Assembly: GCA_022538095.1 (NCBI GenBank)
Contig: JAKYXN010000030.1
Location: 1 to 64,000, forward strand
Origin: Puniceicoccaceae bacterium K14
GTDB taxonomy: Bacteria; Verrucomicrobiota; Verrucomicrobiia; Opitutales; Opitutaceae
Length of the DNA: 64,000 nucleotides
Direction: 5' to 3'
The position numbers were made by a program, and so were the translations under genes. A model generated the notes under the pieces. It had not been told where the DNA came from and ran no database searches. It saw nothing but the letters and a program-made list of their open reading frames with translations. Positions 1-64,000 of this stretch are shown in pieces (position 1 is the first letter of the stretch; every line of letters starts with the position of its first letter).

Positions 1-114
1 TGGGACTGGGCTGTAGCCCAGCCGCCAATTGGCCGCCTTGTTCCTTCGAAAATGGGCTCCTGCCAGCTTTGAGTTTATTCACGAACACGCCCTAGGTTAA
101 GAGCGTTGCTCACG

Positions 115-504
115 ATGAACTTTTTTGACACGAAGTTTGTGGGGAATGTAGGTATCGTTGATGAAGGCTTGGATGAGTTGAATGAACGCTGAGAGCTCTC
201 AAATCCGGAGATCTTGGATATCGCCAATCTTTTTCCTAATGGAGGCGAAGACTGTGATATCGATGAACTTCCCTTTTGCATGGCCCCATCGGAGTTAGAT
301 GTTCCTTTTGCAATAGAGTACGAGTTATTGGGAGATGGATATCTGAAAATTGTAATATATGCTTCATTGTATTGAAATAATATTTACAGATGTAATCTTC
401 TGAAGAGCACAGATTCTGTGTCGTGGGAGAGCGTAGGAGGGACTCATCCGGCTGTTGCGGAAATTATACCTGAACATACCATTGTTCAAGCGAGTGGGTT
501 ATGA
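115..504 (+). pseudogene. decayed 3' part of a secreted-protein gene
   Basis: One reading frame stays coding-like from 115 to a TGA at 502-504 but is broken by TGA at 190 and TGA at 373. The translated pieces include NPEILDIANLFPNGG, LLGDGYLKIVIYASLY and STDSVSWESVGGTHPAVAEI. Their order and style (a NPE..D.ANLFP start, a YL.I.Y strand, then a TDSVSWESV strand) remind me of the C-terminal comparison domain of many verrucomicrobial secreted proteins. That resemblance is from memory, not from a search. I see no start or signal peptide for the reading frame, so it is probably an old truncated remnant. Chance conservation of frame across two stops cannot be excluded. Confidence 0.35.
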
Positions 505-1119
505 ATTAAATATAGACTCTTCGAGAGGCGAATCTTACTTTTCAAATTCGACCTCGAGTAGCGATTGTAGTGACGAAGGTTCCGTGGCGGTTGTCGGAAC
601 GATCGCAGCAGCGCTCTCCGAAGAAGGAAACATAGGCCTCGGGAGCGGAGCACCACTCTAGGCGTCTTCTCCCAAGCAAGCCAGTGAGGCTTCAGCTTCA
701 GCTGCTACTTGCAAAATGAGGTGTTGAATGCTGAAGTCTTCCTAAATAGAGGGGAGGCTTGAAAGCTCGATGGGATGATAGATAAGCTACAGATCTCCTA
801 ACTCACAGATGGGTCTATCACTGTCCGGATCCGCTACGAGTCTTTGGGAGGATTATGATAATTGACAGCAAAACAATCGCAGAGAGCGAATAGAACTTTA
901 AGAATCATCAGAGCTCTTGACATGGAGGGGATAAATAGCGGGGATTTCAACTTGTAGTTATATTTCGTTACAAGTTGGCTGCTTGCAGGTCTCGGCTTCG
1001 CCGAGGTGGGTCGATTGATAAGTGGGGTATGTTACTAACGGGTCAGTATTAATGTTTAAAATTAAAAAAACCGTAAAAAACACTTGATAGTAGTAATATA
1101 AACCCTCATCAATATTTTC
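505..1119. other. gene-poor stretch with no supported gene
   Basis: No frame carries a convincing protein; the 68-codon frame at 455-661 has low-complexity Ser/Ala content and no recognisable motif. Short hairpins are the only visible structure. The stretch between 505 and 700 could be further decayed coding DNA, but I cannot assign it to a family. I see no convincing -35/-10 pair for the polyketide synthase gene that follows. Confidence 0.5.
991..1005. repeat. perfect short hairpin
   Basis: CTCGGCTTCGCCGAG forms a 6-bp perfect stem around a 3-nt TTC loop. No T-tract follows on either strand, so it is not a standard terminator. Such palindromes are often dispersed repeats in intergenic DNA, but I did not find a second copy in this window. 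Confidence 0.4.
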
Positions 1120-1284
1120 GTGTTGAATCTAGTTTTTTCACTGAAACTACCACCTTTATCCCCAAGAGCTAGCGAAATCTCCCTTCGCTTTTTAAGCAGT
1201 CGAAAGATTGTAGACAAGAATTCTAAAGCGTTTGCTGAGGTAGTGAAAAAGCTGGTTATCGCCTTCTCGAATTTTAGAAAATAA
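1120..1284 (+). CDS. possible 54-codon leader ORF abutting the PKS gene
   Basis: A GTG-initiated frame of 54 codons ends with TAA at 1282-1284, two bases before the ATG of the polyketide synthase at 1287. The C-terminal half, including KNSKAFAEVVKKLVIAFS, looks like an amphipathic basic helix. The PKS has no Shine-Dalgarno sequence of its own, so translation of this ORF could feed ribosomes to it. There is no family match that I know, and an open frame of this size can occur by chance. Confidence 0.2.
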   Translation: MLNLVFSLKLPPLSPRASEISLRFLSSRKIVDKNSKAFAEVVKKLVIAFSNFRK

Positions 1285-1286
1285 TC

Positions 1287-4200
1287 ATGGAAGTTCAGAA
1301 AGAACCAATCGCTATTGTTGGAATAGGGTGTCGCTTTCCAGGTGGAGCATCGAGTCCTAAAGCATTTTGGAATCTATTGAAACGTGGCAAAGACGCTATT
1401 GTCGATATCCCGAAAGATCGATGGGATGTGCGTCGTTTTTATGACAAAAACCCTGATAAACCGGGAAAGACTTACGTCAAGCAAGGCGGATTTTTAAAGG
1501 AGAAAATTGATCGTTTCGACCCATTATTTTTCGGGATTTCGCCTCGCGAAGCTGAGACGATGGATCCTCAGCAACGCTTACTTTTAGAGGTTACGTGGGA
1601 AGCATTTGAAGATGCGGGCATCCGAATGGAGCAAGTCCGGGGGAGTAGGACCGGCGTTTTTATCGGAGGCTTTTGCTTGGACAGTATGCTGTTACGATTG
1701 GGTGCTTTAAATCGGGATTTCGCTGACTCACATTCCGCTGCTAGCTCGACGATGACGATATTGTCGAATCGAATATCGTACATATTCGATCTTAAAGGTC
1801 CAAGTGTAACCATGGATACAGCATGTTCATCATCATTGGTTGCGACTCACTATGCATGCCAGAGTATTTGGAGTGGCGAAGCTGATACAGCATTAGCTGG
1901 TGGGGTAAATGTAATGTTACGCCCTGAGTTTCCGATTATGATGAGCAAGGGGAAGTTTCTCTCTCAGCATGGTCGTTGCAAGGCCTTTGATGCTGATGCC
2001 TCTGGTTACAGTAGAGGAGAAGGCTCGGGAATCGTTGTGCTAAAGCCTATGTCGAAGGCTGAAGAAGACGGAGACCGCATATACGGATTGATTAAAGAAA
2101 CTGGAGTCAATCAAGATGGGCATACTACAGGGATATCTCTTCCAAATTCTAAATCTCAAGAAGCACTGGCTCGCGAAGTGTACCGCAATGCCGGAGTGAG
2201 CCCCGGTGAAATTGAATATGTGGAAGCACACGGTACAGGGACTCAAGCTGGTGATCCTGCAGAAATCAACGCTCTTGATCGAGTATTGTCTGAGAATAGA
2301 ACAGCAGGCTCAAAATGTTTGGTTGGTTCAGTGAAGACAAATATCGGGCACTTGGAAGCATCAGCTGGAATTGCGGGATTAATTAAAGGAGTATTATCAT
2401 TGTATCACGAAATGATTGTGGCGAATTTGCATTTTGAGAAGCCTAACCCAAAGATCCCATTCGATGACTTATGTATCCAAGTGGCCACTAAAAGGAAAAA
2501 TTGGAAGAGAAATGGAAAGGTGCGGTATGCTGGGGTAAACTCATTTGGGTATGGTGGTACGAATGCTCACGTTTTATTGGAAGAAGCCCCTGAAATAGTT
2601 GAAAAAAATGTTTTTCAGGAGGAATATGATGGGCCTTTTATACTACCAATTTCGGGTAAATGTGATGCGGCTGTGCGCGAATTGGCGGGCAAATATTCTT
2701 TTTGGCTTTCGACAAACACTAGTCCGAGTGCAATTTCGAACTTTTGTTATTCGATATCGCAGCGTAGATCTCATCATATTAATAGAACTGCAGTTGTCGC
2801 AAATTCTATAGATAATGCTCGAGAAAAATTACAGAGGTATAGTTCCGGCAAGAATATTGAGGGAGTTGTTCAGGGATCACTAGACTCTGAATTGCAGAAG
2901 CCGCTTGTTTTTGTCTACACGGGAATGGGGCCACAATGGTGGGCGATGGGGCGAGAATTGTATTCAAGCGAAGCGATTTTTCAAGAGACATTAAATCAGT
3001 GTGATGAAGTCTTTCGTGAGGAAGCTGGTTGGTCAATTTTGCAAGAAATGTTGGCAGAAGAGGGGCAATCAAAAATGTCTAGGACCGAGGTGGCTCAACC
3101 CGCAAACTTTATGATACAAAATGGCCTTACTGCTCTTTGGAAGTCCTGGGGGGTTGAACCGGATGCAGTGATTGGCCATAGTGTGGGGGAGGTTGGGTCT
3201 GCCTTTGCTTCTGGTGCATTATCTTTAAGGGATTCAATAAAGGTGAGCTATCATCGAAGCCGTTTACAGCAAACTTTGGCTGGTTTTGGGGGGATGCTGG
3301 CGGTAGGAATGTCGGAGGCGGATGCGTTAGACTTAATTGTTGATTTTGACGATGTATCCATTGCAGCGATAAATGCACCGAGTGCGGTAACGCTGTCAGG
3401 GGCTAGTTCGCAATTGGCAGATATTGAAAGTCGCTTAAAGGAGACTTCAACTTTTTGTAGACCCCTCAAAGTGGAGGTTGCGTATCATAGTAATCAAATG
3501 AATCCAATTGAGGGGGAATTAGTGGAGTGTTTGAAGTCTATTTCACCAAGGAGGGCACAGGTGCCACTCTATTCTACAGTGTCTGGCGACGGTGTCGATG
3601 GTTCTGAGTTTGGAGCCAAGTACTGGTGGAAGAATGTTCGAGAACCAGTTAGGTTTGCGGACGGTATCGAGAGTCTTTTGGAATCAGGGTACGCTCATTT
3701 CCTCGAGATTGGGCCACACCCAGTGTTGGGTCATTCTATAAAGGAAATAGCTCAGGCGAATTCTAAAAAAGTTTTTGTTACTTCCTCTCTGAGCAGAAAA
3801 TCGCCAGATAAATTGAGGCTGTTAGAGTCTTTGGGGGCTTTGTTTGTTCACGGTCACAACATTAACTGGGAGCAAATTATTCCAGCTGGCGGTCGGTACA
3901 CCACATTGCCTAACTATCCTTGGCAAAAAGATGTGTATTGGAGAGAATCTGAAGAATCTCGGCAGGATCGATTCGGATCTGAAGAATTGGTGTTTTTAAA
4001 TCAAAGAATAGCATCGCCTTTACCGACATGGACGGTAGAAGTGAATGACCAATTTTTCCCGTTTTTGGAGGATCACGTGGTTAACAAACAAGTTGTATTC
4101 CCTGGTGCCGGGTACATTGAAATTGGTTTTTCTTTGAGCCGTAAGAGAAGCGGTAAGGAGAAAGTTTTGCTCTCTGATCTTCGTTTCAGCAACATGTTGG

Positions 4201-7200
4201 TCATTGAAGGTGGAGAATCTCAGGAGCTAAGCTCAGTGTTTAACGAAGAAACTAACACATTTCATGCGTACAGCAGAAGTAAAAAGGCTGGGAGTGATTG
4301 GATATTACATGCAACTGGGGCAGTTATTGATAGCGGATATGCATTGAAAAAGACAGAGATCTGTTTGGACGAATTAAGGGCACTTTTTGTTGAGGAAATA
4401 GATGTTAATAGGATGTATTCTGATTTGGCGAAGAGAGGTCTGAATTACGGAGGGGCTTTTCGATGCTCAAAGCACGTGTGGATTAAAGAAAATGAAATTC
4501 TAGCGAAAATAATTGCACCTTTGGCTAGCAATAAATTTGTATTGAGTCCAGAAATACTCGATTCCGCTTTTCATAGTATCCTTGCAGTTGTTGACGGGAA
4601 TCAGCCATACGTACCGGTAGAAGTAGCCAAAGTGGCTCTCGTTAAAGAATTTGATGGGGAGTGTTGGTTACGAGGTGTTGTAACCTGTCGAGAAACCAAT
4701 GCATTTTATTGCGACTTTTATATGTACAACGGAGTCGGCGAACTTTGCCTAGAAGTAAAAAATGCCCACATGAAGGAGCTCCCCAATGTAGCCCAGTTGG
4801 GCAGGAGCAACCTAGAGGGATTGATGTATGCTCCAAGCTGGGAAGAGTACACTCCACGTGCGAATGCGAGTGATTATCTTGGTACAGAGGTTGTGGTTAT
4901 TTCTAATGATGATCCCTTTGTTGCAGCTGTTTGCGAGCGTATGACTGCGACGGGGGTAAAATTCACAAGAGTGGGTTCGGAACGACGATCTGAAGTAATA
5001 CCTTCTGCGGGCATCTCTATGGAGAGTAAAGAGGGTGAGGATTTAGAGTTGTTTCTAGGGAGGTATAAAAAAAGTGATTTGGTACATTTGCTATACTTAC
5101 TACCTCTTAGTGATAGGGTCGATGACCTAGATTTTGACGAAATGGTTTCTTCTTGTATGAGTGTTACCAATGTGGCTCGCTCGATTCAAAAAATCGGATT
5201 GAAGTGTACTTTAACTTTGGTTACAAAAAACTCACAGGTCTTGGGTTCCGAAATTGGCCAAAAGCTTGAGATCGGAAATTGTGCATTGTGGGGCTTCGGG
5301 GCAGTAATTGAAAACGAATGCCAAGGCGTGAATTGTCGTATGGTTGATATTGATGGGAGATTGCCATCGTTTTCTGGTTGGTTCCAGTGCTTAATGGATG
5401 TTAATGTTAAAGATGTTGTATTTCGCTCCGGTAAGGCATTTGTGCGATCGCTGAAGCGAATCGACTCAGAGAGTGTAGGCAATTTAGAACCCGAACTTGA
5501 ATTAATTTCAGAGAATGATCAATTTGCGGTCCAGCAATCTGATTTAAGGAAGACTAATGGTGTCGAGTTTATAAATACTGATCGCGAGCTTCCAGCGGTT
5601 GATGAATTAGAAGTGAAAGTGCATTCCGTTTGTTTGTCTCCGAAGCTTGGGAATGCACCAGGCAGCAATGAGTATTTAAATGGAAAACTTAATAGTGAAG
5701 TTTTTGGAGTTGTTGTTGGAATCGGGGACAACGTTGAGCCTAGATTGCTTGGCAAACATGTGTTGTTTAAGCATGACAAAGAGTTACGTCGTTATGTCCG
5801 CGTTTCGTGTGCGAAGGCAATTTTGAAGTTAGGTATAGAAAACAATGAAAGTCTTTTCCTTTTTAGCGATTTAGCGTTAGCTTACGTTGCACTCGTAAAG
5901 ATAGCACAGTTAAGAAAGGGCGAGAAAGTTCTTATTCATGAAGCTGGCAGTTCTTTGGGGTTGGCAGCGCTTAAAATCGCTGAAAATGCCGGGGCAGAAC
6001 CGTTGCTAGTTGCCGGGGATGATGATCAGATAAATTACTTGAGATCGATACAAGATAGAAATGTGTTTGATTCTCGTTACATGGGCTTTGCAGAAGAGAT
6101 TCGCTCTGCTATAGGGGGGGCTAAGGTTGATGTGCTGTTTAACCGACTACTTGACGATTGCTTTCAAGAAAGCGTTTCGACTCTCTCTCATTTTTCTCGT
6201 TGTGTAGACCTTGGGAATCGTCAGGAGCGATTCAATGTAGATGAAATTTTGAGAAAGAATATTTCCTACACGCGTGTAGATTTCGATCGTATGTTTGAAG
6301 TTGATACAGGTTATTTGATGGAGGTGTGTTCGGAGCTTAAGGAAAAAATTGTTGATGAGTGCGATTTTGAGATGCCAACTAAATATTGGCCTGTTTGCAA
6401 TTTGAAGGCGGCGATTAATTCTCTTGAAGGGACTCGTTTGGTCGAGCGAGTTGTCATTGGTTTCCAAGATGAGCCTGTTGAAGTGCGAGTCGTGAAAAAA
6501 ACTCAAAAAAAATCTAAGTACCCTGGCACGTATATTATTACTGGTGGAACTGGAGGGTTTGGGCTCGAAGTAGGGCGTCACTTGGCTCAGAATGGTGCAG
6601 ATAGAGTTTTTCTACTGAGTCGTCGAGGAGTATTGTCCGAACAGGTGGATTGGCCGGAGCAAATGAATGGTGAGATAGTGCCAAGAGCTCTTGACGTGAC
6701 TCAGAAAGATCAAGTAGCTGCCTTAATTGAAGAAATTAGCCAACATGAGTCGCCATTGCGAGGTGTCGTACATGGAGCTATGGTGTTGGAAGACCATTTT
6801 TTGGAAGATTTGAATAAAGAAAATTATTCAAAGGTAATGGCTCCGAAAATTAAGGGGACCATGAACCTGTACGAATTGACTCGCGATTCAAATTTGGATT
6901 TTTTTGTAGCATTCTCTTCAATTTCTTCGCTCATTGGAAATCGAGGACAAGCAAATTACATCGCAGCAAACGCATTTTTGGATACGTTTTGCCATGCTGC
7001 CGCTGTAACTGGGTATCCAGCGAAGACAATCAATTGGGGTGCTTTAGCTGAAGCGGGTGTGGTCGCACGAAATGTTAAGGTTGGAGAACTCTTAGAGCAG
7101 GAGGGCATCAAAGGTCTTTCAACTTCGATAGCCTTATCGGCTTTTGATTATGTATTGAATTCAAATTTTAGGCAATTGGGTTTTTTTGATGTAGATTGGA

Positions 7201-7580
7201 GTGCCTGGTCAAAAGTTAATTCTTCCGTGGGCAATTCTTCACGATTGTCAAACCTAGTGGATACTCAACATGACGGCGAAAAATTAGCTCTAGCAGATGA
7301 AATCTATAAAACGCTACGGGATCTTAGAGGTGATGAAAAATTCGAATACATCGAAGCTCTCGCGAAGAAAGGGCTCGGTTCAGTCTTAAAAATTCCCAGC
7401 GATAAAATCGATTCAAATCAGGTTTTGTCAGAGCTTGGAATCGATTCACTACTCCTTATTGAGTTGGCTCTTACAATCAAAGATGATTTTGGAATCAATA
7501 TTCCAGCTGCTGAATTGACGAAGTATCCCAATATAAAGGCCCTTACGGAAAATATAATTGTCCGATTGGAAGGAGTTTAA
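1287..7580 (+). CDS. single-module type I polyketide synthase (KS-AT-DH-ER-KR-ACP)
   Basis: A 2097-residue iterative-type polyketide synthase that would build and reduce an acyl chain on its own carrier domain. Visible domains in order are: ketosynthase 1-430 (active Cys180 in DTACSSS, His in EAHGTGTQAGDP and KTNIGHLEASAG); acyltransferase about 540-860 (GHSVGEV near 630); dehydratase about 905-1200 (His in EDHVVNKQVVFPG, Asp in EILDSAFHS near 1090); a structural linker; enoylreductase about 1425-1740; ketoreductase from 1746 (TGGTGGFG, Tyr in QANYIAANAF); and acyl carrier about 2000-2097 (Ser in LGIDSLLLIEL). There is no thioesterase and no C-methyltransferase. The enoylreductase nucleotide motif is eroded (GSSLGLAALKIA). 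The next gene, 25 bp on, encodes a methyltransferase that may release or cap the product. The product is unknown; a reduced fatty-acyl-like chain is the best inference. Confidence 0.93.
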   Translation: MEVQKEPIAIVGIGCRFPGGASSPKAFWNLLKRGKDAIVDIPKDRWDVRRFYDKNPDKPGKTYVKQGGFLKEKIDRFDPLFFGISPREAETMDPQQRLLLEVTWEAFEDAGIRMEQVRGSRTGVFIGGFCLDSMLLRLGALNRDFADSHSAASSTMTILSNRISYIFDLKGPSVTMDTACSSSLVATHYACQSIWSGEADTALAGGVNVMLRPEFPIMMSKGKFLSQHGRCKAFDADASGYSRGEGSGIVVLKPMSKAEEDGDRIYGLIKETGVNQDGHTTGISLPNSKSQEALAREVYRNAGVSPGEIEYVEAHGTGTQAGDPAEINALDRVLSENRTAGSKCLVGSVKTNIGHLEASAGIAGLIKGVLSLYHEMIVANLHFEKPNPKIPFDDLCIQVATKRKNWKRNGKVRYAGVNSFGYGGTNAHVLLEEAPEIVEKNVFQEEYDGPFILPISGKCDAAVRELAGKYSFWLSTNTSPSAISNFCYSISQRRSHHINRTAVVANSIDNAREKLQRYSSGKNIEGVVQGSLDSELQKPLVFVYTGMGPQWWAMGRELYSSEAIFQETLNQCDEVFREEAGWSILQEMLAEEGQSKMSRTEVAQPANFMIQNGLTALWKSWGVEPDAVIGHSVGEVGSAFASGALSLRDSIKVSYHRSRLQQTLAGFGGMLAVGMSEADALDLIVDFDDVSIAAINAPSAVTLSGASSQLADIESRLKETSTFCRPLKVEVAYHSNQMNPIEGELVECLKSISPRRAQVPLYSTVSGDGVDGSEFGAKYWWKNVREPVRFADGIESLLESGYAHFLEIGPHPVLGHSIKEIAQANSKKVFVTSSLSRKSPDKLRLLESLGALFVHGHNINWEQIIPAGGRYTTLPNYPWQKDVYWRESEESRQDRFGSEELVFLNQRIASPLPTWTVEVNDQFFPFLEDHVVNKQVVFPGAGYIEIGFSLSRKRSGKEKVLLSDLRFSNMLVIEGGESQELSSVFNEETNTFHAYSRSKKAGSDWILHATGAVIDSGYALKKTEICLDELRALFVEEIDVNRMYSDLAKRGLNYGGAFRCSKHVWIKENEILAKIIAPLASNKFVLSPEILDSAFHSILAVVDGNQPYVPVEVAKVALVKEFDGECWLRGVVTCRETNAFYCDFYMYNGVGELCLEVKNAHMKELPNVAQLGRSNLEGLMYAPSWEEYTPRANASDYLGTEVVVISNDDPFVAAVCERMTATGVKFTRVGSERRSEVIPSAGISMESKEGEDLELFLGRYKKSDLVHLLYLLPLSDRVDDLDFDEMVSSCMSVTNVARSIQKIGLKCTLTLVTKNSQVLGSEIGQKLEIGNCALWGFGAVIENECQGVNCRMVDIDGRLPSFSGWFQCLMDVNVKDVVFRSGKAFVRSLKRIDSESVGNLEPELELISENDQFAVQQSDLRKTNGVEFINTDRELPAVDELEVKVHSVCLSPKLGNAPGSNEYLNGKLNSEVFGVVVGIGDNVEPRLLGKHVLFKHDKELRRYVRVSCAKAILKLGIENNESLFLFSDLALAYVALVKIAQLRKGEKVLIHEAGSSLGLAALKIAENAGAEPLLVAGDDDQINYLRSIQDRNVFDSRYMGFAEEIRSAIGGAKVDVLFNRLLDDCFQESVSTLSHFSRCVDLGNRQERFNVDEILRKNISYTRVDFDRMFEVDTGYLMEVCSELKEKIVDECDFEMPTKYWPVCNLKAAINSLEGTRLVERVVIGFQDEPVEVRVVKKTQKKSKYPGTYIITGGTGGFGLEVGRHLAQNGADRVFLLSRRGVLSEQVDWPEQMNGEIVPRALDVTQKDQVAALIEEISQHESPLRGVVHGAMVLEDHFLEDLNKENYSKVMAPKIKGTMNLYELTRDSNLDFFVAFSSISSLIGNRGQANYIAANAFLDTFCHAAAVTGYPAKTINWGALAEAGVVARNVKVGELLEQEGIKGLSTSIALSAFDYVLNSNFRQLGFFDVDWSAWSKVNSSVGNSSRLSNLVDTQHDGEKLALADEIYKTLRDLRGDEKFEYIEALAKKGLGSVLKIPSDKIDSNQVLSELGIDSLLLIELALTIKDDFGINIPAAELTKYPNIKALTENIIVRLEGV

Positions 7581-7605
7581 ATTTAACAATTCAAGTAAAT
7601 AAGAT

Positions 7606-9018
7606 ATGCATACAGAAGAAAAAGTTTCAGGAGTGGATAGCCTAGTTAGCTTTGAAAATAGCCAAGGGAAGAAAGGGCGCGGTACTTTAATTCATATTAC
7701 TAGGACCGGAGTTGTATTTGAGGTGTATAATCCTTATTCTATCGTTCAGTTAAGTGAGGTTTTGCCATATCTGAGCATAGTTCGAGGAAATCGAACTATT
7801 TATAAGGGGCGAGCCGTTGTTAGCCAGATACTTACAACTGGTTTGATGGTAATTGTATCCATGACTTTGATAGATCCTTGGTCCGATTTGCTCGGCTTAA
7901 GACCAGGTGGGGAGCTGAAGATGGAAACCGAGCGTTTTATATCAGATTGGATAAGTAGCAATAGAATACAGCCGGATTACCAATTAGCGGTGAGTCAAAT
8001 GAGGAATTTTTTAGGAGAGGTCAGTCGATGGCTAGATGAGGCGCAGGTTGGAAATCAGGTTAACCTAAGAAGTGCGCAATCTGAAGAATTGCTAAGTGGT
8101 TATTACGAGGAAGTTTCTCCCGCTATTGGCCCTCAATTTGACGAACTTTTCGCCCGTTTTGAGGTAGTTGCCGAGAACGTTCCTCTAGAGGATATTAGCG
8201 TTCACAAGTCGTTTGCTCGAAGAGAACTCCACCCGTTGATTTTGTGCTCACCATTTGTAAATCGTTCATATTTGAAGCCTCTTGGTTATGCCGGAGACTA
8301 TGAAATGGTAAATATGATGTTGCTAGAGTCAGAGGTTAAGATTTCTAATATATATGCTAAAATAGTGGACACGTATTACATAAATGCATCCGCCCCATTG
8401 GCTCATCGTAACCGAATTGATATGCTGGAAGAGCGTTTGGCACAAGAAGCTGAAAGAGTAATCGAGGATGAGGAGAGACTGTTTACAGTTTTAAACATCG
8501 GCTGTGGTCCTGCTTCAGAAGTTCGCCGATTTATTAAAAATAGTCGTTTGTCAAATCATACATCTCTTAAACTGATGGACTTTAGCGATGAGACATTGGA
8601 TTTTACTAGAGGAAAAATTCAAGAAGCAATGAATGAAAGTGGTAATAAGCCTACCGTAGAATTTGTTCATAAATCGATAGATCAGCTATTACAGGAAATA
8701 CAAAGCGAGGCTCAAGTAAGTTTTGGCCAGTATGATATGGTTTATTGCGCTGGATTATTCGATTACTTTTCAGACCAAATATGCAGTAGGCTCGTTTCTA
8801 TGTTTTATTCTTGGGTGCGGCCTGGTGGACTTGTATCTGTAACCAACGTACACGATAGTAACCCAAATAAAAATTTGATGGAACATTTGTTAGAATGGTA
8901 CCTCGTTTACCGCGATGATAATGGAATGCTTAAATTGGCTCCGAGGGATATAGAATCTGAGCTGGATCATGACAATACAGGTGTCAATGTGTTCCTAGAC
9001 ATTCGTAAGCCAGAATAA
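7606..9018 (+). CDS. PhcB-like SAM-dependent methyltransferase with PilZ-like N-terminus
   Basis: A 470-residue cytosolic protein. Residues 1-110 have a PilZ-like beta-barrel pattern, but the usual c-di-GMP motifs (RxxxR and D/NxSxxG) are not intact. The C-terminal part is a class I methyltransferase with the SAM-binding motif LNIGCGPASE at residue 296. Between them lies a conserved-looking block (FARRELHPLI, LKPLGYAGDY) that I associate with proteins annotated as extracellular-factor 3-hydroxypalmitate methyl ester synthases (PhcB of Ralstonia). The inferred role is methyl esterification of an acyl product from the upstream polyketide synthase to make a diffusible signal. Its stop overlaps the sensor-kinase start by one base (TAATG), which indicates translational coupling. 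The family call rests on remembered motifs and gene order. Confidence 0.75.
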   Translation: MHTEEKVSGVDSLVSFENSQGKKGRGTLIHITRTGVVFEVYNPYSIVQLSEVLPYLSIVRGNRTIYKGRAVVSQILTTGLMVIVSMTLIDPWSDLLGLRPGGELKMETERFISDWISSNRIQPDYQLAVSQMRNFLGEVSRWLDEAQVGNQVNLRSAQSEELLSGYYEEVSPAIGPQFDELFARFEVVAENVPLEDISVHKSFARRELHPLILCSPFVNRSYLKPLGYAGDYEMVNMMLLESEVKISNIYAKIVDTYYINASAPLAHRNRIDMLEERLAQEAERVIEDEERLFTVLNIGCGPASEVRRFIKNSRLSNHTSLKLMDFSDETLDFTRGKIQEAMNESGNKPTVEFVHKSIDQLLQEIQSEAQVSFGQYDMVYCAGLFDYFSDQICSRLVSMFYSWVRPGGLVSVTNVHDSNPNKNLMEHLLEWYLVYRDDNGMLKLAPRDIESELDHDNTGVNVFLDIRKPE

Positions 9019-11597
9019 TGCTGAAAAACGATTTCATAGACTCGAATTTGGCACCAGGATACCGGTTGGAGGATGGTGAACTCCGGTTGCGACGGTACCG
9101 TATTGCGTGCATACTTTCAATATTAGGAACAGCTTCGGGAATATCTCTTGATTACATCATGTATCCAAAAGTTTTTGTCGAACTTGGGATGACCCGATTC
9201 TTTGCAGTATTGATTGTGTCCATTTTGTATGGGGTAAGCCGCTCTCAGTTTTGTAAATCGAACATTGTATTTTTTAATTTCGTATGGGCCATAACTATAA
9301 ACTTATCTATAGTTGCGATGGTTTATTTTACTGGTGGTGTTAGTTCGCCTTATTATGCGGGGTTAAATTTAGTCTTGCTCGCAGCGGGTGTTTTACTGCC
9401 GCTAACACTTTTTGAGACTCTTTTCATCGGTATAGCCACGATATTTATGTATATTTTGGCCTGTATCTTCAAAGGGAATTGGACTGATGAGTGGAGCTTG
9501 CTGTTTAGTAACTGCTTTTTTGTGTGTTTGACTGGTTTAATAAGTACCACATCGAGCTATTTTAATTCTCAAGCGCGTCAGACCGATTTCAATCTTAGAC
9601 ACGAATTGGATTCGAGAAATCGGGAATTAGAAGACATGGATCGATTAAAGTCTGACTTCTTTTCGAATGTGAGTCATGAGCTTAGGACGCCTCTCACGCT
9701 AATACTTTCTCCAATACAAGATCTGTTGCGTAAGCCTGAGTCGCTTTCAGACCGAGCTGCTGAATTGATTGCGACCGCAAGGGATAATTCTTTGCGACTA
9801 TTAAAATTGGTGAATGATCTCTTGGAAGTCATCCGCTTAGAAGAGGGTAAAGAACAAATTGAGATGAACCCTGTCGACTTGAATGGCTTGGTTTGTGGAC
9901 TCACGGATTCGATCCAACACCTAGCGGACCAGAGGGGGATTTCTTTGGTCAATGAGTTGCCAGATTCAATTTCTATAGTTGACGGAGATATCTATGCCTT
10001 TGAGAGAGTATTTTTAAACTTGTTGAGCAACGCAGTAAAATTTACTCAAAAGGGAGGTTCTATATACGTAAGAGGACAACTGTTGAATGATCGCACAATA
10101 ATTGAAGTTGTGGACACGGGAATCGGTATCAAAAAAGAGGATATCGCCTATATATTCGATAGGTTTCGTCAGGTCGATAGTTCGAGTACTCGAAAGTACC
10201 GTGGGAGTGGATTAGGTCTAGCTCTGGTCAAAGATTTGACTGAACGGATGAGCGGCGAAATTTCTGCAGAGAGTGAAGAGGGTGTAGGAACCACGATGAA
10301 GGTATCTTTCCCTACAAGTAAGTCGACCCAACCGATTGTGGAAGTCAGCGAGGCAGCTCCCAAGTTGGATATAATTCAGAGTATTCACCAGTCAGCGGAG
10401 CATCGAGCGGCTTTACCAATAGACTCGCCGTTTGAGGGGATGGAAGGTCGACCTTCATCAGGTAAAGGGCCAACATTGATGATTGTAGATGATGAGCCCG
10501 CGATGCGGCAGTATTTAACGAGTGTATTGGAGGTTGATTATCGTATTTCTCTTGCCCGGGATGGAGAGCATGCCCTTGAACTCGCTCGAAAATACAAGCC
10601 GGAATTGATGTTGTTAGATTTGATGCTTCCTAAGATGGACGGCCACGAAGTCTGTAAACGTCTTAAGGCGGATCCAAAAACAAGGGGAATCAAGATAGTG
10701 CTTCTTACCGCACGAATTGATGAAAATGCGAAGATCATTGCACTCGACAATGGGGCGGACGATTTTCTTACAAAACCCTTTAGTCGAACGGAAATTGAAA
10801 CCCGCTTGAGAAACCTACTTGAGGCATCGAAGCTCGAGACTGAAATCAGAGACCGAAACAAGGAATTAGAAAAAACGCTGTTAGAGTTGAAGAGAACGCA
10901 AGCTAGCCTAGTTCAAAGTGAGAAGTTGAATGCTCTTGGTAGTTTGTCTGCTGGATTGCTTCATGAAGTAAACAATCCTCTTAATTACGTAATTGCAGCT
11001 TTGCAGATGTTAACGGTGGAGACTGGGAAAAGCGCTAACGAGAATTTGCGAGAATACTTAACGGATATAACTGAAGGTGTTGATCGTATTAGAAATATAG
11101 TGACGGATTTACATACCTTTGCCCACCCGTCGGAGCTTGATAAACAAAAGATATTTTCTTTGTCTGCAGCGGTTGAGAGTGCGAGACGATTCACATCGCA
11201 CGAGAGGGATGGCGTGCTAATCGAACAGGATTTAAGAGGGAATGATAAGTTGATTGGTTCTCAAGGCCATGTGATACAAGTTCTTGTCAACTTGATTAGC
11301 AATGCCATTAAGGCGATAAAGGCGTGCGATGATGGTCGCGTAGGGGAAGTAAAAATACTGAGCGAGAATCATGGCGATCGTGTTCACGTTATTGTGAAAG
11401 ACAATGGGATCGGAATGAGCGATGAGGTAAAGAAAAACATATTCGACCCGTTTTTTACCACTAGAGACGTCGGAGAAGGTATGGGTCTGGGCCTTAGCAT
11501 TTGCCATACAATTATGAAAAATCATGGAGGCCGTATAATCGTTGAAAGCGATAAGGGCTCTGGGACTGCGTTTACTCTGGATTTACCGTCCGAATAG
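9018..11597 (+). CDS. PhcS-like membrane hybrid histidine kinase with two kinase cores
   Basis: An 859-residue inner-membrane sensor. The first about 190 residues hold roughly six hydrophobic helices with little periplasmic domain, including FTGGVSSPYY, as in sensors of lipophilic ligands such as PhcS. The first kinase core follows (phospho-acceptor His220 in SHELRTPL; N-box NLLSNAVKF; G-boxes DTGIGI and GSGLGLAL). A receiver domain has Asp534 in LLDLMLPKMDG. A second kinase core has His649 in LLHEVNNPLNYV, N-box NLISNAIKAI and GMGLGLSI. Two complete kinase cores flanking a receiver are unusual. The gene overlaps the methyltransferase gene and precedes two response-regulator genes, so it is the likely receptor for the methylated acyl product. 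It could instead sense membrane state. Confidence 0.85.
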   Translation: MLKNDFIDSNLAPGYRLEDGELRLRRYRIACILSILGTASGISLDYIMYPKVFVELGMTRFFAVLIVSILYGVSRSQFCKSNIVFFNFVWAITINLSIVAMVYFTGGVSSPYYAGLNLVLLAAGVLLPLTLFETLFIGIATIFMYILACIFKGNWTDEWSLLFSNCFFVCLTGLISTTSSYFNSQARQTDFNLRHELDSRNRELEDMDRLKSDFFSNVSHELRTPLTLILSPIQDLLRKPESLSDRAAELIATARDNSLRLLKLVNDLLEVIRLEEGKEQIEMNPVDLNGLVCGLTDSIQHLADQRGISLVNELPDSISIVDGDIYAFERVFLNLLSNAVKFTQKGGSIYVRGQLLNDRTIIEVVDTGIGIKKEDIAYIFDRFRQVDSSSTRKYRGSGLGLALVKDLTERMSGEISAESEEGVGTTMKVSFPTSKSTQPIVEVSEAAPKLDIIQSIHQSAEHRAALPIDSPFEGMEGRPSSGKGPTLMIVDDEPAMRQYLTSVLEVDYRISLARDGEHALELARKYKPELMLLDLMLPKMDGHEVCKRLKADPKTRGIKIVLLTARIDENAKIIALDNGADDFLTKPFSRTEIETRLRNLLEASKLETEIRDRNKELEKTLLELKRTQASLVQSEKLNALGSLSAGLLHEVNNPLNYVIAALQMLTVETGKSANENLREYLTDITEGVDRIRNIVTDLHTFAHPSELDKQKIFSLSAAVESARRFTSHERDGVLIEQDLRGNDKLIGSQGHVIQVLVNLISNAIKAIKACDDGRVGEVKILSENHGDRVHVIVKDNGIGMSDEVKKNIFDPFFTTRDVGEGMGLGLSICHTIMKNHGGRIIVESDKGSGTAFTLDLPSE

Positions 11598-11664
11598 AGT
11601 GTTAAATTGAATACAAATAAGAATTAACTGAAAACTTTAATATTAAAACAAGACCACACCTACT

Positions 11665-12786
11665 ATGACAGATACAAATAGCAAGATCGGCATACTTTAC
11701 GTTGATGACGAAGATAAGGCACTGAAATACTTCAGCCGAGCTTTCGAGGAGGAATTTCTCATTTTTACCGCTAGTAGTGTTAGCGAAGCAAAGGAAATTC
11801 TTGGTGAAAAATCTTCTAAGATAGGTCTCTTAATTTCTGACCAGCGAATGCCTGAAGAGAAAGGCGTCGAATTACTTAAGTACGCTCGTAAGGAATATCC
11901 TGAGATCATTCGAGTTTTGACCACTGCGTATTCCGATTTGGATGACGCGATCGAAGCAGTGAATAATGGTGAGATTTTTCGGTATATAACGAAACCGTGG
12001 AATATTGCTTCTTTAAAGCTTGAGTTGAGGCAATCGATTCAATTCTTCGAATTGCGCAGGGAGCGGAACCAGCTTATGCGTGAGAAGATTAGCACTTGGC
12101 AAAGGTTAGAGGGCGTGAATCGGGTTCGGGATTTATTGATGATTTCATCGAGTATTTCCCAAACGAAAGGAGCGACTCAAGCGATTCAATCGTTTATTGA
12201 GCAAATACCTACTAAGGGGCAGAAGGAGCCTGCCGAAGTTTCTTTTGATTCGTGGGGTCTGTTAAAAAGCGAACTTTCTCAAATGATAGAAGTTTCAGGC
12301 GAGCTTCAGGGTGTAATTGCGAATGCTGCTGCGGGAAATTGTGGTGAGACCATTGATATTGCCAAAGTTGTAAAGGACTCGTGCCCGAGTTTCGTTAACT
12401 TGGGGTCTGTTGAGGAAGTATCACTAGAGTCGGGGGATAAAAGCCGTATCGATGCTATATTCTCAAATTTGTGTTCTTGGATTTCATCTCGTTTCTCCGA
12501 GGGCAAGTTGCAAATCGAAGCGGATTCGGAGTATGCAAAGATTTGTTTCGAGATGAGCTCATCTGATAACAATTGGGGCGAGGATTCAATATTGAACATT
12601 CCAGTGAATCTATTGTCTGCTTTCTTGCTGAGCTATGACCAGGGTGGTTTTCTTGAATTGGGGCAAAAGCAGAGTGGAGCTTTTTCGATCGAGCTTAAGC
12701 TTCCAATGGAGAGTAAAGAGGTGGTCGACGCCGAGTTTTCGACTCAATGGTTGGATCGTATCTTAACTAAATTCGAAAATTGGTAA
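11665..12786 (+). CDS. PhcQ/PhcR-like response regulator with degenerate kinase-like C-terminus
   Basis: A 373-residue protein. The N-terminal receiver carries the acidic pair in YVDDED, phospho-acceptor Asp59 in ISDQRMP, Thr/Ser in LTTAYSD and Lys in YITKPW. The ISDQRMP form is typical of the PhcR/PhcQ and RpfG-like receivers. From about residue 125 a helix leads into a region with the length and fold order of a histidine kinase core but without an H-box His or an intact ATP-binding N-box (compare FSNLCSWISSRF). It therefore probably receives phosphate and signals by protein contact, as proposed for PhcQ. The gene lies 67 bp after the sensor kinase gene. No DNA-binding domain is visible. Confidence 0.75.
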   Translation: MTDTNSKIGILYVDDEDKALKYFSRAFEEEFLIFTASSVSEAKEILGEKSSKIGLLISDQRMPEEKGVELLKYARKEYPEIIRVLTTAYSDLDDAIEAVNNGEIFRYITKPWNIASLKLELRQSIQFFELRRERNQLMREKISTWQRLEGVNRVRDLLMISSSISQTKGATQAIQSFIEQIPTKGQKEPAEVSFDSWGLLKSELSQMIEVSGELQGVIANAAAGNCGETIDIAKVVKDSCPSFVNLGSVEEVSLESGDKSRIDAIFSNLCSWISSRFSEGKLQIEADSEYAKICFEMSSSDNNWGEDSILNIPVNLLSAFLLSYDQGGFLELGQKQSGAFSIELKLPMESKEVVDAEFSTQWLDRILTKFENW

Positions 12787-13043
12787 TAGTTAGTTGAATG
12801 CCTTAGTTTCTAATAGTGGATAATATCTGAGTGTTATTGGTGGTTAATTGCTGAGATGTAATAGTTGAAGTGTTGACATTTAGTGGATGTTTTCCAGGGG
12901 TTGTTGCTTATAAGTGAAAAACTCATTTTATCGCTCGTTTTGAGCGGTGGATTGGGGATTCGCTTTAATCTAATCTTTTGCGAAACAACTCTATCTCTTA
13001 AGAATGCTCCGAATCACAATCTCGGAACGTTCTTAGTTTACAA

Positions 13044-14672
13044 ATGGACCAACCTTTTGATTCTTTGGGCAACTCTCCCTTTCCTAGGGCTTTAGACAAT
13101 GAGATCTTCTCTGTAACGAACGTGCAATATAAAGGTACTAAAATACTATATGTGGATGATGAGCCAATGGCTCTAAAGTACTTTGTTAAGACGTTCGCAA
13201 ATGATTTTGATGTCCTGACTGCAGCTAGCGTTGATGAAGGGCTCGAATTGTTAGAAAGTAAGTCAGAGCAAATTGGCGTTTTACTGACTGATCAACGGAT
13301 GCCCAAAAAAACAGGTGTTGAGTTGCTCAAGTCAGTGAAATCGAAATGGCCTGATATTGTTCCGTTATTGATAACTGCATATTCGGATATTGATGATACT
13401 ATCAAAGCGGTTAACGAAGGTCACATCTACCAGTACATTCGGAAGCCCTGGTATCCAGATCAGCTCAAGATCATGCTTCTGCAGGCGATTCAGGAATATA
13501 ATGAGATCTCGTATAATCGGAAATTAGCGGAGACTAACAAGAAGCTTGAAGATGCGCATCGACTTCAGGAGGAGTTTATACAGATGCTTAGTCACGAAGT
13601 TCGTACTCCTATTAGTGTTTCGCTTTCCTTGTCCGAAGAATTGTTGGAATCGAATCTAAATGAAGAGCAAAAGGAGCATGCTTCATCAATTAAGTTGGTA
13701 AACTCTGCGTTGGCCAACTTGTTGGATAATACACTTGATTACTCTAAATGGGTAAATGGGCAGCTCAAATTGGTTGAAAGAAGCTTCAGCCTAAAAACCT
13801 TGCTGAAGCAGTTGGACCATACGTTTAGTCTGCAGTTGAAGATGGAGACGATCAACTATGAGGCTCATGTCTCTGAGAATGTAACAAACGACCTTCTAGG
13901 GGATCCTGATCGATTATTGCAAATTTTGATTAATTTAATAGGAAACGCTATCAAGTTTACACCCGTAGGAGGAACGATTCAACTCCATGTGGCGAAGCTG
14001 GAGAGCGCTAGCGAGCATATTGTTTTGCGTTTCGCTGTACGTGACACGGGTGAAGGGATAGCGGGAGAAGCCATTGGTAAGCTGTTCAAGCCATTTTCGC
14101 AATTGCAAGAAGGAAAGGTTGGCACTGGTTTAGGGCTTTCGATCTCCAAGGAACTTGTGTCCATGATGGGAGGAGAAATTGGGGTAGCAAGCGATATTGG
14201 CAAGGGCTCTGAATTTTGGTTTACCGTGAGCTTGAGAGCTCAAGAAACTCCAATACAAGAAGCCCAAGAACCTAGTTTCAAGAAGGTAGAAAATAAGTCG
14301 GTTCTGCTTGCGGACGATAATCGAATTAGCCGCTACATGGCTCAGGAATTGTTGGGAAAATCCGGATACGATGTAGATCTTGCGAATAACGGAGTTGAGG
14401 CACTGAACAAAGCGAAGGAGACTCAATATTCTGTCATTCTACTTGATTGCCAAATGCCTGAAATGGATGGAGTAGAGGCTACCTCTAGAATGAGGGCGGA
14501 AGGGAAGAACCAACACACTCCAATTGTTGCGATAACTGCGATGCCGGTAGGAATGCTGGAAGATCGGTGGTTAGCTGCGGGAATTAATGCCTATATTCAA
14601 AAGCCGTTTGATCGCTCAAAGTTTATTGAAACAATAAACTATTGGAGCGACTCAAGTAATATCGCTCGGTGA
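13044..14672 (+). CDS. PhcR-like receiver-kinase-receiver hybrid
   Basis: A 542-residue cytosolic phosphorelay protein. The N-terminal receiver (about 30-155) has Asp83 in LTDQRMP and closely resembles the receiver of the preceding gene, suggesting duplication. A full kinase core follows, with His184 in MLSHEVRTPI, N-box NLIGNAIKF, DTGEGI and GTGLGLSI. The C-terminal receiver has Asp468 in LLDCQMPEMDG and Lys in IQKPFD. PhcR of Ralstonia also joins a receiver to a kinase; the second receiver is an addition here. A 257-bp gap separates it from the previous gene, so it may have its own promoter. There is no output domain, so the final target is not encoded in the cluster. Its end lies 11 bp from the convergent gene. 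Confidence 0.8.
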   Translation: MDQPFDSLGNSPFPRALDNEIFSVTNVQYKGTKILYVDDEPMALKYFVKTFANDFDVLTAASVDEGLELLESKSEQIGVLLTDQRMPKKTGVELLKSVKSKWPDIVPLLITAYSDIDDTIKAVNEGHIYQYIRKPWYPDQLKIMLLQAIQEYNEISYNRKLAETNKKLEDAHRLQEEFIQMLSHEVRTPISVSLSLSEELLESNLNEEQKEHASSIKLVNSALANLLDNTLDYSKWVNGQLKLVERSFSLKTLLKQLDHTFSLQLKMETINYEAHVSENVTNDLLGDPDRLLQILINLIGNAIKFTPVGGTIQLHVAKLESASEHIVLRFAVRDTGEGIAGEAIGKLFKPFSQLQEGKVGTGLGLSISKELVSMMGGEIGVASDIGKGSEFWFTVSLRAQETPIQEAQEPSFKKVENKSVLLADDNRISRYMAQELLGKSGYDVDLANNGVEALNKAKETQYSVILLDCQMPEMDGVEATSRMRAEGKNQHTPIVAITAMPVGMLEDRWLAAGINAYIQKPFDRSKFIETINYWSDSSNIAR

Positions 14673-14683
14673 GCGTTTGAATA

Positions 14684-15832
14684 TTAGTCAACTTGAAGCG
14701 TGAAAGCTCGACCCTGAGCTGAATGATTTCCGGTGCCTACGATCACTCGATTGTCGGAGAGGACTGCAATATTACTCGCTCCGCCGCTTTGGTCTTGAAT
14801 GAGTTCAATCCATTCAAACCAAGATTTTCCGTGGTCGTCAGAAATAAGCACTACATGTCGGTAAGGCTTTTTGCGTTGATCAGTCGCTGTAAGCAAACGG
14901 TAGGTTTTGCCATTTTTTTCAAGCGTAGCAGACATCCCGAGAAAACCTTTTTCCCAAAATTGGCGATATTGGCTCCATGTTTCACCGTTGTCTGAGCTAG
15001 AGAAAAGGGTGGCTATTCCAGAGGCTGCGATGAAGACCTTACCTCCATCTTGGAAGAACCACATCATGTCTCGAGCTTCCGGGTAGTCTGCTTTTTTTTC
15101 CCAGGTAAGACCGTAGTCAACTGACTTATAAATTTTTCCAGTGCCTTGAAAACCAACTCCAGCGAGTACTTCGCTTCCCCCAAGATTGTGAAAGCACGTG
15201 ACATTTTGTGGAGGTTCTTCGTCGGACACAGATACCCATTTTACCGTGTCAAAATAGTCTTCGCTCCGAATTAGGCTCGTTTGCTTCTTGGAAGCCCTTC
15301 TTAGGCCGGTTAAGATAGTTCCATTGTCGAGTTCTACGAGACCAACTGTTCGCGTCGCGGCGGCAGCGGCAACGATTTGCCAGGTCTCACCATCGTCTTC
15401 TGAGCGGCAAACGATTCCTGGTTCAGAGGTTGTGAGGTATATCGATTCATTCTGGGCTCGGATGAAGTTTCGAATATCCATGATTCCCCAGCTGTCGGCT
15501 CCGTCGATGATCTTTCTCCAGTTTTTTCCCCCATCTTCGGACTTGAACATATCTCCAGTTTCTTCGGTGCCAATCAACGCAACATTTTCCGACACTCTGA
15601 AAGAAGAACGAACGTTGGACTCTCCCTCCGGTTCGAAAATGTTCACAATTTTGACGTCTGGAAATCGTCCGGGGTCAGCTTTAGCGATTGAGAGGGCTGG
15701 TTCAATCGGCTGCTTAGCGAATAATGTACACTCAAATGGTAAGGCAAACACAATTAATGTGAGGGCAAATTTTCGGAATTTGAGTGGCGAAAAAGGGCTT
15801 AAAGAATGATTCATGGTCGTAGGAATTGACAT
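14684..15832 (-). CDS. secreted sialidase-like Asp-box propeller protein
   Basis: A 382-residue exported protein with a signal peptide of about 35-39 residues ending near LPFECTLFA. The mature part is a beta-propeller with at least five Asp-box (BNR) motifs: SEDGGKNW, SEDDGETW, SVDYGLTW, SSDNGETW and SDDHGKSW. The fold is shared by sialidases, photosystem II assembly factors and many carbohydrate-active exo-enzymes. I cannot see the Arg triad of true sialidases, so the substrate is unknown. A second in-frame ATG at 15814 would shorten the signal peptide by six residues. It lies just after the LytT-type regulator gene on the same strand, with a 28-bp gap, and may share its transcript. Confidence 0.8.
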   Translation of the reverse strand: MSIPTTMNHSLSPFSPLKFRKFALTLIVFALPFECTLFAKQPIEPALSIAKADPGRFPDVKIVNIFEPEGESNVRSSFRVSENVALIGTEETGDMFKSEDGGKNWRKIIDGADSWGIMDIRNFIRAQNESIYLTTSEPGIVCRSEDDGETWQIVAAAAATRTVGLVELDNGTILTGLRRASKKQTSLIRSEDYFDTVKWVSVSDEEPPQNVTCFHNLGGSEVLAGVGFQGTGKIYKSVDYGLTWEKKADYPEARDMMWFFQDGGKVFIAASGIATLFSSSDNGETWSQYRQFWEKGFLGMSATLEKNGKTYRLLTATDQRKKPYRHVVLISDDHGKSWFEWIELIQDQSGGASNIAVLSDNRVIVGTGNHSAQGRAFTLQVD

Positions 15833-15860
15833 TGTGCGATCGAAAAGATCTAGGGCTTCA

Positions 15861-16670
15861 TTAATCTACTCCAAATACTGATTTAGCAACTTTTCGGTAG
15901 CTTCTGCTAAGTTTTAACCGTTGGCCAGATTTTAAGACAACGATATACTCTCCATTGAAATGTGGGTGCAATTCGGTGACCTGGTTGATGTTCACAACGT
16001 AAGATCTGTGAATTCTAGTGAATTTCGAACTGTCGAGCCTTTGGCTTATATTGGTCAAGGTATCGTAAATGAGGTGATTTTTCCCAGAACACGAGAGATT
16101 TACATAGTTTCCTGAAGCTTCGAAATAATCGATACTATTGGTATCGATTAAGATAATTCGGTTATTTTCTTTAACTGTTATCTTATCGAGTTTTTTACCG
16201 GGAGTTGCCGAGCTAGTTTGTTCGGTTTGCTCTAATTCATTCGCGAGCATTTGGCGAATATTCCTAGCGAAATGAGCCTCTTTGCGAATAGATATTAGAT
16301 CGCGAATTTTGTTAACTACTGAGTCGAAGCGTTTTTGTTCAATCGGCTTGAGGAGGTAATCAAGGGCATTCCGTTCAAAGGCGTCGATAGCGTATTCATC
16401 GTAAGCAGTGATAAATACAATGATTGGGTCGAAGATTTTCATAATATGCTCGGCAAATTCTAAGCCATTGATTCCAGGCATGTTAATATCTAGAAAGATA
16501 ACTTGAGGCTTCTCTTTTGAAAGAGTGTCCAATGCTTGGGCGCTGTCTCCAAAATCTGTTATGGGGTCGAAGTCCTCGTGTTTGCAGAGCATCTTTCGAA
16601 TCAGGTCCCTACTGAGGATTTCGTCGTCTACGATTGAGGCACTAATTCGGCTTGCGGTTGGAGCGTTCAT
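15861..16670 (-). CDS. LytTR-family response regulator
   Basis: A 269-residue transcription factor. The receiver (about 10-125) has the acidic pair DD at 15-16 and phospho-acceptor Asp61 in FLDINMPGING. The C-terminal LytTR DNA-binding domain (about 165-269) contains KFTRIHRSYVVNI, with the typical RIHRS core. It presumably binds direct repeats upstream of its targets after phosphorylation by the overlapping kinase. The ATGA overlap of 4 nt with the kinase gene shows a coupled pair. The gene immediately downstream encodes an exported propeller protein, a possible target. Confidence 0.9.
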   Translation of the reverse strand: MNAPTASRISASIVDDEILSRDLIRKMLCKHEDFDPITDFGDSAQALDTLSKEKPQVIFLDINMPGINGLEFAEHIMKIFDPIIVFITAYDEYAIDAFERNALDYLLKPIEQKRFDSVVNKIRDLISIRKEAHFARNIRQMLANELEQTEQTSSATPGKKLDKITVKENNRIILIDTNSIDYFEASGNYVNLSCSGKNHLIYDTLTNISQRLDSSKFTRIHRSYVVNINQVTELHPHFNGEYIVVLKSGQRLKLSRSYRKVAKSVFGVD

Positions 16671-17785
16671 ACTTCTGGAGAGTTCTCTTGGGTTTTGTGA
16701 AAAGGAATTTTTATGGATACAAGGGTTCCTTTGTGAGGTCCCGGCTGAACCGTGAGGTTTTGATCATTGCCGTAGAGATGTTGTAGTCGAGTTTCAGTGT
16801 TTCTGATTCCGATACCGAAGGAATCGATTGTGTGGACATTCTCTTCGAGTCCGGTGCCGTTATCTAAAATGGTGACAATTAACGTTTCTTCAATTATCGA
16901 ACTGTCGATACGGATTTCTCCAGATGTAGGAGATTTTTCAATACCGTGTTTTATGGAATTCTCAACAATTGGTTGGAGGCACAGATAGGGAAATTCTGCT
17001 TTTAGTGTTTCTGGTTGTATCCTTTTCTCGAAGTTGATGCGCTCCCCAAATCTCACTTTTTGTATCCCAATATACAAATCTAGGGCCTTCAATTCTTCAC
17101 TGAAGGGAAGGGTTTGTTCGTTCGAGTTTTGCAAGGATAGACGCAAGAGGCCGCTTAACTGAGTGAGCATTTCGATAGCTTCTTGGCTTCGGTTCGTGTG
17201 CATTAGGGAAATAATCGAATTGTGAGTGTTGAAGAGGAAGTGGGGTTGTAGCTGCATTTTGAGCGATTGAAGCTCGGATTTTGCTAATTTTGTTTCGAGT
17301 TGAGAGGAGGTTATCTCCATTTTCCTGTACTTCCAATAGTAGTCAAAGGCGTTGGTTGTTCCAACAATAGACCAATATATGATTAGGTTGATGTGTACTT
17401 TGTGACGGAATATATTGGATAATGTATAAAGGTTTGGCGGTGGGGCATTTAGGATAGCTCTAAGAGGATAGCTTAATAAATGTTCAATGATCATATGAAC
17501 AAATACGACAAGAAATCCTATGAAGAATTGTCGGACAAGGTTGATCCCCAAATTTTTATCGTCCAAAGGGTAGGCTCGAGCGAGGCGTATAGCAGGAAAG
17601 GTTAAACCGCTCCAAATCGCCCAACTAGAATGCCAAACTATTTGTGAAGAGCGGAACTCTTCTCCTCTAGTGGCATTTGATGTGAGCAAAATACTTAAAG
17701 AAATAACGGCAAAGACGAACCACCAAATTGGAATTGCGACCTTGGCGAGCCGACTGATGTTGTTGGGTTTGATGTCGAGAGTCAT
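16667..17785 (-). CDS. LytS-type membrane histidine kinase
   Basis: A 372-residue kinase with about four hydrophobic segments in the first 150 residues, then a coiled linker and the His_kinase domain of the LytS/YehU type with His182 in LQPHFLFNTHNSI. The ATP-binding half includes LQPIVENSIKHGIE and DNGTGL. It autophosphorylates and passes phosphate to the LytTR regulator encoded with a 4-nt overlap. No extracytoplasmic sensing domain of known family is visible, so the stimulus is unknown. It is transcribed divergently from the secreted propeller gene at 18054. Confidence 0.9.
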   Translation of the reverse strand: MTLDIKPNNISRLAKVAIPIWWFVFAVISLSILLTSNATRGEEFRSSQIVWHSSWAIWSGLTFPAIRLARAYPLDDKNLGINLVRQFFIGFLVVFVHMIIEHLLSYPLRAILNAPPPNLYTLSNIFRHKVHINLIIYWSIVGTTNAFDYYWKYRKMEITSSQLETKLAKSELQSLKMQLQPHFLFNTHNSIISLMHTNRSQEAIEMLTQLSGLLRLSLQNSNEQTLPFSEELKALDLYIGIQKVRFGERINFEKRIQPETLKAEFPYLCLQPIVENSIKHGIEKSPTSGEIRIDSSIIEETLIVTILDNGTGLEENVHTIDSFGIGIRNTETRLQHLYGNDQNLTVQPGPHKGTLVSIKIPFHKTQENSPEV

Positions 17786-18053
17786 ATTGGGTGATTTTCG
17801 TAGAGATTACTACGTTTCAATTTGTGTAGTGCTTGAATTATTTGAAAGGAGCGATCTGCATGGCGAAATGAGTATTTCAATATTTGAAGCGAGCAGTTCT
17901 TCGAGTTTGTTGTACCCGAAATTACATAACAAGTATGAATCGTTGAATTTCGGTCCACGTAGAGAATCGAGCAGTTGGAATAATTTGAGTTGGGGCGCGG
18001 GTCTTTTTATAAAATCTAGATGTGTACTCCACGCTTAACCCATTTGGATACAT

Positions 18054-19667
18054 ATGATTACGAAAATACACGATTCCATTTTGTTTCAGAGGACAAGGAA
18101 AACTGATTCATTTGCGAGATTACTAGGACATATTCGAGTAATCTTATTGTTTAGTTTTTATGGTCTTATCTCAGCTCAAGCAGCGGACGTTAAGAAGCCC
18201 AAGCTTATTTGGGAGCATTCTCGTGAAGATGGGTTTGCCTACTCAAGTCCTGTTGTTTATGATGGGAAAATATATGTGGGCTCACGTAATGGCGAGTTTT
18301 ATGCGATTGATGATTCTACGTATGAGACTCTATGGTTCTTTCAAACAGATGGTGAAATTCATGGGTCATCTTTAGTAACTGAAGAGTGGGTCTATTTCCA
18401 ATCCGACGATAATCATTTGTACAAATTGAATCGTGCTTCAGGAGAACTTGTTTGGTCATACGAAAGCTCTGAAGAATCTTTTGTCCGAGATGTTTCGATA
18501 TTGGATCATGGATCTTCCGTGCCCGTTTTAAAGGATAGCCGGATATTTTTTGGTACAAATGGAGGGGAGATGATCTGTCTTGACGCAGTTAATGGAGAAG
18601 AAATTTGGGTGTATGCAGCTACTGGATTTATTCGTTCGACCCCTGTGATCTCGGATGGAAAAGTTTTCTTTGGGTGTTATGGTCCATCTATGTATTCGAT
18701 TTATGAAAATAGTGGCGAGCTCGTTTGGAAAACGGATTTTGAAGTTACTAGCGACGTTCGTAAGCCTGTAATGCCCTCAGCCGTTGTTCATGGCGATCTC
18801 GTTTTCCTTGGTTTGAGAGATACGTTTTTATATGCCATGAACACTGATACGGGGAATGTTGAATGGAGCAGTGAGTTTCCGTCTTCTTGGGTTGAGGCTA
18901 CAGGCGTTATCGTAGATGGAAAGTTGTATATAGGATCTTCTGATTTATCTGCTGTGCGTTGTTATAATCCAAATACAGGAGAAGTAATTTGGCAGAGATC
19001 TGTGCCTGGGCGGACATATGGCAAGCCTGCATATTGGGATGGGCATCTCATTTACGGGATTTCAGGCCACACGACAAGTAAGCCGGATTATGCTTCGGCA
19101 TCGATTGCGCTCAACATAGAAACAGGTGACATAGCATGGATAAGGGAGGAAGATCACCCTTCGGATAGCTCGTTTGGGAGATTCGGAGTTTTCGGTGATT
19201 TACATGAAGCAAATGGTAGATTGTATTACTCGAATCAATCTGGGAAATTGTTTGTTTACGATTTAGATCCAGCTCCTTATCTACTCAATATATCGACAAG
19301 AGGTCGCGTTGGTACAGGCGATGATGTTTTGATCGCAGGTTTTGTAATAAAGGGGAATGTCATGAAAAAAATATTACTACAAGGAATAGGTCCAAGCTTA
19401 GAGGGGCAAGGCGTTGTAGGTTATTTGAATGATCCGAAAATTACGCTTTATAAAGGCGATGAATTTCTCGCTGAAAATGATGTTTGGCGTAAATGGCCGG
19501 GAGCCGTTGATCTTAGGACTGCTGCTACCGATATAGGAGCTACCGAACTATCGGCAAACGATGCTGCTATGTTGATTGACCTTGATGAAGGGGCTTACAC
19601 AGTTCATTTGAGTAGTCTTTCATCTGATGAGGGAGTAGCCCTCGTAGAAGCTTACGAGATCAGGTAA
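18054..19667 (+). CDS. secreted PQQ-repeat beta-propeller protein with verrucomicrobial C-terminal domain
   Basis: A 537-residue exported protein. A long signal peptide ends near LISAQAA (about residue 43). Residues 45-405 hold repeated blades of the PQQ/quinoprotein type, for example GKIYVGSRNGEFYAID, GKVFFGCYGPSMYSI and GKLYIGSSDLSAVRCY. The last about 130 residues (from 19281) form a separate domain with NISTRGRVGTGDDVLIAGF, LLQGIGPSL and ALVEAYE. The same domain occurs twice at the end of the giant protein at 23421-31310. No PQQ-binding cysteines are seen, so it may be a binding scaffold rather than a dehydrogenase. The next gene starts 7 bp later, suggesting an operon. Confidence 0.8.
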   Translation: MITKIHDSILFQRTRKTDSFARLLGHIRVILLFSFYGLISAQAADVKKPKLIWEHSREDGFAYSSPVVYDGKIYVGSRNGEFYAIDDSTYETLWFFQTDGEIHGSSLVTEEWVYFQSDDNHLYKLNRASGELVWSYESSEESFVRDVSILDHGSSVPVLKDSRIFFGTNGGEMICLDAVNGEEIWVYAATGFIRSTPVISDGKVFFGCYGPSMYSIYENSGELVWKTDFEVTSDVRKPVMPSAVVHGDLVFLGLRDTFLYAMNTDTGNVEWSSEFPSSWVEATGVIVDGKLYIGSSDLSAVRCYNPNTGEVIWQRSVPGRTYGKPAYWDGHLIYGISGHTTSKPDYASASIALNIETGDIAWIREEDHPSDSSFGRFGVFGDLHEANGRLYYSNQSGKLFVYDLDPAPYLLNISTRGRVGTGDDVLIAGFVIKGNVMKKILLQGIGPSLEGQGVVGYLNDPKITLYKGDEFLAENDVWRKWPGAVDLRTAATDIGATELSANDAAMLIDLDEGAYTVHLSSLSSDEGVALVEAYEIR

Positions 19668-19674
19668 CTGAGCT

Positions 19675-20340
19675 ATGAAAGCTTTTCTTGGTATAATTAT
19701 TTTTTTTGCTGGAGTATGCTCCGCTCCCGGTGAGGGAGATTCGTTTTATTTGAGTAATGTAACTTTACAGAAAGCAGAATTCAAAGGCCGCAAATGCTAT
19801 GAACTGATATGCGATATACCTATGTCTGCAGGGCGTGAGTCGTATTCATGTTTTGCTGCTCTCGCTGGTTGTGACTTCACTGATGGCGTTATAGAGGTTG
19901 ATTTAGCCAGTTTTCCAGCGGCCAATGCCCATCGTACTTCGAGGGGGTTCGCTGGGGTTGTATTTCGAGCTTCGACTAAAGGTAATCCGAGCTTTGAATG
20001 TTTCTATGTACGCCCGACGAATGGTAGAGCCAAGGACCAGCTCCGTCGAAATCACAGTACGCAATACATGTCGTACCCAGATTTCCTATGGTACACTACA
20101 CGTCGTGAAACCCCTGGTTTGTATGAGGCGTATGCTGATATGCTTCCAGGGGAGTGGATGCATCTTAAAATTGAAGTAGAAGGGCAGGTTGCCCGGTTTT
20201 TCGTCAATAATATGGATCAACCTGTTTTAATCGTTAACGATCTCAAGTTGGGAGGGAGAGCGTCGGGTAGTGTCGGGTTGTGGTCTTATCCTGATACGAT
20301 AATGTATTTTGATAACCTTGTAGTTCGAAAGGCGGAATAG
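19675..20340 (+). CDS. secreted concanavalin-like beta-sandwich protein
   Basis: A 221-residue exported protein with a signal peptide of about 19 residues (MKAFLGIIIFFAGVCSAPG). The mature part resembles the laminin-G/concanavalin-like sandwich of DUF1080-type proteins: GFAGVVFRAS, FECFYVRPTNGRA, GEWMHLKIEVEGQVARFFV and the late strand VGLWSYPDTIMYFDNL. Such domains bind or cleave carbohydrates, but catalytic residues are not apparent. It follows the propeller protein by 7 bp with no Shine-Dalgarno sequence, so it is probably translated from the same message and may act with it outside the cell. Confidence 0.7.
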   Translation: MKAFLGIIIFFAGVCSAPGEGDSFYLSNVTLQKAEFKGRKCYELICDIPMSAGRESYSCFAALAGCDFTDGVIEVDLASFPAANAHRTSRGFAGVVFRASTKGNPSFECFYVRPTNGRAKDQLRRNHSTQYMSYPDFLWYTTRRETPGLYEAYADMLPGEWMHLKIEVEGQVARFFVNNMDQPVLIVNDLKLGGRASGSVGLWSYPDTIMYFDNLVVRKAE

Positions 20341-20395
20341 GTGGCATGATATTGGCTCTTGATATCAGTTGAATTGTTAAATCAAGGGCACACTT

Positions 20396-21238
20396 ATGAC
20401 TATCTTCAACTCAGAGAACAGTTTGCTACTCACATCATTCAGCATCGCGGCTGTGGTTCTTGTTGCGATGTTGGCTTATTGGTTTTCCCGCAAGGCGTTT
20501 GAGCACCATTTGAAAAAAGATATCGATAGCGGAAGTCGGACTGGGATTACATTCTTGCGAAATGCCGTAAAGGCCGCGATCGTTGTGGGAGCGGTGATTG
20601 GTATCGTTTATTGCATACCGCCTCTTCGGAGTTTAGCAGTCGGTTTCTTTGCGGGCGCAAGTATCTTAGCGGCGTTTATTGGATTCGCTTCGCAAAATGC
20701 ATTTTCCAATATTGTGAGCGGTGTCTTTATAGTGCTGTTCAAACCATTCCGCGTCGGAGATATTATCAAAATTCGAGATGAAATCGGAACGGTAGAAGAC
20801 ATTACGCTTCGCCATACCATAATAAACGCTTTGGAGAATAAGCGGCTGATTTATCCGAATTCTGTAATCGACTCAGAAGCAGTTACCAACTGGACGATTA
20901 AGGAGGAAAAGGTTCAGAAATTTATGTTCCTTAGCATTGATTTGGATTCTGATGTCGACCTTGCTGTATCCATAATTCAAGAAGAGGCATTGAGGCATCC
21001 TGATTTATTGGATGAACGTAGTGATGACGAAAAACGTGATGGGGTTCCTTTGGTCAATTCACCTATTCTAGATTTTAATGGAGCGATGATAAATTTTAGA
21101 ATTCCTCTATGGGCTAAGGATCTTCCGACTTCGATGGGAATGATTTGGGATTTGCAAAAGTCGATTAGGGAACGTTTCGAGGAAGCAGGAGTCGCGATTG
21201 GAAGGCCTTCGCAGGTCAATTTTGAAGGGAAACTCTAG
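20396..21238 (+). CDS. small-conductance mechanosensitive channel (MscS family)
   Basis: A 280-residue inner-membrane protein. Hydrophobic helices lie near 12-32, 60-76 and 80-110. The pore helix and following segment show the MscS pattern GFFAGASILAAFIGFASQNAF and then VSGVFIVLFKPFRVGD, followed by the beta domain (IRDEIGTVEDITLRHT, IYPNSVI). It opens under membrane tension to release solutes during hypo-osmotic shock, useful for a marine cell. It is shorter than many paralogues and has only the core three helices plus cytoplasmic vestibule. It is separated from the genes on both sides by short gaps and shows no clear regulation. Confidence 0.9.
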   Translation: MTIFNSENSLLLTSFSIAAVVLVAMLAYWFSRKAFEHHLKKDIDSGSRTGITFLRNAVKAAIVVGAVIGIVYCIPPLRSLAVGFFAGASILAAFIGFASQNAFSNIVSGVFIVLFKPFRVGDIIKIRDEIGTVEDITLRHTIINALENKRLIYPNSVIDSEAVTNWTIKEEKVQKFMFLSIDLDSDVDLAVSIIQEEALRHPDLLDERSDDEKRDGVPLVNSPILDFNGAMINFRIPLWAKDLPTSMGMIWDLQKSIRERFEEAGVAIGRPSQVNFEGKL

Positions 21239-21311
21239 TTTGGTGTACTTTTAAGATCTTGGTAATTTTAATCAGAATGATCTATTGTAATTTCTGTTTC
21301 AAAATCCATAT

Positions 21312-21947
21312 ATGCTCAGAATGCGAAGAATAGACTTTGAGAACTGGGAGCGATCGGAACATTTTAATTTTTTCAGCCAAATGGATGATCCGTCGTGGTC
21401 TGTCGTGGTCGAGATGGATTGTTCGAGGGCCTATTTGGAAGCCAAGAAAAACGGTTATTCTTTTTTCTTACTATACCTCCACTATTCGCTTCGAGCAGCG
21501 AATGAGGTAGAAGCTTTTAAATATCGGATTGACGGCGAAGACCAGGTTGTCGTTCATGATGTAATAAATGCATCTATGACAGTCGATCGACCGGATGGTA
21601 CCTTTGGGTATGGATACGTCGATTATATCGAATCGTTTGAGCTGTTCGAACGTGCAGGAAGGCAAGAAATTGAGAAAGTGAGAGCCGAGTCAAAGCTGGA
21701 TCCCTCGGCGGGAGGAGGCAATGTTATGTATTATTCTACGTTGCCATGGCTAAAATTTACTTCTCTGAGCCATGCATCGAATTTCGACAAGAGAGATAGC
21801 ATTCCTAGGCTTACATTTGGAAAGCTAAGCCAAGAAAAACGCAGGTGGGTAATGCCATTGGCGATACAAGTGAACCACGCCTTGGTCGACGGGGCACATG
21901 TTGGGAAATTTGTTAAATACTTCCAAGACCTGATGGATGGAGGGTGA
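21312..21947 (+). CDS. chloramphenicol acetyltransferase-fold protein
   Basis: A 211-residue cytosolic protein of the type A CAT family, about the usual length. The catalytic His is His189 in QVNHALVDGAHVGKF, matching HxxxDG. The N-terminal half has FFSQMDDPSWSVVVEMD and FFLLYLHYSLRAANE, as in CAT. The first of the usual two histidines (HHxxxDG) is Asn here. Chromosomal homologues often have no proven antibiotic substrate, so acetyl transfer to another small molecule is equally possible. Start: ATG at 21312; a second ATG nine bases on (21321) is also possible. It is a single gene flanked by unrelated functions. Confidence 0.8.
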   Translation: MLRMRRIDFENWERSEHFNFFSQMDDPSWSVVVEMDCSRAYLEAKKNGYSFFLLYLHYSLRAANEVEAFKYRIDGEDQVVVHDVINASMTVDRPDGTFGYGYVDYIESFELFERAGRQEIEKVRAESKLDPSAGGGNVMYYSTLPWLKFTSLSHASNFDKRDSIPRLTFGKLSQEKRRWVMPLAIQVNHALVDGAHVGKFVKYFQDLMDGG

Positions 21948-22103
21948 AAGGGGAGATTCTTTATCTCAAGGTATGGTTATGCCTGACATTTAGTGTTTTT
22001 TTTAGGATTTGAGTATCCAAGTTATTGTGCTATATTGGCTACTTGTTTTGGTAGGTCGTTACGCCTTTAAAGTTCTTTTATACCAACCCCTGAAATCATT
22101 AAA

Positions 22104-23417
22104 ATGAATCAGTCCATTTTTTACTCCCTACTGCCACTGCGTATCTTCTGCATAATTGCGGGTTTAATATCACTTTTGTCAGTTTCTTTGCCTTTTCTAA
22201 ACGCGAAACCCAATGATTTTCCGAGTGCAGAGCTGCTATTTTTCACAAATGACGGAACTGAAGGTGGAGAGTCTCAGTTTCCGGGCTTCACGCATCAATC
22301 AATTTGGTCTGGACTTGGAAAAGCTTCGAATGGAAAAATTTATTTTGCGGCGAGTAATCACGAGCACGGAAATGGGAATTCTGCTATATATGTTTATAAA
22401 CCAGGAGAGAAGCTTTTGCATTTCATTGGGGATGTTGCGGGGGCTTCTAGGAAGACAGGGAACTGGTTAGAAGGTGAAAGCCAATTTAAGGTTCATACAT
22501 TCATGCTGGAGCATTCAGATGGATTCATGTATTTTGCATCTATGGATTATGCGCCTTCTCCTTTACTTCGGGGTGCGCATCTTTATAGAATAAATACAGA
22601 AACGGATGAGATTGAAGACTTTAGTCAAAATTTCCCCAATATGCTAGATCAAGCATTGAATGTGGTACCAAACACTGGAGAAAATCGGGTTGGAAGCGGT
22701 GTCTTAGTAGAAAAACATGGAATCCGAGGCATAGGATTAAATCCCCAATATCCAGATGTTATCTATGCGATGACTTATCCAGATGGGAATATAATCAAAA
22801 CGAATATTGTGACAGGGGATATGCAGGTTGTTGGGAAATCAAGTAACTCGAATTACGTGTTTTATGTGGATGAAGTTGGTAGTGTGTATTACACAAGTGA
22901 ATATGAGGACCGGGAGGTAATGTACAAATACGATAATGAGACGAGCAAGACAAGACAGGTCGGGCAGGATTTACCATTGGGTGAATTCGGCTGTATTGCC
23001 CCTACTGCGGATGGTCGCTTTGTCTATTTTTTACATGCAAAATCAAAACGTGTTTATAGGTTGGATACAAAGACGGAATTTTTCGAATACATCGCGACTG
23101 TGTGTGGATCAAATTGGTGGAAGATCTATAATATGTCGTTGAGCCCGGATGAGAAGAGTTTGTATTTTGTTTGTAATAATAATGACCGCAAGGCGGTCAG
23201 AAGGATCGCTCTTTCCTCTCGGCATTGCGTAGAATTTATACGAATCGATGAATTACTTGGAACACGTGATCTTTGCTTTGGCGGTATCGGTATTTGGGAT
23301 GACGAAGGATCGTTTTATTCGCCAGTTTGGACCCATTCGCCGGAAAAAATTGATCTCGCAATATTAAAAGCAAAAGTTGAGAAACCACATCCAAAGAGAA
23401 AACGTAAGAAAAAGTGA
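22104..23417 (+). CDS. secreted beta-propeller protein, function unknown
   Basis: A 437-residue exported protein with an N-terminal hydrophobic segment (about 12-35, IFCIIAGLISLLSVSLPF). The mature part looks like a seven-bladed propeller of the lactonase/YncE style: GKIYFAASNHEHGNGNSAIY, GFMYFASMDY, GEFGCIAPTADGRFVYFL and LSPDEKSLYFVCNN. No catalytic metal ligands can be assigned. The protein ends in a strikingly basic tail (HPKRKRKKK), which is odd for an exported propeller and may contact polyanions or the outer-membrane surface. It ends 3 bp from the stop of the convergent giant gene. Confidence 0.65.
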   Translation: MNQSIFYSLLPLRIFCIIAGLISLLSVSLPFLNAKPNDFPSAELLFFTNDGTEGGESQFPGFTHQSIWSGLGKASNGKIYFAASNHEHGNGNSAIYVYKPGEKLLHFIGDVAGASRKTGNWLEGESQFKVHTFMLEHSDGFMYFASMDYAPSPLLRGAHLYRINTETDEIEDFSQNFPNMLDQALNVVPNTGENRVGSGVLVEKHGIRGIGLNPQYPDVIYAMTYPDGNIIKTNIVTGDMQVVGKSSNSNYVFYVDEVGSVYYTSEYEDREVMYKYDNETSKTRQVGQDLPLGEFGCIAPTADGRFVYFLHAKSKRVYRLDTKTEFFEYIATVCGSNWWKIYNMSLSPDEKSLYFVCNNNDRKAVRRIALSSRHCVEFIRIDELLGTRDLCFGGIGIWDDEGSFYSPVWTHSPEKIDLAILKAKVEKPHPKRKRKKK

Positions 23418-23420
23418 ATT

Positions 23421-26400
23421 TTATTTTCTAAGTTCGTAAAGTTCGATGAGTGCGATACCAGTAGTATCGTTTTCACCACTTACGAAAACTGTGTAGGCCC
23501 CAGGGGCTAGCTCTATAAGTAGAGCAGCGTCTAGGCTGTTGTCTTCCAAGGAGAATGCACCCACTTTAGCAGTCGCATTGGAAATTGCTGTTAAGTCCTT
23601 TGAGGCTGACCACTTGGCGTTTTTCGCTACTAGTTTTCCGTCTTGGTCGAGGACTTGAAGTACAGGGTTTTTCAAAAATTCTGTTATCCCCAATTTTTGG
23701 AGACCAGGACCGACTGCCCTAATGAGAAGGGTACTCGTTTCTGAGCCACTAATGACGACGCCTGGAATAGCGATACTGGCTCCTGTTCCTACTCGAGCTC
23801 GTGTCGATAGATTGATAAGGCGGCTTTCACTTTGATCGACTTCATAGACTTCTACCATAGCTAGGCCCGTGGTCGCGTTGGCGCCTTGAAGTACCGCTGT
23901 GTACGTCCCTGGTTCTAATGTGAGAAGTAGTGCAGCATCGTTTGAACTTTCTTCTATGTTGAATGCACCCAGCTGATTTGAAATATCCTGTATTACTGTT
24001 TGGTTTGCCGATTTTGCCCATCCGGCATTGCTTTCGATAACCGTGTCGCCCTGGAACACCGTTAGAACAGGAGATTGGAGTGAATTATCTAATCCAAAAG
24101 ATTTTAAGCTGGGTCCGATTCCGCGAATCAATAGTTGTTTAGCTTGAGTTCCTTCAATTACAAAACCTGCGATGATAACATCGGCATCAGTCCCGGCTTC
24201 GGCCCTTGTTGAGAGATTAGCCATTCGGCTATCTGTATTTGTGCTAAGCGATGGAGCAGAAACTGGAGCTAGTAATTGTGAACCGGACGATGGGGTTGTG
24301 TTCGTCGCTACCAAAATTTCGATACCGCTAATTTTTGGATTCTCGATCCCTTGAAGGAGCGTGATGTTAATCTCACCATCGGAAATACTTACTGGGAGGG
24401 ATATGATGGCTGCTGATTCCGCTCCTACTGAATCGAAGATATCTAGGTTTTCAGCTTCTAGATTTCCTTCGATATTGACGCTAAACACACGTGCGCCACT
24501 GCTCATCGTCCCCACGTAAATTTCCGCGAAATGAAGGTTTACGACGTACTCACCGTTTGCTACTTCGAACGAGTATTCGAGTTCTGGCAAACCATTGAAA
24601 TCGAATCGCTCGCTTTGGTAAACCGTATCATCTTCGGTACCGCTGATATCAGTTGATATTTCGAAAGTGTTTCCTGTATTGAACCCGTAATCAGCGCTCC
24701 AAATATTGCCGAATGTATCTGTATACTCGTTACCACCAGCGTTAATTCGTAAGTCAATTTGAGTTTCGGTTGCTCCAGCGACACTAACGATAGTAGACGT
24801 ATTGCCAGCAAGATCTTCGGCGTAAACATTGTATGAATAGGCAGTTTCTTGCTCTAAGCCAGTGTCCTCAAACTCTGTAGCTAGACCTGAAACGGTTCCA
24901 ATAGGAGTTCCATCCCGGGATATTTGATAGTTAGCTATACCTATATCGTCTGTAGAGGGTGACCAAGATAGAGCGATCGATGATGTGGATGTGGAGACAA
25001 TTTTCAAGTCACCAGGAGAACTCGGAGGTGTTGTGTCTAGCGGTAACTCGAGAGTCGTGACGGAGAGGCTCGCGGCTGCAGAGATATTTTCAGAACTATC
25101 CCGCGCATAGATTTCGTATGTGTAAGTGGAATTTGGTGAAAGGCCGAGATCTTGGAGATTTAGTTCGCTTGTTGTTTCAACGAGTAACTGATCGCGATAG
25201 ATTAAATAAACTGAGACTCCAATATTGTCGGTGGATTCGATCCAAGTTAAGTCTGCGAAATTATAACCAATTGAAGACGCTGCGAAACCACTCGGGCTCG
25301 TAGGCGCTTCATTGTCTGGTGGACCTTGGACAGTGATTTCGATACCGCTGATCTTTGGATTTTCAAACCCCTCTATCATTTGAATGTTTAGTTGTTCATC
25401 AGTGACTATCGTATCAAACGATACCACATAGGCAGTGTTGGCACCTACTGCTTTAAATATATCAACGTTCTCTTGTACTAGGGTGTCTTCAATATTGAGG
25501 CTAAATACACGTCCACCCTCGAATTGAGCTCCTTCATAAATTTCTGCAAAATGAAGATTTACTTGGTATTGGCCATTGGCTAGATCGATATTGTATTCAA
25601 GATTCGGGTCTCCAGAAAAATCAAAACGTTCACTTTGGTAAATCGCATCATCTTCAGTTCCCGAAATTTCATTCGTCGATGCGAAGGTATTGCCAGTGTT
25701 GAAGGCTGTATCGGCCATCCAAATATTCCCGAATGTGTCTGTGTACTCGCCACCACCGGCGTTTATACGAATATCTGGTTGGCTTGTTGTTGATGCAATT
25801 AGGCTAGCAGAAGGCGATAGATTCTCAGCTAAGTCGATAGCATAGACCTCATATAAATAATCCGTGCCGAGGGTGAGCGTCGAGTCAACATATGTTGTAG
25901 TGAGCCCAGAAACACTCGTTAGAGGAAAGCCGTCTCGGTGAATGTCGTACCTGGATATGCCTGTATTATCAGTGGAAGTTGCCCAAGATAGAGTTATTGT
26001 AGACGTTGTTGAGCTCACTGCGACTAGAGGGCTAGGCTGGCTTGGAGGCGTTGTATCTAAGGGGAGTTCCGATGTAGTGACTTGAAGAACTACAGCATTG
26101 GACAGGTTGTCCGAAGGGTCAGTGGCGAAGATTTCATAGTTATAGTTTGTCTCTGGCTCTAGGCCTTGATCTTCAAATGTGAGGCTCTCTGTGCTTCCAA
26201 CTAGGACTTGATCGCGATAAACCAAGTAGGATACTGAACCGAGGTTATCTGTGGATCCAGTCCAAGAGAGTGTCACACTATCGAATGAGATCGCATCTGC
26301 GAGGAGGTCTGTTGGATCCGTAGGGACTTCTGCATCCGGTGGTCCCAGGTCAATTACTTCGATGCCACTTATCTTTGGACTTTCGATGCCATGTATGAAT

Positions 26401-29400
26401 TCGACGTTGAGTTGCTCGTCTGTAACGGTCGTGGGGATTGAAACGACATAAGCTGTTTCAGGCCCAACGGCCTCAAATATATCAATGTTTTCCGCTTCCA
26501 ATACGCCTTCGACTGAAACGCTGAATACGCGTGCGTTCTCGAACATGGTTCCGACAAATATTTCTGCGAAGTGCAAATTCACGAGATATCGGCTATTTGG
26601 TACGTCAAGTGCGTATTCCAATTCAGGCGACGAAGAAAGGTCATAACGTTCGCTTTGGTAGATACTGTCATTTTCAGTCCCAGTGATCTCACTCGATACT
26701 TCAAAGGTGCTTCCAGTGTTGAAGCCAAAGTCAGCGCTCCAAATTCTACCTAGGCTATCGGTGTATTCGTTTCCTCCTGTGTTTATGCGGAGATCGGGAT
26801 AGCTCTCGGTTGTGGCACTAATGCTTGCAGGTGGCGATGCATTGTTCGCAAGGTCAATAGCGTAGATTTGGTAGTTGTAGGCTGTACTCAGGGTGAGGCC
26901 CGTATCCTCAAATTCGGTTGTAATGCCGGATACAGCTGAAACCAGTGACCCATCACGATAAATTTCGTAGCTAGCAATACCTGTATCGTCAGTGGAGGCC
27001 GCCCAAGAAATTGAAATGGTAGACATCGACGTCGAGTCGATTGTGACGCTTCCTGGAGCAGTAGGGGCGGTACTGTCTAATGGAAGCTCAGTTGTGGTGA
27101 CTTCGATGCTTATGAATTCGGAGAGATTGGCAGACGGATCGCTCGCGTAGATTTCGTAAGCGTAAATCGTCTCGGGTAGTAGCCCGATGTCCGAGAAGGT
27201 CGTTTCGATAGTCGTATCGATCAGTATTTGGTCGCGGTAAATAAGATAAGTGACAGGACCGACGTTGTCTGTTGAAGCTGTCCAACTCAGGGTTACTTCA
27301 TTGTACGAAACTGTATCAGCCGAAATGTCGGTTGGATCAGTTGGAATCTCGAGATCCGGCGGCCCCATTGCGATCACTTCGATTCCGCTTATTTTAGGGC
27401 TTTCAACACCTTGTATGAATTCGATATTGAGTTGCTCATCACTTACTGTGGTGGAGAATGAAAGGATGTAGGCGTTCTCACCGCCAACAGCTTGGAATAT
27501 GTCTATGTCCTCTGCGACCGGCGAGCCCTCTATTTCGACGCTAAATACGCGGGCTCCTTCAGCCATAGTCCCTTCGAAGATTTCAGCAAAGTGCAAGTTT
27601 ACTGTGTATTCATTATTGGGTAGATCAAAGGAGTATTCTAGATTTGGAGAGCCTACCTCGTAATAGCGTTCGCTTTGGTAGATTGAATCATCTTCCGTTC
27701 CGTCAATCTCGTTTGAAGTTTGGAAGGAACCTCCATTGTTAAATCCGTAATCTGAGTACCAAATATTGCCTAACGTGTCCAAATAAGTGGCTCCACCTGC
27801 GTTTACTCTAACGTCAGCTTCTGTTGCTAGGCTAGGTTCGTATTCAATGATTAATGGAGGCGATGTTGGGCCTTTGATACCGTTGACGTCAATTAAGACT
27901 GCTTGCAGCCGGTTTATTCCGCTTTTCTCGTCCTGAGCGCTTAGTGGGACTGATATGTCGACATAACCGTCGCTTCCGATTACTGCGTCGAAATCAAAGA
28001 AATAAACCACGGTGTTGGCCTCAAGTGGCTCGATGTTGTATCCACCGTTGACAGCTCCTTCTGTGTAAAGTCCTCCGTCTGTATGGTAAAGCGATACCTG
28101 TGAGCCTTCGGGACCTGAGACTCGAATTGTCTGCGGATCATTTGATGTGACTGGGGACATTGCGTCAATATGCTGGATGGTTGGCTGCAAAGGTTTTCCA
28201 TTCATAAGATAGCCATCGCATGCATCGATATCGCCTGAAATATGGGATAGACTCGTTTTTTGAACTGAGCCGTCGCTAAAGTAAATCGATACAGTGCTTC
28301 CGGTTAGCTCTAATCCGGAAACGCTGGCGCTATGGTTTTCGCCAGGAGCGGCCACTCCTTTGACGCTCGTAGGGTCTATGTCGATTGAGAATGAGAAAAA
28401 ATCACTGGGTTGGAATTCCGTGAAGTTGATTTCCAATCCATTGTATCCGTCATTGGCATCGACGCCATTATTAGGATCGAGGTAGGCGTGAGTAACTGCG
28501 CCTGCATCTGAATCCGAGTCTGGAGTGAACACTTTTGTGACTGGGTCACCGGCTTGACCGTTGACATCGAATACATTGTCTGGATACAGGGCTGTGCTGA
28601 GATCGATAACTACTTTTTCAATTAGTTGTCCATCTGTAGAAAGGTTTTCGATGTAAAAACTCTCATCAGAATAAGTGCTTGCTTCCAGCAGAGTGTTTTG
28701 TGGCGGGTCGATCTGGAAATAAGCAGCAGAGCTTGATGCAATTGGTTGGATTTCGAACACATCCCAAGTTGCGGTAAAGGATGGGGTCGTGGGATTTCCT
28801 GTAGTGGCAATTAGACCGATTGCGAGTGGCGGGTCGCTCATTAGCGAGTGCATGAGGTCGCCGCTGGCGAGTAATTGGTCACCGACAGGGATTATGGTTT
28901 CGCTTCCTTCCAACCTGTACTTGGCTTGGATTGTTCCTGACTGGGGATCGATATCGAAGAAGAGCTCTATATAGTTGGAATTGAGTATGCCAGATTCAGT
29001 GGAAATTGTATTTGAAAGAATGTTACCATATTCTTCGTGTACCACTTCTATTCCACCATTACCTAGATTCGCGTTAACCGCGAGTTTGATGTAATTGTCC
29101 TGATCACCGGTACCAATGTATATGCCGTGTGATTGATCTCCCTGTGGAGCTCCGCCAAAAAATGGACCTGAGATTCCGACGCGTATTTCGTAGGGATCCA
29201 TATATTGGTTGGAAGTAATCCCAAAGTTGAATGCGTTTAGTTGGTTGTTGGAATTTCCGGTTGCAGTTCCGGCGTCGACGGATGCAATTGTGAAAAGCCC
29301 TGCGGTTCCACCAGCAATGAAATTGTCTGGATCATAGAGATCCAAGTATTCGTCACCGTCGTTCTTCATTATTCCGGTCATTCCGACATCGAAGAAAGTG

Positions 29401-31310
29401 GCGCCGGGTTCGTTGAACAGGTCCTTAATGTGTGGATGAGGAGTACTCGCTCCATTGCTTTGATCGATTGGGAAGGGATCAAGATGATCAGCTATACCGT
29501 CGTTGTCGTCATCTTGGTCTAGGATATCCGAAACAAAGTCCCCATCGCTGTCAGGTGGTAAGAGGGCTCCAGAGCACGGGTTGCTGTCGTTGAGAATTTC
29601 GTCGGCATTGGAAAAGCCATCGTTGTCTTCGTCGAAATCAAAGCTATTTATGCCGGTACAGACAATTGAAGAAGGAGAATCAAAGTCTGCAGGTTCTAAA
29701 ATGGTAATATTGTCTTCGAGCAGCAGGTGGGAGACCCAAATTGTTCCGGCAAAGTCGCCTCCCAAGTTTCCAAATGGCGCTTCTATGTCTAAGGGAAGAT
29801 TATTCAGACCGCTTGCTAAGTATTCGAAGCCATTTGTTACGGTTGTGCCATCTTCGCTTAGTTCAATTCTGAGTACCGTTCCATCAAAAGAAGCGACTAC
29901 AATATTACCCAGCATTTCACCATTGAAATTACTCCCTAAGTATTCCGCCATGCCGTTGGAGGAAGCGCTGTTTGTTAAGAGTGCTCCGTTGTCGACGCCA
30001 GGCATTCGAAAATCGCCTTCGATCGGATTTGCCATTGAGACAGGAACCGGTGGCCAATCACTTGTTGGGCTAGCGCTGTAGACCATAGGATCGGTCGTGG
30101 AATCGCCGTCTTCTGATAGCTCATTGTCGAAATGAAACCAACCCGCTCCGGCAGGGTTGGCTCTAATTGGATTTGGATGACCTCCGTAATAGCCTGTGCT
30201 GTCAATAAAATGGAGGTTGTCTAGGTTGTTGACTTCGCCCGGCTCTGTAGGTTGGTATTCATTGGTTACGTCACCTTCTGGGCCTTCGTTCATGGGGTAA
30301 CCGCCCCAACCATCGTTTCCAGCGTTGTCGAATGCGTACAAGCGACCTTCTTGACCAGGGGCTTGTGTTATCAATAAGTCATAGGTACTCCGAAATCCAC
30401 TTGCATGAACCTGTACTGGTCCTCCTAATACAAGTTTAGCTTGGTTTAAGCCGTCATTGCCGCCAAAGGGGTCGTATAAGTCACTTCCGTCGGTATTATG
30501 AGCTCTTGTTAAGTTGGGATCGTTTAGGGTCGGTAGGTCATAAAGATAAGTTTGACCAAAAGCATCGGTCTTTTCGGTCATCTCATTGATCGCGGTGAGG
30601 TCAATTGATAGAATCGCAGCCGAAAGAGCGGTCTCGCAAGCGAACGCGAAGTTCACAGATGGACTACCCGCATTGGTATTGCCCCCTTGAGCCAAGTAAA
30701 GCATATTGGTGAAGGGATCTATTTGAATTCCGTTAGCGGAATGGTTTTCTTCGGATCGAGGCAAGCCCCGTACAAGGTCGACTTTTTCCCATGAAGAGCC
30801 ATTCGCTGTAAGTCTAGAAATGATACTGGAATTGGTATCAAGGTTGCTATCGTTTTCTCCGCCGCTACCGGCGCCGCCTCGTGGGTCACTTGATGCAATG
30901 TAAATTACCGGATTACTAGATGAGCCTGTAACTAAAAGACCTGTCAATTGACGACCGTTAACGCTTGGATTTGGAGTACCGTCATCATCGTAGTTAGGCA
31001 TTGTTGCGATGAGGGTAATGATCTCCTCGTCTGACGCTTGGTAGGAATTGGGAGATGAGCGTTCTATGGAGTAGCTTTTTATTATCCCGTCTAGTTGGCC
31101 TATGTAAAGACGCCCGTCTGGTCCAAATTGCAAGCATGTCGGCAAGGAGACGTCTGCTCCTTCTAGGGTGCTCGTCGAGAAATCGAATGCTTGAACTTGA
31201 TTAACTGTAGCAGCAGCCAGTAGCCATGCAGCAGTGAAAAACCAAATATGGTTGGTCGCCTTTTGTAGACGCTTCAGTGTAGTGCGAAACGGTGTTTGTA
31301 AATTTTTCAC
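23421..31310 (-). CDS. giant secreted modular protein (sugar-dehydrogenase-like propeller, malectin and FN3 modules)
   Basis: A 2629-residue exported protein starting at GTG, with a signal peptide ending near residue 41. In order: a glucose/sorbosone-dehydrogenase-like propeller (about 42-550); Asp-rich calcium-binding repeats (DFDEDNDGFSNADEI, DSDGDFVSDILDQDDDNDG, about 553-620); a concanavalin-like sandwich (630-860); two unassigned beta domains; then four malectin-like modules near residues 1160, 1500, 1840 and 2180, each opening with RxNxGG and an IW.AD/SD.xFN signature; the first three are each followed by two fibronectin type III domains. Two copies of the C-terminal domain seen at 19281 end the protein. 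The likely role is binding or oxidising polysaccharide outside the cell. The malectin-FN3 unit is exactly 340 residues, without indels. No anchoring motif such as LPXTG is present. Confidence 0.85.
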   Translation of the reverse strand: MKNLQTPFRTTLKRLQKATNHIWFFTAAWLLAAATVNQVQAFDFSTSTLEGADVSLPTCLQFGPDGRLYIGQLDGIIKSYSIERSSPNSYQASDEEIITLIATMPNYDDDGTPNPSVNGRQLTGLLVTGSSSNPVIYIASSDPRGGAGSGGENDSNLDTNSSIISRLTANGSSWEKVDLVRGLPRSEENHSANGIQIDPFTNMLYLAQGGNTNAGSPSVNFAFACETALSAAILSIDLTAINEMTEKTDAFGQTYLYDLPTLNDPNLTRAHNTDGSDLYDPFGGNDGLNQAKLVLGGPVQVHASGFRSTYDLLITQAPGQEGRLYAFDNAGNDGWGGYPMNEGPEGDVTNEYQPTEPGEVNNLDNLHFIDSTGYYGGHPNPIRANPAGAGWFHFDNELSEDGDSTTDPMVYSASPTSDWPPVPVSMANPIEGDFRMPGVDNGALLTNSASSNGMAEYLGSNFNGEMLGNIVVASFDGTVLRIELSEDGTTVTNGFEYLASGLNNLPLDIEAPFGNLGGDFAGTIWVSHLLLEDNITILEPADFDSPSSIVCTGINSFDFDEDNDGFSNADEILNDSNPCSGALLPPDSDGDFVSDILDQDDDNDGIADHLDPFPIDQSNGASTPHPHIKDLFNEPGATFFDVGMTGIMKNDGDEYLDLYDPDNFIAGGTAGLFTIASVDAGTATGNSNNQLNAFNFGITSNQYMDPYEIRVGISGPFFGGAPQGDQSHGIYIGTGDQDNYIKLAVNANLGNGGIEVVHEEYGNILSNTISTESGILNSNYIELFFDIDPQSGTIQAKYRLEGSETIIPVGDQLLASGDLMHSLMSDPPLAIGLIATTGNPTTPSFTATWDVFEIQPIASSSAAYFQIDPPQNTLLEASTYSDESFYIENLSTDGQLIEKVVIDLSTALYPDNVFDVNGQAGDPVTKVFTPDSDSDAGAVTHAYLDPNNGVDANDGYNGLEINFTEFQPSDFFSFSIDIDPTSVKGVAAPGENHSASVSGLELTGSTVSIYFSDGSVQKTSLSHISGDIDACDGYLMNGKPLQPTIQHIDAMSPVTSNDPQTIRVSGPEGSQVSLYHTDGGLYTEGAVNGGYNIEPLEANTVVYFFDFDAVIGSDGYVDISVPLSAQDEKSGINRLQAVLIDVNGIKGPTSPPLIIEYEPSLATEADVRVNAGGATYLDTLGNIWYSDYGFNNGGSFQTSNEIDGTEDDSIYQSERYYEVGSPNLEYSFDLPNNEYTVNLHFAEIFEGTMAEGARVFSVEIEGSPVAEDIDIFQAVGGENAYILSFSTTVSDEQLNIEFIQGVESPKISGIEVIAMGPPDLEIPTDPTDISADTVSYNEVTLSWTASTDNVGPVTYLIYRDQILIDTTIETTFSDIGLLPETIYAYEIYASDPSANLSEFISIEVTTTELPLDSTAPTAPGSVTIDSTSMSTISISWAASTDDTGIASYEIYRDGSLVSAVSGITTEFEDTGLTLSTAYNYQIYAIDLANNASPPASISATTESYPDLRINTGGNEYTDSLGRIWSADFGFNTGSTFEVSSEITGTENDSIYQSERYDLSSSPELEYALDVPNSRYLVNLHFAEIFVGTMFENARVFSVSVEGVLEAENIDIFEAVGPETAYVVSIPTTVTDEQLNVEFIHGIESPKISGIEVIDLGPPDAEVPTDPTDLLADAISFDSVTLSWTGSTDNLGSVSYLVYRDQVLVGSTESLTFEDQGLEPETNYNYEIFATDPSDNLSNAVVLQVTTSELPLDTTPPSQPSPLVAVSSTTSTITLSWATSTDNTGISRYDIHRDGFPLTSVSGLTTTYVDSTLTLGTDYLYEVYAIDLAENLSPSASLIASTTSQPDIRINAGGGEYTDTFGNIWMADTAFNTGNTFASTNEISGTEDDAIYQSERFDFSGDPNLEYNIDLANGQYQVNLHFAEIYEGAQFEGGRVFSLNIEDTLVQENVDIFKAVGANTAYVVSFDTIVTDEQLNIQMIEGFENPKISGIEITVQGPPDNEAPTSPSGFAASSIGYNFADLTWIESTDNIGVSVYLIYRDQLLVETTSELNLQDLGLSPNSTYTYEIYARDSSENISAAASLSVTTLELPLDTTPPSSPGDLKIVSTSTSSIALSWSPSTDDIGIANYQISRDGTPIGTVSGLATEFEDTGLEQETAYSYNVYAEDLAGNTSTIVSVAGATETQIDLRINAGGNEYTDTFGNIWSADYGFNTGNTFEISTDISGTEDDTVYQSERFDFNGLPELEYSFEVANGEYVVNLHFAEIYVGTMSSGARVFSVNIEGNLEAENLDIFDSVGAESAAIISLPVSISDGEINITLLQGIENPKISGIEILVATNTTPSSGSQLLAPVSAPSLSTNTDSRMANLSTRAEAGTDADVIIAGFVIEGTQAKQLLIRGIGPSLKSFGLDNSLQSPVLTVFQGDTVIESNAGWAKSANQTVIQDISNQLGAFNIEESSNDAALLLTLEPGTYTAVLQGANATTGLAMVEVYEVDQSESRLINLSTRARVGTGASIAIPGVVISGSETSTLLIRAVGPGLQKLGITEFLKNPVLQVLDQDGKLVAKNAKWSASKDLTAISNATAKVGAFSLEDNSLDAALLIELAPGAYTVFVSGENDTTGIALIELYELRK
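23424..24224 (-). repeat. tandem copies of a ~130-residue C-terminal domain
   Basis: Copy 1 is about 23838-24224 and copy 2 about 23424-23819, both inside the giant gene. Shared landmarks are LSTRA.(V/A)GT, IAGFVI or IPGVVI, LLIRGIGPSL or LLIRAVGPGL, (S)NDAALLL or LDAALLI, PG(T/A)YT and a closing VEVYE or IELYE. The third copy in the window closes the protein encoded at 18054-19667. The position at protein ends fits a secretion or surface-sorting domain; that role is inference. Confidence 0.8.
24301..27810 (-). repeat. direct repeats with exact 1020-bp period (malectin-FN3-FN3 units)
   Basis: Homologous landmarks fall exactly 1020 bp apart: the CGYTCRCTTTGGTA block at 24607, 25627, 26647 and 27667, and the GAT.CCRCT block at 24321, 25341, 26361 and 27381. 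That makes three full 340-codon units plus a fourth malectin module. Copies differ mainly at third codon positions, so the length is preserved while the sequence drifts. Confidence 0.9.
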
Positions 31311-31492
31311 TGTTATCCGATCAAAATTAGAACAAGTGTCTTGTGGATTTCCTGACGACCAATACTGAGAGGATAGGCCATTTCTATTGTTAATAAATCG
31401 TTAATCGACCTGAAATATCAATTCTATTTATAGAAACGAATCCCGATTGATACGTAGTGGAAAAGCTTAGGCTTTCTTCGAGAAAGCTCTTG

Positions 31493-31527
31493 TTAAAAAG
31501 GAAAAGCCGCACGTGATGCGCGGCTTT
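31493..31527 (-). terminator. rho-independent terminator of the CoA-transferase transcript
   Basis: AAAGCCGC (31503-31510) pairs with GCGGCTTT (31520-31527) around a 9-nt loop. Read on the minus strand the stem is followed by TTTTCCTTTTTAA. It lies 28 bp past the stop at 31556. A second perfect hairpin (GCTTTCT-TCG-AGAAAGC, 31471-31487) sits just beyond, so it is a double stop. Confidence 0.75.
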
Positions 31528-31555
31528 CTTGTGGGCAAAAAGGTATTTTGGTAAT

Positions 31556-33049
31556 TTACTCAACTTGCATGTTTCCTGATTTGATGAATCTATTGTGGAA
31601 ATCGAATGCATGGGAGAGGCTTTGCTGAATATGGCCAGCGCTCTCGGTGTTACTGAAGATCTTTCTTAGCTCTTCTCGATAGTCAGGATGTGCGCAGTTG
31701 TGAACGATGGCATTCGCCCGTTCGAGAGGATCCTTGCCTCTTAAGTCGGCTATTCCTTGCTCAGTAATGACTACTTGAACGCTGTGTTCACTGTGATCGA
31801 GGTGGCTCACCATGGGTACAATTGTGCTAATGGCTCCACTTTTGGCAATCGAAGGGCAAGTGAATATGGAAATGAAAGCGTTACGCGTGAAATCTCCCGA
31901 TCCACCGATACCATTCATGAGGTCCTTGCCCATCACGTGCGTGCTATTTACGTTGCCTTGAAGGTCGATTTCGATAGCTGTATTTATAGATATGATACCG
32001 AGTCGGCGGACCAGTTCCGGGTTGTTTGATATTTCCTGAGGACGGAGTAATATCTTGTCTTTAAAGAAATTGTAGTTGTCATACACTTCTCTCAAGACGC
32101 AATTCTCTACGGTAAGTGAAGTCGCACTCGCGAATCGGATATCACCGCTTTTCATTAATTCTATGACTGAGTCTTGGATGACCTCGGAAAACATTTCAAA
32201 TGGCGGGATAGCCTTATTTTTTCCAAGGGCTCCGAGTACCGCGTTGGCAATATTGCCAACGCCGGATTGGATTGGGAGAAATGACTCGGGAATTCTACCA
32301 GCAGCAATTTCCTCCGCTAGGAAGTTAGCGACGTTTTCGCCGATTTTTAAGGTGGTTTTGTCGGGGGCTTTAAACGCTCCGATTTCATCGGGTATATTGG
32401 TTCTCACGATGCCGACAATTTTCTTGGGATCGACTTGCACGTATTCCGTGCCTATCCTGTCACTACAACGAGCGATATTGATTGGTTGGCGATGAGGCGG
32501 GTCGAGCGGTTCATATATGTCATGAAGGCCTTCGATCCCTGTTTTGTGGAAATCGTTGATTTCCACCAAGATTTTATCAGCAACTCTGCAAAGGGTGGGG
32601 CTACATCCCACCGATGTCGTTAAATATATTTTCCCATCTTCAGAGACTTTGCTAGCTTCGACGATTGCAACGTCGATTTTTCCGAGAAATCCGTATCGAA
32701 TATTTTGGGGCAAAACCGAGAGATGCATATCGAAAAAACGCGTCTCTCCCTTATTGATTGCCTTGCGTAGTGATTTGTCGGATTGGTAAGGCGTCCGCCA
32801 ATCAATGGCATGAGCTCGGGCTAGTTCTCCGTCTAGAGAATCGCCAGTTGAGGCTCCAGTGATGACGCCTATCTTAAAAGGTTTTCCCTTTGCGTGCTCT
32901 TTTTCAGCGATCCTCGCAATTGCTTTGGGGATGGCTTTGGCTGCGCCTGCTGGGGTGAAGCCACTGAAGCCAACCGTCATTTTGTCCTTTATGTAGGAAG
33001 CTGCCTTTTCGGCGGATACTTCCTTTAGGTTTGTCGATGTTGTGATCAT
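31556..33049 (-). CDS. acetyl-CoA hydrolase/transferase family, probable succinate/propionate CoA-transferase
   Basis: About 497 residues, cytosolic. It moves CoA between carboxylic acids, most likely propionyl-CoA plus succinate to succinyl-CoA plus propionate, given its neighbours. Visible family features are GFTPAGAAKAIPKAI, GASTGDSLDG, the GVGNIANAVLGALG loop, FEMFSEVIQDSV carrying the presumed catalytic Glu, and IITEQG-like VVITEQGIADLRGKDP. The open frame extends upstream to 33160, but that start would overlap the preceding gene by 68 bp; the ATG at 33049 leaves a 43-bp gap and starts at MITTSTNLKEVSAEKA, the natural N-terminus for this family. It could also act on acetate. Confidence 0.85.
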   Translation of the reverse strand: MITTSTNLKEVSAEKAASYIKDKMTVGFSGFTPAGAAKAIPKAIARIAEKEHAKGKPFKIGVITGASTGDSLDGELARAHAIDWRTPYQSDKSLRKAINKGETRFFDMHLSVLPQNIRYGFLGKIDVAIVEASKVSEDGKIYLTTSVGCSPTLCRVADKILVEINDFHKTGIEGLHDIYEPLDPPHRQPINIARCSDRIGTEYVQVDPKKIVGIVRTNIPDEIGAFKAPDKTTLKIGENVANFLAEEIAAGRIPESFLPIQSGVGNIANAVLGALGKNKAIPPFEMFSEVIQDSVIELMKSGDIRFASATSLTVENCVLREVYDNYNFFKDKILLRPQEISNNPELVRRLGIISINTAIEIDLQGNVNSTHVMGKDLMNGIGGSGDFTRNAFISIFTCPSIAKSGAISTIVPMVSHLDHSEHSVQVVITEQGIADLRGKDPLERANAIVHNCAHPDYREELRKIFSNTESAGHIQQSLSHAFDFHNRFIKSGNMQVE

Positions 33050-33092
33050 TTTGGGTGTCGAGAGTTTAAGCTGTGCCAAGTGGTGTGGTCGC

Positions 33093-34607
33093 TTAATGAC
33101 CTGCTCCGAAGACGCGCATGAAGTAACCTGCAACCAAAGCAGTACCGATGACTCCGGCAACGTTTGGCCCCATCGCGTGCATAAGCAAAAAATTGTTGGG
33201 ATCTGCTTTTTGCCCTTCGACTTGACTCACTCGTGCAGCCATGGGAACGGCAGATACACCGGCGGATCCGATGAGAGGGTTTATTTTATTTTTGGAAAAC
33301 AGATTCATAAGCTTGGCCATGAGTACGCCGCATCCGGTCGCTATGCCGAAGGCTACAATTCCTAAGCCCAGTATAGCTAAGGTTTCCGTTTTAAGAAAGC
33401 GATCGCCTGTCATCGTTATTCCAACGCTTGTTCCTAGGAAAATGGTAACGACATTTATCAACTCGTTTTGAGCAGCTTTAGAGAGTCGCTCTGTAACTCC
33501 GCATTCACGAAGGAAATTTCCGAGCAAGAGCATACCGATTAGAGGAGATGCATCTGGAACGAGTAGTACACAAAAAATGGTTACAATCAGGGCGAAAATT
33601 AGTTTCTCCAATCGAGAGACCTTGCGAAGACTGCTCATTTTAATGACGCGTTCTTCCTTTGTCGTTAGGGCTCTCATTATTGGTGGCTGAATTACCGGTA
33701 CAAGCGCCATATAGCTGTAGGCGGCGACTGCTATTGGCGCCAGAAGCTCGGGTGCCAGGCTATTGGCAAGGAATATAGAGGTGGGCCCGTCAGCTCCTCC
33801 TATGATGCCAATCGCCGCTGCCTGACTAGAATCAAACAGTCCCATGCCGATTGCCCCCAAGTAAGTGGCAAAAACGCCAAACTGAGCGGCTGCTCCCAAT
33901 AGGAGAGTACGCGGGTTGGCGATTAACGGACCAAAATCCGTTAATGCCCCTACGCCGAGAAAAATGAGAGGGGGAAAGAGTTCGAGCAAAATGCCGAGAG
34001 ATATGTAGTGGAATAGGCCGCCGCTATGTGCGCTATAGAGACGAACAAGAGAAGCCCCAGCTACAACCTCGTCTCCAGGGTGAACGGATAGATCTGCTAC
34101 GCGGCCGCTTGCAGGAGCCCACACGAGTTGATCATTTCGATAGATATCGACGATTTGTCCATTGAAGGTCACTTTCGACAATGAGGAATCTGTAGTTAAT
34201 GATCTAGGACGGATGATATAGAGTAACTGCTTGTTTCCCTCTGCTATCTTTCGTTCTTCTTCTTCAAACAATTCTTTAATATCTGAAGGCGACATTTTTT
34301 CAGATATATGATCTTCTCTTTCGTGAACCACAGCCGGAAGGGAAATAGCCTCCCCGAGGCTGATAGAGCTGGCTATGATGACTCCGTCTGTCGGGCTAAA
34401 TAGCTCGCCAGCCGGAGCGTTCACCATATTGCGGGTGGGCAAATTGGCCAGTAAGGCTCCAAAAGCAATCGGTACGAGGAGAAGAGGTTCAAAACGTTTG
34501 TATACCGCAAGGTATAGCATCCCAAAGACAACTATCCACATGACTAGCATTCGCCATTCAAGAGCTACAAAGCCTGCTCGGAAGATGAGGTCAAAGAATT
34601 CTTTCAT
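33093..34607 (-). CDS. mmdB: Na+-translocating decarboxylase beta subunit with large insertion
   Basis: A 504-residue inner-membrane subunit that couples biotin-dependent decarboxylation to sodium export. The OadB/MmdB core is clear: FEPLLLVPIAFGALLANLP, then FPPLIFLGVGALTDFGPL, the pump motif IGIIGGADGPTSIF, and HAMGPNVAGVIGT near the end. Family members are usually about 375-435 residues. Here residues about 58-195 are an additional soluble segment, with a charged helix (KELFEEEERKIAEG) and a biotinyl-like half-motif (APASGRVADLSVHPGDEV) that lacks the biotin lysine. The rest is normal. It follows the biotin-carrier gene on the same strand by 51 bp. Confidence 0.9.
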   Translation of the reverse strand: MKEFFDLIFRAGFVALEWRMLVMWIVVFGMLYLAVYKRFEPLLLVPIAFGALLANLPTRNMVNAPAGELFSPTDGVIIASSISLGEAISLPAVVHEREDHISEKMSPSDIKELFEEEERKIAEGNKQLLYIIRPRSLTTDSSLSKVTFNGQIVDIYRNDQLVWAPASGRVADLSVHPGDEVVAGASLVRLYSAHSGGLFHYISLGILLELFPPLIFLGVGALTDFGPLIANPRTLLLGAAAQFGVFATYLGAIGMGLFDSSQAAAIGIIGGADGPTSIFLANSLAPELLAPIAVAAYSYMALVPVIQPPIMRALTTKEERVIKMSSLRKVSRLEKLIFALIVTIFCVLLVPDASPLIGMLLLGNFLRECGVTERLSKAAQNELINVVTIFLGTSVGITMTGDRFLKTETLAILGLGIVAFGIATGCGVLMAKLMNLFSKNKINPLIGSAGVSAVPMAARVSQVEGQKADPNNFLLMHAMGPNVAGVIGTALVAGYFMRVFGAGH

Positions 34608-34658
34608 AACATTGCTCAGCGGATGAATGCTTTTGGGTGTTCGCTGTTTGGGGGAACC

Positions 34659-35054
34659 CTAGGCGAGTGAAATTAGTGGCTGGCCTTCCTCAACTGACTG
34701 AGCGGACTGTACAAGAATTTCAGATACGACACCTGATTGCGGCGCATTTACGATTGTATTCATTTTCATCGCTTCTAGAGTGAGAAGCTTATCACCGGCA
34801 TCGACTTGCTGACCAGTTTGAACATCTATCGACACTATGGTGGCAGCCAACGGGCTGGATACTGTACCTGGACCTGCTAAAGTAGTCGTCGGTTTAGCTG
34901 GAGCTGGAGCGGTCGGAGCAGCGATAGCGGTATTAGCGGAAGTTGCTCTTGCTGGAGTGGCTGCACTGTGCCCCGCGTTGCTATGTTCTTCGCCCAGTAA
35001 CTCGACTTCGACGTCGTATGATTTACCTTCGATCGTTATTCTAAGTTTTTTCAT
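34659..35054 (-). CDS. mmdC: biotin carboxyl carrier subunit of the decarboxylase
   Basis: A 131-residue carrier. The biotinyl domain occupies the last about 70 residues, with biotinylated Lys97 in LEAMKMNTI and the partner turn GQQVDAGDKL. An Ala/Pro/Thr-rich flexible linker (about 30-62) lets the domain swing between the carboxyltransferase and the membrane subunit. The N-terminal MKKLRITIEGKSYDVEVE is typical for such free-standing carriers. Without a biotin carboxylase gene nearby, it is expected to serve the decarboxylase pump. No Shine-Dalgarno sequence is visible. Confidence 0.92.
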   Translation of the reverse strand: MKKLRITIEGKSYDVEVELLGEEHSNAGHSAATPARATSANTAIAAPTAPAPAKPTTTLAGPGTVSSPLAATIVSIDVQTGQQVDAGDKLLTLEAMKMNTIVNAPQSGVVSEILVQSAQSVEEGQPLISLA

Positions 35055-35099
35055 GTTTAGAGTTTATTGGTAATTGTATAAAATTTATAAGTTTGGTTC

Positions 35100-35477
35100 C
35101 TAGCGAACGCGGTGTGACGAAAATATCTGACGACGGCCCTCTTGGGCCCAGCCATCTCTGCTTGGTTTCACGGACACAATTCTGTGAGGTTGTCCATCGA
35201 GGACTGTAGCGACTGCAGCTGTAACCAGAAACGGGATATGGCAGTTCTCTTCTTGACCTTTGGGTTTAGGGGCTATCTTGGGGAGCAATGGTATAGAGAC
35301 TGGGTCGGTATAACCTTTGTCAGCTTTCTTTTCAATTCGTTTGAAGAGTACACCGACGCATGCTGTTAGAGCAGCGAGGGCGAGTAGAACGAAAAGTACG
35401 AAGGCGAAGCCGAAGATAACGAAAGTTGTGTTTTCTCCGACTGTCGGATTTTGAGAAAATGCAGCGAGGATTCTCAT
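35100..35477 (-). CDS. mmdD: decarboxylase gamma-type small membrane subunit (OadG-like)
   Basis: A 125-residue protein with one strong membrane helix (about 20-45, FVIFGFAFVLFVLLALAALT), a charged KRIEKK stop, a Pro-rich linker and a C-terminal helix with VTAAVATVLDGQPHRIV and WAQEGRRQIF. This matches OadG-type gamma/delta subunits that hold the carboxyltransferase and carrier on the membrane pump. An AAGGA sequence about 9 bases before the ATG is one of the few good ribosome-binding sites in the locus. It sits between the carboxyltransferase and the carrier genes, in the usual neighbourhood. Confidence 0.85.
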   Translation of the reverse strand: MRILAAFSQNPTVGENTTFVIFGFAFVLFVLLALAALTACVGVLFKRIEKKADKGYTDPVSIPLLPKIAPKPKGQEENCHIPFLVTAAVATVLDGQPHRIVSVKPSRDGWAQEGRRQIFSSHRVR

Positions 35478-35513
35478 AGATAGTTTCCTTTTTAGTAGCC
35501 TTGCAGCCTGGAT

Positions 35514-37067
35514 TTATAATGGGATATTGCCGTGTTTTTTCGGCGGGCGTGTATCTCGCTTTGACAGCGTGGTACGTAGTGCGAGCGCGACGGCTCGTTT
35601 ACTTTCCGAAGGCTTAATTACGTCGGTTATCATAGCGTTCGCGGCTGCTTGGTATGGGGAGGCAAACTCGATGCGATATTCTTCTGCTAACTCCTTGGCT
35701 CTCTTGGCGGGATCCTCTGCGTCTTTCAGTTCTTTGCGGAAAAGGACGTTTACAGCGCCTTCGGCACCCATCACGGCGATTTCCGCAGTTGGCCAAGCTA
35801 GGACCATGTCAGCGCCCATGTCAGCCGAGCACATGGCGAGGTAAGCGCCTCCATAGGCTTTACGCATGATGAGGGTAATCTTTGGTACAGTGGCGGCAGC
35901 ATAGGCGAAGAGCATTTTAGCTCCGTGGCGGATAATGCCTCCGCGTTCTTGCGCTAGGCCGGGCATGAAACCAGGCACATCGACAAGCGTCAGAATCGGA
36001 ACATTGTAAATATTGCATGTTCTGATGAAGCGAGCTCCCTTGTCTGACGAGTCTATGTCGAGAGTGCCTGCTCTAACGGTCGGTTGGTTTGCAACTATAC
36101 CTACGGTAACACCGCTGACACGAGCGAAGCCTGTTACAATGTTCTTTGCGAAGTCGGGCATGATCTCGAAGAAATCCTGATCGTCTACTAGTAAATCGAT
36201 TACCTGATGAACATTGATTGGTTCCTTACTAGATGAGGGAACGAGTTCGTCCATTTGCGGATCGTCTGTAACCAAAATTTCTTTAGATAGATCGTGATCA
36301 GGATCTTGGATATTGTTGCTTGGTAAGAATGAAAGTAGGCGAGCGGCGAGATCCATCGCGTGTTTGTCGTCTTTCGCTATTAGATGAATGTTTCCGCTGA
36401 CAGAAGCGTGGGCGGATGCGCTAGCGAATTGGTCGAGTGAAGCTTGTTCGCCGGTAGCTGATTTTATTACATCCGGTCCGCAAATGAACATATTGGAGTT
36501 GTTCTCGGTCATGATGATAAAATCTGCTAATGCGGGCGAGTAGGCCGCCCCGCCAGCACAAGGTCCTGCGATGATTGCTACTTGGGGAACAACTCCTGAG
36601 AGATAGACATTCTTAAAGAAAACTTGTCCGTATCCGGATAGTGAATCTACGCCTTCTTGAATGCGAGCTCCTCCGGAATCGTTGATCGAAACAACCGGCA
36701 TACCGACGTCGTGTGCGAGTGTCATTAAATCACAAATCTTTTTTGCATGGATACGCCCGAGGGCGCCCCCGCCAATTGTAAAATCTTGGCTGTAGGCTGC
36801 GACGGGCCGCCCGTCGACAAATCCTGTGGCACAAACAACACCATCGTATGGGAGTTCCTTCTTTTCCAATCCGAAACGAGTACAAGCATGGGTGGCATGC
36901 ATTCCGAGTTCTTGATAGGTGCCCTCATCGAAGAAATAAACAAGGCGCTCGCGAGCCGCCATCAGACCCTTTTCGTGCCTTTTGTCCAACTTGCTCTGAC
37001 CGCCAGCTGCGTTTGCCGTTGAACGACGTTCTTCGAGCTCCTTTATGAGTTTTGAGTCAATGCTCAT
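35514..37067 (-). CDS. mmdA: methylmalonyl-CoA decarboxylase / acyl-CoA carboxylase carboxyltransferase subunit
   Basis: A 517-residue biotin-dependent carboxyltransferase, full family length. The crotonase-type oxyanion sites show as SGGARIQEGVDSLSGYG and GPCAGGAAYSPALADF in the first half, and GIIRHGAKMLFAYAAATVPK and RKAYGGAYLAMCSADMGAD in the second. It transfers the carboxyl of (S)-methylmalonyl-CoA to carrier biotin, yielding propionyl-CoA. The same fold serves propionyl-CoA carboxylase; the linked membrane subunits and the absence of a biotin carboxylase favour decarboxylation. It is the second gene of the minus-strand operon, 59 bp after the epimerase. Confidence 0.93.
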   Translation of the reverse strand: MSIDSKLIKELEERRSTANAAGGQSKLDKRHEKGLMAARERLVYFFDEGTYQELGMHATHACTRFGLEKKELPYDGVVCATGFVDGRPVAAYSQDFTIGGGALGRIHAKKICDLMTLAHDVGMPVVSINDSGGARIQEGVDSLSGYGQVFFKNVYLSGVVPQVAIIAGPCAGGAAYSPALADFIIMTENNSNMFICGPDVIKSATGEQASLDQFASASAHASVSGNIHLIAKDDKHAMDLAARLLSFLPSNNIQDPDHDLSKEILVTDDPQMDELVPSSSKEPINVHQVIDLLVDDQDFFEIMPDFAKNIVTGFARVSGVTVGIVANQPTVRAGTLDIDSSDKGARFIRTCNIYNVPILTLVDVPGFMPGLAQERGGIIRHGAKMLFAYAAATVPKITLIMRKAYGGAYLAMCSADMGADMVLAWPTAEIAVMGAEGAVNVLFRKELKDAEDPAKRAKELAEEYRIEFASPYQAAANAMITDVIKPSESKRAVALALRTTLSKRDTRPPKKHGNIPL

Positions 37068-37126
37068 CGTATTTATGTATCTGATATGGTTCTGTTATAG
37101 GGTAAGTAATGTTTAGCAGAGTCGCT

Positions 37127-37537
37127 CTAAGCTTTTTTCGTAGGCATGCAGAATTCAGTCAGCACGCCGTGAGTTGATTTGGGATGTAAGAAAGCGACGA
37201 GTTTCTCGGCCGCCCCTGGTATAGGCGTTTGGTGAATCAGGCGAATGCCTGCATCGGAAGCCTTGGATAGCTGTTTCTCAATGTCATCTGTGCCAAAGGC
37301 GATGTGGTGAATTCCCTCTCCATTCTTTTCCAGGAACTTGGAGATTGGACTATCGGACGATGTCGGTTCCAAGAGCTCTATATGAACTTCACCCGCCTCA
37401 AAGAAGGCCGTCTTCACTCCTTGTGAGGCGACTTCTTCAGTGCCATGGCAGCTAAGCCCGAGAGCATTCTCAAAGTATTGAGTGGATGCCTCCAAATTAT
37501 TTACCGCGATTCCGATGTGATCAATTTTTTGGATCAT
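37127..37537 (-). CDS. mce: methylmalonyl-CoA epimerase
   Basis: A 136-residue vicinal-oxygen-chelate enzyme that interconverts (R)- and (S)-methylmalonyl-CoA, joining the mutase to the decarboxylase. Metal ligands are visible: His7 in IDHIGIAV, a second His near the domain boundary in GIHHIAFGTDD, and Glu in the late LTEFC strand; VHIELLEPTSSDSPI is the mid-strand signature. Length is normal. It is first in the minus-strand operon and divergent from mutA by 182 bp. Confidence 0.94.
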   Translation of the reverse strand: MIQKIDHIGIAVNNLEASTQYFENALGLSCHGTEEVASQGVKTAFFEAGEVHIELLEPTSSDSPISKFLEKNGEGIHHIAFGTDDIEKQLSKASDAGIRLIHQTPIPGAAEKLVAFLHPKSTHGVLTEFCMPTKKA

Positions 37538-37719
37538 GATTGTTATTTTGGTTGATACAAAATGTTAGTTAAGTTTATCTTAAGTCAAACAATAACAGTA
37601 TTAAATGTACTAATGATGTATGCTTTCAAAAACTTATAGGAATCTGTTAAGCAATGTTCAGATGAGGGTTTTGAAATGCGTCTGTAGTTAAATTGTTAAT
37701 ATAAGACTAAACGAAGCGA

Positions 37720-39834
37720 ATGAAGACTAAAAACCTAGACCTCTTGTCTGACGAATTTGAAGGATGCTCCTATGATCAGTGGAAAGTGGCTGCAGAGAAA
37801 CTACTAAAGGGCGCGCCTTTTGATAAAAAAATGCGTACACGTACTCCTGAGGGTATTACCCTTGAACCGATCTATTTCCCCGACTGCCTAGATGCCTTGC
37901 CACAAAGTGATTCTATGCCGGGCGACAAACAGTTTTTACGCGGAGTAGATTCTGTTGGTTATTTAAATGAAGGATGGGCGATTGCTCAAGAAACGACGAA
38001 TGGGTTCGCAACGGATTTTAACGAGGCTTTGCTGTCAGGCTTAGAGAATGGGCAAACTGCGTTGAATGCAGTGCTCGATGATGCGACTCGAATGAGTTTT
38101 GATCCAATCGACGCAGATATTGGAAACGTGGCAGTGACAGGTTTGTCGCTTTCTTGTTCAGACGATTTTGCGGTCGCTCTTGAGGGTGTCTTTGCGGATG
38201 CTATCCCGTTGAACTTTCAGAGTGGAATTTCTGGAGTTGTCATTGAATCTATGTTACTAAACTGGTTGAGTGATAAGAAGGTAGCGTTAACCGACGTCAG
38301 ATGCAGTGTGAACATGGACCCACTCGCGACTCTGGCAGAGAAAGGGTTTTTGCCATCGAGTTTGAGTCAAATCTATGGAGAAATGGCACTTCTGGCAAAG
38401 TTCAACAATGCACAGGCTCCAGGTGTCAAAGCTATTGGCGTGAGTGGGATTCCTTATCATTCCGCTGGAGCGAGTGCGGTAGAGGAGTTAGCAGTTGTTT
38501 TGGCTACAGGTTTGCAGTACGTGCGAGAGCTTTGCGATCGAGGTTTGTCTGTTGACGAAGTGGCTGAGCAAATACGATTTACTTTCGCGTTGGGTGGCGA
38601 CTTCTTTATGGAGGTGAGTAAGATTCGTGCTGCTCGAATTTTATGGTCACGGATTGTAAAGGAGCTGGGTGGCGGCCTGGAGGCGCAAAAGATGCGTATC
38701 CATGCGAGAACCGGCACATACAACAAGACGGTTTACGATCCGTACGTCAATATGCTGCGTACGACGACAGAAGCTCTTTCGGGAATCGTCGGCGGAGTTG
38801 AGAGCTTGAGTGTCGGCGTATTTGACGAGGTCGTGAGGGATTCCGATGAATTTTCACGTAGGATCGCCCGCAATACGCAGGTTATACTTCAAGAAGAGTG
38901 TGAACTCACTCATGTGATCGATGCAGGAGGAGGCTCTTGGTATATCGAGAGCCTGACAGAGGAAATAGCCAAACGCAGCTGGAGTATTTTTCAAGAAATT
39001 GAAAGAGAGGGAGGGCCTGAGAAGGCTCTTAAAAATGGATACATCCAGGGAGTTATTAGGAAGACACGAGAAAGTCGAGAAGCTCTTCTTGGAAAACGTA
39101 TTTCCTCCTTGGTAGGCACGAATCAATACCCCAATTTACATGAAAAAGGTCTCGGTAAAAATAAGGTAGATAGCGTGATAGTGCGGAAGCAGCGAATCGA
39201 TGCTCTTTACGGAAAATTGGGTAGTTGCACTTCAGTGGTCGAGAATAGAAATGGGGATGGTTTAGTCGATGCGGTTCGGTTCGCGTTGCGGGATGGTGCG
39301 ACTATCGGAAAAATATACCGTCAATTAAGGGGGAACGCTGGAGCAAAATCTGAAGTGGAAGCATTGCCTGTGCGTCGTTTGGCGTCTTGTTACGAAGAGC
39401 TTCGCATTGCAGCGGATAACTATCGTGGAAAAAATAGTCACGGTCCAAAGGTATACTTACTAAACATCGGATCGTTGAAGCGGCACAAAGCTAGAGCGGA
39501 TTTTAGTAGAAATTTCTTTGAAGCAGGTGGCTTCGAGGTTATCAGCTCTTCTGGTTTCGACGAGGAAGTAAGTGCTGTTGAAGGATTGAAGGAGTCAGGA
39601 GCGGAGCTTGTAGTTATTTGCGGTCGTGATGATGATTATGCTGAAAGGCTTCCCGCTATGCTGAAGGCGGTGAAAGAAGGCATTCCGGATATGACAACGA
39701 TTCTAGCGGGTTTTCCGGGGGACAATGAAGATGTCTATAGAGCGGCTGGTTTGGATGATTATATTTTTATAAAATCGAACAACTACGAAACGAATCTGAA
39801 ATACCTAAAGAAATTGGGTGTAATTAATAAATAA
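37720..39834 (+). CDS. mutA: methylmalonyl-CoA mutase small (beta) subunit
   Basis: A 704-residue partner of the catalytic subunit. The N-terminal TIM-barrel region includes [31 protein letters not shown] and [19 protein letters not shown]. The C-terminal B12-binding-like domain (about 580-704) lacks the cobalt-ligand motif DxHxxG, showing [15 protein letters not shown] instead, as normal for the non-catalytic subunit of the heterodimer. It is followed after 14 bp by mutB. No B12 riboswitch is visible in the 182-bp upstream region. Confidence 0.93.
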
Positions 39835-39848
39835 CTGCGGAGCTGAAC

Positions 39849-42041
39849 ATGAAAGACATTGATTTTACAAACCTGGGATTAGGATCTGTCTCGATTCAGG
39901 ATTCGGACATCGATTCCTGGAAGGATCGTTTGGAGAGTGAGTCTGGAGTCGCAGAAGGCAAAACCAGGCGAAAGACAATGGAGCAGATCGACATTAAGCC
40001 ATTGTATACAAGAGGCGACTACGAGGAGATGGAGCACTTGAAGTATAGTGCGGGCGTTCCACCGTTCTTGCGTGGACCGTATGCAACTATGTATGTTTTT
40101 CGTCCTTGGACGGTGCGTCAGTATGCTGGCTTTTCGACTGCGGAAGAATCGAACGCGTTCTACCGTCGCAATATTGCAGCGGGGCAACAAGGACTTTCGG
40201 TAGCGTTTGATTTAGCGACGCACCGCGGCTATGATTCTGATCATCCTCGCGTGGCGGGAGATGTCGGGAAAGCAGGCGTGGCTATAGATTCTGTTGAAGA
40301 CATGAAAGTGCTATTCGATCGAATATCACTGGATAGAGTGTCTGTTTCCATGACGATGAACGGGGCAGTTATTCCTGTTTTGGCATTCTACATTGCAGCT
40401 GCTCTTGAACAGGGGTGTTCGTTGGACAAGCTGAGCGGGACGATCCAAAACGACATTCTAAAGGAGTTTATGGTGCGTAATACCTACATTTACCCACCTG
40501 CTAGTTCAATGAAAATTATTGGTGATATTTTTGAGTATACCTCGAAGAAGATGCCAAAGTTTAACTCCATTTCCATATCCGGGTACCACATGCAAGAAGC
40601 GGGCGCGACTGCGGATTTGGAGATGGGGTATACCTTGGCTGATGGTCTGGAATACTTACGTACAGGCGTTGGAGCGGGCTTGGATATCGATGCATTTGCT
40701 CCTCGATTGTCTTTCTTCTGGGGTATCGGTAAGAACTATTTTATGGAGATAGCCAAAATGCGAGCCGCTCGCTGTTTATGGGCTAAGATTGTAAAGCAAT
40801 TTAACCCTAAGAATCCGAAGTCTCTAGCGTTGAGGACTCATTCACAGACTTCAGGATGGTCGCTTACTGAGCAAGATCCGTTTAATAACGTGACGCGTAC
40901 GGTGATAGAAGCCATGGCGGCCGCGTGTGGACATACCCAGTCTTTGCATACGAATGCTCTTGATGAAGCGATTGCATTGCCGACTGATTTTTCAGCTCGT
41001 ATTGCTCGCAATACGCAATTGTTCCTCCAGGAAGAAACAGGTATTTGTAAGGTGATTGATCCGTGGGGAGGTAGCTTCTATGTGGAGTCACTCACGCAGG
41101 AATTGATGCAAAAGGCGTGGTCTCATATTGAAGAAGTCGAAGAATTGGGCGGCATGACTAAGGCAATTGAAGAGGGAATTCCGAAGCTTCGTATCGAGGA
41201 AGCGGCTGCACGTCGCCAAGCGCGAATTGACAGCGGTAAGGAGACCATTGTTGGTTTAAACAAGCACCGACTTACGAAAGAAGATCCTCTTGAAATCCTT
41301 GATATCGACAATTCTGCTGTCCGCGATTCTCAAATACGTAGACTAGAACGCCTACGTAAGAATCGCGATAGCCAAGCGTGTCGCGACGCGTTGTCTGCTA
41401 TCGAATATTGCGCAGAGAAGGGTGAGGGAAATTTATTAGCTCTTGCTGTCGATGCTGCTCAGAAGCGAGCCAGCTTAGGAGAAATTTCTGACGCGATGGA
41501 AAAAGCATTTGGACGCTATAAAGCGAAAACACGCTCTATTTCTGGAATTTATTCAAAGGAGTTTGGAGAGCATGATAAAGTGAGTAATGTAAGTGATTTA
41601 ATCGAAAAATTTGCGAAGGAAGAAGGCCGTCGTCCGCGTATATTAATTGCGAAACTGGGGCAGGATGGGCATGATCGTGGAGCGAAGGTTGTTGCGTCGG
41701 CGTATGCTGACCTTGGTTTTGATGTGGATATTGGTCCATTGTTTCAAACTCCTGAGGAAGCTGCGAAACAGGCGGTGGAAAATGATGTTCATATTGTAGC
41801 CATGAGTTCTCTGGCTGCTGGCCATAAAACGTTGTTGCCGATATTAGTTGAGGAATTGGAGAGGTTCGGGCGCAGCGATATTATGGTGGTATGTGGCGGA
41901 GTGATACCTATTCAAGATTATGAATATCTCTATGAAAAGGGAGCTAACGCCATTTTTGGGCCTGGAACAGTGATTCCGGATTCTGCGAAACAAGTTCTAG
42001 AGTTCTTGTTGGAAGGAATAGGGGAAAGGAACGTCGGTTGA
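39849..42041 (+). CDS. mutB: methylmalonyl-CoA mutase large (alpha) subunit
   Basis: A 730-residue adenosylcobalamin-dependent isomerase interconverting succinyl-CoA and (R)-methylmalonyl-CoA. The barrel shows [38 protein letters not shown] and [15 protein letters not shown]. The C-terminal cobalamin domain has the ligand motif DGHDRG with His608 in [12 protein letters not shown], plus [10 protein letters not shown]. It carries a Shine-Dalgarno-like GGAG about 7 bases before the ATG and lies 14 bp downstream of mutA. It is the key enzyme linking the locus to the TCA cycle. Confidence 0.96.
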
Positions 42042-42063
42042 TGAAATCTGACGTGAGCCCATT

Positions 42064-43182
42064 ATGAGAAAACGGCCGGAATGGCATGAAGCTGACAGCG
42101 AACACAAGGTTTTCGCAAGCGAAGTTGTTGAAGGACACGACTCTTCGATAGACGAATCTTTTCCGTCTATTGAGCTCCAGAAAAACCGGAGGCTGCGGCG
42201 AAGCATGAGCGTAGATGAAATCGTTCAAGGAGTGTTAATGGGCGATTTCTCAATTTTGGCTCAAGCGATTACCTGTGCGGAAAGCCATTCTGAAAAACAC
42301 AGAGAACGGGCTCGTGAGATCTTGCGGCGCTGTTTGCCGTACTCGGGGAATTCCCTGCGTGTTGGTATTACTGGTGTTCCGGGAGCGGGGAAAAGTACAT
42401 TTATCGAACGTCTGGGAGTTATGCTTTGCCAAAGTGGTTTTCGAGTTGCGGTTTTAGCTGTGGATCCTAGCAGTTCGGTTAATGGTGGTAGTGTTTTAGG
42501 CGACAAGACTCGAATGGAGGATCTAACACGTGAGTCGAACGCCTTTATTCGGCCTTCCCCCGCTGGAGGTACGCTTGGTGGAGTCGCAGCCAAAACGCGA
42601 GAAGCTATGCATTTGTGTGAAGCAGCTGGGTACAATGTTGTTTTGATAGAGACGGTAGGAGTGGGACAGAGCGAAGTTGCAGTTAGGTCGATGGTCGATT
42701 TTTTCCTCCTGTTGCAGATTTCCGGAGCGGGTGATGAGCTTCAAGGGATCAAGAAGGGAGTAATTGAAATGGCGGATGCAATTATTGTGAATAAAGCGGA
42801 TGGGGACAATGTGATGCAGGCAAAAAGGGCAAGGTTAGATTACGCAAGAGTGCTGCACTATTTACAGCCTTATACGGAATCTTGGAAGCCGAAGGCTCTG
42901 ACATGTTCGGCTCAAACAGGGGAGGGTGTATCTGAAATTTGGAAACTTATCCAAAAATTCGAAGCTAAAATTCGAAGCAATGGCCTGCACGAATCGAGAC
43001 GACGCGAGCAAAAGACAAAATGGTTCAAAACGTTGCTTGAAGAAGCTGTTTTGTCCCATTTCTATTCTACGCCAAGAATAGCTGCGGATTATTCTCGTAT
43101 AGGAATCGAGGTAGCAGATGGCGCGCTTCCAGTAATGGAAGCAGTGGAGCTTCTGTTAGCGAAAATGAAATCTACCGGGTGA
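42064..43182 (+). CDS. meaB: MeaB/ArgK-type P-loop GTPase, mutase chaperone
   Basis: A 372-residue G3E-family GTPase that guards and reloads methylmalonyl-CoA mutase with adenosylcobalamin. The P-loop GVPGAGKST starts at residue 104; SSVNGGSVLGDKTRM and IETVGVGQSEVA are the switch regions, and VNKADGDN is the G4 motif. The first about 45 residues (up to RRLRRSMSVDEIV) form a charged extension beyond the usual start. It is 22 bp after mutB, consistent with a mutA-mutB-meaB operon. The older ArgK kinase annotation of this family is not supported. Confidence 0.94.
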   Translation: MRKRPEWHEADSEHKVFASEVVEGHDSSIDESFPSIELQKNRRLRRSMSVDEIVQGVLMGDFSILAQAITCAESHSEKHRERAREILRRCLPYSGNSLRVGITGVPGAGKSTFIERLGVMLCQSGFRVAVLAVDPSSSVNGGSVLGDKTRMEDLTRESNAFIRPSPAGGTLGGVAAKTREAMHLCEAAGYNVVLIETVGVGQSEVAVRSMVDFFLLLQISGAGDELQGIKKGVIEMADAIIVNKADGDNVMQAKRARLDYARVLHYLQPYTESWKPKALTCSAQTGEGVSEIWKLIQKFEAKIRSNGLHESRRREQKTKWFKTLLEEAVLSHFYSTPRIAADYSRIGIEVADGALPVMEAVELLLAKMKSTG

Positions 43183-43183
43183 C

Positions 43184-43984
43184 TTAGCTACCTGATAGCT
43201 CGATTGAGCGTTTTACGGCGTCTTCTATCGCGGTATCCAGAACTTGGTCCCAGTTTTGTCCTTTTAAACTTTCAAGCAGTGCATGTGTGACGCCATTGGG
43301 TGAGACGACTTCGCGTACCAGTTCTTCGGGTGACTTGTCGGAGGCTTGCATTAAGGCTAAGGACCCAAGCCCGGTTTCGGTTGCGAGTTGAATAGCGAGG
43401 TCTTTGGGGAGGCCTCGTGATTGGGCAGCTTGGGCAAGAAAGTCTATAAATTGGAAGAAGACAGCAGGACCACAGCCATTGATTGCAGTTGCAATGTGTA
43501 GTTGTTCTTCTTTTACAGGGTGTGCGGTGCCTAGAGCTGTTAAGAGAGAGGTGACTTGCTCTTGGTGCTTGTTTGTTGGCTCTTCCTGAAAGCAGTAGGT
43601 GCTAACGCCTTGGCCAATCTTTGATGGCGTATTTGGCATGACTCGAACGCAATTAGCCGCGTCGGGGAATGTCGTTCTGAGAGATTCGAGAGTTCTGCCG
43701 GCAAGAACTGAGATAACGAGTTTATTATTTGCTGATGCGGCTTCTTCTTTGGTAACCGTTTCCAAGTGCTGTGGCTTGAAGGCGAGAATGATAATATCGC
43801 TCTGAGTGAAGAGATCGCTGCGTGTATTGGCTAGCACTATACCGAGGTCGGTAGCTAATCTACCGGCTGAGCTACCTGAGCCACTCAGGCAATAAAGTTC
43901 ATTTGGCGAGCAGGTTTTATTGTCTAACAGACCCTGTGCCATAGCTCGAGCCATGTTGCCTGCTCCGAGAAATCCTACTTTCAT
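43184..43984 (-). CDS. proC: pyrroline-5-carboxylate reductase
   Basis: A 266-residue cytosolic NAD(P)H enzyme making proline. The N-terminal Rossmann motif is VGFLGAGNMARAMAQG; VRVMPNTPSKIGQGV and the C-terminal NGCGPAVFFQFIDFLAQAA and TEVVSPNGVTHALL-like VREVVSPNGVTHALLE are the ProC signatures. Its ATG overlaps the stop of the preceding receiver-kinase gene by 4 nt (ATGA). The stop lies 1 bp from that of convergent meaB. Proline synthesis and a signalling kinase have no obvious shared role. Confidence 0.96.
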   Translation of the reverse strand: MKVGFLGAGNMARAMAQGLLDNKTCSPNELYCLSGSGSSAGRLATDLGIVLANTRSDLFTQSDIIILAFKPQHLETVTKEEAASANNKLVISVLAGRTLESLRTTFPDAANCVRVMPNTPSKIGQGVSTYCFQEEPTNKHQEQVTSLLTALGTAHPVKEEQLHIATAINGCGPAVFFQFIDFLAQAAQSRGLPKDLAIQLATETGLGSLALMQASDKSPEELVREVVSPNGVTHALLESLKGQNWDQVLDTAIEDAVKRSIELSGS

Positions 43985-45102
43985 GCGTCGCGAACGAGGG
44001 GGTGAGTGAAGCGGACGGCCACGCCTTTTCCATTTTCATTTGGAGTTATGCTCACATCGCCCCCTAGGGTGCGTAGAGCGTGGCGAGCGACTGTTAAGCC
44101 CATGCCAACACCAACGGTGTTCTTTGTGCTTATGAAGGGCTCGAACATGTTTTCTTCTACCTCTGGGTCAATGCCACCGCCTTGGTCTGTCAGGAGAAAT
44201 TCGATATCTTTGCCATTTTCTGACTCGGAGACTTTTAGAGAGATTGGGCGTTGGTCAGCCTCGAGCGACTCATAACTTTCCCATGCATTGATGATGAGCT
44301 TTGCTAGGGAGTCTTCGAAGGCTTCGATGTTAGTCTTTAACAAGTGGCGATCAATTTGCGTTTCGACTTCGATGTCTAAACGTTGCCCGGATTCCTCGAT
44401 TGCTCTTTGGATGCTCCCTGTAATCAATTCACTGAGACGAATTTCATGGAGCGGTAGGCGAGTTGTGAACGCGACTGTGCTTAATTGTTTAATAATACCA
44501 ACGATCCTATTCCCAGCGGTTTCGACTCGAGTGATATTTTTGAGAACTTTCTCGGGGTCGTTGTAGTTGACTTTGGCTAACTCAAGATAACCCATGACTA
44601 CGCCCAGGAGATTGTTCAGGTTGTGAGCGATTCCTTGGGTCAGAGCACCGATTGCGGCGGACCTACGAGACTCGCCCAGTCTTTGGGTTAGTTCGACATT
44701 GGCCCGGTTAATTGAGAGATACTTGAGCTGCGTGCGCACGCGAGCGATGGTTTCTTCCAAGTCGATTGGCTTGGTAATGTAGTCAACGGCCCCTGCTTCA
44801 AGGCCTTCTAGTTTTCCTTTCTTGGAATTATGCGCGGTTACAAATATTACAGGAATGGCTTTGGTATTTTCGTTTTCGCGAAGCTTTTGACACACTTCAA
44901 AGCCGTCCATTCCTGGCATCATGACATCTAGAAGAATCAAATCCGGGAGTTCGATTTGGCAAATGTCTAAGCATTGCTGACCGTTGTCTGCGGTGAGCAC
45001 GCGGACGCCATCCCATTCCAACTTCTTTTGCAGGAGTTGGATGTTGATCGGCTCATCGTCTACGACGAGTACCGTACTAGCTGATTCCGGAAATTGGGTC
45101 AT
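43981..45102 (-). CDS. receiver-histidine kinase hybrid protein
   Basis: A 373-residue cytosolic protein. The receiver (about 10-125) has acidic DDE and Asp59 in LLDVMMPGMDG, and Lys in YITKPID. The kinase core begins with His160 in GALTQGIAHNLNNLLG, a HisKA variant common in NtrB-like kinases, and has DQGGGID and GVGMGLTVARHAL in the ATP-binding half. It lacks a sensor or DNA-binding domain, so it probably integrates phosphate from another kinase. It is translationally coupled to proC by an ATGA overlap. Confidence 0.9.
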   Translation of the reverse strand: MTQFPESASTVLVVDDEPINIQLLQKKLEWDGVRVLTADNGQQCLDICQIELPDLILLDVMMPGMDGFEVCQKLRENENTKAIPVIFVTAHNSKKGKLEGLEAGAVDYITKPIDLEETIARVRTQLKYLSINRANVELTQRLGESRRSAAIGALTQGIAHNLNNLLGVVMGYLELAKVNYNDPEKVLKNITRVETAGNRIVGIIKQLSTVAFTTRLPLHEIRLSELITGSIQRAIEESGQRLDIEVETQIDRHLLKTNIEAFEDSLAKLIINAWESYESLEADQRPISLKVSESENGKDIEFLLTDQGGGIDPEVEENMFEPFISTKNTVGVGMGLTVARHALRTLGGDVSITPNENGKGVAVRFTHPLVRDA

Positions 45103-45161
45103 TATAAGGTGTGGTAAATGAAGGAGGACTGAGTTGGACGTGGGGTAGTGAACAGCAAGCT

Positions 45162-46034
45162 TTATGCCTGTTGTAGCTTGTAAGCTTTGACAGTGTTGCT
45201 CATTAGCAATGCTACTGTCATCGGGCCTACGCCACCGGGCACTGGAGTGATGTGCGAAGCGAGAGGGGAGACTTCGTCAAACTTAACATCGCCCACAATA
45301 CGGTAACCTCGTTTGCGGGAGGGATCTTCGACGCGATTGATTCCAACATCAATCACGACTGTCCCTTCTGACACCATATCTTTTGTAACCATTTCTGGTC
45401 GACCGATTGCTGCAACAAGGATATCGGCTTGGCGGGTGATTTCAGCGAGGTTTTTCGTGCGAGAATGGCAAACGGTGACAGTCGCATTTGCGTATTCTCC
45501 CTTTTGCATTGCGAGAAGAGCGAATGTTTTGCCGACGATCAAGCTACGGCCGAGGACCACAACGTGCTTGCCCTCCATTTTAATTCCTTCGCGTTTGCAG
45601 ATTTCGACGATGCCTGCGGGTGTACAGGAGACGAAGCCACGAGCATCTTCTTGCACAAGGCGTCCCGCGTTCGTTTCATGGAAGCCATCCACATCCTTGA
45701 GAGGGTCGATACGGTTGAAAGTTGCTTGCTCGTCTAGGTGCTTAGGAAGGGGAGATTGTACAAGGATTCCGTTTACCTTTGGATCAGCATTCAGTTCGTC
45801 TACTTTGGCGAAAAGCTCTTCTTGGCTGATGCTTTCGTTGAGCGCGAAAAGTAAGGGTGTGATGCCAATTTTGGCTGCAGTCTCGTTTTTGCTTTTGACG
45901 TAGGAAACGGATGCGGGATCGTCGCCTACGCGAATGAACGCGATGCAGGGTTTATCTCCGCTAAGAGCTTCAACTTCTTGGGTGAGTTCGCTTACTAAGT
46001 CTTTAGCGATTTGCTTGCCGTCGATTTTTTTCAT
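45162..46034 (-). CDS. folD: bifunctional methylenetetrahydrofolate dehydrogenase/cyclohydrolase
   Basis: A 290-residue cytosolic enzyme of one-carbon metabolism. Signatures visible are the catalytic Lys in [16 protein letters not shown], the VQSPLPKHL and [14 protein letters not shown] block, the nucleotide loop [15 protein letters not shown] and the C-terminal [16 protein letters not shown]. Length is normal. It lies 54 bp after the secreted protein gene and 59 bp before the receiver-kinase gene. Confidence 0.97.
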
Positions 46035-46088
46035 TAAAAGAGGGAGCGAGTGACGTTTGCTTCTGGTGGATTTTATTACTAGTCGAGG

Positions 46089-46940
46089 CTAGTTTGCTTT
46101 TTTGAGGGAGCTAGCGACGATTCTTAAGTTGTTTGAAGATTCTATGGAGTAAATCTGTCCAGCAATTGAGACTTTGTTGCCGATGTAATCTTTGATTATT
46201 ATGAATTCAGGGAGGTTTTTTACATCGAGAAAGCCGAGTGTCTTGCCGTTGCTATCAAGCAATTTGTAAGGGCAGCTTGTTTTGCTTTTTTCTACGATGT
46301 TGCACGTTTGCAACACTCCTTGAAAGCGGCGCATTGGATTTTCACTTTGGGTTGTTGTCGCCGGAGGGGTGGAGACCTCTTGCATCGCCGGCGGAGTTGG
46401 CTGAGTGGTTTCTACTTGAACTGTGTCTGGAGTCGCGGGTGCAGGTGCAGGTACTGATTCTTCTACCTCAATTTCTACATTTGCAGGAGGCTCTGGAACT
46501 GTGGGTTCTTCAATCAATTGAACCTCGTCTTTGATGTATGCCACGAGAATGGTTTCGATGTTTAGTTTCGAATAACGGGGGTCGACACTGATTAGGTCTG
46601 TTTTGTCGTCTTTTGTCGCTGTGGAGAGGACGGTTGCTTTCTTGTCGGGACTTAGCAGATAATTGCTGCCGGGCTTTGGGGTGAGGTCCTTAGATATATC
46701 GTTGTTGCTTACAAAGACCTCGAACACGCCGCGATAAAAAATGGGTTTCCAGCCTTCAGTGGGCTCGAGGTCTGCAGGCCACTCGGCATTGACTGCGAGG
46801 GCAAACGATTCGAGTTGTCCAATTGTGGGAGCTTGAACTTCAGGGCGGAGGTGTACGTCTATAACTTGAGCGTTTGTGGAAAGAGCAGCTAGCAAGGCGA
46901 GGAGGATAGCTGCTGGTTTAAGCATTTTATAGTAGTTCAT
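46089..46940 (-). CDS. secreted Pro-rich protein of unknown function
   Basis: A 283-residue exported protein with a signal peptide ending near LLAALSTNA (residue 24). An N-terminal beta-rich part (about 26-140) looks SH3-like, with FYRGVFEVFVSNNDIS and LSPDKKATVLS. A Pro/Glu/Ala/Thr-rich linker (about 145-200) connects to a small beta domain (about 205-283) that contains CNIVEKSKTSCPYKLLDSN and ends in the basic SSLKKAN. The two Cys there may form a disulphide. Its start overlaps the pseudouridine synthase stop by 4 nt. I do not recognise the family. Confidence 0.6.
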   Translation of the reverse strand: MNYYKMLKPAAILLALLAALSTNAQVIDVHLRPEVQAPTIGQLESFALAVNAEWPADLEPTEGWKPIFYRGVFEVFVSNNDISKDLTPKPGSNYLLSPDKKATVLSTATKDDKTDLISVDPRYSKLNIETILVAYIKDEVQLIEEPTVPEPPANVEIEVEESVPAPAPATPDTVQVETTQPTPPAMQEVSTPPATTTQSENPMRRFQGVLQTCNIVEKSKTSCPYKLLDSNGKTLGFLDVKNLPEFIIIKDYIGNKVSIAGQIYSIESSNNLRIVASSLKKAN

Positions 46941-47734
46941 AGAGCTTCGATTGGCTGTTGGAAAAGTTTTTCTATATCATTTGGAGCGAGCGGCAAACCA
47001 GCTCCTTTGGGGATGCCTTTTATGTTGTATCTGCCTATCTGGTAGCGCTTCAAGCGTTTAACGTCGAAGCCGAGTACCGAAAAAAGGCGACGGATTTCGC
47101 GTTTCTTTCCGTGATGCATGGCTACATCCAAATCCTTCGATTCAGGTCTGTTTCGATTCCCGAGGAAGACCGCTTGTTCTACTTTTAGGCGTTCTCCTTC
47201 GTAATTGATTCCGTTGAGTAGCTTTGGGATTTTCTCCTTGGGGAAGAGCTGTTTCAGTTCGACGCTGTAAATTTTGGTTACCAAGCTACTTGGATGCATG
47301 AGCTTGTTTGCGAGGTCGCCGTCGTTGGTCAGGATAACAAGGCCTTCGCTATCTTTGTCCAAACGCCCAGCGCAAAAGAGTCGTTGGTTGGCAAATTCCT
47401 TGGGGAGTAGATCGAACACGGTGCGATCGTTGTGTGGATCGTCGTTGCTGCAAATAAAGCCTTTGGGCTTGTTTAGGGCAATTGTTAGCTTGGCGGGAGC
47501 TCGGTAGGTGATCCTCTTGCCTTCCAGACTGATGAAGTCTTTTCCAGGTTCGATTTTGTCTCCCAGTTGAGCGAGTTGGCCATTGACCACGACATTGCCA
47601 TTTCGGATGTGCCCTTCGGCGGCGCGTCTGGAGCAAATTCCTTGGTCAGCTATAAATTTCTGTATGCGAATGCGTTGGTCGTATGTTTCCATGCACAAAC
47701 TTCTGGATGGTGCAAAGTCGTTCTCATCATGCAA
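46937..47734 (-). CDS. RsuA/RluB-family pseudouridine synthase
   Basis: A 265-residue enzyme that isomerises a uridine in rRNA. An N-terminal S4 RNA-binding domain (IRIQKFIADQGICSRRAAEG) precedes the catalytic domain with Asp in GRLDKDSEGLVILTNDGD and GKKREIRRLFSVLG. The family normally starts just before the S4 domain, so ATG at 47692 (METYDQRI) may be the true start rather than 47734. The target could be 16S or 23S rRNA; RluB-type (23S) is my preference. It overlaps the secreted protein gene downstream by 4 nt. Confidence 0.88.
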   Translation of the reverse strand: MHDENDFAPSRSLCMETYDQRIRIQKFIADQGICSRRAAEGHIRNGNVVVNGQLAQLGDKIEPGKDFISLEGKRITYRAPAKLTIALNKPKGFICSNDDPHNDRTVFDLLPKEFANQRLFCAGRLDKDSEGLVILTNDGDLANKLMHPSSLVTKIYSVELKQLFPKEKIPKLLNGINYEGERLKVEQAVFLGNRNRPESKDLDVAMHHGKKREIRRLFSVLGFDVKRLKRYQIGRYNIKGIPKGAGLPLAPNDIEKLFQQPIEAL

Positions 47735-47777
47735 TTGTTTCTTTTGCTAATTCTTACAAAATACGTTTTTTGCTGTA

Positions 47778-47806
47778 TTGATCTGTAATAATTGCTTGGG
47801 TACTTA
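47778..47806 (+). promoter_or_regulatory. possible promoter of the fabG operon
   Basis: TTGATC (47778-47783) and TACTTA (47801-47806) are separated by 17 bp, a sigma70-like spacing with imperfect boxes. It would give a leader of about 165 nt before fabG. GGGAGCG near 47824 and CGCTCCT near 47890 could pair across that leader. Both are weak predictions. Confidence 0.2.
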
Positions 47807-47978
47807 TTATTAGGCCCCGCTAAGGGAGCGATTATATAGAGGAATTGAAGGGGAAACTTTTAAATTTGTTTGCCATCAGCCCTTTAAACGCTCCTCGTAT
47901 TTAGGTTTAGGAGCATTGCAGGCGGGACGAAATCCGGTGTGGCAATCACAAATTGTTATCTGACCACTTAAAATCTAA

Positions 47979-48725
47979 ATGAGTTTAACCTTTGATAATC
48001 GAGTCGCCCTCGTTACTGGCGCAGGACGTGGAATTGGGCGTGCCATCGCCGAAAAATTGGGAGCAAACGGGGTAACTGTTATTTGCGTTTCTCGTTCAGA
48101 GTCGTCTTGTGGCTCAGCGGCTGAGGCAATCAATGCAGCAGGGGGCAAGGCAATTGCTTGCGCAGTTGACGTAGCGGATGGACCTGCTGTCGCGAAATTG
48201 AGCGAGGAGCTTATAACAGAGTTTGGCAACATCGACATTTTGGTAAACAATGCCGGTATCACGAAGGATAATCTTCTTTTCCGTATGACGGAGGAGGATT
48301 GGACCGATGTGATCGATACAAATCTCAATAGCGTATTCCATTTTGTTAAAGGCTTAGCCCGTCCAATGACCCGAAAACGTTGGGGCCGTGTAATCAATAT
48401 TACGTCTGTTTCCGGAATTATGGGCAATGCTGGGCAGACGAATTACGCAGCAGCCAAGGCCGGAATGATCGGTTTCACAAAGAGTCTAGCTAAGGAATTG
48501 GCCTCTCGCAGCGTAACTGTAAATGCAGTCGCCCCTGGGTTTATCGAAACCGATATGACAGCGAAAATTTCCGAAGCAGCGCTAGACATGGTGTTGCCTC
48601 AAATCCCACTCAAGCGAATGGGGCAAGCTGCGGATATCGCAAATATGGTCGCATACCTTGCTTCCGAAGAAGCTAATTATATCACAGGTCAAACTTTTAC
48701 CGTTGACGGCGGCATGACGATGTGA
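47979..48725 (+). CDS. fabG: 3-oxoacyl-ACP reductase
   Basis: A 248-residue short-chain dehydrogenase of type II fatty-acid synthesis that reduces 3-oxoacyl-ACP with NADPH. Cofactor loop TGAGRGIG, NNAG in ILVNNAGITKD, catalytic Ser in ITSVSG and Tyr/Lys in TNYAAAKAG are all present, and the end shows ITGQTFTVDGGMTM. It is followed by acpP after 40 bp and fabF, so the substrate is firmly fatty-acyl-ACP. There is no Shine-Dalgarno sequence before the ATG. Confidence 0.96.
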   Translation: MSLTFDNRVALVTGAGRGIGRAIAEKLGANGVTVICVSRSESSCGSAAEAINAAGGKAIACAVDVADGPAVAKLSEELITEFGNIDILVNNAGITKDNLLFRMTEEDWTDVIDTNLNSVFHFVKGLARPMTRKRWGRVINITSVSGIMGNAGQTNYAAAKAGMIGFTKSLAKELASRSVTVNAVAPGFIETDMTAKISEAALDMVLPQIPLKRMGQAADIANMVAYLASEEANYITGQTFTVDGGMTM

Positions 48726-48765
48726 TCCTTCCAGAAATAACCAATATTTTAAAAAATAGAGCAAA

Positions 48766-49023
48766 ATGTCAGACGGAAAAACCATAGAACAAAGGGTCTC
48801 TGAGATCATCGTAAACCAGCTCAACGTGAATGAAGAGCAAATTACTCCAGAAGCGTCTTTCTTAGACGATCTTGGAGCGGATTCACTCGATACTGTCGAG
48901 TTGATCATGGCTTTCGAGGAAGAGTTCAAGGATGAGATCAACGGAGAAATTCCTGAGTCCGATGCTGAGAAGCTTCAGACTGTTGGGAACGTTATTGATT
49001 ACATCAAAGAAAAGGCTGGATAA
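48766..49023 (+). CDS. acpP: acyl carrier protein
   Basis: An 85-residue acidic carrier. Ser40 in [17 protein letters not shown] receives the phosphopantetheine arm that holds growing acyl chains. The N-terminal helix and [10 protein letters not shown] are typical. It lies between fabG and fabF, with a strong hairpin after its stop that may raise its message stability relative to fabF. Length is normal for bacterial ACP. Confidence 0.98.
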
Positions 49024-49058
49024 GCATCCGGTTTTCTAAAATTTACTTATAACTTTTA

Positions 49059-49084
49059 GCCGCTTGGATTGACGTCCAGGCGGC
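49059..49084 (+). promoter_or_regulatory. strong intercistronic hairpin between acpP and fabF
   Basis: GCCGCTTGGA (49059-49068) pairs with TCCAGGCGGC (49075-49084) around a TTGACG loop: ten pairs with one G-U wobble. No T-tract follows, so full termination is unlikely; protection of the acpP 3' end or partial attenuation is more plausible. It ends 14 bp before the fabF ATG. Confidence 0.65.
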
Positions 49085-49098
49085 ATCTCTATGTATAG

Positions 49099-50358
49099 AT
49101 GTCTATGGGAGAAATGCCTGAAAGCCAAAGAGTAGTGATAACCGGTCTCGGCGCGATAACGCCGCTAGGCTTGGACGTGGATTCTTTTTTCCAAGGACTT
49201 ATCGATGGTAAGTGCGGAATCAGCAAAGTTGAGTCGTTCGATGCAAGTAAGTTTACCAGCCAGATCGGCGGAGAAATCAAAGATTTCGAGGTAAATGATC
49301 ATATGGATCCAAAGCAAGCGCGCCGCAATGACCGCTTTGTGCACTTTGCATATGCCGCAGCGATGCAAGCTTTCAAGGATTCTGGCCTTAACATGGAGAA
49401 AGAAGACCCAGACCGCGTAGGAATCTTTATAGGTTCCGGAATTGGCGGAATGGATACTATCGAGAAAAATCACACTAAGCTTCTCGAGTCAGGACCTCGG
49501 AAGGTGTCGCCATTCATGATTCCTGCTTTGATTTCAAATATGGCCTCAGGAATTGTGGCGATTGAGATCGGGGCGATGGGTCCAAACTTTTCAATCGTAA
49601 GCGCGTGTGCGACAGGAGCTCATGCGATTGGTGAATCCCTCAAGACATTGCGACTTGGCGAAGCCGACGTAATGATCGCAGGAGGTAGTGAAGCTGCTAT
49701 TACTGCTTTAAGCTATGGTGGCTTCTGCTCTATGAAAGCAATGTGCACGCGTAATGATGACCCGGCGGGAGCGAGCCGCCCATTCGATGCGGATCGAAGC
49801 GGGTTTGTCATGGGAGAAGGAGCAGGCGTTATCGTGATGGAAACGCTTGAGCACGCAAAGAAGCGTGGAGCCAATATCATTTGTGAAATCGTGGGCTACG
49901 GAGCCTCTTGCGATGCGAACCATATTACCGCTCCTCACCCAGAAGGATTGGGCTTGGCTGGCGCGATGAAGCGAGCTCTACACTCTGCGTCGTTGAATCC
50001 AGAGAGCATCGAGTATATCAATGCGCACGGTACCTCTACGCCTTACAATGATAAGTTTGAGACCAAGGCGATGAAGAATCTTTTTGGCGAACATGCGAAC
50101 AAGCTAATGATTAGTTCCACCAAGTCGATGACAGGTCACTTGCTCGGAGCAGCTGGAGGAATTGAATCTGTTGCGTGCGCGAAAATGCTAACAGAGGGCA
50201 AAATAGCTCCAACAATCAATTATACGACGCCTGATCCTGATTGTGATTTGGACTATGTTCCGAATGAAGCACGTGAAGCTAAGGTGAAGATTGCCATGAG
50301 CAACAGCCTTGGGTTTGGCGGACAAAACGCTTCTTTGATTTTTAAGGTATACGAATAA
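49099..50358 (+). CDS. fabF: 3-oxoacyl-ACP synthase II
   Basis: A 419-residue elongating condensing enzyme. The catalytic triad is Cys170 in IVSACATGAHAI, His in YINAHGTSTPYND and His in KSMTGHLLGAAGG. GGSEAAI and SNSLGFGGQNASL are further signatures. Start: three in-frame ATGs lie at 49099, 49105 and 49114; the last has GGGAG just before it but too close for a normal ribosome site, and the family alignment begins at SQRVVITG. It is the third gene of the fabG operon. Confidence 0.97.
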   Translation: MSMGEMPESQRVVITGLGAITPLGLDVDSFFQGLIDGKCGISKVESFDASKFTSQIGGEIKDFEVNDHMDPKQARRNDRFVHFAYAAAMQAFKDSGLNMEKEDPDRVGIFIGSGIGGMDTIEKNHTKLLESGPRKVSPFMIPALISNMASGIVAIEIGAMGPNFSIVSACATGAHAIGESLKTLRLGEADVMIAGGSEAAITALSYGGFCSMKAMCTRNDDPAGASRPFDADRSGFVMGEGAGVIVMETLEHAKKRGANIICEIVGYGASCDANHITAPHPEGLGLAGAMKRALHSASLNPESIEYINAHGTSTPYNDKFETKAMKNLFGEHANKLMISSTKSMTGHLLGAAGGIESVACAKMLTEGKIAPTINYTTPDPDCDLDYVPNEAREAKVKIAMSNSLGFGGQNASLIFKVYE

Positions 50359-50415
50359 TCACTCGTATTCTAAATTGGGTAATTCAACTACGTCACTAGA
50401 CAAAAAGAGATAAAA

Positions 50416-50832
50416 ATGGAAAAGACATTTATCATCCTTAAACCAGACTGCATGGAAAAGGGCTTGGCGGGCGAAGTCCTGCAGCGCTTTGAAAAAGAGG
50501 GTTTTGCAATCGTTGCTAGCAAGATGACTCGATTGGAGTCGCCGATTCTGCGTGAGCATTATGCCCACGTTGCAGATAAGCCGTTCTTCCCAGAGATCGA
50601 AGAATTTATGAGCTCACGTCCTGTTATCATGGCTGCGCTTGAAGGCGAAAATGTAATTCAACGCGTACGCGACCTTCTTGGTCCTACGGATTCTACCAAA
50701 GCGCCTGCCGGCACGATCCGCGGAGATTTTGGAACAGATATGATGAAGAACATGGTTCATGCGTCTGACGCTCCCGAGACGGCAGCGGCGGAGTTGCAAC
50801 GTTTCTTTTTAGAGTCCGAAATTTACGGCTAA
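50416..50832 (+). CDS. ndk: nucleoside diphosphate kinase
   Basis: A 138-residue enzyme that transfers phosphate between nucleoside tri- and diphosphates through phospho-His115 in NMVHASD. MEKTFIILKPDCMEKG, GPTDSTKAPAGTIRGDFG and the length are all typical. It lies 57 bp after fabF and is followed by a terminator, so it probably closes the fatty-acid operon. Confidence 0.97.
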   Translation: MEKTFIILKPDCMEKGLAGEVLQRFEKEGFAIVASKMTRLESPILREHYAHVADKPFFPEIEEFMSSRPVIMAALEGENVIQRVRDLLGPTDSTKAPAGTIRGDFGTDMMKNMVHASDAPETAAAELQRFFLESEIYG

Positions 50833-50863
50833 GACTATTTTTCGGAGTTAAAATTTGATTAAG

Positions 50864-50890
50864 AGCTACCCAGTTTGGGTAGCTTTTTTT
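50864..50890 (+). terminator. rho-independent terminator after ndk
   Basis: AGCTACCCA (50864-50872), a GTT loop and TGGGTAGCT (50876-50884) form a perfect 9-bp stem running into a T-tract to 50890. It lies 31 bp past the ndk stop. Confidence 0.92.
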
Positions 50891-51040
50891 GTTTCAACTT
50901 AGGTTCAATAGGGTTTTTAGCCCATCTTTAGTCCAATTCTTGTATTCATATCAAGTTCAGGTGTTTACGCCTGAAAAAAAAACTCATTTTGAGAATAAAT
51001 ACTTACTAAAAAAATAAGTAGCTATGACGATAGACTAAAA

Positions 51041-53038
51041 ATGAATTTTAAAAATCGCTCTCTGAAATTTAAGATTATTCTCTTTAGTCTTATAACATCC
51101 TTGGTCCCTTTGGCGCTATTGACGTGGAGAGTTGAGGTGCTTTTTGACGAAGAAGTGGAAGAGCTAAGCAGCACTTACCAGTCGTACGCTATTGCACTGG
51201 TCGATATTATTGATCGAAACCTTTTTGAGCGCTACGGAGATGTTCAAGCGTTTGCGGCTAACAATTTAGCAAGAGATCGCTCGAATTGGGGGAATCCTGA
51301 TGAAGACACGAACCCACTAGTGCAGACAATCAATAAGTATGTGGATCTCTATGACATTTACACAGCGATGATCCTGGTTGATATGGAGGGTCGCCCAATT
51401 GCGGTGAATACTCGGAATCACAGTGGAGAGTTGTTGAATACAAATTGGATTTATAATGAAAACTACGCATCTGCGTCATGGTTTATCGACGCCAAGCAAA
51501 AGAGATTTTTAAAAGGCGAAGGGACCGACGGGACGGTGGTTGAGGATGTTCACGTTGATCCTATCATCAAACAACTAGATGGAGGAAATGGTTTAGGGAT
51601 TAGCTATACTGCGCCGGTTTATGACCAATTTGGCGAGATTGTTGCAGTTTGGTCGAATCGTGTCTCCATGGATCTCGTGAATCAAATGTGTATCGCTACT
51701 TATGATGAGTTGGTAGAACTTGGATTCAATACAGCGGAAGTTACTCTCCTAAACAAGGTCGGCGAGGTTATTGTGGATCTAGACCCTCGCTCGAACGGAG
51801 GTCAAGTCGCTGTGGGAAAGGACATGGGAGTATTGCTCAATCTGAATTTGGTGGAGAAGGGGGTAGCAGCGGCAATTAGAGCTGTGAACGGAGAGCACGG
51901 TGGCATGGATAGTTATCATGCTCGTAAGGAGGTCGTACAGACAGTCGGTTATGCTCATTCTAAAGGAGCGCTTGGCTACAAAGGATTAGGGTGGAGCGCT
52001 TTGGTCCGGCTTGATAAAGCGGAAACGATGGCTAAAATCAACTCTGCGAGAGTTGAGATCGTAGTACTATTTCTGATATCAGCGGTTTTAGTACTAGTAG
52101 GAGCAACTTTTATGTCTAAGACGATTGCTAAACCTGTCGAAGGAATTGCTAAACGCGTTTTGGGTAATGTGGAATCAACGAAGATTTCTTCTCGGGTTGT
52201 CGACGAGAACGCGCACAAACTCGCAGAAGGAGCGAGCGAACAGGCTGCATCGGTAGAGCTTACATCTTCTGCTTTGGAAGAGCTATCTTCCATGACCAGC
52301 CAAAATGCTCAAAGTGTAGTCGATGCGAAAACTCGTATGGACGAGGCAAAAGGTGTTGTTACCGATATAAACACTTTGGTTGATGGTTTAAAAGAGTCGA
52401 TGTCAGGGATTTCTAACGCGAGTGAAGAAACTCAAAAGATCATTAAGACTATTGATGAAATCGCTTTCCAAACCAATATCTTGGCATTGAATGCGGCTGT
52501 TGAGGCTGCGAGAGCAGGAGAGGCTGGAGCTGGATTCGCTGTAGTTGCTGATGAAGTACGTAGCTTGGCAAGTAGGGCTGCGGAAGCGGCTCAAAATACT
52601 GCGGGTCTGATTGAGTCGAACATCAGTAAAATTGACGAAGGCGTTAAGTCAGTGGAGCAAACCGATGATGGCTTTAAGAATTTGCAAAGCAAGACGGATG
52701 AAATAGCGCTTTGCGTTGATCAAATATCAGTTGCTTCGGAGCAGCAAAAAATTGGCTTGAGCCAAATTAGCGATGCGATTGGAAAAATCAGTGCCGTTAC
52801 TATTACAAATGCATCAACTTCGGAAGAGGCTGCAGCAGCTGCAAAGGAAATGAGCGGTCAAGCAAATGAAATGGGTAGGCTTGCGAGCGAACTGGACGAG
52901 GTTATTGAAGGAGCAGCCGCTTTAAATAAACCGGCTCATCGCCCGGTTGCAAGTAATAGTAACCGACTAACAAATACAGCGCCGACTTCCAATGTTGCGG
53001 TTCCAGCAGGAGGCAATGACCTCGACATGTGGAACTAA
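51041..53038 (+). CDS. methyl-accepting chemotaxis protein
   Basis: A 665-residue membrane chemoreceptor. TM1 is near residues 10-27; a periplasmic Cache-like region (about 30-330, with [10 protein letters not shown] and [17 protein letters not shown]) senses small ligands; TM2 is about 340-362. The cytoplasmic signalling hairpin has [20 protein letters not shown] and [13 protein letters not shown]. After TM2 there is a proline ([10 protein letters not shown]) but no full HAMP domain, and the chain enters the methylation helices ([11 protein letters not shown]) almost at once. There is no C-terminal CheR-binding pentapeptide. It implies a motile, chemotactic cell, although no che genes are in the window. 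Confidence 0.93.
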
Positions 53039-53045
53039 GGTACAA

Positions 53046-54458
53046 TCATTCGACAGGACGGAGTTTGTAAATAGTTGAGTCTGTGCGACTCCTGCTGTTA
53101 ATAATGATATACAGCAAGCCATCTGGCCCTTCGACAACATCTCTAATTCTATCTCGGGTTCTGAATAAAATCTCATCCGAGGTAATTTCGTTATCATGAA
53201 TTTCCAATCGGTGCAATTCACCGGCAGAAAGTCCACCTACAAACAGGTTGTGTTTCCATTTAGAGAATGTGTTGCCCGAATAAAATGAAATACCGGATAC
53301 GGCTATAGAGGGCGTCCAGTAGTGTTTGGGTTGCTCCATGTCTGGCTTTTCAACGATGTCGGTAATCGGGGATCCGTTGTAATTCATACCATAGGTGATT
53401 ACGGGCCAACCATAATTGTTACCCGCTTCGATTAGGTTGATCTCGTCGCCGCCACGTGGTCCATGCTCAGCTTCCCATAGGTTTCCAGTTTCGGGGTGGA
53501 GAACGAGTCCTTGGGGGTTTCTGTTTCCGTAAGCCCATATGCTGGGAATGGCTTCTTTGTTTTTGGCGAATGGATTGTTTTCGGGAATACGTCCATCGGC
53601 ATACAATCTGTGAATTTTGCCATTCGGTCGACTGATGTCTTGTGCTTGATCTTGTTGCCCTCGATCTCCGATGCCGAAAAATAGATACTCGTCTTTAAAT
53701 ACGATACGCGTCCCGAAATGATGTCTACGGTTTGTGTAAAAGGACTTTTCGGCAAAGTAGATCGATTCCTGATCTACCCATTCCCCATTTTCTACTTTGC
53801 CTCTAACTATTGCAGTCATGCCGTCTTCGTCGTTTATTCCCTCTACATAACTCAAATAGATCCACTTATTAGACTCGTAGTCGGGGTGGATTGCAACATC
53901 TAGTAGCCCTCCCTGTCCGTTGTCTTTGACGGTCGGCGTTCCTAAGATTGGCCCGATTAAAGTATCACTGGAGTGTATCCATAAATTTCCATTCTTTTGA
54001 GTTGTGATAATATCCCCATTTGGAAGGAAATCCAAAGACCATAGGGTTCCCGTCATAGATGTGACTTCTTGAATTTCGAGGTCGTAGAGCTCTGTTTGTA
54101 CCAACTTATCGAATTCTGGATCTGGCTTGGCTTCTCTTTGGGCTAGCAACTCTTTCTCGTGAATGAGGATGACCAATGATCGAATGTCTTCATCGCTAAG
54201 AGTTCCTTCAAAAGCTGGCATCCCAAGTGTTTCATTTCCCGAACGAATAGCGTCGGCAATTGCCGCTTCTGTAGGTTCAATCGTCCATTGTCCGTCGATT
54301 AGTGAGCTTCCTTGGCCGCCGTCAAGGAGTCTACCGTGACAACTCGCGCAATTCACTTCATAGATCTCAGCGACTTTACCTGTACCGATTCGATTTTGGG
54401 CGGTAACATGAGTGAGAGAAAGTAAGGGAAGGAGAGAGGCGATTAGAAGCTTGGTCAT
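53046..54458 (-). CDS. cytochrome c-PQQ-type sugar dehydrogenase fusion
   Basis: A 470-residue exported protein with a 20-residue signal peptide. Residues 25-100 form a class I cytochrome c, with haem site C37-A-S-C40-H41 in YEVNCASCHGRLLDG and axial Met in LGMPAFEG. The rest is a soluble aldose-sugar-dehydrogenase-like propeller (YliI type): LDFLPNGDIITTQKNGNLW, RRHHFGTRIVF, GNRNPQGLVLHPETG and EHGPRGGDEINLIEAGNNYG. It would oxidise sugars or polyol ends in the periplasm and pass electrons to its own haem. The fusion order is cytochrome first. The partner electron acceptor is unknown. Confidence 0.88.
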   Translation of the reverse strand: MTKLLIASLLPLLSLTHVTAQNRIGTGKVAEIYEVNCASCHGRLLDGGQGSSLIDGQWTIEPTEAAIADAIRSGNETLGMPAFEGTLSDEDIRSLVILIHEKELLAQREAKPDPEFDKLVQTELYDLEIQEVTSMTGTLWSLDFLPNGDIITTQKNGNLWIHSSDTLIGPILGTPTVKDNGQGGLLDVAIHPDYESNKWIYLSYVEGINDEDGMTAIVRGKVENGEWVDQESIYFAEKSFYTNRRHHFGTRIVFKDEYLFFGIGDRGQQDQAQDISRPNGKIHRLYADGRIPENNPFAKNKEAIPSIWAYGNRNPQGLVLHPETGNLWEAEHGPRGGDEINLIEAGNNYGWPVITYGMNYNGSPITDIVEKPDMEQPKHYWTPSIAVSGISFYSGNTFSKWKHNLFVGGLSAGELHRLEIHDNEITSDEILFRTRDRIRDVVEGPDGLLYIIINSRSRTDSTIYKLRPVE

Positions 54459-54585
54459 GTGTTTGGTTGTAAGCTTGAGTACTGGCCTATTTCAATGTCC
54501 AAGTCATTAGTATTTGAGTCATATCGATTGACTGGAGTTCGGTTTGTCTTGTTAGAGCCTTCTTTGAGGACATGCTATTGGGATC

Positions 54586-55077
54586 ATGGCGATTGTTTTG
54601 CGACCGGCCGGAATAGAAGACCTGCGAATACTTTCTGATTGGGACGAACAGCCGCATGTGATTGCGTCAGATCCTAACGACGATTGGGAATGGGAAAAGG
54701 AGTTGAGTCGTTCGCCAGTTTGGCGCGAGCAGTTGATTGCCGAATTCGACGGACGGGCTATCGGCTTCATTCAAATTATAGATCCAGCGAAAGAAGAAAG
54801 CCACTACTGGGGAGAAGTGGCAGCTAACCTTCGAGCGATTGACATATGGATCGGAGAAGAAGCGGATTTGGGAAAGGGCTACGGAACTGAAATGATGAAG
54901 CAAGCGATTGGACGCTGCTTCGCTCAAAAAAGTGTAGAAGCGATTCTGGTAGATCCGCTCGCCGAGAATGTAGCGGCTCATCATTTTTATGAACGACTTG
55001 GATTTCGATTTTTAGAGTATCGCAAATTTGGCGAAGACGACACCAAAGTATATCGATTGCTCAGAACTGATATTTGA
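54586..55077 (+). CDS. GNAT-family N-acetyltransferase (AacA4/RimJ-like)
   Basis: A 163-residue acetyltransferase. LRPAGIEDLRILSDWDEQPHV opens the fold; the acetyl-CoA loop is ADLGKGYGTEMMKQAI, and AAHHFYERLGFRFLEYRKFG is the C-terminal signature shared with aminoglycoside 6'-N-acetyltransferases and ribosomal-protein acetylases. The resemblance to resistance enzymes is general, so no resistance role is claimed. It stands alone, divergent from the sugar dehydrogenase and 3 bp from the convergent regulator. Confidence 0.85.
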   Translation: MAIVLRPAGIEDLRILSDWDEQPHVIASDPNDDWEWEKELSRSPVWREQLIAEFDGRAIGFIQIIDPAKEESHYWGEVAANLRAIDIWIGEEADLGKGYGTEMMKQAIGRCFAQKSVEAILVDPLAENVAAHHFYERLGFRFLEYRKFGEDDTKVYRLLRTDI

Positions 55078-55080
55078 TAG

Positions 55081-55773
55081 TTAAAGTGCATCAATAGCCT
55101 CTTTAATAACTTGGGCTTTGCGACGGCTGATTGGGTAGCGGGTTTTGTCGATCATGACGATGGCACGACCTCCGTTTTCGAGCGTTTCTGTTCCGGTGGC
55201 GAAGCTTATGTTTACGATGTGTGAGCGGTGGATACGTAAGAAATTGGGTGGAAGGATTTTTTCGAGATTATCTAATCGGTCGTAGTGCATGAGACGCTTT
55301 CGATTTTCGGTGGCGATCTCGACGTAGTCGTCGGCCCCGGATAGGGCAACGATTTCTTTGATAGGAACGATGTCTAGCTGTCCTTGGGACTTGACCACAA
55401 TTCGTTCGCTCCCATTCGTTTTTTCCTTTGCCCGCTCAATGGCCCGAGCGAGGCGTTCTTTTTCAACTGGTTTTGCGATAAAGTCGACCACTTCGTGATC
55501 AAAGGCCTCCAGTGCTCGGTCTACGTTAGCCGATACAATAATTGTAGGAACGCGCGTATTCTTCGATTTGCGTAGCAATTCAAACCCATCTTCTCCCACG
55601 AGATCGAGGTCTAGGAAGATTAGGTCGGTGGGAGCTTTTGTGAGGTGCTCCTGGGCCTCAGCTAGAAATTCGACGTGAGTAACCTTTAGCTGAAGTGTAT
55701 CCAAGATAGAATTAATCAGCCGCTTCAAACGTCGAGCGGCTAGGATCTCGTCTTCGACGATTAGAATATTCAT
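55081..55773 (-). CDS. second LytTR-family response regulator
   Basis: A 230-residue transcription factor. The receiver shows VEDE at 6-9, Asp55 in IFLDLDLVGEDG and Lys in FIAKPVE. The LytTR domain (about 130-230) contains PPNFLRIHRSHIVNI and RYPISRRKAQVI. It overlaps its kinase gene by 4 nt. It is shorter than the regulator at 15861 and is not a close copy, so the two pairs are probably independent. Confidence 0.9.
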   Translation of the reverse strand: MNILIVEDEILAARRLKRLINSILDTLQLKVTHVEFLAEAQEHLTKAPTDLIFLDLDLVGEDGFELLRKSKNTRVPTIIVSANVDRALEAFDHEVVDFIAKPVEKERLARAIERAKEKTNGSERIVVKSQGQLDIVPIKEIVALSGADDYVEIATENRKRLMHYDRLDNLEKILPPNFLRIHRSHIVNISFATGTETLENGGRAIVMIDKTRYPISRRKAQVIKEAIDAL

Positions 55774-57473
55774 GCTGACTGGGTCTTAAATCTTAGGGTT
55801 GAACTCCAAGAGCCGTGTTTCGTTTGTTTGTGGCTGAGTTCTGAGGATTTGCCAAAGGCAGCTAGTAGACGTTTTTGGATGTAGGCACTGCCTTCACCGC
55901 TGAATCCAGCATTGCGTTTGATCTGTATGGGAGGGGGAGAGTGCAAGCTTAGAGTGGTGACTTGGCCATCGTTTGATTGTGCGAGGCGAAAGGTGGCTCC
56001 ATCGTGAAACCGCGAGTGGGTGAAGGCGTTTTCGATAAGGGTGTGAACGATGCCGGGTGGGATTTTAAGAGTAGATTGAATGTTTTCTGTTTCGAGTTCG
56101 AAGGTTTGGTCGGACCGATAGGACATCACGGTGAGGTGATAGCGGCAGATGGAAATTTCATCCGAGAGTGTGACGAATGCTTGGTTACTCATGGTGGCGA
56201 ATAGTCGGAATTCGTTAGCGAGTGCGTTGATCATTTTGACGGCGACAGATGGCTGAGATTCGACCCATTCTATTAGCGCATTCAGTGTATTCATTAGGAA
56301 GTGAGGTGCGATGCGACGCTTCAATAGTTCGAGCTCCAGAGTATCGGCTCGTTCTTGGGCAGTGCGTCGAGCGGTTGCAACTCGCTTTAGCTCTCGGGCT
56401 TGATCGACGAAGGCGAGTAAAAGAATCGCCGCTGTCGCGAGGTAGAAGGTTTGATCTAGAAAATTGGGTCCCTGTATGAGAATTAAAAGTGCGTAGAGCG
56501 AGAGGATTGAGGCGGTAGTAAGTTCTCTATGTTTTAATCTAATCGTATTGGGAAAGATAGATACGATCGAAACAACAATGGGTATAAGCAGGCAAAAGAG
56601 GGCCTTGGAATCGAACCCCGGTAAGAAATAGATTGTAAGTGCAAGGAGACCAATCGAGATGAGAGGCGCACGTGTCCACTGTTTGGGGTTAAATCGCTTT
56701 GAGATATAGGTCGTCATCGAGAGAGCGAACCCAGCAGCGCTGGCAGTTATGAATACGAGTCTCCAGGTATGCCAGGGATAGGAATAGCGGGTGATTTCTC
56801 GTAGAGCTTCGAAGAGTAATTGCGTGCTGGCGAAGAACGCCATCGCTGCGATGAATAGGGCGTACGGGTTTTCCTTTCGACCGATTGCCAGTATTCCAAA
56901 ATAGAGAGTGGCTAGGATAAACGCTCCCACCGTCATGATTGATGCGAGATAGCGACCTGTTAGAGGCGGCTTCGCTAAATCGGGCGTGGCTATGCGCAAA
57001 TAGTGAATCGGTTGGCTCAGGCTTATCAAGTTATGGTGGCTGGATAGACGAAGGCTCAGCGTGTTTTTTCCTTCTCGTACAAGGTTCGGCGGTATGAAAA
57101 AGGTGGCGTCCATTAAGCCGGGTTGTTCGGATTCTTTATTATATCCGATCCGGCCGTTCGTTGCGATGAGTGTCCCATTCCAGTACACTTCGCTCGATGC
57201 AGCGGCTCCGAGGTAAATTGCTAAAGGCAATCCTGGGCGAGGAATCGGTACTTCGCTAGAAAGCCACATGACACGTCCCTGAGGGTCGATTTTATGTAGG
57301 GCCGCGGTGTGCTTGAATTTTGGCAACTCTTTGGATTCATTTAGGGAAAACTGGATCTCTTTAATGCGAAACGTGAAGGAATCTGCGTCTGAGCCGGCGA
57401 AAGCAAGAGAGACCGATGAAAAGAGGGACACCAAAATGATCAAAAATCGTATCATGAGGAGACTATACATCAT
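55770..57473 (-). CDS. 7TM sensor histidine kinase of the LytS type
   Basis: A 567-residue membrane kinase. After a signal peptide (about 1-26) comes a periplasmic jelly-roll region (about 28-165, with AIYLGAAASSEVYWNG and REGKNTLSLRLSS), then seven hydrophobic helices (about 175-365), a short coil, and the kinase domain with His391 in RRIAPHFLMNTLNAL and GIVHTLIENAFTHS in the ATP site. This is the 7TMR-DISM plan, in which the outer domain probably binds carbohydrate. It is co-translated with the LytTR regulator. Confidence 0.88.
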   Translation of the reverse strand: MMYSLLMIRFLIILVSLFSSVSLAFAGSDADSFTFRIKEIQFSLNESKELPKFKHTAALHKIDPQGRVMWLSSEVPIPRPGLPLAIYLGAAASSEVYWNGTLIATNGRIGYNKESEQPGLMDATFFIPPNLVREGKNTLSLRLSSHHNLISLSQPIHYLRIATPDLAKPPLTGRYLASIMTVGAFILATLYFGILAIGRKENPYALFIAAMAFFASTQLLFEALREITRYSYPWHTWRLVFITASAAGFALSMTTYISKRFNPKQWTRAPLISIGLLALTIYFLPGFDSKALFCLLIPIVVSIVSIFPNTIRLKHRELTTASILSLYALLILIQGPNFLDQTFYLATAAILLLAFVDQARELKRVATARRTAQERADTLELELLKRRIAPHFLMNTLNALIEWVESQPSVAVKMINALANEFRLFATMSNQAFVTLSDEISICRYHLTVMSYRSDQTFELETENIQSTLKIPPGIVHTLIENAFTHSRFHDGATFRLAQSNDGQVTTLSLHSPPPIQIKRNAGFSGEGSAYIQKRLLAAFGKSSELSHKQTKHGSWSSTLRFKTQSA

Positions 57474-57597
57474 TTTTCAAAACTGTTCATGGCCGATTAC
57501 CGAGCGGATGCAACCGTTGACCGAATAGATCTGTTGATTCGTGTGTTTCACTGGCATTTAGGTGAGCTATAAATCGCTAAATTATTTTTCAAATAAA

Positions 57598-59034
57598 ATG
57601 AAATACTCGAAATTATTTATAATCATTCTATCGCTCGTTGGACTGGCCTCCCGTTCTTCGGCAATTGAGGAAACCTATTTGTTTGAAGCCAAGAACGGCA
57701 CTCAAGTACAGAGCTTTCGGGGGAGTCTTGTAGTACCGGAAAATCGTGTCGATTCGGAGAGTCGCCAAATCAGTCTGACCTATATTCGGTTTCCCTCGAC
57801 CTCTGATAATCCAGGTAATCCGATTGTCTATCTTGCTGGAGGTCCGGGTGGATCGGGTATTGAAACTGCCAAAGGAAGACGCTTTCCCTTATTCATGGCG
57901 ATGCGTGAATTTGGGGATGTGATTGCTCTAGACCAAAGAGGAACTGGGCAGTCGAATGACATTCCAATATTCAAAAGTCCCGAGAAAGCTCCCTTAGATG
58001 AAGCTTTGTCTGTCGATGCGATGAAAGTGGGACTTTTGTCGGCATCTAAGAAGGCAGCAGACTTCTGGAAAAGTAAAGGAGTTGATATCTCTGGATACAA
58101 TACGCGCGAAAGCGCTCTTGATTTGGAAGACCTCAGGCTTTTGCTCGGTGCCGAGAAACTGACGCTTTGGGGGATTAGCTATGGTTCGCATTTGGCCATG
58201 GCGGCTCTTCGCGAAATGCCCGGAAAAATTGATAGAGTAGTCATCGCTGCAGTAGAAGGGCTAGAGCAAACAGTTAAGTATCCTGCTCGTACGGACGCAT
58301 ACTTTGATCGATTGCAGGCAGCAATAGATGAGGATCTTCAAGCGGCCAAGGCCTTTCCTGATTTGAAAGATCTAATGAAGCGAGTTCATCAGAAGTATGA
58401 AGCAGAACCGAAGATCGTTCATTTTCAGAGTAGATCTGGAGAGATGATTGAAATGACTGTGGGTAAAGTAGAACTACAATTGATGGCCTCGTTCATGATC
58501 GCAGATCCCGATCAAGCAGTTAATCTTCCAGGTTTGTATTCTATGCTCGATGCGGGTGACTTCAGTTTCGTGGCTCCTCAGATCTATCATTACATAAGAA
58601 ACAGAGGGATTCACTTTCGTGGGATGCCGGAAGCGATGGATATCATGTCGGGGGTATCCGAATTTCGGTTGGCAAAAATAGAAGAGCAATCGGAAGGTGC
58701 TATCTTGGGAGACTTGTTGAATTTTCCGATGCCGCATCTCGTCGGAGGAATGGGCCTTGAGGACTTGGGAGAAACGTTTCGATCGCCACTTATCTCCGAG
58801 GTGCCTACGCTAGCGTTATCTGGAACTCTGGATGGACGTACATATCCAGAATCTGCTAAAGAGGCTCTTGCGGAGTTTTCTAACCTGACCCATGTTATAG
58901 TTCACAACGGCGGACACAATGTGTATATGCAGGATCCGGTAATCAGTGAGGTGATTCTCAATTTTATGAGAGGAGAGGAAGTGGCAACCGAGGTGATTGT
59001 GGATGTCCCGAGCTTCTTACCACAGTCTCAGTAG
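57598..59034 (+). CDS. secreted alpha/beta hydrolase of the proline-iminopeptidase/TAP family
   Basis: About 478 residues with a signal peptide (KYSKLFIIILSLVGLASRSSA). The oxyanion region AGGPGGSG, the nucleophile Ser194 in WGISYGSHLAM, the acid in SGTLDGRTYPE and the His in VHNGGHNVY build the triad of S33 peptidases that remove N-terminal residues. The open frame starts at GTG 57562, but ATG 57598 gives a standard signal peptide and is preferred. Its 3' end overlaps the convergent DUF1295 gene by 18 bp. Confidence 0.88.
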   Translation: MKYSKLFIIILSLVGLASRSSAIEETYLFEAKNGTQVQSFRGSLVVPENRVDSESRQISLTYIRFPSTSDNPGNPIVYLAGGPGGSGIETAKGRRFPLFMAMREFGDVIALDQRGTGQSNDIPIFKSPEKAPLDEALSVDAMKVGLLSASKKAADFWKSKGVDISGYNTRESALDLEDLRLLLGAEKLTLWGISYGSHLAMAALREMPGKIDRVVIAAVEGLEQTVKYPARTDAYFDRLQAAIDEDLQAAKAFPDLKDLMKRVHQKYEAEPKIVHFQSRSGEMIEMTVGKVELQLMASFMIADPDQAVNLPGLYSMLDAGDFSFVAPQIYHYIRNRGIHFRGMPEAMDIMSGVSEFRLAKIEEQSEGAILGDLLNFPMPHLVGGMGLEDLGETFRSPLISEVPTLALSGTLDGRTYPESAKEALAEFSNLTHVIVHNGGHNVYMQDPVISEVILNFMRGEEVATEVIVDVPSFLPQSQ

Positions 59035-59886
59035 TAAAACAGGGGTCCGGCTCTTGTACTCTTGGTAGTCTGGTTGATCGCCCCATTTTTCATCAGAACT
59101 CCTTTCAAGTAGTGGTATACCGCTGACATAAATTAAGAGTATCGCCACAAGAACAGGAGAAAGGAGAGTTATCAATTGCCACCCTTGAAGAAGAGGGTAT
59201 GCGACAACAGCGACGCCGAGCCACAAAAGAATTTCGCCAAAATAGTTTGGATGACGCGAGCGTGACCATAGTCCGCTTTGTATGAATCTTCCTTTGTTCT
59301 GCGGAACCGAGGAAAATTTCTTCTTTTGCCGGTCGGCTATAGCTTCGATGGCAAAACCTGCAATCCACAAAACTGTCCCCAGATAGTAGTAAGAACCTAC
59401 CTCTGAGGTTTTACTTGAGGTGATGGCGGCGACGGCTGCGGCAGAGGTGAATGTGACCCACAGGCCTTGGAGCGTCCAAGCGCAAAGGAAACGAACGGGC
59501 GACTTTTTTAAGGCGTCGAAGCGTCTGTCTTTGCCAGCTTTGTGCATTCGTTGAAAAAGGTAGGTTCCTAAGCGTGTAGCCCAGATCATCACCATTAAAA
59601 ATAGAGTGATCCTTCGAAGCTCGAAATTACCACTCACTGAAATGGATAAAATAGATATGGAAACAAAGGTTAAGCTACCCGTCAGGTCAAAGTACTTTTC
59701 CGTGCTTTTAAGGTAGGAAGGAATGAAAACAATCCACTGGATCGCGAAAGCTACTAGAGTCGTCACGGCGAATGTGGGCGCTAGGAAAATTGTAACCGTT
59801 CTATCGCTGCCTGCAACGGCTAGACCGAATCCGAGTAGTAAAACAGCGAAGGTCGCGAATAGCGTATTGCGGTCCTGTGTCTTCAT
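59017..59886 (-). CDS. DUF1295 / steroid 5-alpha-reductase-like membrane protein
   Basis: About 289 residues with several membrane helices. The C-terminal part shows SGLWSRSRHPNYFGEILLW, the hallmark of the 5-alpha-reductase/isoprenylcysteine-methyltransferase fold, and ERSSDEKWGDQPDYQEYKSRTP at the end. ATG at 59886 is chosen because the longer frame (to 59949) would overlap the preceding gene. In this operon it may reduce a double bond in a modified lipid; that role is inference. It is the last gene of the lipid operon. Confidence 0.85.
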   Translation of the reverse strand: MKTQDRNTLFATFAVLLLGFGLAVAGSDRTVTIFLAPTFAVTTLVAFAIQWIVFIPSYLKSTEKYFDLTGSLTFVSISILSISVSGNFELRRITLFLMVMIWATRLGTYLFQRMHKAGKDRRFDALKKSPVRFLCAWTLQGLWVTFTSAAAVAAITSSKTSEVGSYYYLGTVLWIAGFAIEAIADRQKKKFSSVPQNKGRFIQSGLWSRSRHPNYFGEILLWLGVAVVAYPLLQGWQLITLLSPVLVAILLIYVSGIPLLERSSDEKWGDQPDYQEYKSRTPVLLLRLW

Positions 59887-59903
59887 TTTAGAGAGCGACG
59901 TAA

Positions 59904-60404
59904 TCAGTCGATCGGCTCGAAGCTGAATGGGGAATCCGGCCCCAGCCAAATTGAAAAGTATATCTTGTGGAAATCGCTGCCAGCGATCGTCTTCAAGGGC
60001 TTGTCGTTTCGGAAAAGAGTCGTTCCTTTGTCAGGCTGATAAAAGAGTTTTAGCTCGTCCCCTACAGTTACATTCTCGTAGAGAGCGTTGATCGCTTCTA
60101 GCTCCTTTGAGATAGTTGACAGCTCGGATTGATTGTAGCTCTTGTTGAGGATTTTGTCTGCTGCTTGGATGAGTTGTTTTTTGGTGATTTTTCGTTTGTA
60201 TACGAATTTCAGAGACTTGGAAAATTCACCTAGGCGATCGTCATTTTTGTTCTCGAGACGGGTAGAGTAAGTGGCCTCAAAGAGTGGGATAAATCCTAAG
60301 TACTTGTATTTTGTCGAGGCAACCGAGCTTAGGTTGCCTAATTCCGCTTGGAGGGGAGGGGAGAGCGATGTTAGAAAAAATACGATGAGGGCGATTGATT
60401 TCAT
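59904..60404 (-). CDS. chalcone-isomerase-like exported protein
   Basis: A 166-residue exported protein with a signal peptide ending near LSPPLQA (residue 20). YKYLGFIPLFEATYST, KSLKFVYKRKITKKQLIQAA, LYENVTVGDELKLFYQPD and the closing FHKIYFSIWLGPDSPF match the Chalcone_3/CHI-like family found beside CFA-synthase genes. The family has no proven activity; fatty-acid binding is plausible. Its ATG overlaps the desaturase stop by 4 nt. Confidence 0.75.
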   Translation of the reverse strand: MKSIALIVFFLTSLSPPLQAELGNLSSVASTKYKYLGFIPLFEATYSTRLENKNDDRLGEFSKSLKFVYKRKITKKQLIQAADKILNKSYNQSELSTISKELEAINALYENVTVGDELKLFYQPDKGTTLFRNDKPLKTIAGSDFHKIYFSIWLGPDSPFSFEPID

Positions 60405-61129
60405 TTAACCGGGTGTACGATTCCAACTTTGCTCATCAGCCAAATGACCGGGTAGGCGAAGTCTAGCTCGTACCAGCGTGTAGCGAAGTTTAGACGATTT
60501 GGGTATTTGTGGTGGTTGTTCTGAAAGGTCTCACCGACGAAGAGTATGTCCCAGGGGAAGGTGTTTCGTGATTCATCTTTTGTTTTGTAGTTACGGTATC
60601 CATACTTGTGGCCGCACCAGTTCACAAACGCTCCGTGAATCGGCCCCATTAGAAAGTGAATCGGCAGCAACAAGAAAAGCCATAGGCTAGGAGCAAAGGC
60701 AAAGTATATCCAGGCGTAGGCAGCGCAGAAAAGAAGACGAATAGTGTGACTGTTACCCAACTGATCGACTGAGTTCCACACTGGAAGGTTTTGGATGTAT
60801 GGCGAACTTGATTTTCGATCTCCGCGTTTGAAGTCCATATAAACGTTCTTTGTGTTTACCATCATGGAAAATACGTCTTCGAAGAAGTGAGGCGAGTGAG
60901 GGTCATCTTCAGTGTCACTGTGTTTGTGGTGTTCAAGATGAAGTTGGGCGTACGACTTTGGGTGCAGGAAAGAGGAGCCTTGTGAGAGGAAGGTGAACAA
61001 ATAAAAGAACTTTTCCCAAAATGGGCTCAAGGTGAACATGCGATGAGCCATGTATCTATGCAGGAAAAAGCTCTGGGCGAATACACTCGCATACCAGTGT
61101 AGCAAAAAAAATCCGATTATTATCAACAT
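60401..61129 (-). CDS. fatty-acid (acyl-CoA/lipid) desaturase
   Basis: About 242 residues, integral membrane, di-iron. Three His boxes are present: HRYMAH, HLEHH in QLHLEHHKHSDTEDD, and NNHHKYP. They introduce a double bond into an acyl chain. The open frame begins at 61192, but ATG 61129 has AGAGGA at normal distance and avoids overlap with the preceding gene. The protein is shorter than typical delta-9 desaturases (about 300+). The neighbours suggest action on a membrane lipid rather than free acyl-CoA. Confidence 0.88.
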   Translation of the reverse strand: MLIIIGFFLLHWYASVFAQSFFLHRYMAHRMFTLSPFWEKFFYLFTFLSQGSSFLHPKSYAQLHLEHHKHSDTEDDPHSPHFFEDVFSMMVNTKNVYMDFKRGDRKSSSPYIQNLPVWNSVDQLGNSHTIRLLFCAAYAWIYFAFAPSLWLFLLLPIHFLMGPIHGAFVNWCGHKYGYRNYKTKDESRNTFPWDILFVGETFQNNHHKYPNRLNFATRWYELDFAYPVIWLMSKVGIVHPVK

Positions 61130-61152
61130 AGTAATCCTCTCGCTTTTCCCGC

Positions 61153-62172
61153 CTAGGCCCGTTTTTTCAATGTATAATGTGAAACACCCCATTCACTGCC
61201 GTCCTTGTATCCAAATAACTCAGCACAGGATAGATAGAAAAGTCGCCAGCGCCACATCCATTGCTTTGCGTTGCCTGCTCCGTAAGTATTTTCGAACAAT
61301 CTCAGAATCTCATCCGAATGTTGATTCATGTTATCTAGCCAAGCGTTCGCCGTTTTTTCGTAATGGGTTCCGTCGAGGTACCAATTGTTGGTAAATTCGA
61401 GATGCTTGTTGAAGCTCGGTAGGAGATCGTGGGAGGGCATGATCCCTCCCGTGAAGAAATACTTCGCCATCCATTCGTTGTTGTTGGAAGCATCGAATTC
61501 GTAGGCTAACTTGCGGTGAGAGAATACATGAATGAACATGATCGACTTTTCATGCAGCCAGGTGGAAATACGTTCGAACAAGGCTGAATGGTTTCGCACG
61601 TGCTCCAACATTTCTACAGATACGATGCGATCAAATTTTGTTTGGGGATCGAACTCGTTGATGTCGCAAGTCGTTACGATGATGTTGTTCAATCTACGTT
61701 TACGGGTTTCTTCGCGAATTGAAACTGCCTGAGTCTTGGAGTTGGATACAGAGAGAATTGTTGAATCAGGGTATTGCTTGGCTGCCCAGAGAGAAAAAGA
61801 TCCCCACCCACAACCGAGATCGAGGATTTTCTGCCCATTCTCAAGTTGTGCTCTCTCGGCGATTTGTTGCAGAGAAGCGGCCTCCGCCTCATTCAAATTG
61901 CTGCATCCTTCCGGCCAAAAGGCGGAACTGTACTTGAGATGTTCACCCAAGCAAAGTTGGTAAAAGCGCGTTGGAACTTCGTAGTGTTGCTCGTTGGCTG
62001 AGTCGGTGTCGATTGCGATTTGACTAGAGGTGAGTTCTTTAATGAAAGACTGCTGCTCTGCTTCGGTTTTGGAGCGTTCGATGTTAAGTTTGTTGTTTAC
62101 TCGACTGCGAATCCCCATTCGCAGCAACCAGTAGGGAAGGAGACCTTTTTCGGCGATTGCTATTGTATTCAT
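61153..62172 (-). CDS. cyclopropane-fatty-acid-synthase-like methyltransferase (second copy)
   Basis: A 339-residue SAM enzyme. Features are YEVPTRFYQLCLGEHLKYSS, the SAM loop ILDLGCGWGSFSLWAAKQYP and VSVEMLEHVRNH. It shares the class fold with the preceding cfa product but is shorter at the N-terminus and clearly diverged. Such second copies in this cluster may methylate or rearrange the acyl chain. It overlaps the first copy by 4 nt. Confidence 0.85.
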   Translation of the reverse strand: MNTIAIAEKGLLPYWLLRMGIRSRVNNKLNIERSKTEAEQQSFIKELTSSQIAIDTDSANEQHYEVPTRFYQLCLGEHLKYSSAFWPEGCSNLNEAEAASLQQIAERAQLENGQKILDLGCGWGSFSLWAAKQYPDSTILSVSNSKTQAVSIREETRKRRLNNIIVTTCDINEFDPQTKFDRIVSVEMLEHVRNHSALFERISTWLHEKSIMFIHVFSHRKLAYEFDASNNNEWMAKYFFTGGIMPSHDLLPSFNKHLEFTNNWYLDGTHYEKTANAWLDNMNQHSDEILRLFENTYGAGNAKQWMWRWRLFYLSCAELFGYKDGSEWGVSHYTLKKRA

Positions 62173-63434
62173 GATGCTAGGCTCGTGAGTGTATTGGGCT
62201 GTTGTTTTGTTTTGTTATCCAATTCGAATTGGAAGGCGGTTTCATCTGCTCGTCCGAATACGATTTGGCACACGTTTACGTGGCGTTGTAGGAATCCGGC
62301 TTCGCAGTAGCAGAGGTAGTAGACCCATTTGTTCTTGAAGGCTTCGTCGAATCCCATTTTTTGGATTTCGGGCCAATTGTTGAGGAAGCGTGTTTTCCAT
62401 TCGCGTAGCGTCCTGGCGTAGTGAATGCCAAAACTTTCCATGTGGTATAGATCCAGTTCTCCTTGTTTTTCTGCGTTCTCGATGAGGGCGTGATTCGAAG
62501 GTAAATGCGAGCCCGGAAAAATGTGTTTTTGTATCCAATCTACCTTGCGGCTCGAATTATCGTAGACTGGGTTCGGGCATGTGATTGCTTGGATAGCGAT
62601 CAGACCGTCTGGAGCGAGTAGTGTTTCCAGCTGTTTGAAATAAGAGCTAAGGAATTCTTGTCCCACGGCTTCGATCATCTCGATGGATACAATTCGATCG
62701 TATTTTCCAGTGAGCTGGCGGTAGTCAGTTTGGATGAGATTGATTTTGCCTTGTAGACCAGCAGCTTCAATACGGATTTTGGCTTCGTCGAATTGATTTT
62801 GAGAAATCGTGGTGGCTGTTACCTTGCAGCCGTAGTTTTTGACAGCGTACATGGAGAATCCGCCCCAACCGCATCCGACTTCGAGTACGTGGTTCGTTTC
62901 GTCCAGGCCTAATTTACGGCAAATACGGTCGTATTTTTCGTACTGGGATTCTTCTAAGATCGTACTTGAGTCGGTGAAGTATCCCGAGGAGTAGGTCATG
63001 CTTGGATCGAGGAAGGCTTTATAGAAATCATTCCCCAGGTCATAGTGTGCATGAATATTGGCTACGCTTTGTTCAATGGTGTTGCGATTTCGGTAGTGAA
63101 GGGTGAAATTGCCCAAGGAGTTTACCCTCTTAATCATAGCCGCTAGCATCGGGCTTGTATTCGGTTCGATGTAACGTTTATTTTCTAAAAACCATATAAG
63201 TACGCCCGTTAGATTATTGGAGGTCCAGTAGCCGAGTTGATAGCTTTCGCCGAGTCCCATGGCGCCTTTGTTGGCGACTTTTTGGAAAAAGCGGTCGTCA
63301 TTTATGTTTAGCTGGAGCTTATGGCTGAAATTGCCGCACTGAATTTGTTCACTGTCTGGGAGTGTGATTGTGAGGCCGCCAATGGTGCCTTTTTGCAGGC
63401 ACTTGAGTATGGTTTTCTTATAGAGTGATAGCAT
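62169..63434 (-). CDS. cfa: cyclopropane-fatty-acyl-phospholipid synthase
   Basis: About 421 residues. It adds a methylene from SAM to a double bond in membrane phospholipid chains. YDLGNDFYKAFLDPSMTYSS, the SAM loop VLEVGCGWGGFSMYAVKNYG, IVSIEMIEAVGQEF, and CYCEAGFLQRHVNVCQIVFG near the end are diagnostic. ATG 63434 is preferred over 63467, which would overlap the DUF1365 gene. The N-terminal region (about 30-130) is the lipid-binding part. Confidence 0.93.
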   Translation of the reverse strand: MLSLYKKTILKCLQKGTIGGLTITLPDSEQIQCGNFSHKLQLNINDDRFFQKVANKGAMGLGESYQLGYWTSNNLTGVLIWFLENKRYIEPNTSPMLAAMIKRVNSLGNFTLHYRNRNTIEQSVANIHAHYDLGNDFYKAFLDPSMTYSSGYFTDSSTILEESQYEKYDRICRKLGLDETNHVLEVGCGWGGFSMYAVKNYGCKVTATTISQNQFDEAKIRIEAAGLQGKINLIQTDYRQLTGKYDRIVSIEMIEAVGQEFLSSYFKQLETLLAPDGLIAIQAITCPNPVYDNSSRKVDWIQKHIFPGSHLPSNHALIENAEKQGELDLYHMESFGIHYARTLREWKTRFLNNWPEIQKMGFDEAFKNKWVYYLCYCEAGFLQRHVNVCQIVFGRADETAFQFELDNKTKQQPNTLTSLAS

Positions 63435-63438
63435 CGGG

Positions 63439-64000
63439 TTAATTAACTGGATGGTTCTTGCTCGCAATGTACACGCGGGTATTTGTTTGCTGGTGACGGT
63501 TTGCTGATTTTCGGCGAACCGTGATTCCTTTACAGTAAAGGAGAAACGCCTGCCAGTGAATGGCGAAGACTATTGAAAGCGTTATTGCTGGAAAACGAAG
63601 CAGGTATAAGGCGAGCTTGTTATCTGTTAAGCTTACCTTTTTTCCGAAGAGGGCACTTTTGAAAAAGACCTTTTGTTTCTCAGATTGGTTGATGGTCAGA
63701 CGGAGATTATCAGTAGGGGGCTTTAGCGTGAAGTGGAATTGCGTATCGAGGTCGCTGAACGGTGAAACATAGAAGTTTTTGATTTGTTTAGATTCTGTTT
63801 CTTCTGAGGGAATGAAATACATTTTCTGCTCATTGAATGTATTTGCGACTTCAGCGATTGAACAGAGGGGGTCGCCCGAGGTGTCGGAAACGAAGTAAAA
63901 GGACACCGGATTGAAAACGTGGCCAAAGCTTCGTAAGTGGGTGAGTAGGTAAACTTTGCCAATTTCTCGATTAATGCCCTGGTTTTTCAGATAAGAAAGG
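63439..64000 (-). CDS. DUF1365 family protein, 5' end cut by the window
   Basis: The frame continues past the first ATG (63906) to the right edge: the upstream bases translate as YLKNQGINREIGKVYLLTH and then LRSFGHVFNPVSFYFV, the diagnostic DUF1365 sequence. So the gene is partial here, with at least 187 codons visible, and FTLKPPTDNLRLTI and HWQAFLLYCKG follow. DUF1365 proteins are regularly encoded beside CFA synthases and an FAD-dependent oxidase; the oxidase would lie beyond 64000. The stop is 4 bp before the cfa start. The molecular function is unknown. Confidence 0.88.
   Translation of the reverse strand, partial: LSYLKNQGINREIGKVYLLTHLRSFGHVFNPVSFYFVSDTSGDPLCSIAEVANTFNEQKMYFIPSEETESKQIKNFYVSPFSDLDTQFHFTLKPPTDNLRLTINQSEKQKVFFKSALFGKKVSLTDNKLALYLLRFPAITLSIVFAIHWQAFLLYCKGITVRRKSANRHQQTNTRVYIASKNHPVN

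Follow-up and report, generated by a model that had tools for sequence, protein, structure and literature searches.

Five consecutive genes occupy the forward strand at the start of the window, that is, the whole 64,000-nucleotide stretch of Puniceicoccaceae bacterium K14 DNA that was analysed. Open reading frames and domain searches define a type I polyketide synthase (PKS; 1287..7580, 2097 aa), a PhcB-family SAM methyltransferase (MT; 7606..9018, 470 aa), a PhcS-like hybrid sensor kinase (9018..11597, 859 aa), a PhcQ-like receiver protein (11665..12786, 373 aa) and a PhcR-like REC-HK-REC protein (13044..14672, 542 aa). The first-pass annotation of this DNA had proposed such a run of five same-strand genes, and all five were recovered as plus-strand open reading frames with their positions unchanged. 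PKS and MT are separated by 25 bp, and the proposed TAATG coupling was located at 9016-9020, where the stop codon of the MT overlaps the start codon of the kinase. Since the window starts at base 1 of its contig, genes farther upstream of the PKS are out of view. A promoter and terminator scan of the cluster gave signal at or below the shuffle level, and its result was not used.

The domain search confirmed that the first gene encodes a type I PKS, as had been claimed: it comprises a single module, KS-AT-DH-ER-KR-ACP, and is presumably iterative. KS, AT, DH, KR and ACP are all present with their catalytic residues, which for these domains agrees with a single-module reducing type I PKS. The KS Cys, AT Ser, DH Asp and KR Tyr are kept in 13 out of 13 aligned PKSs, a set enlarged by the PKSs of G813 and G855, and the KS His, DH His and ACP Ser are kept throughout an alignment of 11 PKSs. 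The AT motif reads GHSVGE, which by a motif rule would be of the malonyl type. The NADPH motif of the ER is altered in the window PKS and in 6/6 aligned sequences of its family and is intact in 6/7 aligned PKSs from outside that family (the broken PKS of G857 was excluded), so signals may differ between lineages. No thioesterase was matched in the PKS or found by domain search in the cluster.

The MT is a full-length PhcB homologue, 40–46% identical over ~460 aa to MTs of Burkholderiales phc-type operons, and its C-terminus is a class I SAM methyltransferase domain according to the domain search. A branch of the MT tree with support of 100/97 has both the PKS-linked MTs and 14 named phc MTs on one side. 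The PhcB-like assignment is therefore upheld, and the grouping with unrelated families that would have refuted it was looked for and is not what the tree displays. Furthermore, R22 of Ralstonia PhcB, a position taken from the part of PMC6989110 available to us, corresponds to R22 in C. necator and R25 in the window MT and is invariant in the alignment. PhcB of R. solanacearum itself is absent from the compared loci. We regard the Cupriavidus loci as phcBSRQ because of their gene order, the positions of the His and Arg residues, and the 56–75% identity of the C. necator JMP134 Phc products to those of GMI1000 given in the accessible portion of PMC2842291. Both trees (MT and sensor) and the hhalign test described below use 14 loci picked from the 81 named ones; the MT set excludes rows scoring under 150 bits or with fewer than 350 aligned residues, the sensor set excludes kinases that fell short of a score limit, and the MT tree lacks G813, G855 and G857, which were found after it had been built. 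In a scan of contigs, the best 80 of 575 relatives were nearly all Burkholderiales by title, with one Candidatus Nitrotoga. This bias arises because the first query row was a Paraburkholderia protein, and consequently the survey covers only the phylum of the window and Pseudomonadota. At the N-terminus of the MT (about residues 13–88), a structure model with a mean pLDDT of 77.8 predicts a beta-strand domain consisting of a run of strands. A PilZ c-di-GMP domain was considered for this region in view of the modeled strands, but Pfam gave no PilZ match and we do not claim one. A fold search of the PDB with the model retrieved class I SAM methyltransferases (best E 2.4e-10); among the matches listed, the TM-score by query length did not exceed 0.37 and no substrate was indicated.

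The kinase has the domain order HisKA-HATPase-REC-HisKA-HATPase and can be divided into a PhcS-type membrane sensor (~1–200), a first kinase block (HK1, H220), a receiver (D534) and a PhcS-type second kinase block (HK2, H649). PhcS has about six membrane helices, and a crude hydropathy scan, the only evidence on this point, likewise counts about six in the window sensor. Aligned with hhalign, the window and PhcS sensors match with a probability of 100 and an E-value of 1e-43 (24% identity, 225 columns), while 5/5 column shuffles stayed at a probability of 0.1 or below; such shuffles were the sole control, no unrelated membrane sensor being included. The PhcS-type kinase half is 34–42% identical to the compared phc loci. 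The autophosphorylated His of PhcS, given as H230 in the part of PMC11960443 at hand, is equivalent to H231 in C. necator (with the chosen start) and to H649 in HK2 of the window kinase, within an LLHEVN-type motif. The earlier description of a PhcS-like multi-helix kinase is thus correct as to the sensor and kinase match but incomplete, as the protein is longer than PhcS and carries an extra HK-REC block. Its best NCBIfam match is LvrA; at 324 bits, well short of the curated cut-off of 1200, membership in that family was rejected.

Both receiver proteins could be assigned by similarity to the PhcR/PhcQ-like regulators proposed in the first-pass annotation, but the PhcQ-like gene comes first, the reverse of phcBSRQ. 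The PhcQ-like protein has a receiver with D59, is 42% identical over 197 aa to the gene product at the PhcQ position of a C. necator locus (L086), and matched no DNA-binding domain in the domain search. The PhcR-like protein combines REC-HK with an added C-terminal REC (D83, H184 and D468) and is 26% identical over 374 aa to its counterpart at the PhcR position of the same locus. The five cluster genes, to which this search was confined, contain no LysR domain, the type to which the output regulator PhcA of the Phc system belongs. As a side observation, R154 of PhcQ, highlighted in the portion of PMC6989110 that we could consult, is V at 154 in C. necator, and we put no weight on the site. Nor is weight given to an Arg three residues past 154 in C. 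necator PhcQ, which visual alignment pairs with an Arg in the PhcQ-like protein of the window.

A search for the same gene order in other genomes, suggested at the outset, placed a PKS directly upstream of the MT, on the same strand and 2–77 bp away, in 14 out of 14 sampled genomes carrying an MT of 50% identity or more. This linkage spans five families by label (f1, f2, f6, f9 and f86), all in one order, and the linked PKSs are as little as 36% identical to that of the window. The order PKS-MT-kinase-receiver was found again in related genomes, implying that the arrangement in the window is not due to chance. Homologous clusters without a PKS, a further possible refutation, do exist: they are present among the more distant modules of the phylum, in Burkholderiales and in G438, which has no adjacent PKS although the MT tree places it within the PKS clade. 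In a draw across the phylum, 15 of 23 MT-bearing genomes had no PKS beside the MT, as far as the fetched regions reach, and the same holds for seven genomes of one genus (g201). A Phc-type module can therefore exist without an adjacent PKS, and the PKS is a mark of a single clade rather than of the Phc-type family as a whole. Three genomes have a cluster-type PKS but no MT match in the draw that covered them: G627, which is 97% complete, has its PKS beside an aminotransferase gene, whereas in G418 and G429 the PKS is cut off at contig ends. In G320, from a distant class, a different PKS sits in the same place; its KR has His in place of the Tyr, and exact pattern searches recovered neither the AT Ser motif nor one of the KS His motifs. 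A FadL-family channel gene adjoins the PKS in four relatives, where it is the only such gene of each genome, and none was found in the window's own genome. (An AMP-binding/DIP2-like pair is presumably what is called FAAL.) MT, sensor and PKS distances correlate over 11 clusters (r 0.82–0.90; none of 2000 permutations was as high), which shared ancestry alone would explain. The sensor tree differs from the MT tree: the named phc loci have sensors that separate from every sensor of the phylum, and PKS-linked sensors do not form one clade (2 changes, many weak forks).

We consider it likely, though by no means assured, that the cluster encodes quorum sensing of the Phc type in which a dedicated PKS supplies the acyl chain of a methyl-ester signal. 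Gene order, homology, linkage, conserved catalytic residues and common inheritance are observed; the product, its methylation and its sensing by the window system are inferred. The different PKS of G320 and the FadL-family neighbours in four relatives also speak for this reading. Against it stand the PKS-free modules, G438 among them, the three genomes that have a cluster-type PKS without an MT match, the discordant sensor tree, the lack of a FadL-family gene in the window's own genome and the altered catalytic motifs of the G320 PKS. The presumably iterative single-module PKS would build an acyl chain from malonyl-CoA, to be released by a route that remains a gap in the model, as no thioesterase was found in the cluster. 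Judging by its family, the PhcB-type MT would convert the chain carboxylate to a methyl ester, and the hydrophobic ester might then exit the cell and build up. By homology, the PhcS-type membrane sensor may bind the ester, and phosphate could pass to the internal receiver and/or the second kinase and on to the two receiver proteins, PhcQ-like and PhcR-like, with an unidentified partner downstream of them.

Alternatively, the PKS could be an output of the circuit: the MT would, as in Ralstonia, methylate an ordinary 3-hydroxy fatty acid, and the PKS product, for example a lipid or an antibiotic, would be under density control. The PKS-free modules in 15 of the 23 genomes are compatible with this, as is ralsolamycin, a PKS/NRPS product regulated by the Ralstonia Phc system according to the available part of PMC9197120. 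We nevertheless regard it as unlikely: the PKS comes first in all 14 linked loci, at the short distances given above, the flanks of 12 loci hold no other biosynthetic gene recurring across families save a weak (24%) epimerase-family match downstream, and G320 has a different PKS in the same position. More doubtful still is a reading in which PKS and MT produce a storage or structural lipid, a methylated long-chain acyl product whose synthesis the kinase controls on another cue; the layout does resemble mycobacterial lipid PKSs (the Pks2 model aligns over 7–2079 of the window PKS, below its cut-off) and FadL-family neighbours occur in the four relatives, but the homologues of the sensor domain and the MT form a known signal-synthase/sensor pair. 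A chance neighbourhood of functionally unrelated PKS and phc-type genes, which the PKS-free modules and the three genomes that have this type of PKS without an MT match might suggest, was rejected as very unlikely in view of linkage conserved in 14/14 genomes at PKS identities down to 36%. Returning to the signal-making PKS, a wider proposal is put forward only tentatively, and we hold it slightly more doubtful than not: a lineage-wide quorum-sensing family whose Phc-type methyl-ester autoinducer gets its acyl chain from a dedicated PKS. In this view, fast-diverging reduction domains (ER decay in one family, an intact motif in others) would make the signal structure specific to each lineage, a co-inherited sensor of the PhcS type would read it, and a different PKS would have been recruited separately for this role in G320.

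Our literature search found no published report of a PKS-linked Phc-type system. Polyketides as such are documented as signals or triggers, e.g. in Clostridium acetobutylicum (PMC5686105), and photopyrones and dialkylresorcinols are named as signals (PMC12503165); in the parts of these sources available, no PhcB-type methyltransferase or PhcS-type kinase is named with them. The Leptospira LvrA/LvrB phosphorelay resembles the window in having a kinase that feeds a Rec-controlled kinase, but the accessible text of PMC13269768 mentions no methyltransferase or polyketide for Lvr. Phc signalling, as far as the partly available literature goes, is that of Ralstonia and close kin and uses methyl esters of 3-hydroxy fatty acids. 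The phcBSRQ loci of Ralstonia solanacearum and Cupriavidus, as represented in the available parts of PMC8578825, PMC2842291, PMC11960443 and PMC6989110, share with the window a PhcB-type MT of ~460–470 aa, a following kinase whose membrane sensor is of the same type and, after it, receiver proteins without DNA-binding domains. The window differs in its dedicated PKS in front of the MT, the additional HK-REC block of its kinase, the reversed order of the receiver genes with an extra REC in the PhcR-like protein, the lack of a LysR regulator in the cluster and its placement in another phylum, named Verrucomicrobiota in the first-pass annotation. The same type of synthase/sensor pair is thus found in another phylum, in PKS-free forms and, within a single order, in forms linked to a dedicated PKS. 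If our reading is true, this would represent a way for lipid signals to pass from being borrowed to being custom-built, with a class of product that can be predicted, and would provide both a sensor on which to test the product and a natural series of lineages whose reduction domains have changed.

Five genes, all on the + strand and defined by ORF reading and domain matches, make up the cluster (1287–14672): a type I PKS of 2097 aa with the order KS-AT-DH-ER-KR-ACP (1287–7580), a SAM methyltransferase (MT) of 470 aa (7606–9018), a hybrid kinase of 859 aa in which two HisKA-HATPase units flank one receiver (9018–11597), a receiver protein of 373 aa (11665–12786) and a REC-HK-REC protein of 542 aa (13044–14672). 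PKS and MT are separated by 25 bp, and the stop codon of the MT and the start codon of the kinase share the bases TAATG. Since the window begins at base 1 of contig C232, genes further upstream are unreadable. Outside the cluster, a 2629-aa protein (23421–31310) displays four stretches of malectin domain plus a match to Fn3, and genes for two methylmalonyl-CoA mutase subunits, a carboxyltransferase and a decarboxylase beta-subunit (33093–42041) likely serve propionate metabolism.

The MT is a PhcB homologue over its full length. In a plasmid search, the MT of a Paraburkholderia graminis plasmid, which has a kinase and two receivers behind it, was 41.8% identical to the window MT over 97% of the query, and the other 132 plasmid records matched a smaller part of it. 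Full-length identity to 27 MTs of phc-type loci from named genomes or plasmids is 41–46% (lowest BLAST value, 40%); R. solanacearum PhcB is not in this set. The scan of named genomes kept the best 80 of 575 relatives, by title nearly all Burkholderiales, and phyla beyond the window's and Pseudomonadota were not covered. Many of these loci display the order phcB-S-R-Q, including that of Cupriavidus necator (L086; MT ~463 aa, kinase ~443, REC-HK ~377, REC ~335); the 18 top loci (L060–L077; Paraburkholderia and one Burkholderia) have as third gene either a short receiver or one without a match. PMC2842291 reports a complete Phc system in C. necator JMP134, 56–75% identical to that of R. solanacearum. 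The Arg affected by the PhcB R22C mutation, described in PMC6989110, lies at position 22 in C. necator, corresponds to R25 in the window MT and is invariant in the MT alignment. In a midpoint-rooted IQ-TREE phylogeny of 47 MTs, again without R. solanacearum PhcB, the window's clade comprises 11 PKS-linked MTs and one from a genome without the PKS (G438), and a branch supported at 100/97 separates this clade and 14 named-locus MTs from the phylum's remaining MTs. Elsewhere, on the P. graminis plasmid pPHS1_P, which is typed as conjugative, a stretch containing PelD has a Phc-type MT-kinase-receiver set a few genes upstream (L058:13983–29359). Shorter MT paralogues of ~320 aa without the N-terminal domain occur at L053:5860–9724 (genome G190) and similarly at L054; at L053 a kinase and a receiver come after the short MT, and this arrangement suggests a second related module.

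The second unit of the window kinase is 39% identical to the C. necator kinase over 255 aa, and the His of its LLHEVN motif is H649, equivalent to H231 in C. necator as counted from the start chosen here; H230 is the PhcS residue given in PMC11960443. The N-terminal membrane regions of 11 PKS-linked and 14 named-locus kinases match in hhalign with probability 100 (E 1e-43, 24% identity, 225 columns), whereas five of five column-shuffled controls gave 0.1 or less. Unlike PhcS, the window kinase has an extra HK-REC unit. Its best NCBIfam model, LvrA, was rejected with a score far under the model's cut-off. Gene 4 is 42% identical to the PhcQ-position gene of L086 over 197 aa, and gene 5 is 26% identical to the PhcR-position gene over 374 aa. 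Thus, the first-pass annotation, which described five same-direction genes with TAATG coupling and PhcB-, PhcS- and PhcR/PhcQ-like products behind the PKS, is upheld in these respects. The sensor tree (45 regions; 16 of 42 inner branches weak) does not reproduce the MT tree, placing the named phc sensors apart (support 100) and all sensors of the phylum together, and requires two changes for the PKS-linked sensors.

We searched for the MT in overlapping draws from the window's phylum (387 genomes, 23 matched at E 1e-8), order (372, 18 at 1e-20) and family (252, 14 at 1e-30). A cluster-type PKS lies directly upstream on the same strand, 2–77 bp away by mechanical ORF ends, in 14 of 14 genomes whose MT shares 50% identity or more with that of the window (G000, which is the window's own genome, G663, G339, G289, G407, G392, G433, G131, G039, G048, G626, G813, G857 and G855). 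PKS and kinase frames are in pieces in G857, possibly through sequencing errors, and in G855 the cluster is divided between two contigs, with the break within the MT; G417, represented by fragments only, was left out of the count. Other genomes speak against a strict linkage. No adjacent PKS was found in G438, whose MT (42% identical) sits on a long branch within the PKS clade, in seven genomes of genus g201 (39–42%; five from the order draw, two more from the family draw) or, within the fetched regions, in 15 of the 23 phylum-draw genomes (two contigs extend <5 kb upstream); the remaining eight are six PKS genomes, G320 from a distant class and G015, a weak match only. Conversely, no MT match was found in the draw for three genomes with a cluster-type PKS: G627, where an aminotransferase gene adjoins it, and G418 and G429, where the contig end truncates it. 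The PKS label needs three changes on the MT tree, consistent with the PKS having been gained once, lost once and gained independently in G320. Distances among MT, sensor and PKS correlate, which demonstrates common inheritance and not interaction.

The KS-AT tree unites 13 cluster PKSs, the contig-end fragments of G418 and G429 and the G627 PKS in one group (SH-aLRT 100). KS Cys, AT Ser, DH Asp and KR Tyr are kept in all 13 aligned PKSs, and a smaller alignment of 11 likewise keeps KS His, DH His and ACP Ser throughout; the AT motif GHSVGE is one we take to be malonyl-type. The ER cofactor motif (NADPH) is intact in six and altered in seven of the 13, including all six aligned sequences of the window's family, where mean identity is 23% in ER versus 73.5% in KS; four sequences of families f2 and f6 give 54.5% versus 73.9%. 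This suggests, on sequence grounds alone, that ER is decaying in the window's family and that enoyl reduction may be lost, so that the product would be more unsaturated. Within the window PKS gene (1287–7580), the ER region lies at ~4320–5175 of the gene. A second PKS region of the window's genome (L057, G000:C220:30000–49999) encodes a 1079-aa KS protein adjoining ORFs of 3155 and 503 aa, and on an Enterobacter ludwigii plasmid (L059:12727–15864) a PKS protein clustered with an HMG-CoA-synthase gene is ~27% identical at its end to the window MT domain.

A FadL/TodX-family outer-membrane protein gene adjoins the PKS in G131, G433, G626 and G039 (L034, L035, L186 and L187) and is the sole family member in each; the G039 copy is oppositely oriented and just 26–27% identical to the other three. 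Among the eight other genomes examined, the family occurs elsewhere in G663, G048 and G392 and is absent from five; none was found in the window's own genome. The adjoining FadL gene is in keeping with those lineages making a hydrophobic long-chain product, but is uninformative for the window.

A different PKS occupies the same position in G320, the sole match among 148 genomes of its class (assembly 86% complete). The 2603-aa protein directly precedes the MT (L047:1770–9581) and reads FAAL-ACP-KS-AT-MT-KR-ACP, FAAL being our presumed name for an AMP-binding/DIP2-like domain pair; DH and ER had no match. This layout would imply one extension of a free fatty acid, alpha-methylation and perhaps ketoreduction. 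His occupies the KR Tyr position, and exact-pattern matching did not find the AT Ser motif or one of the KS His motifs, leaving the product unsure. Behind this PKS lie a phc-type MT and hybrid kinase, with a TonB-dependent receptor further downstream.

As for the polyketide methyl ester signal proposed initially, we favour, with some reservation, a circuit in which the PKS would build an acyl chain, the PhcB-type MT would form its methyl ester and the PhcS-type sensor would read the ester, the steps from substrate to output being inferred. No thioesterase match was obtained for the window PKS by domain search, nor was a candidate enzyme for release from ACP found in the cluster. The main rival, in which the PKS is instead an output of the circuit, appears unlikely. 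No report of phc genes in Verrucomicrobiota or of a PKS joined to phcB was evident from titles and abstract starts among the open-licence PMC matches listed, and papers containing both phcB and Verrucomicrobi concerned other subjects by title; broad terms had many more matches than those listed, so the absence of either kind of report is only weakly supported. Phc quorum sensing and polyketide signals (PMC5686105) are each known, and it is the combination of a PKS with Phc that appears new.
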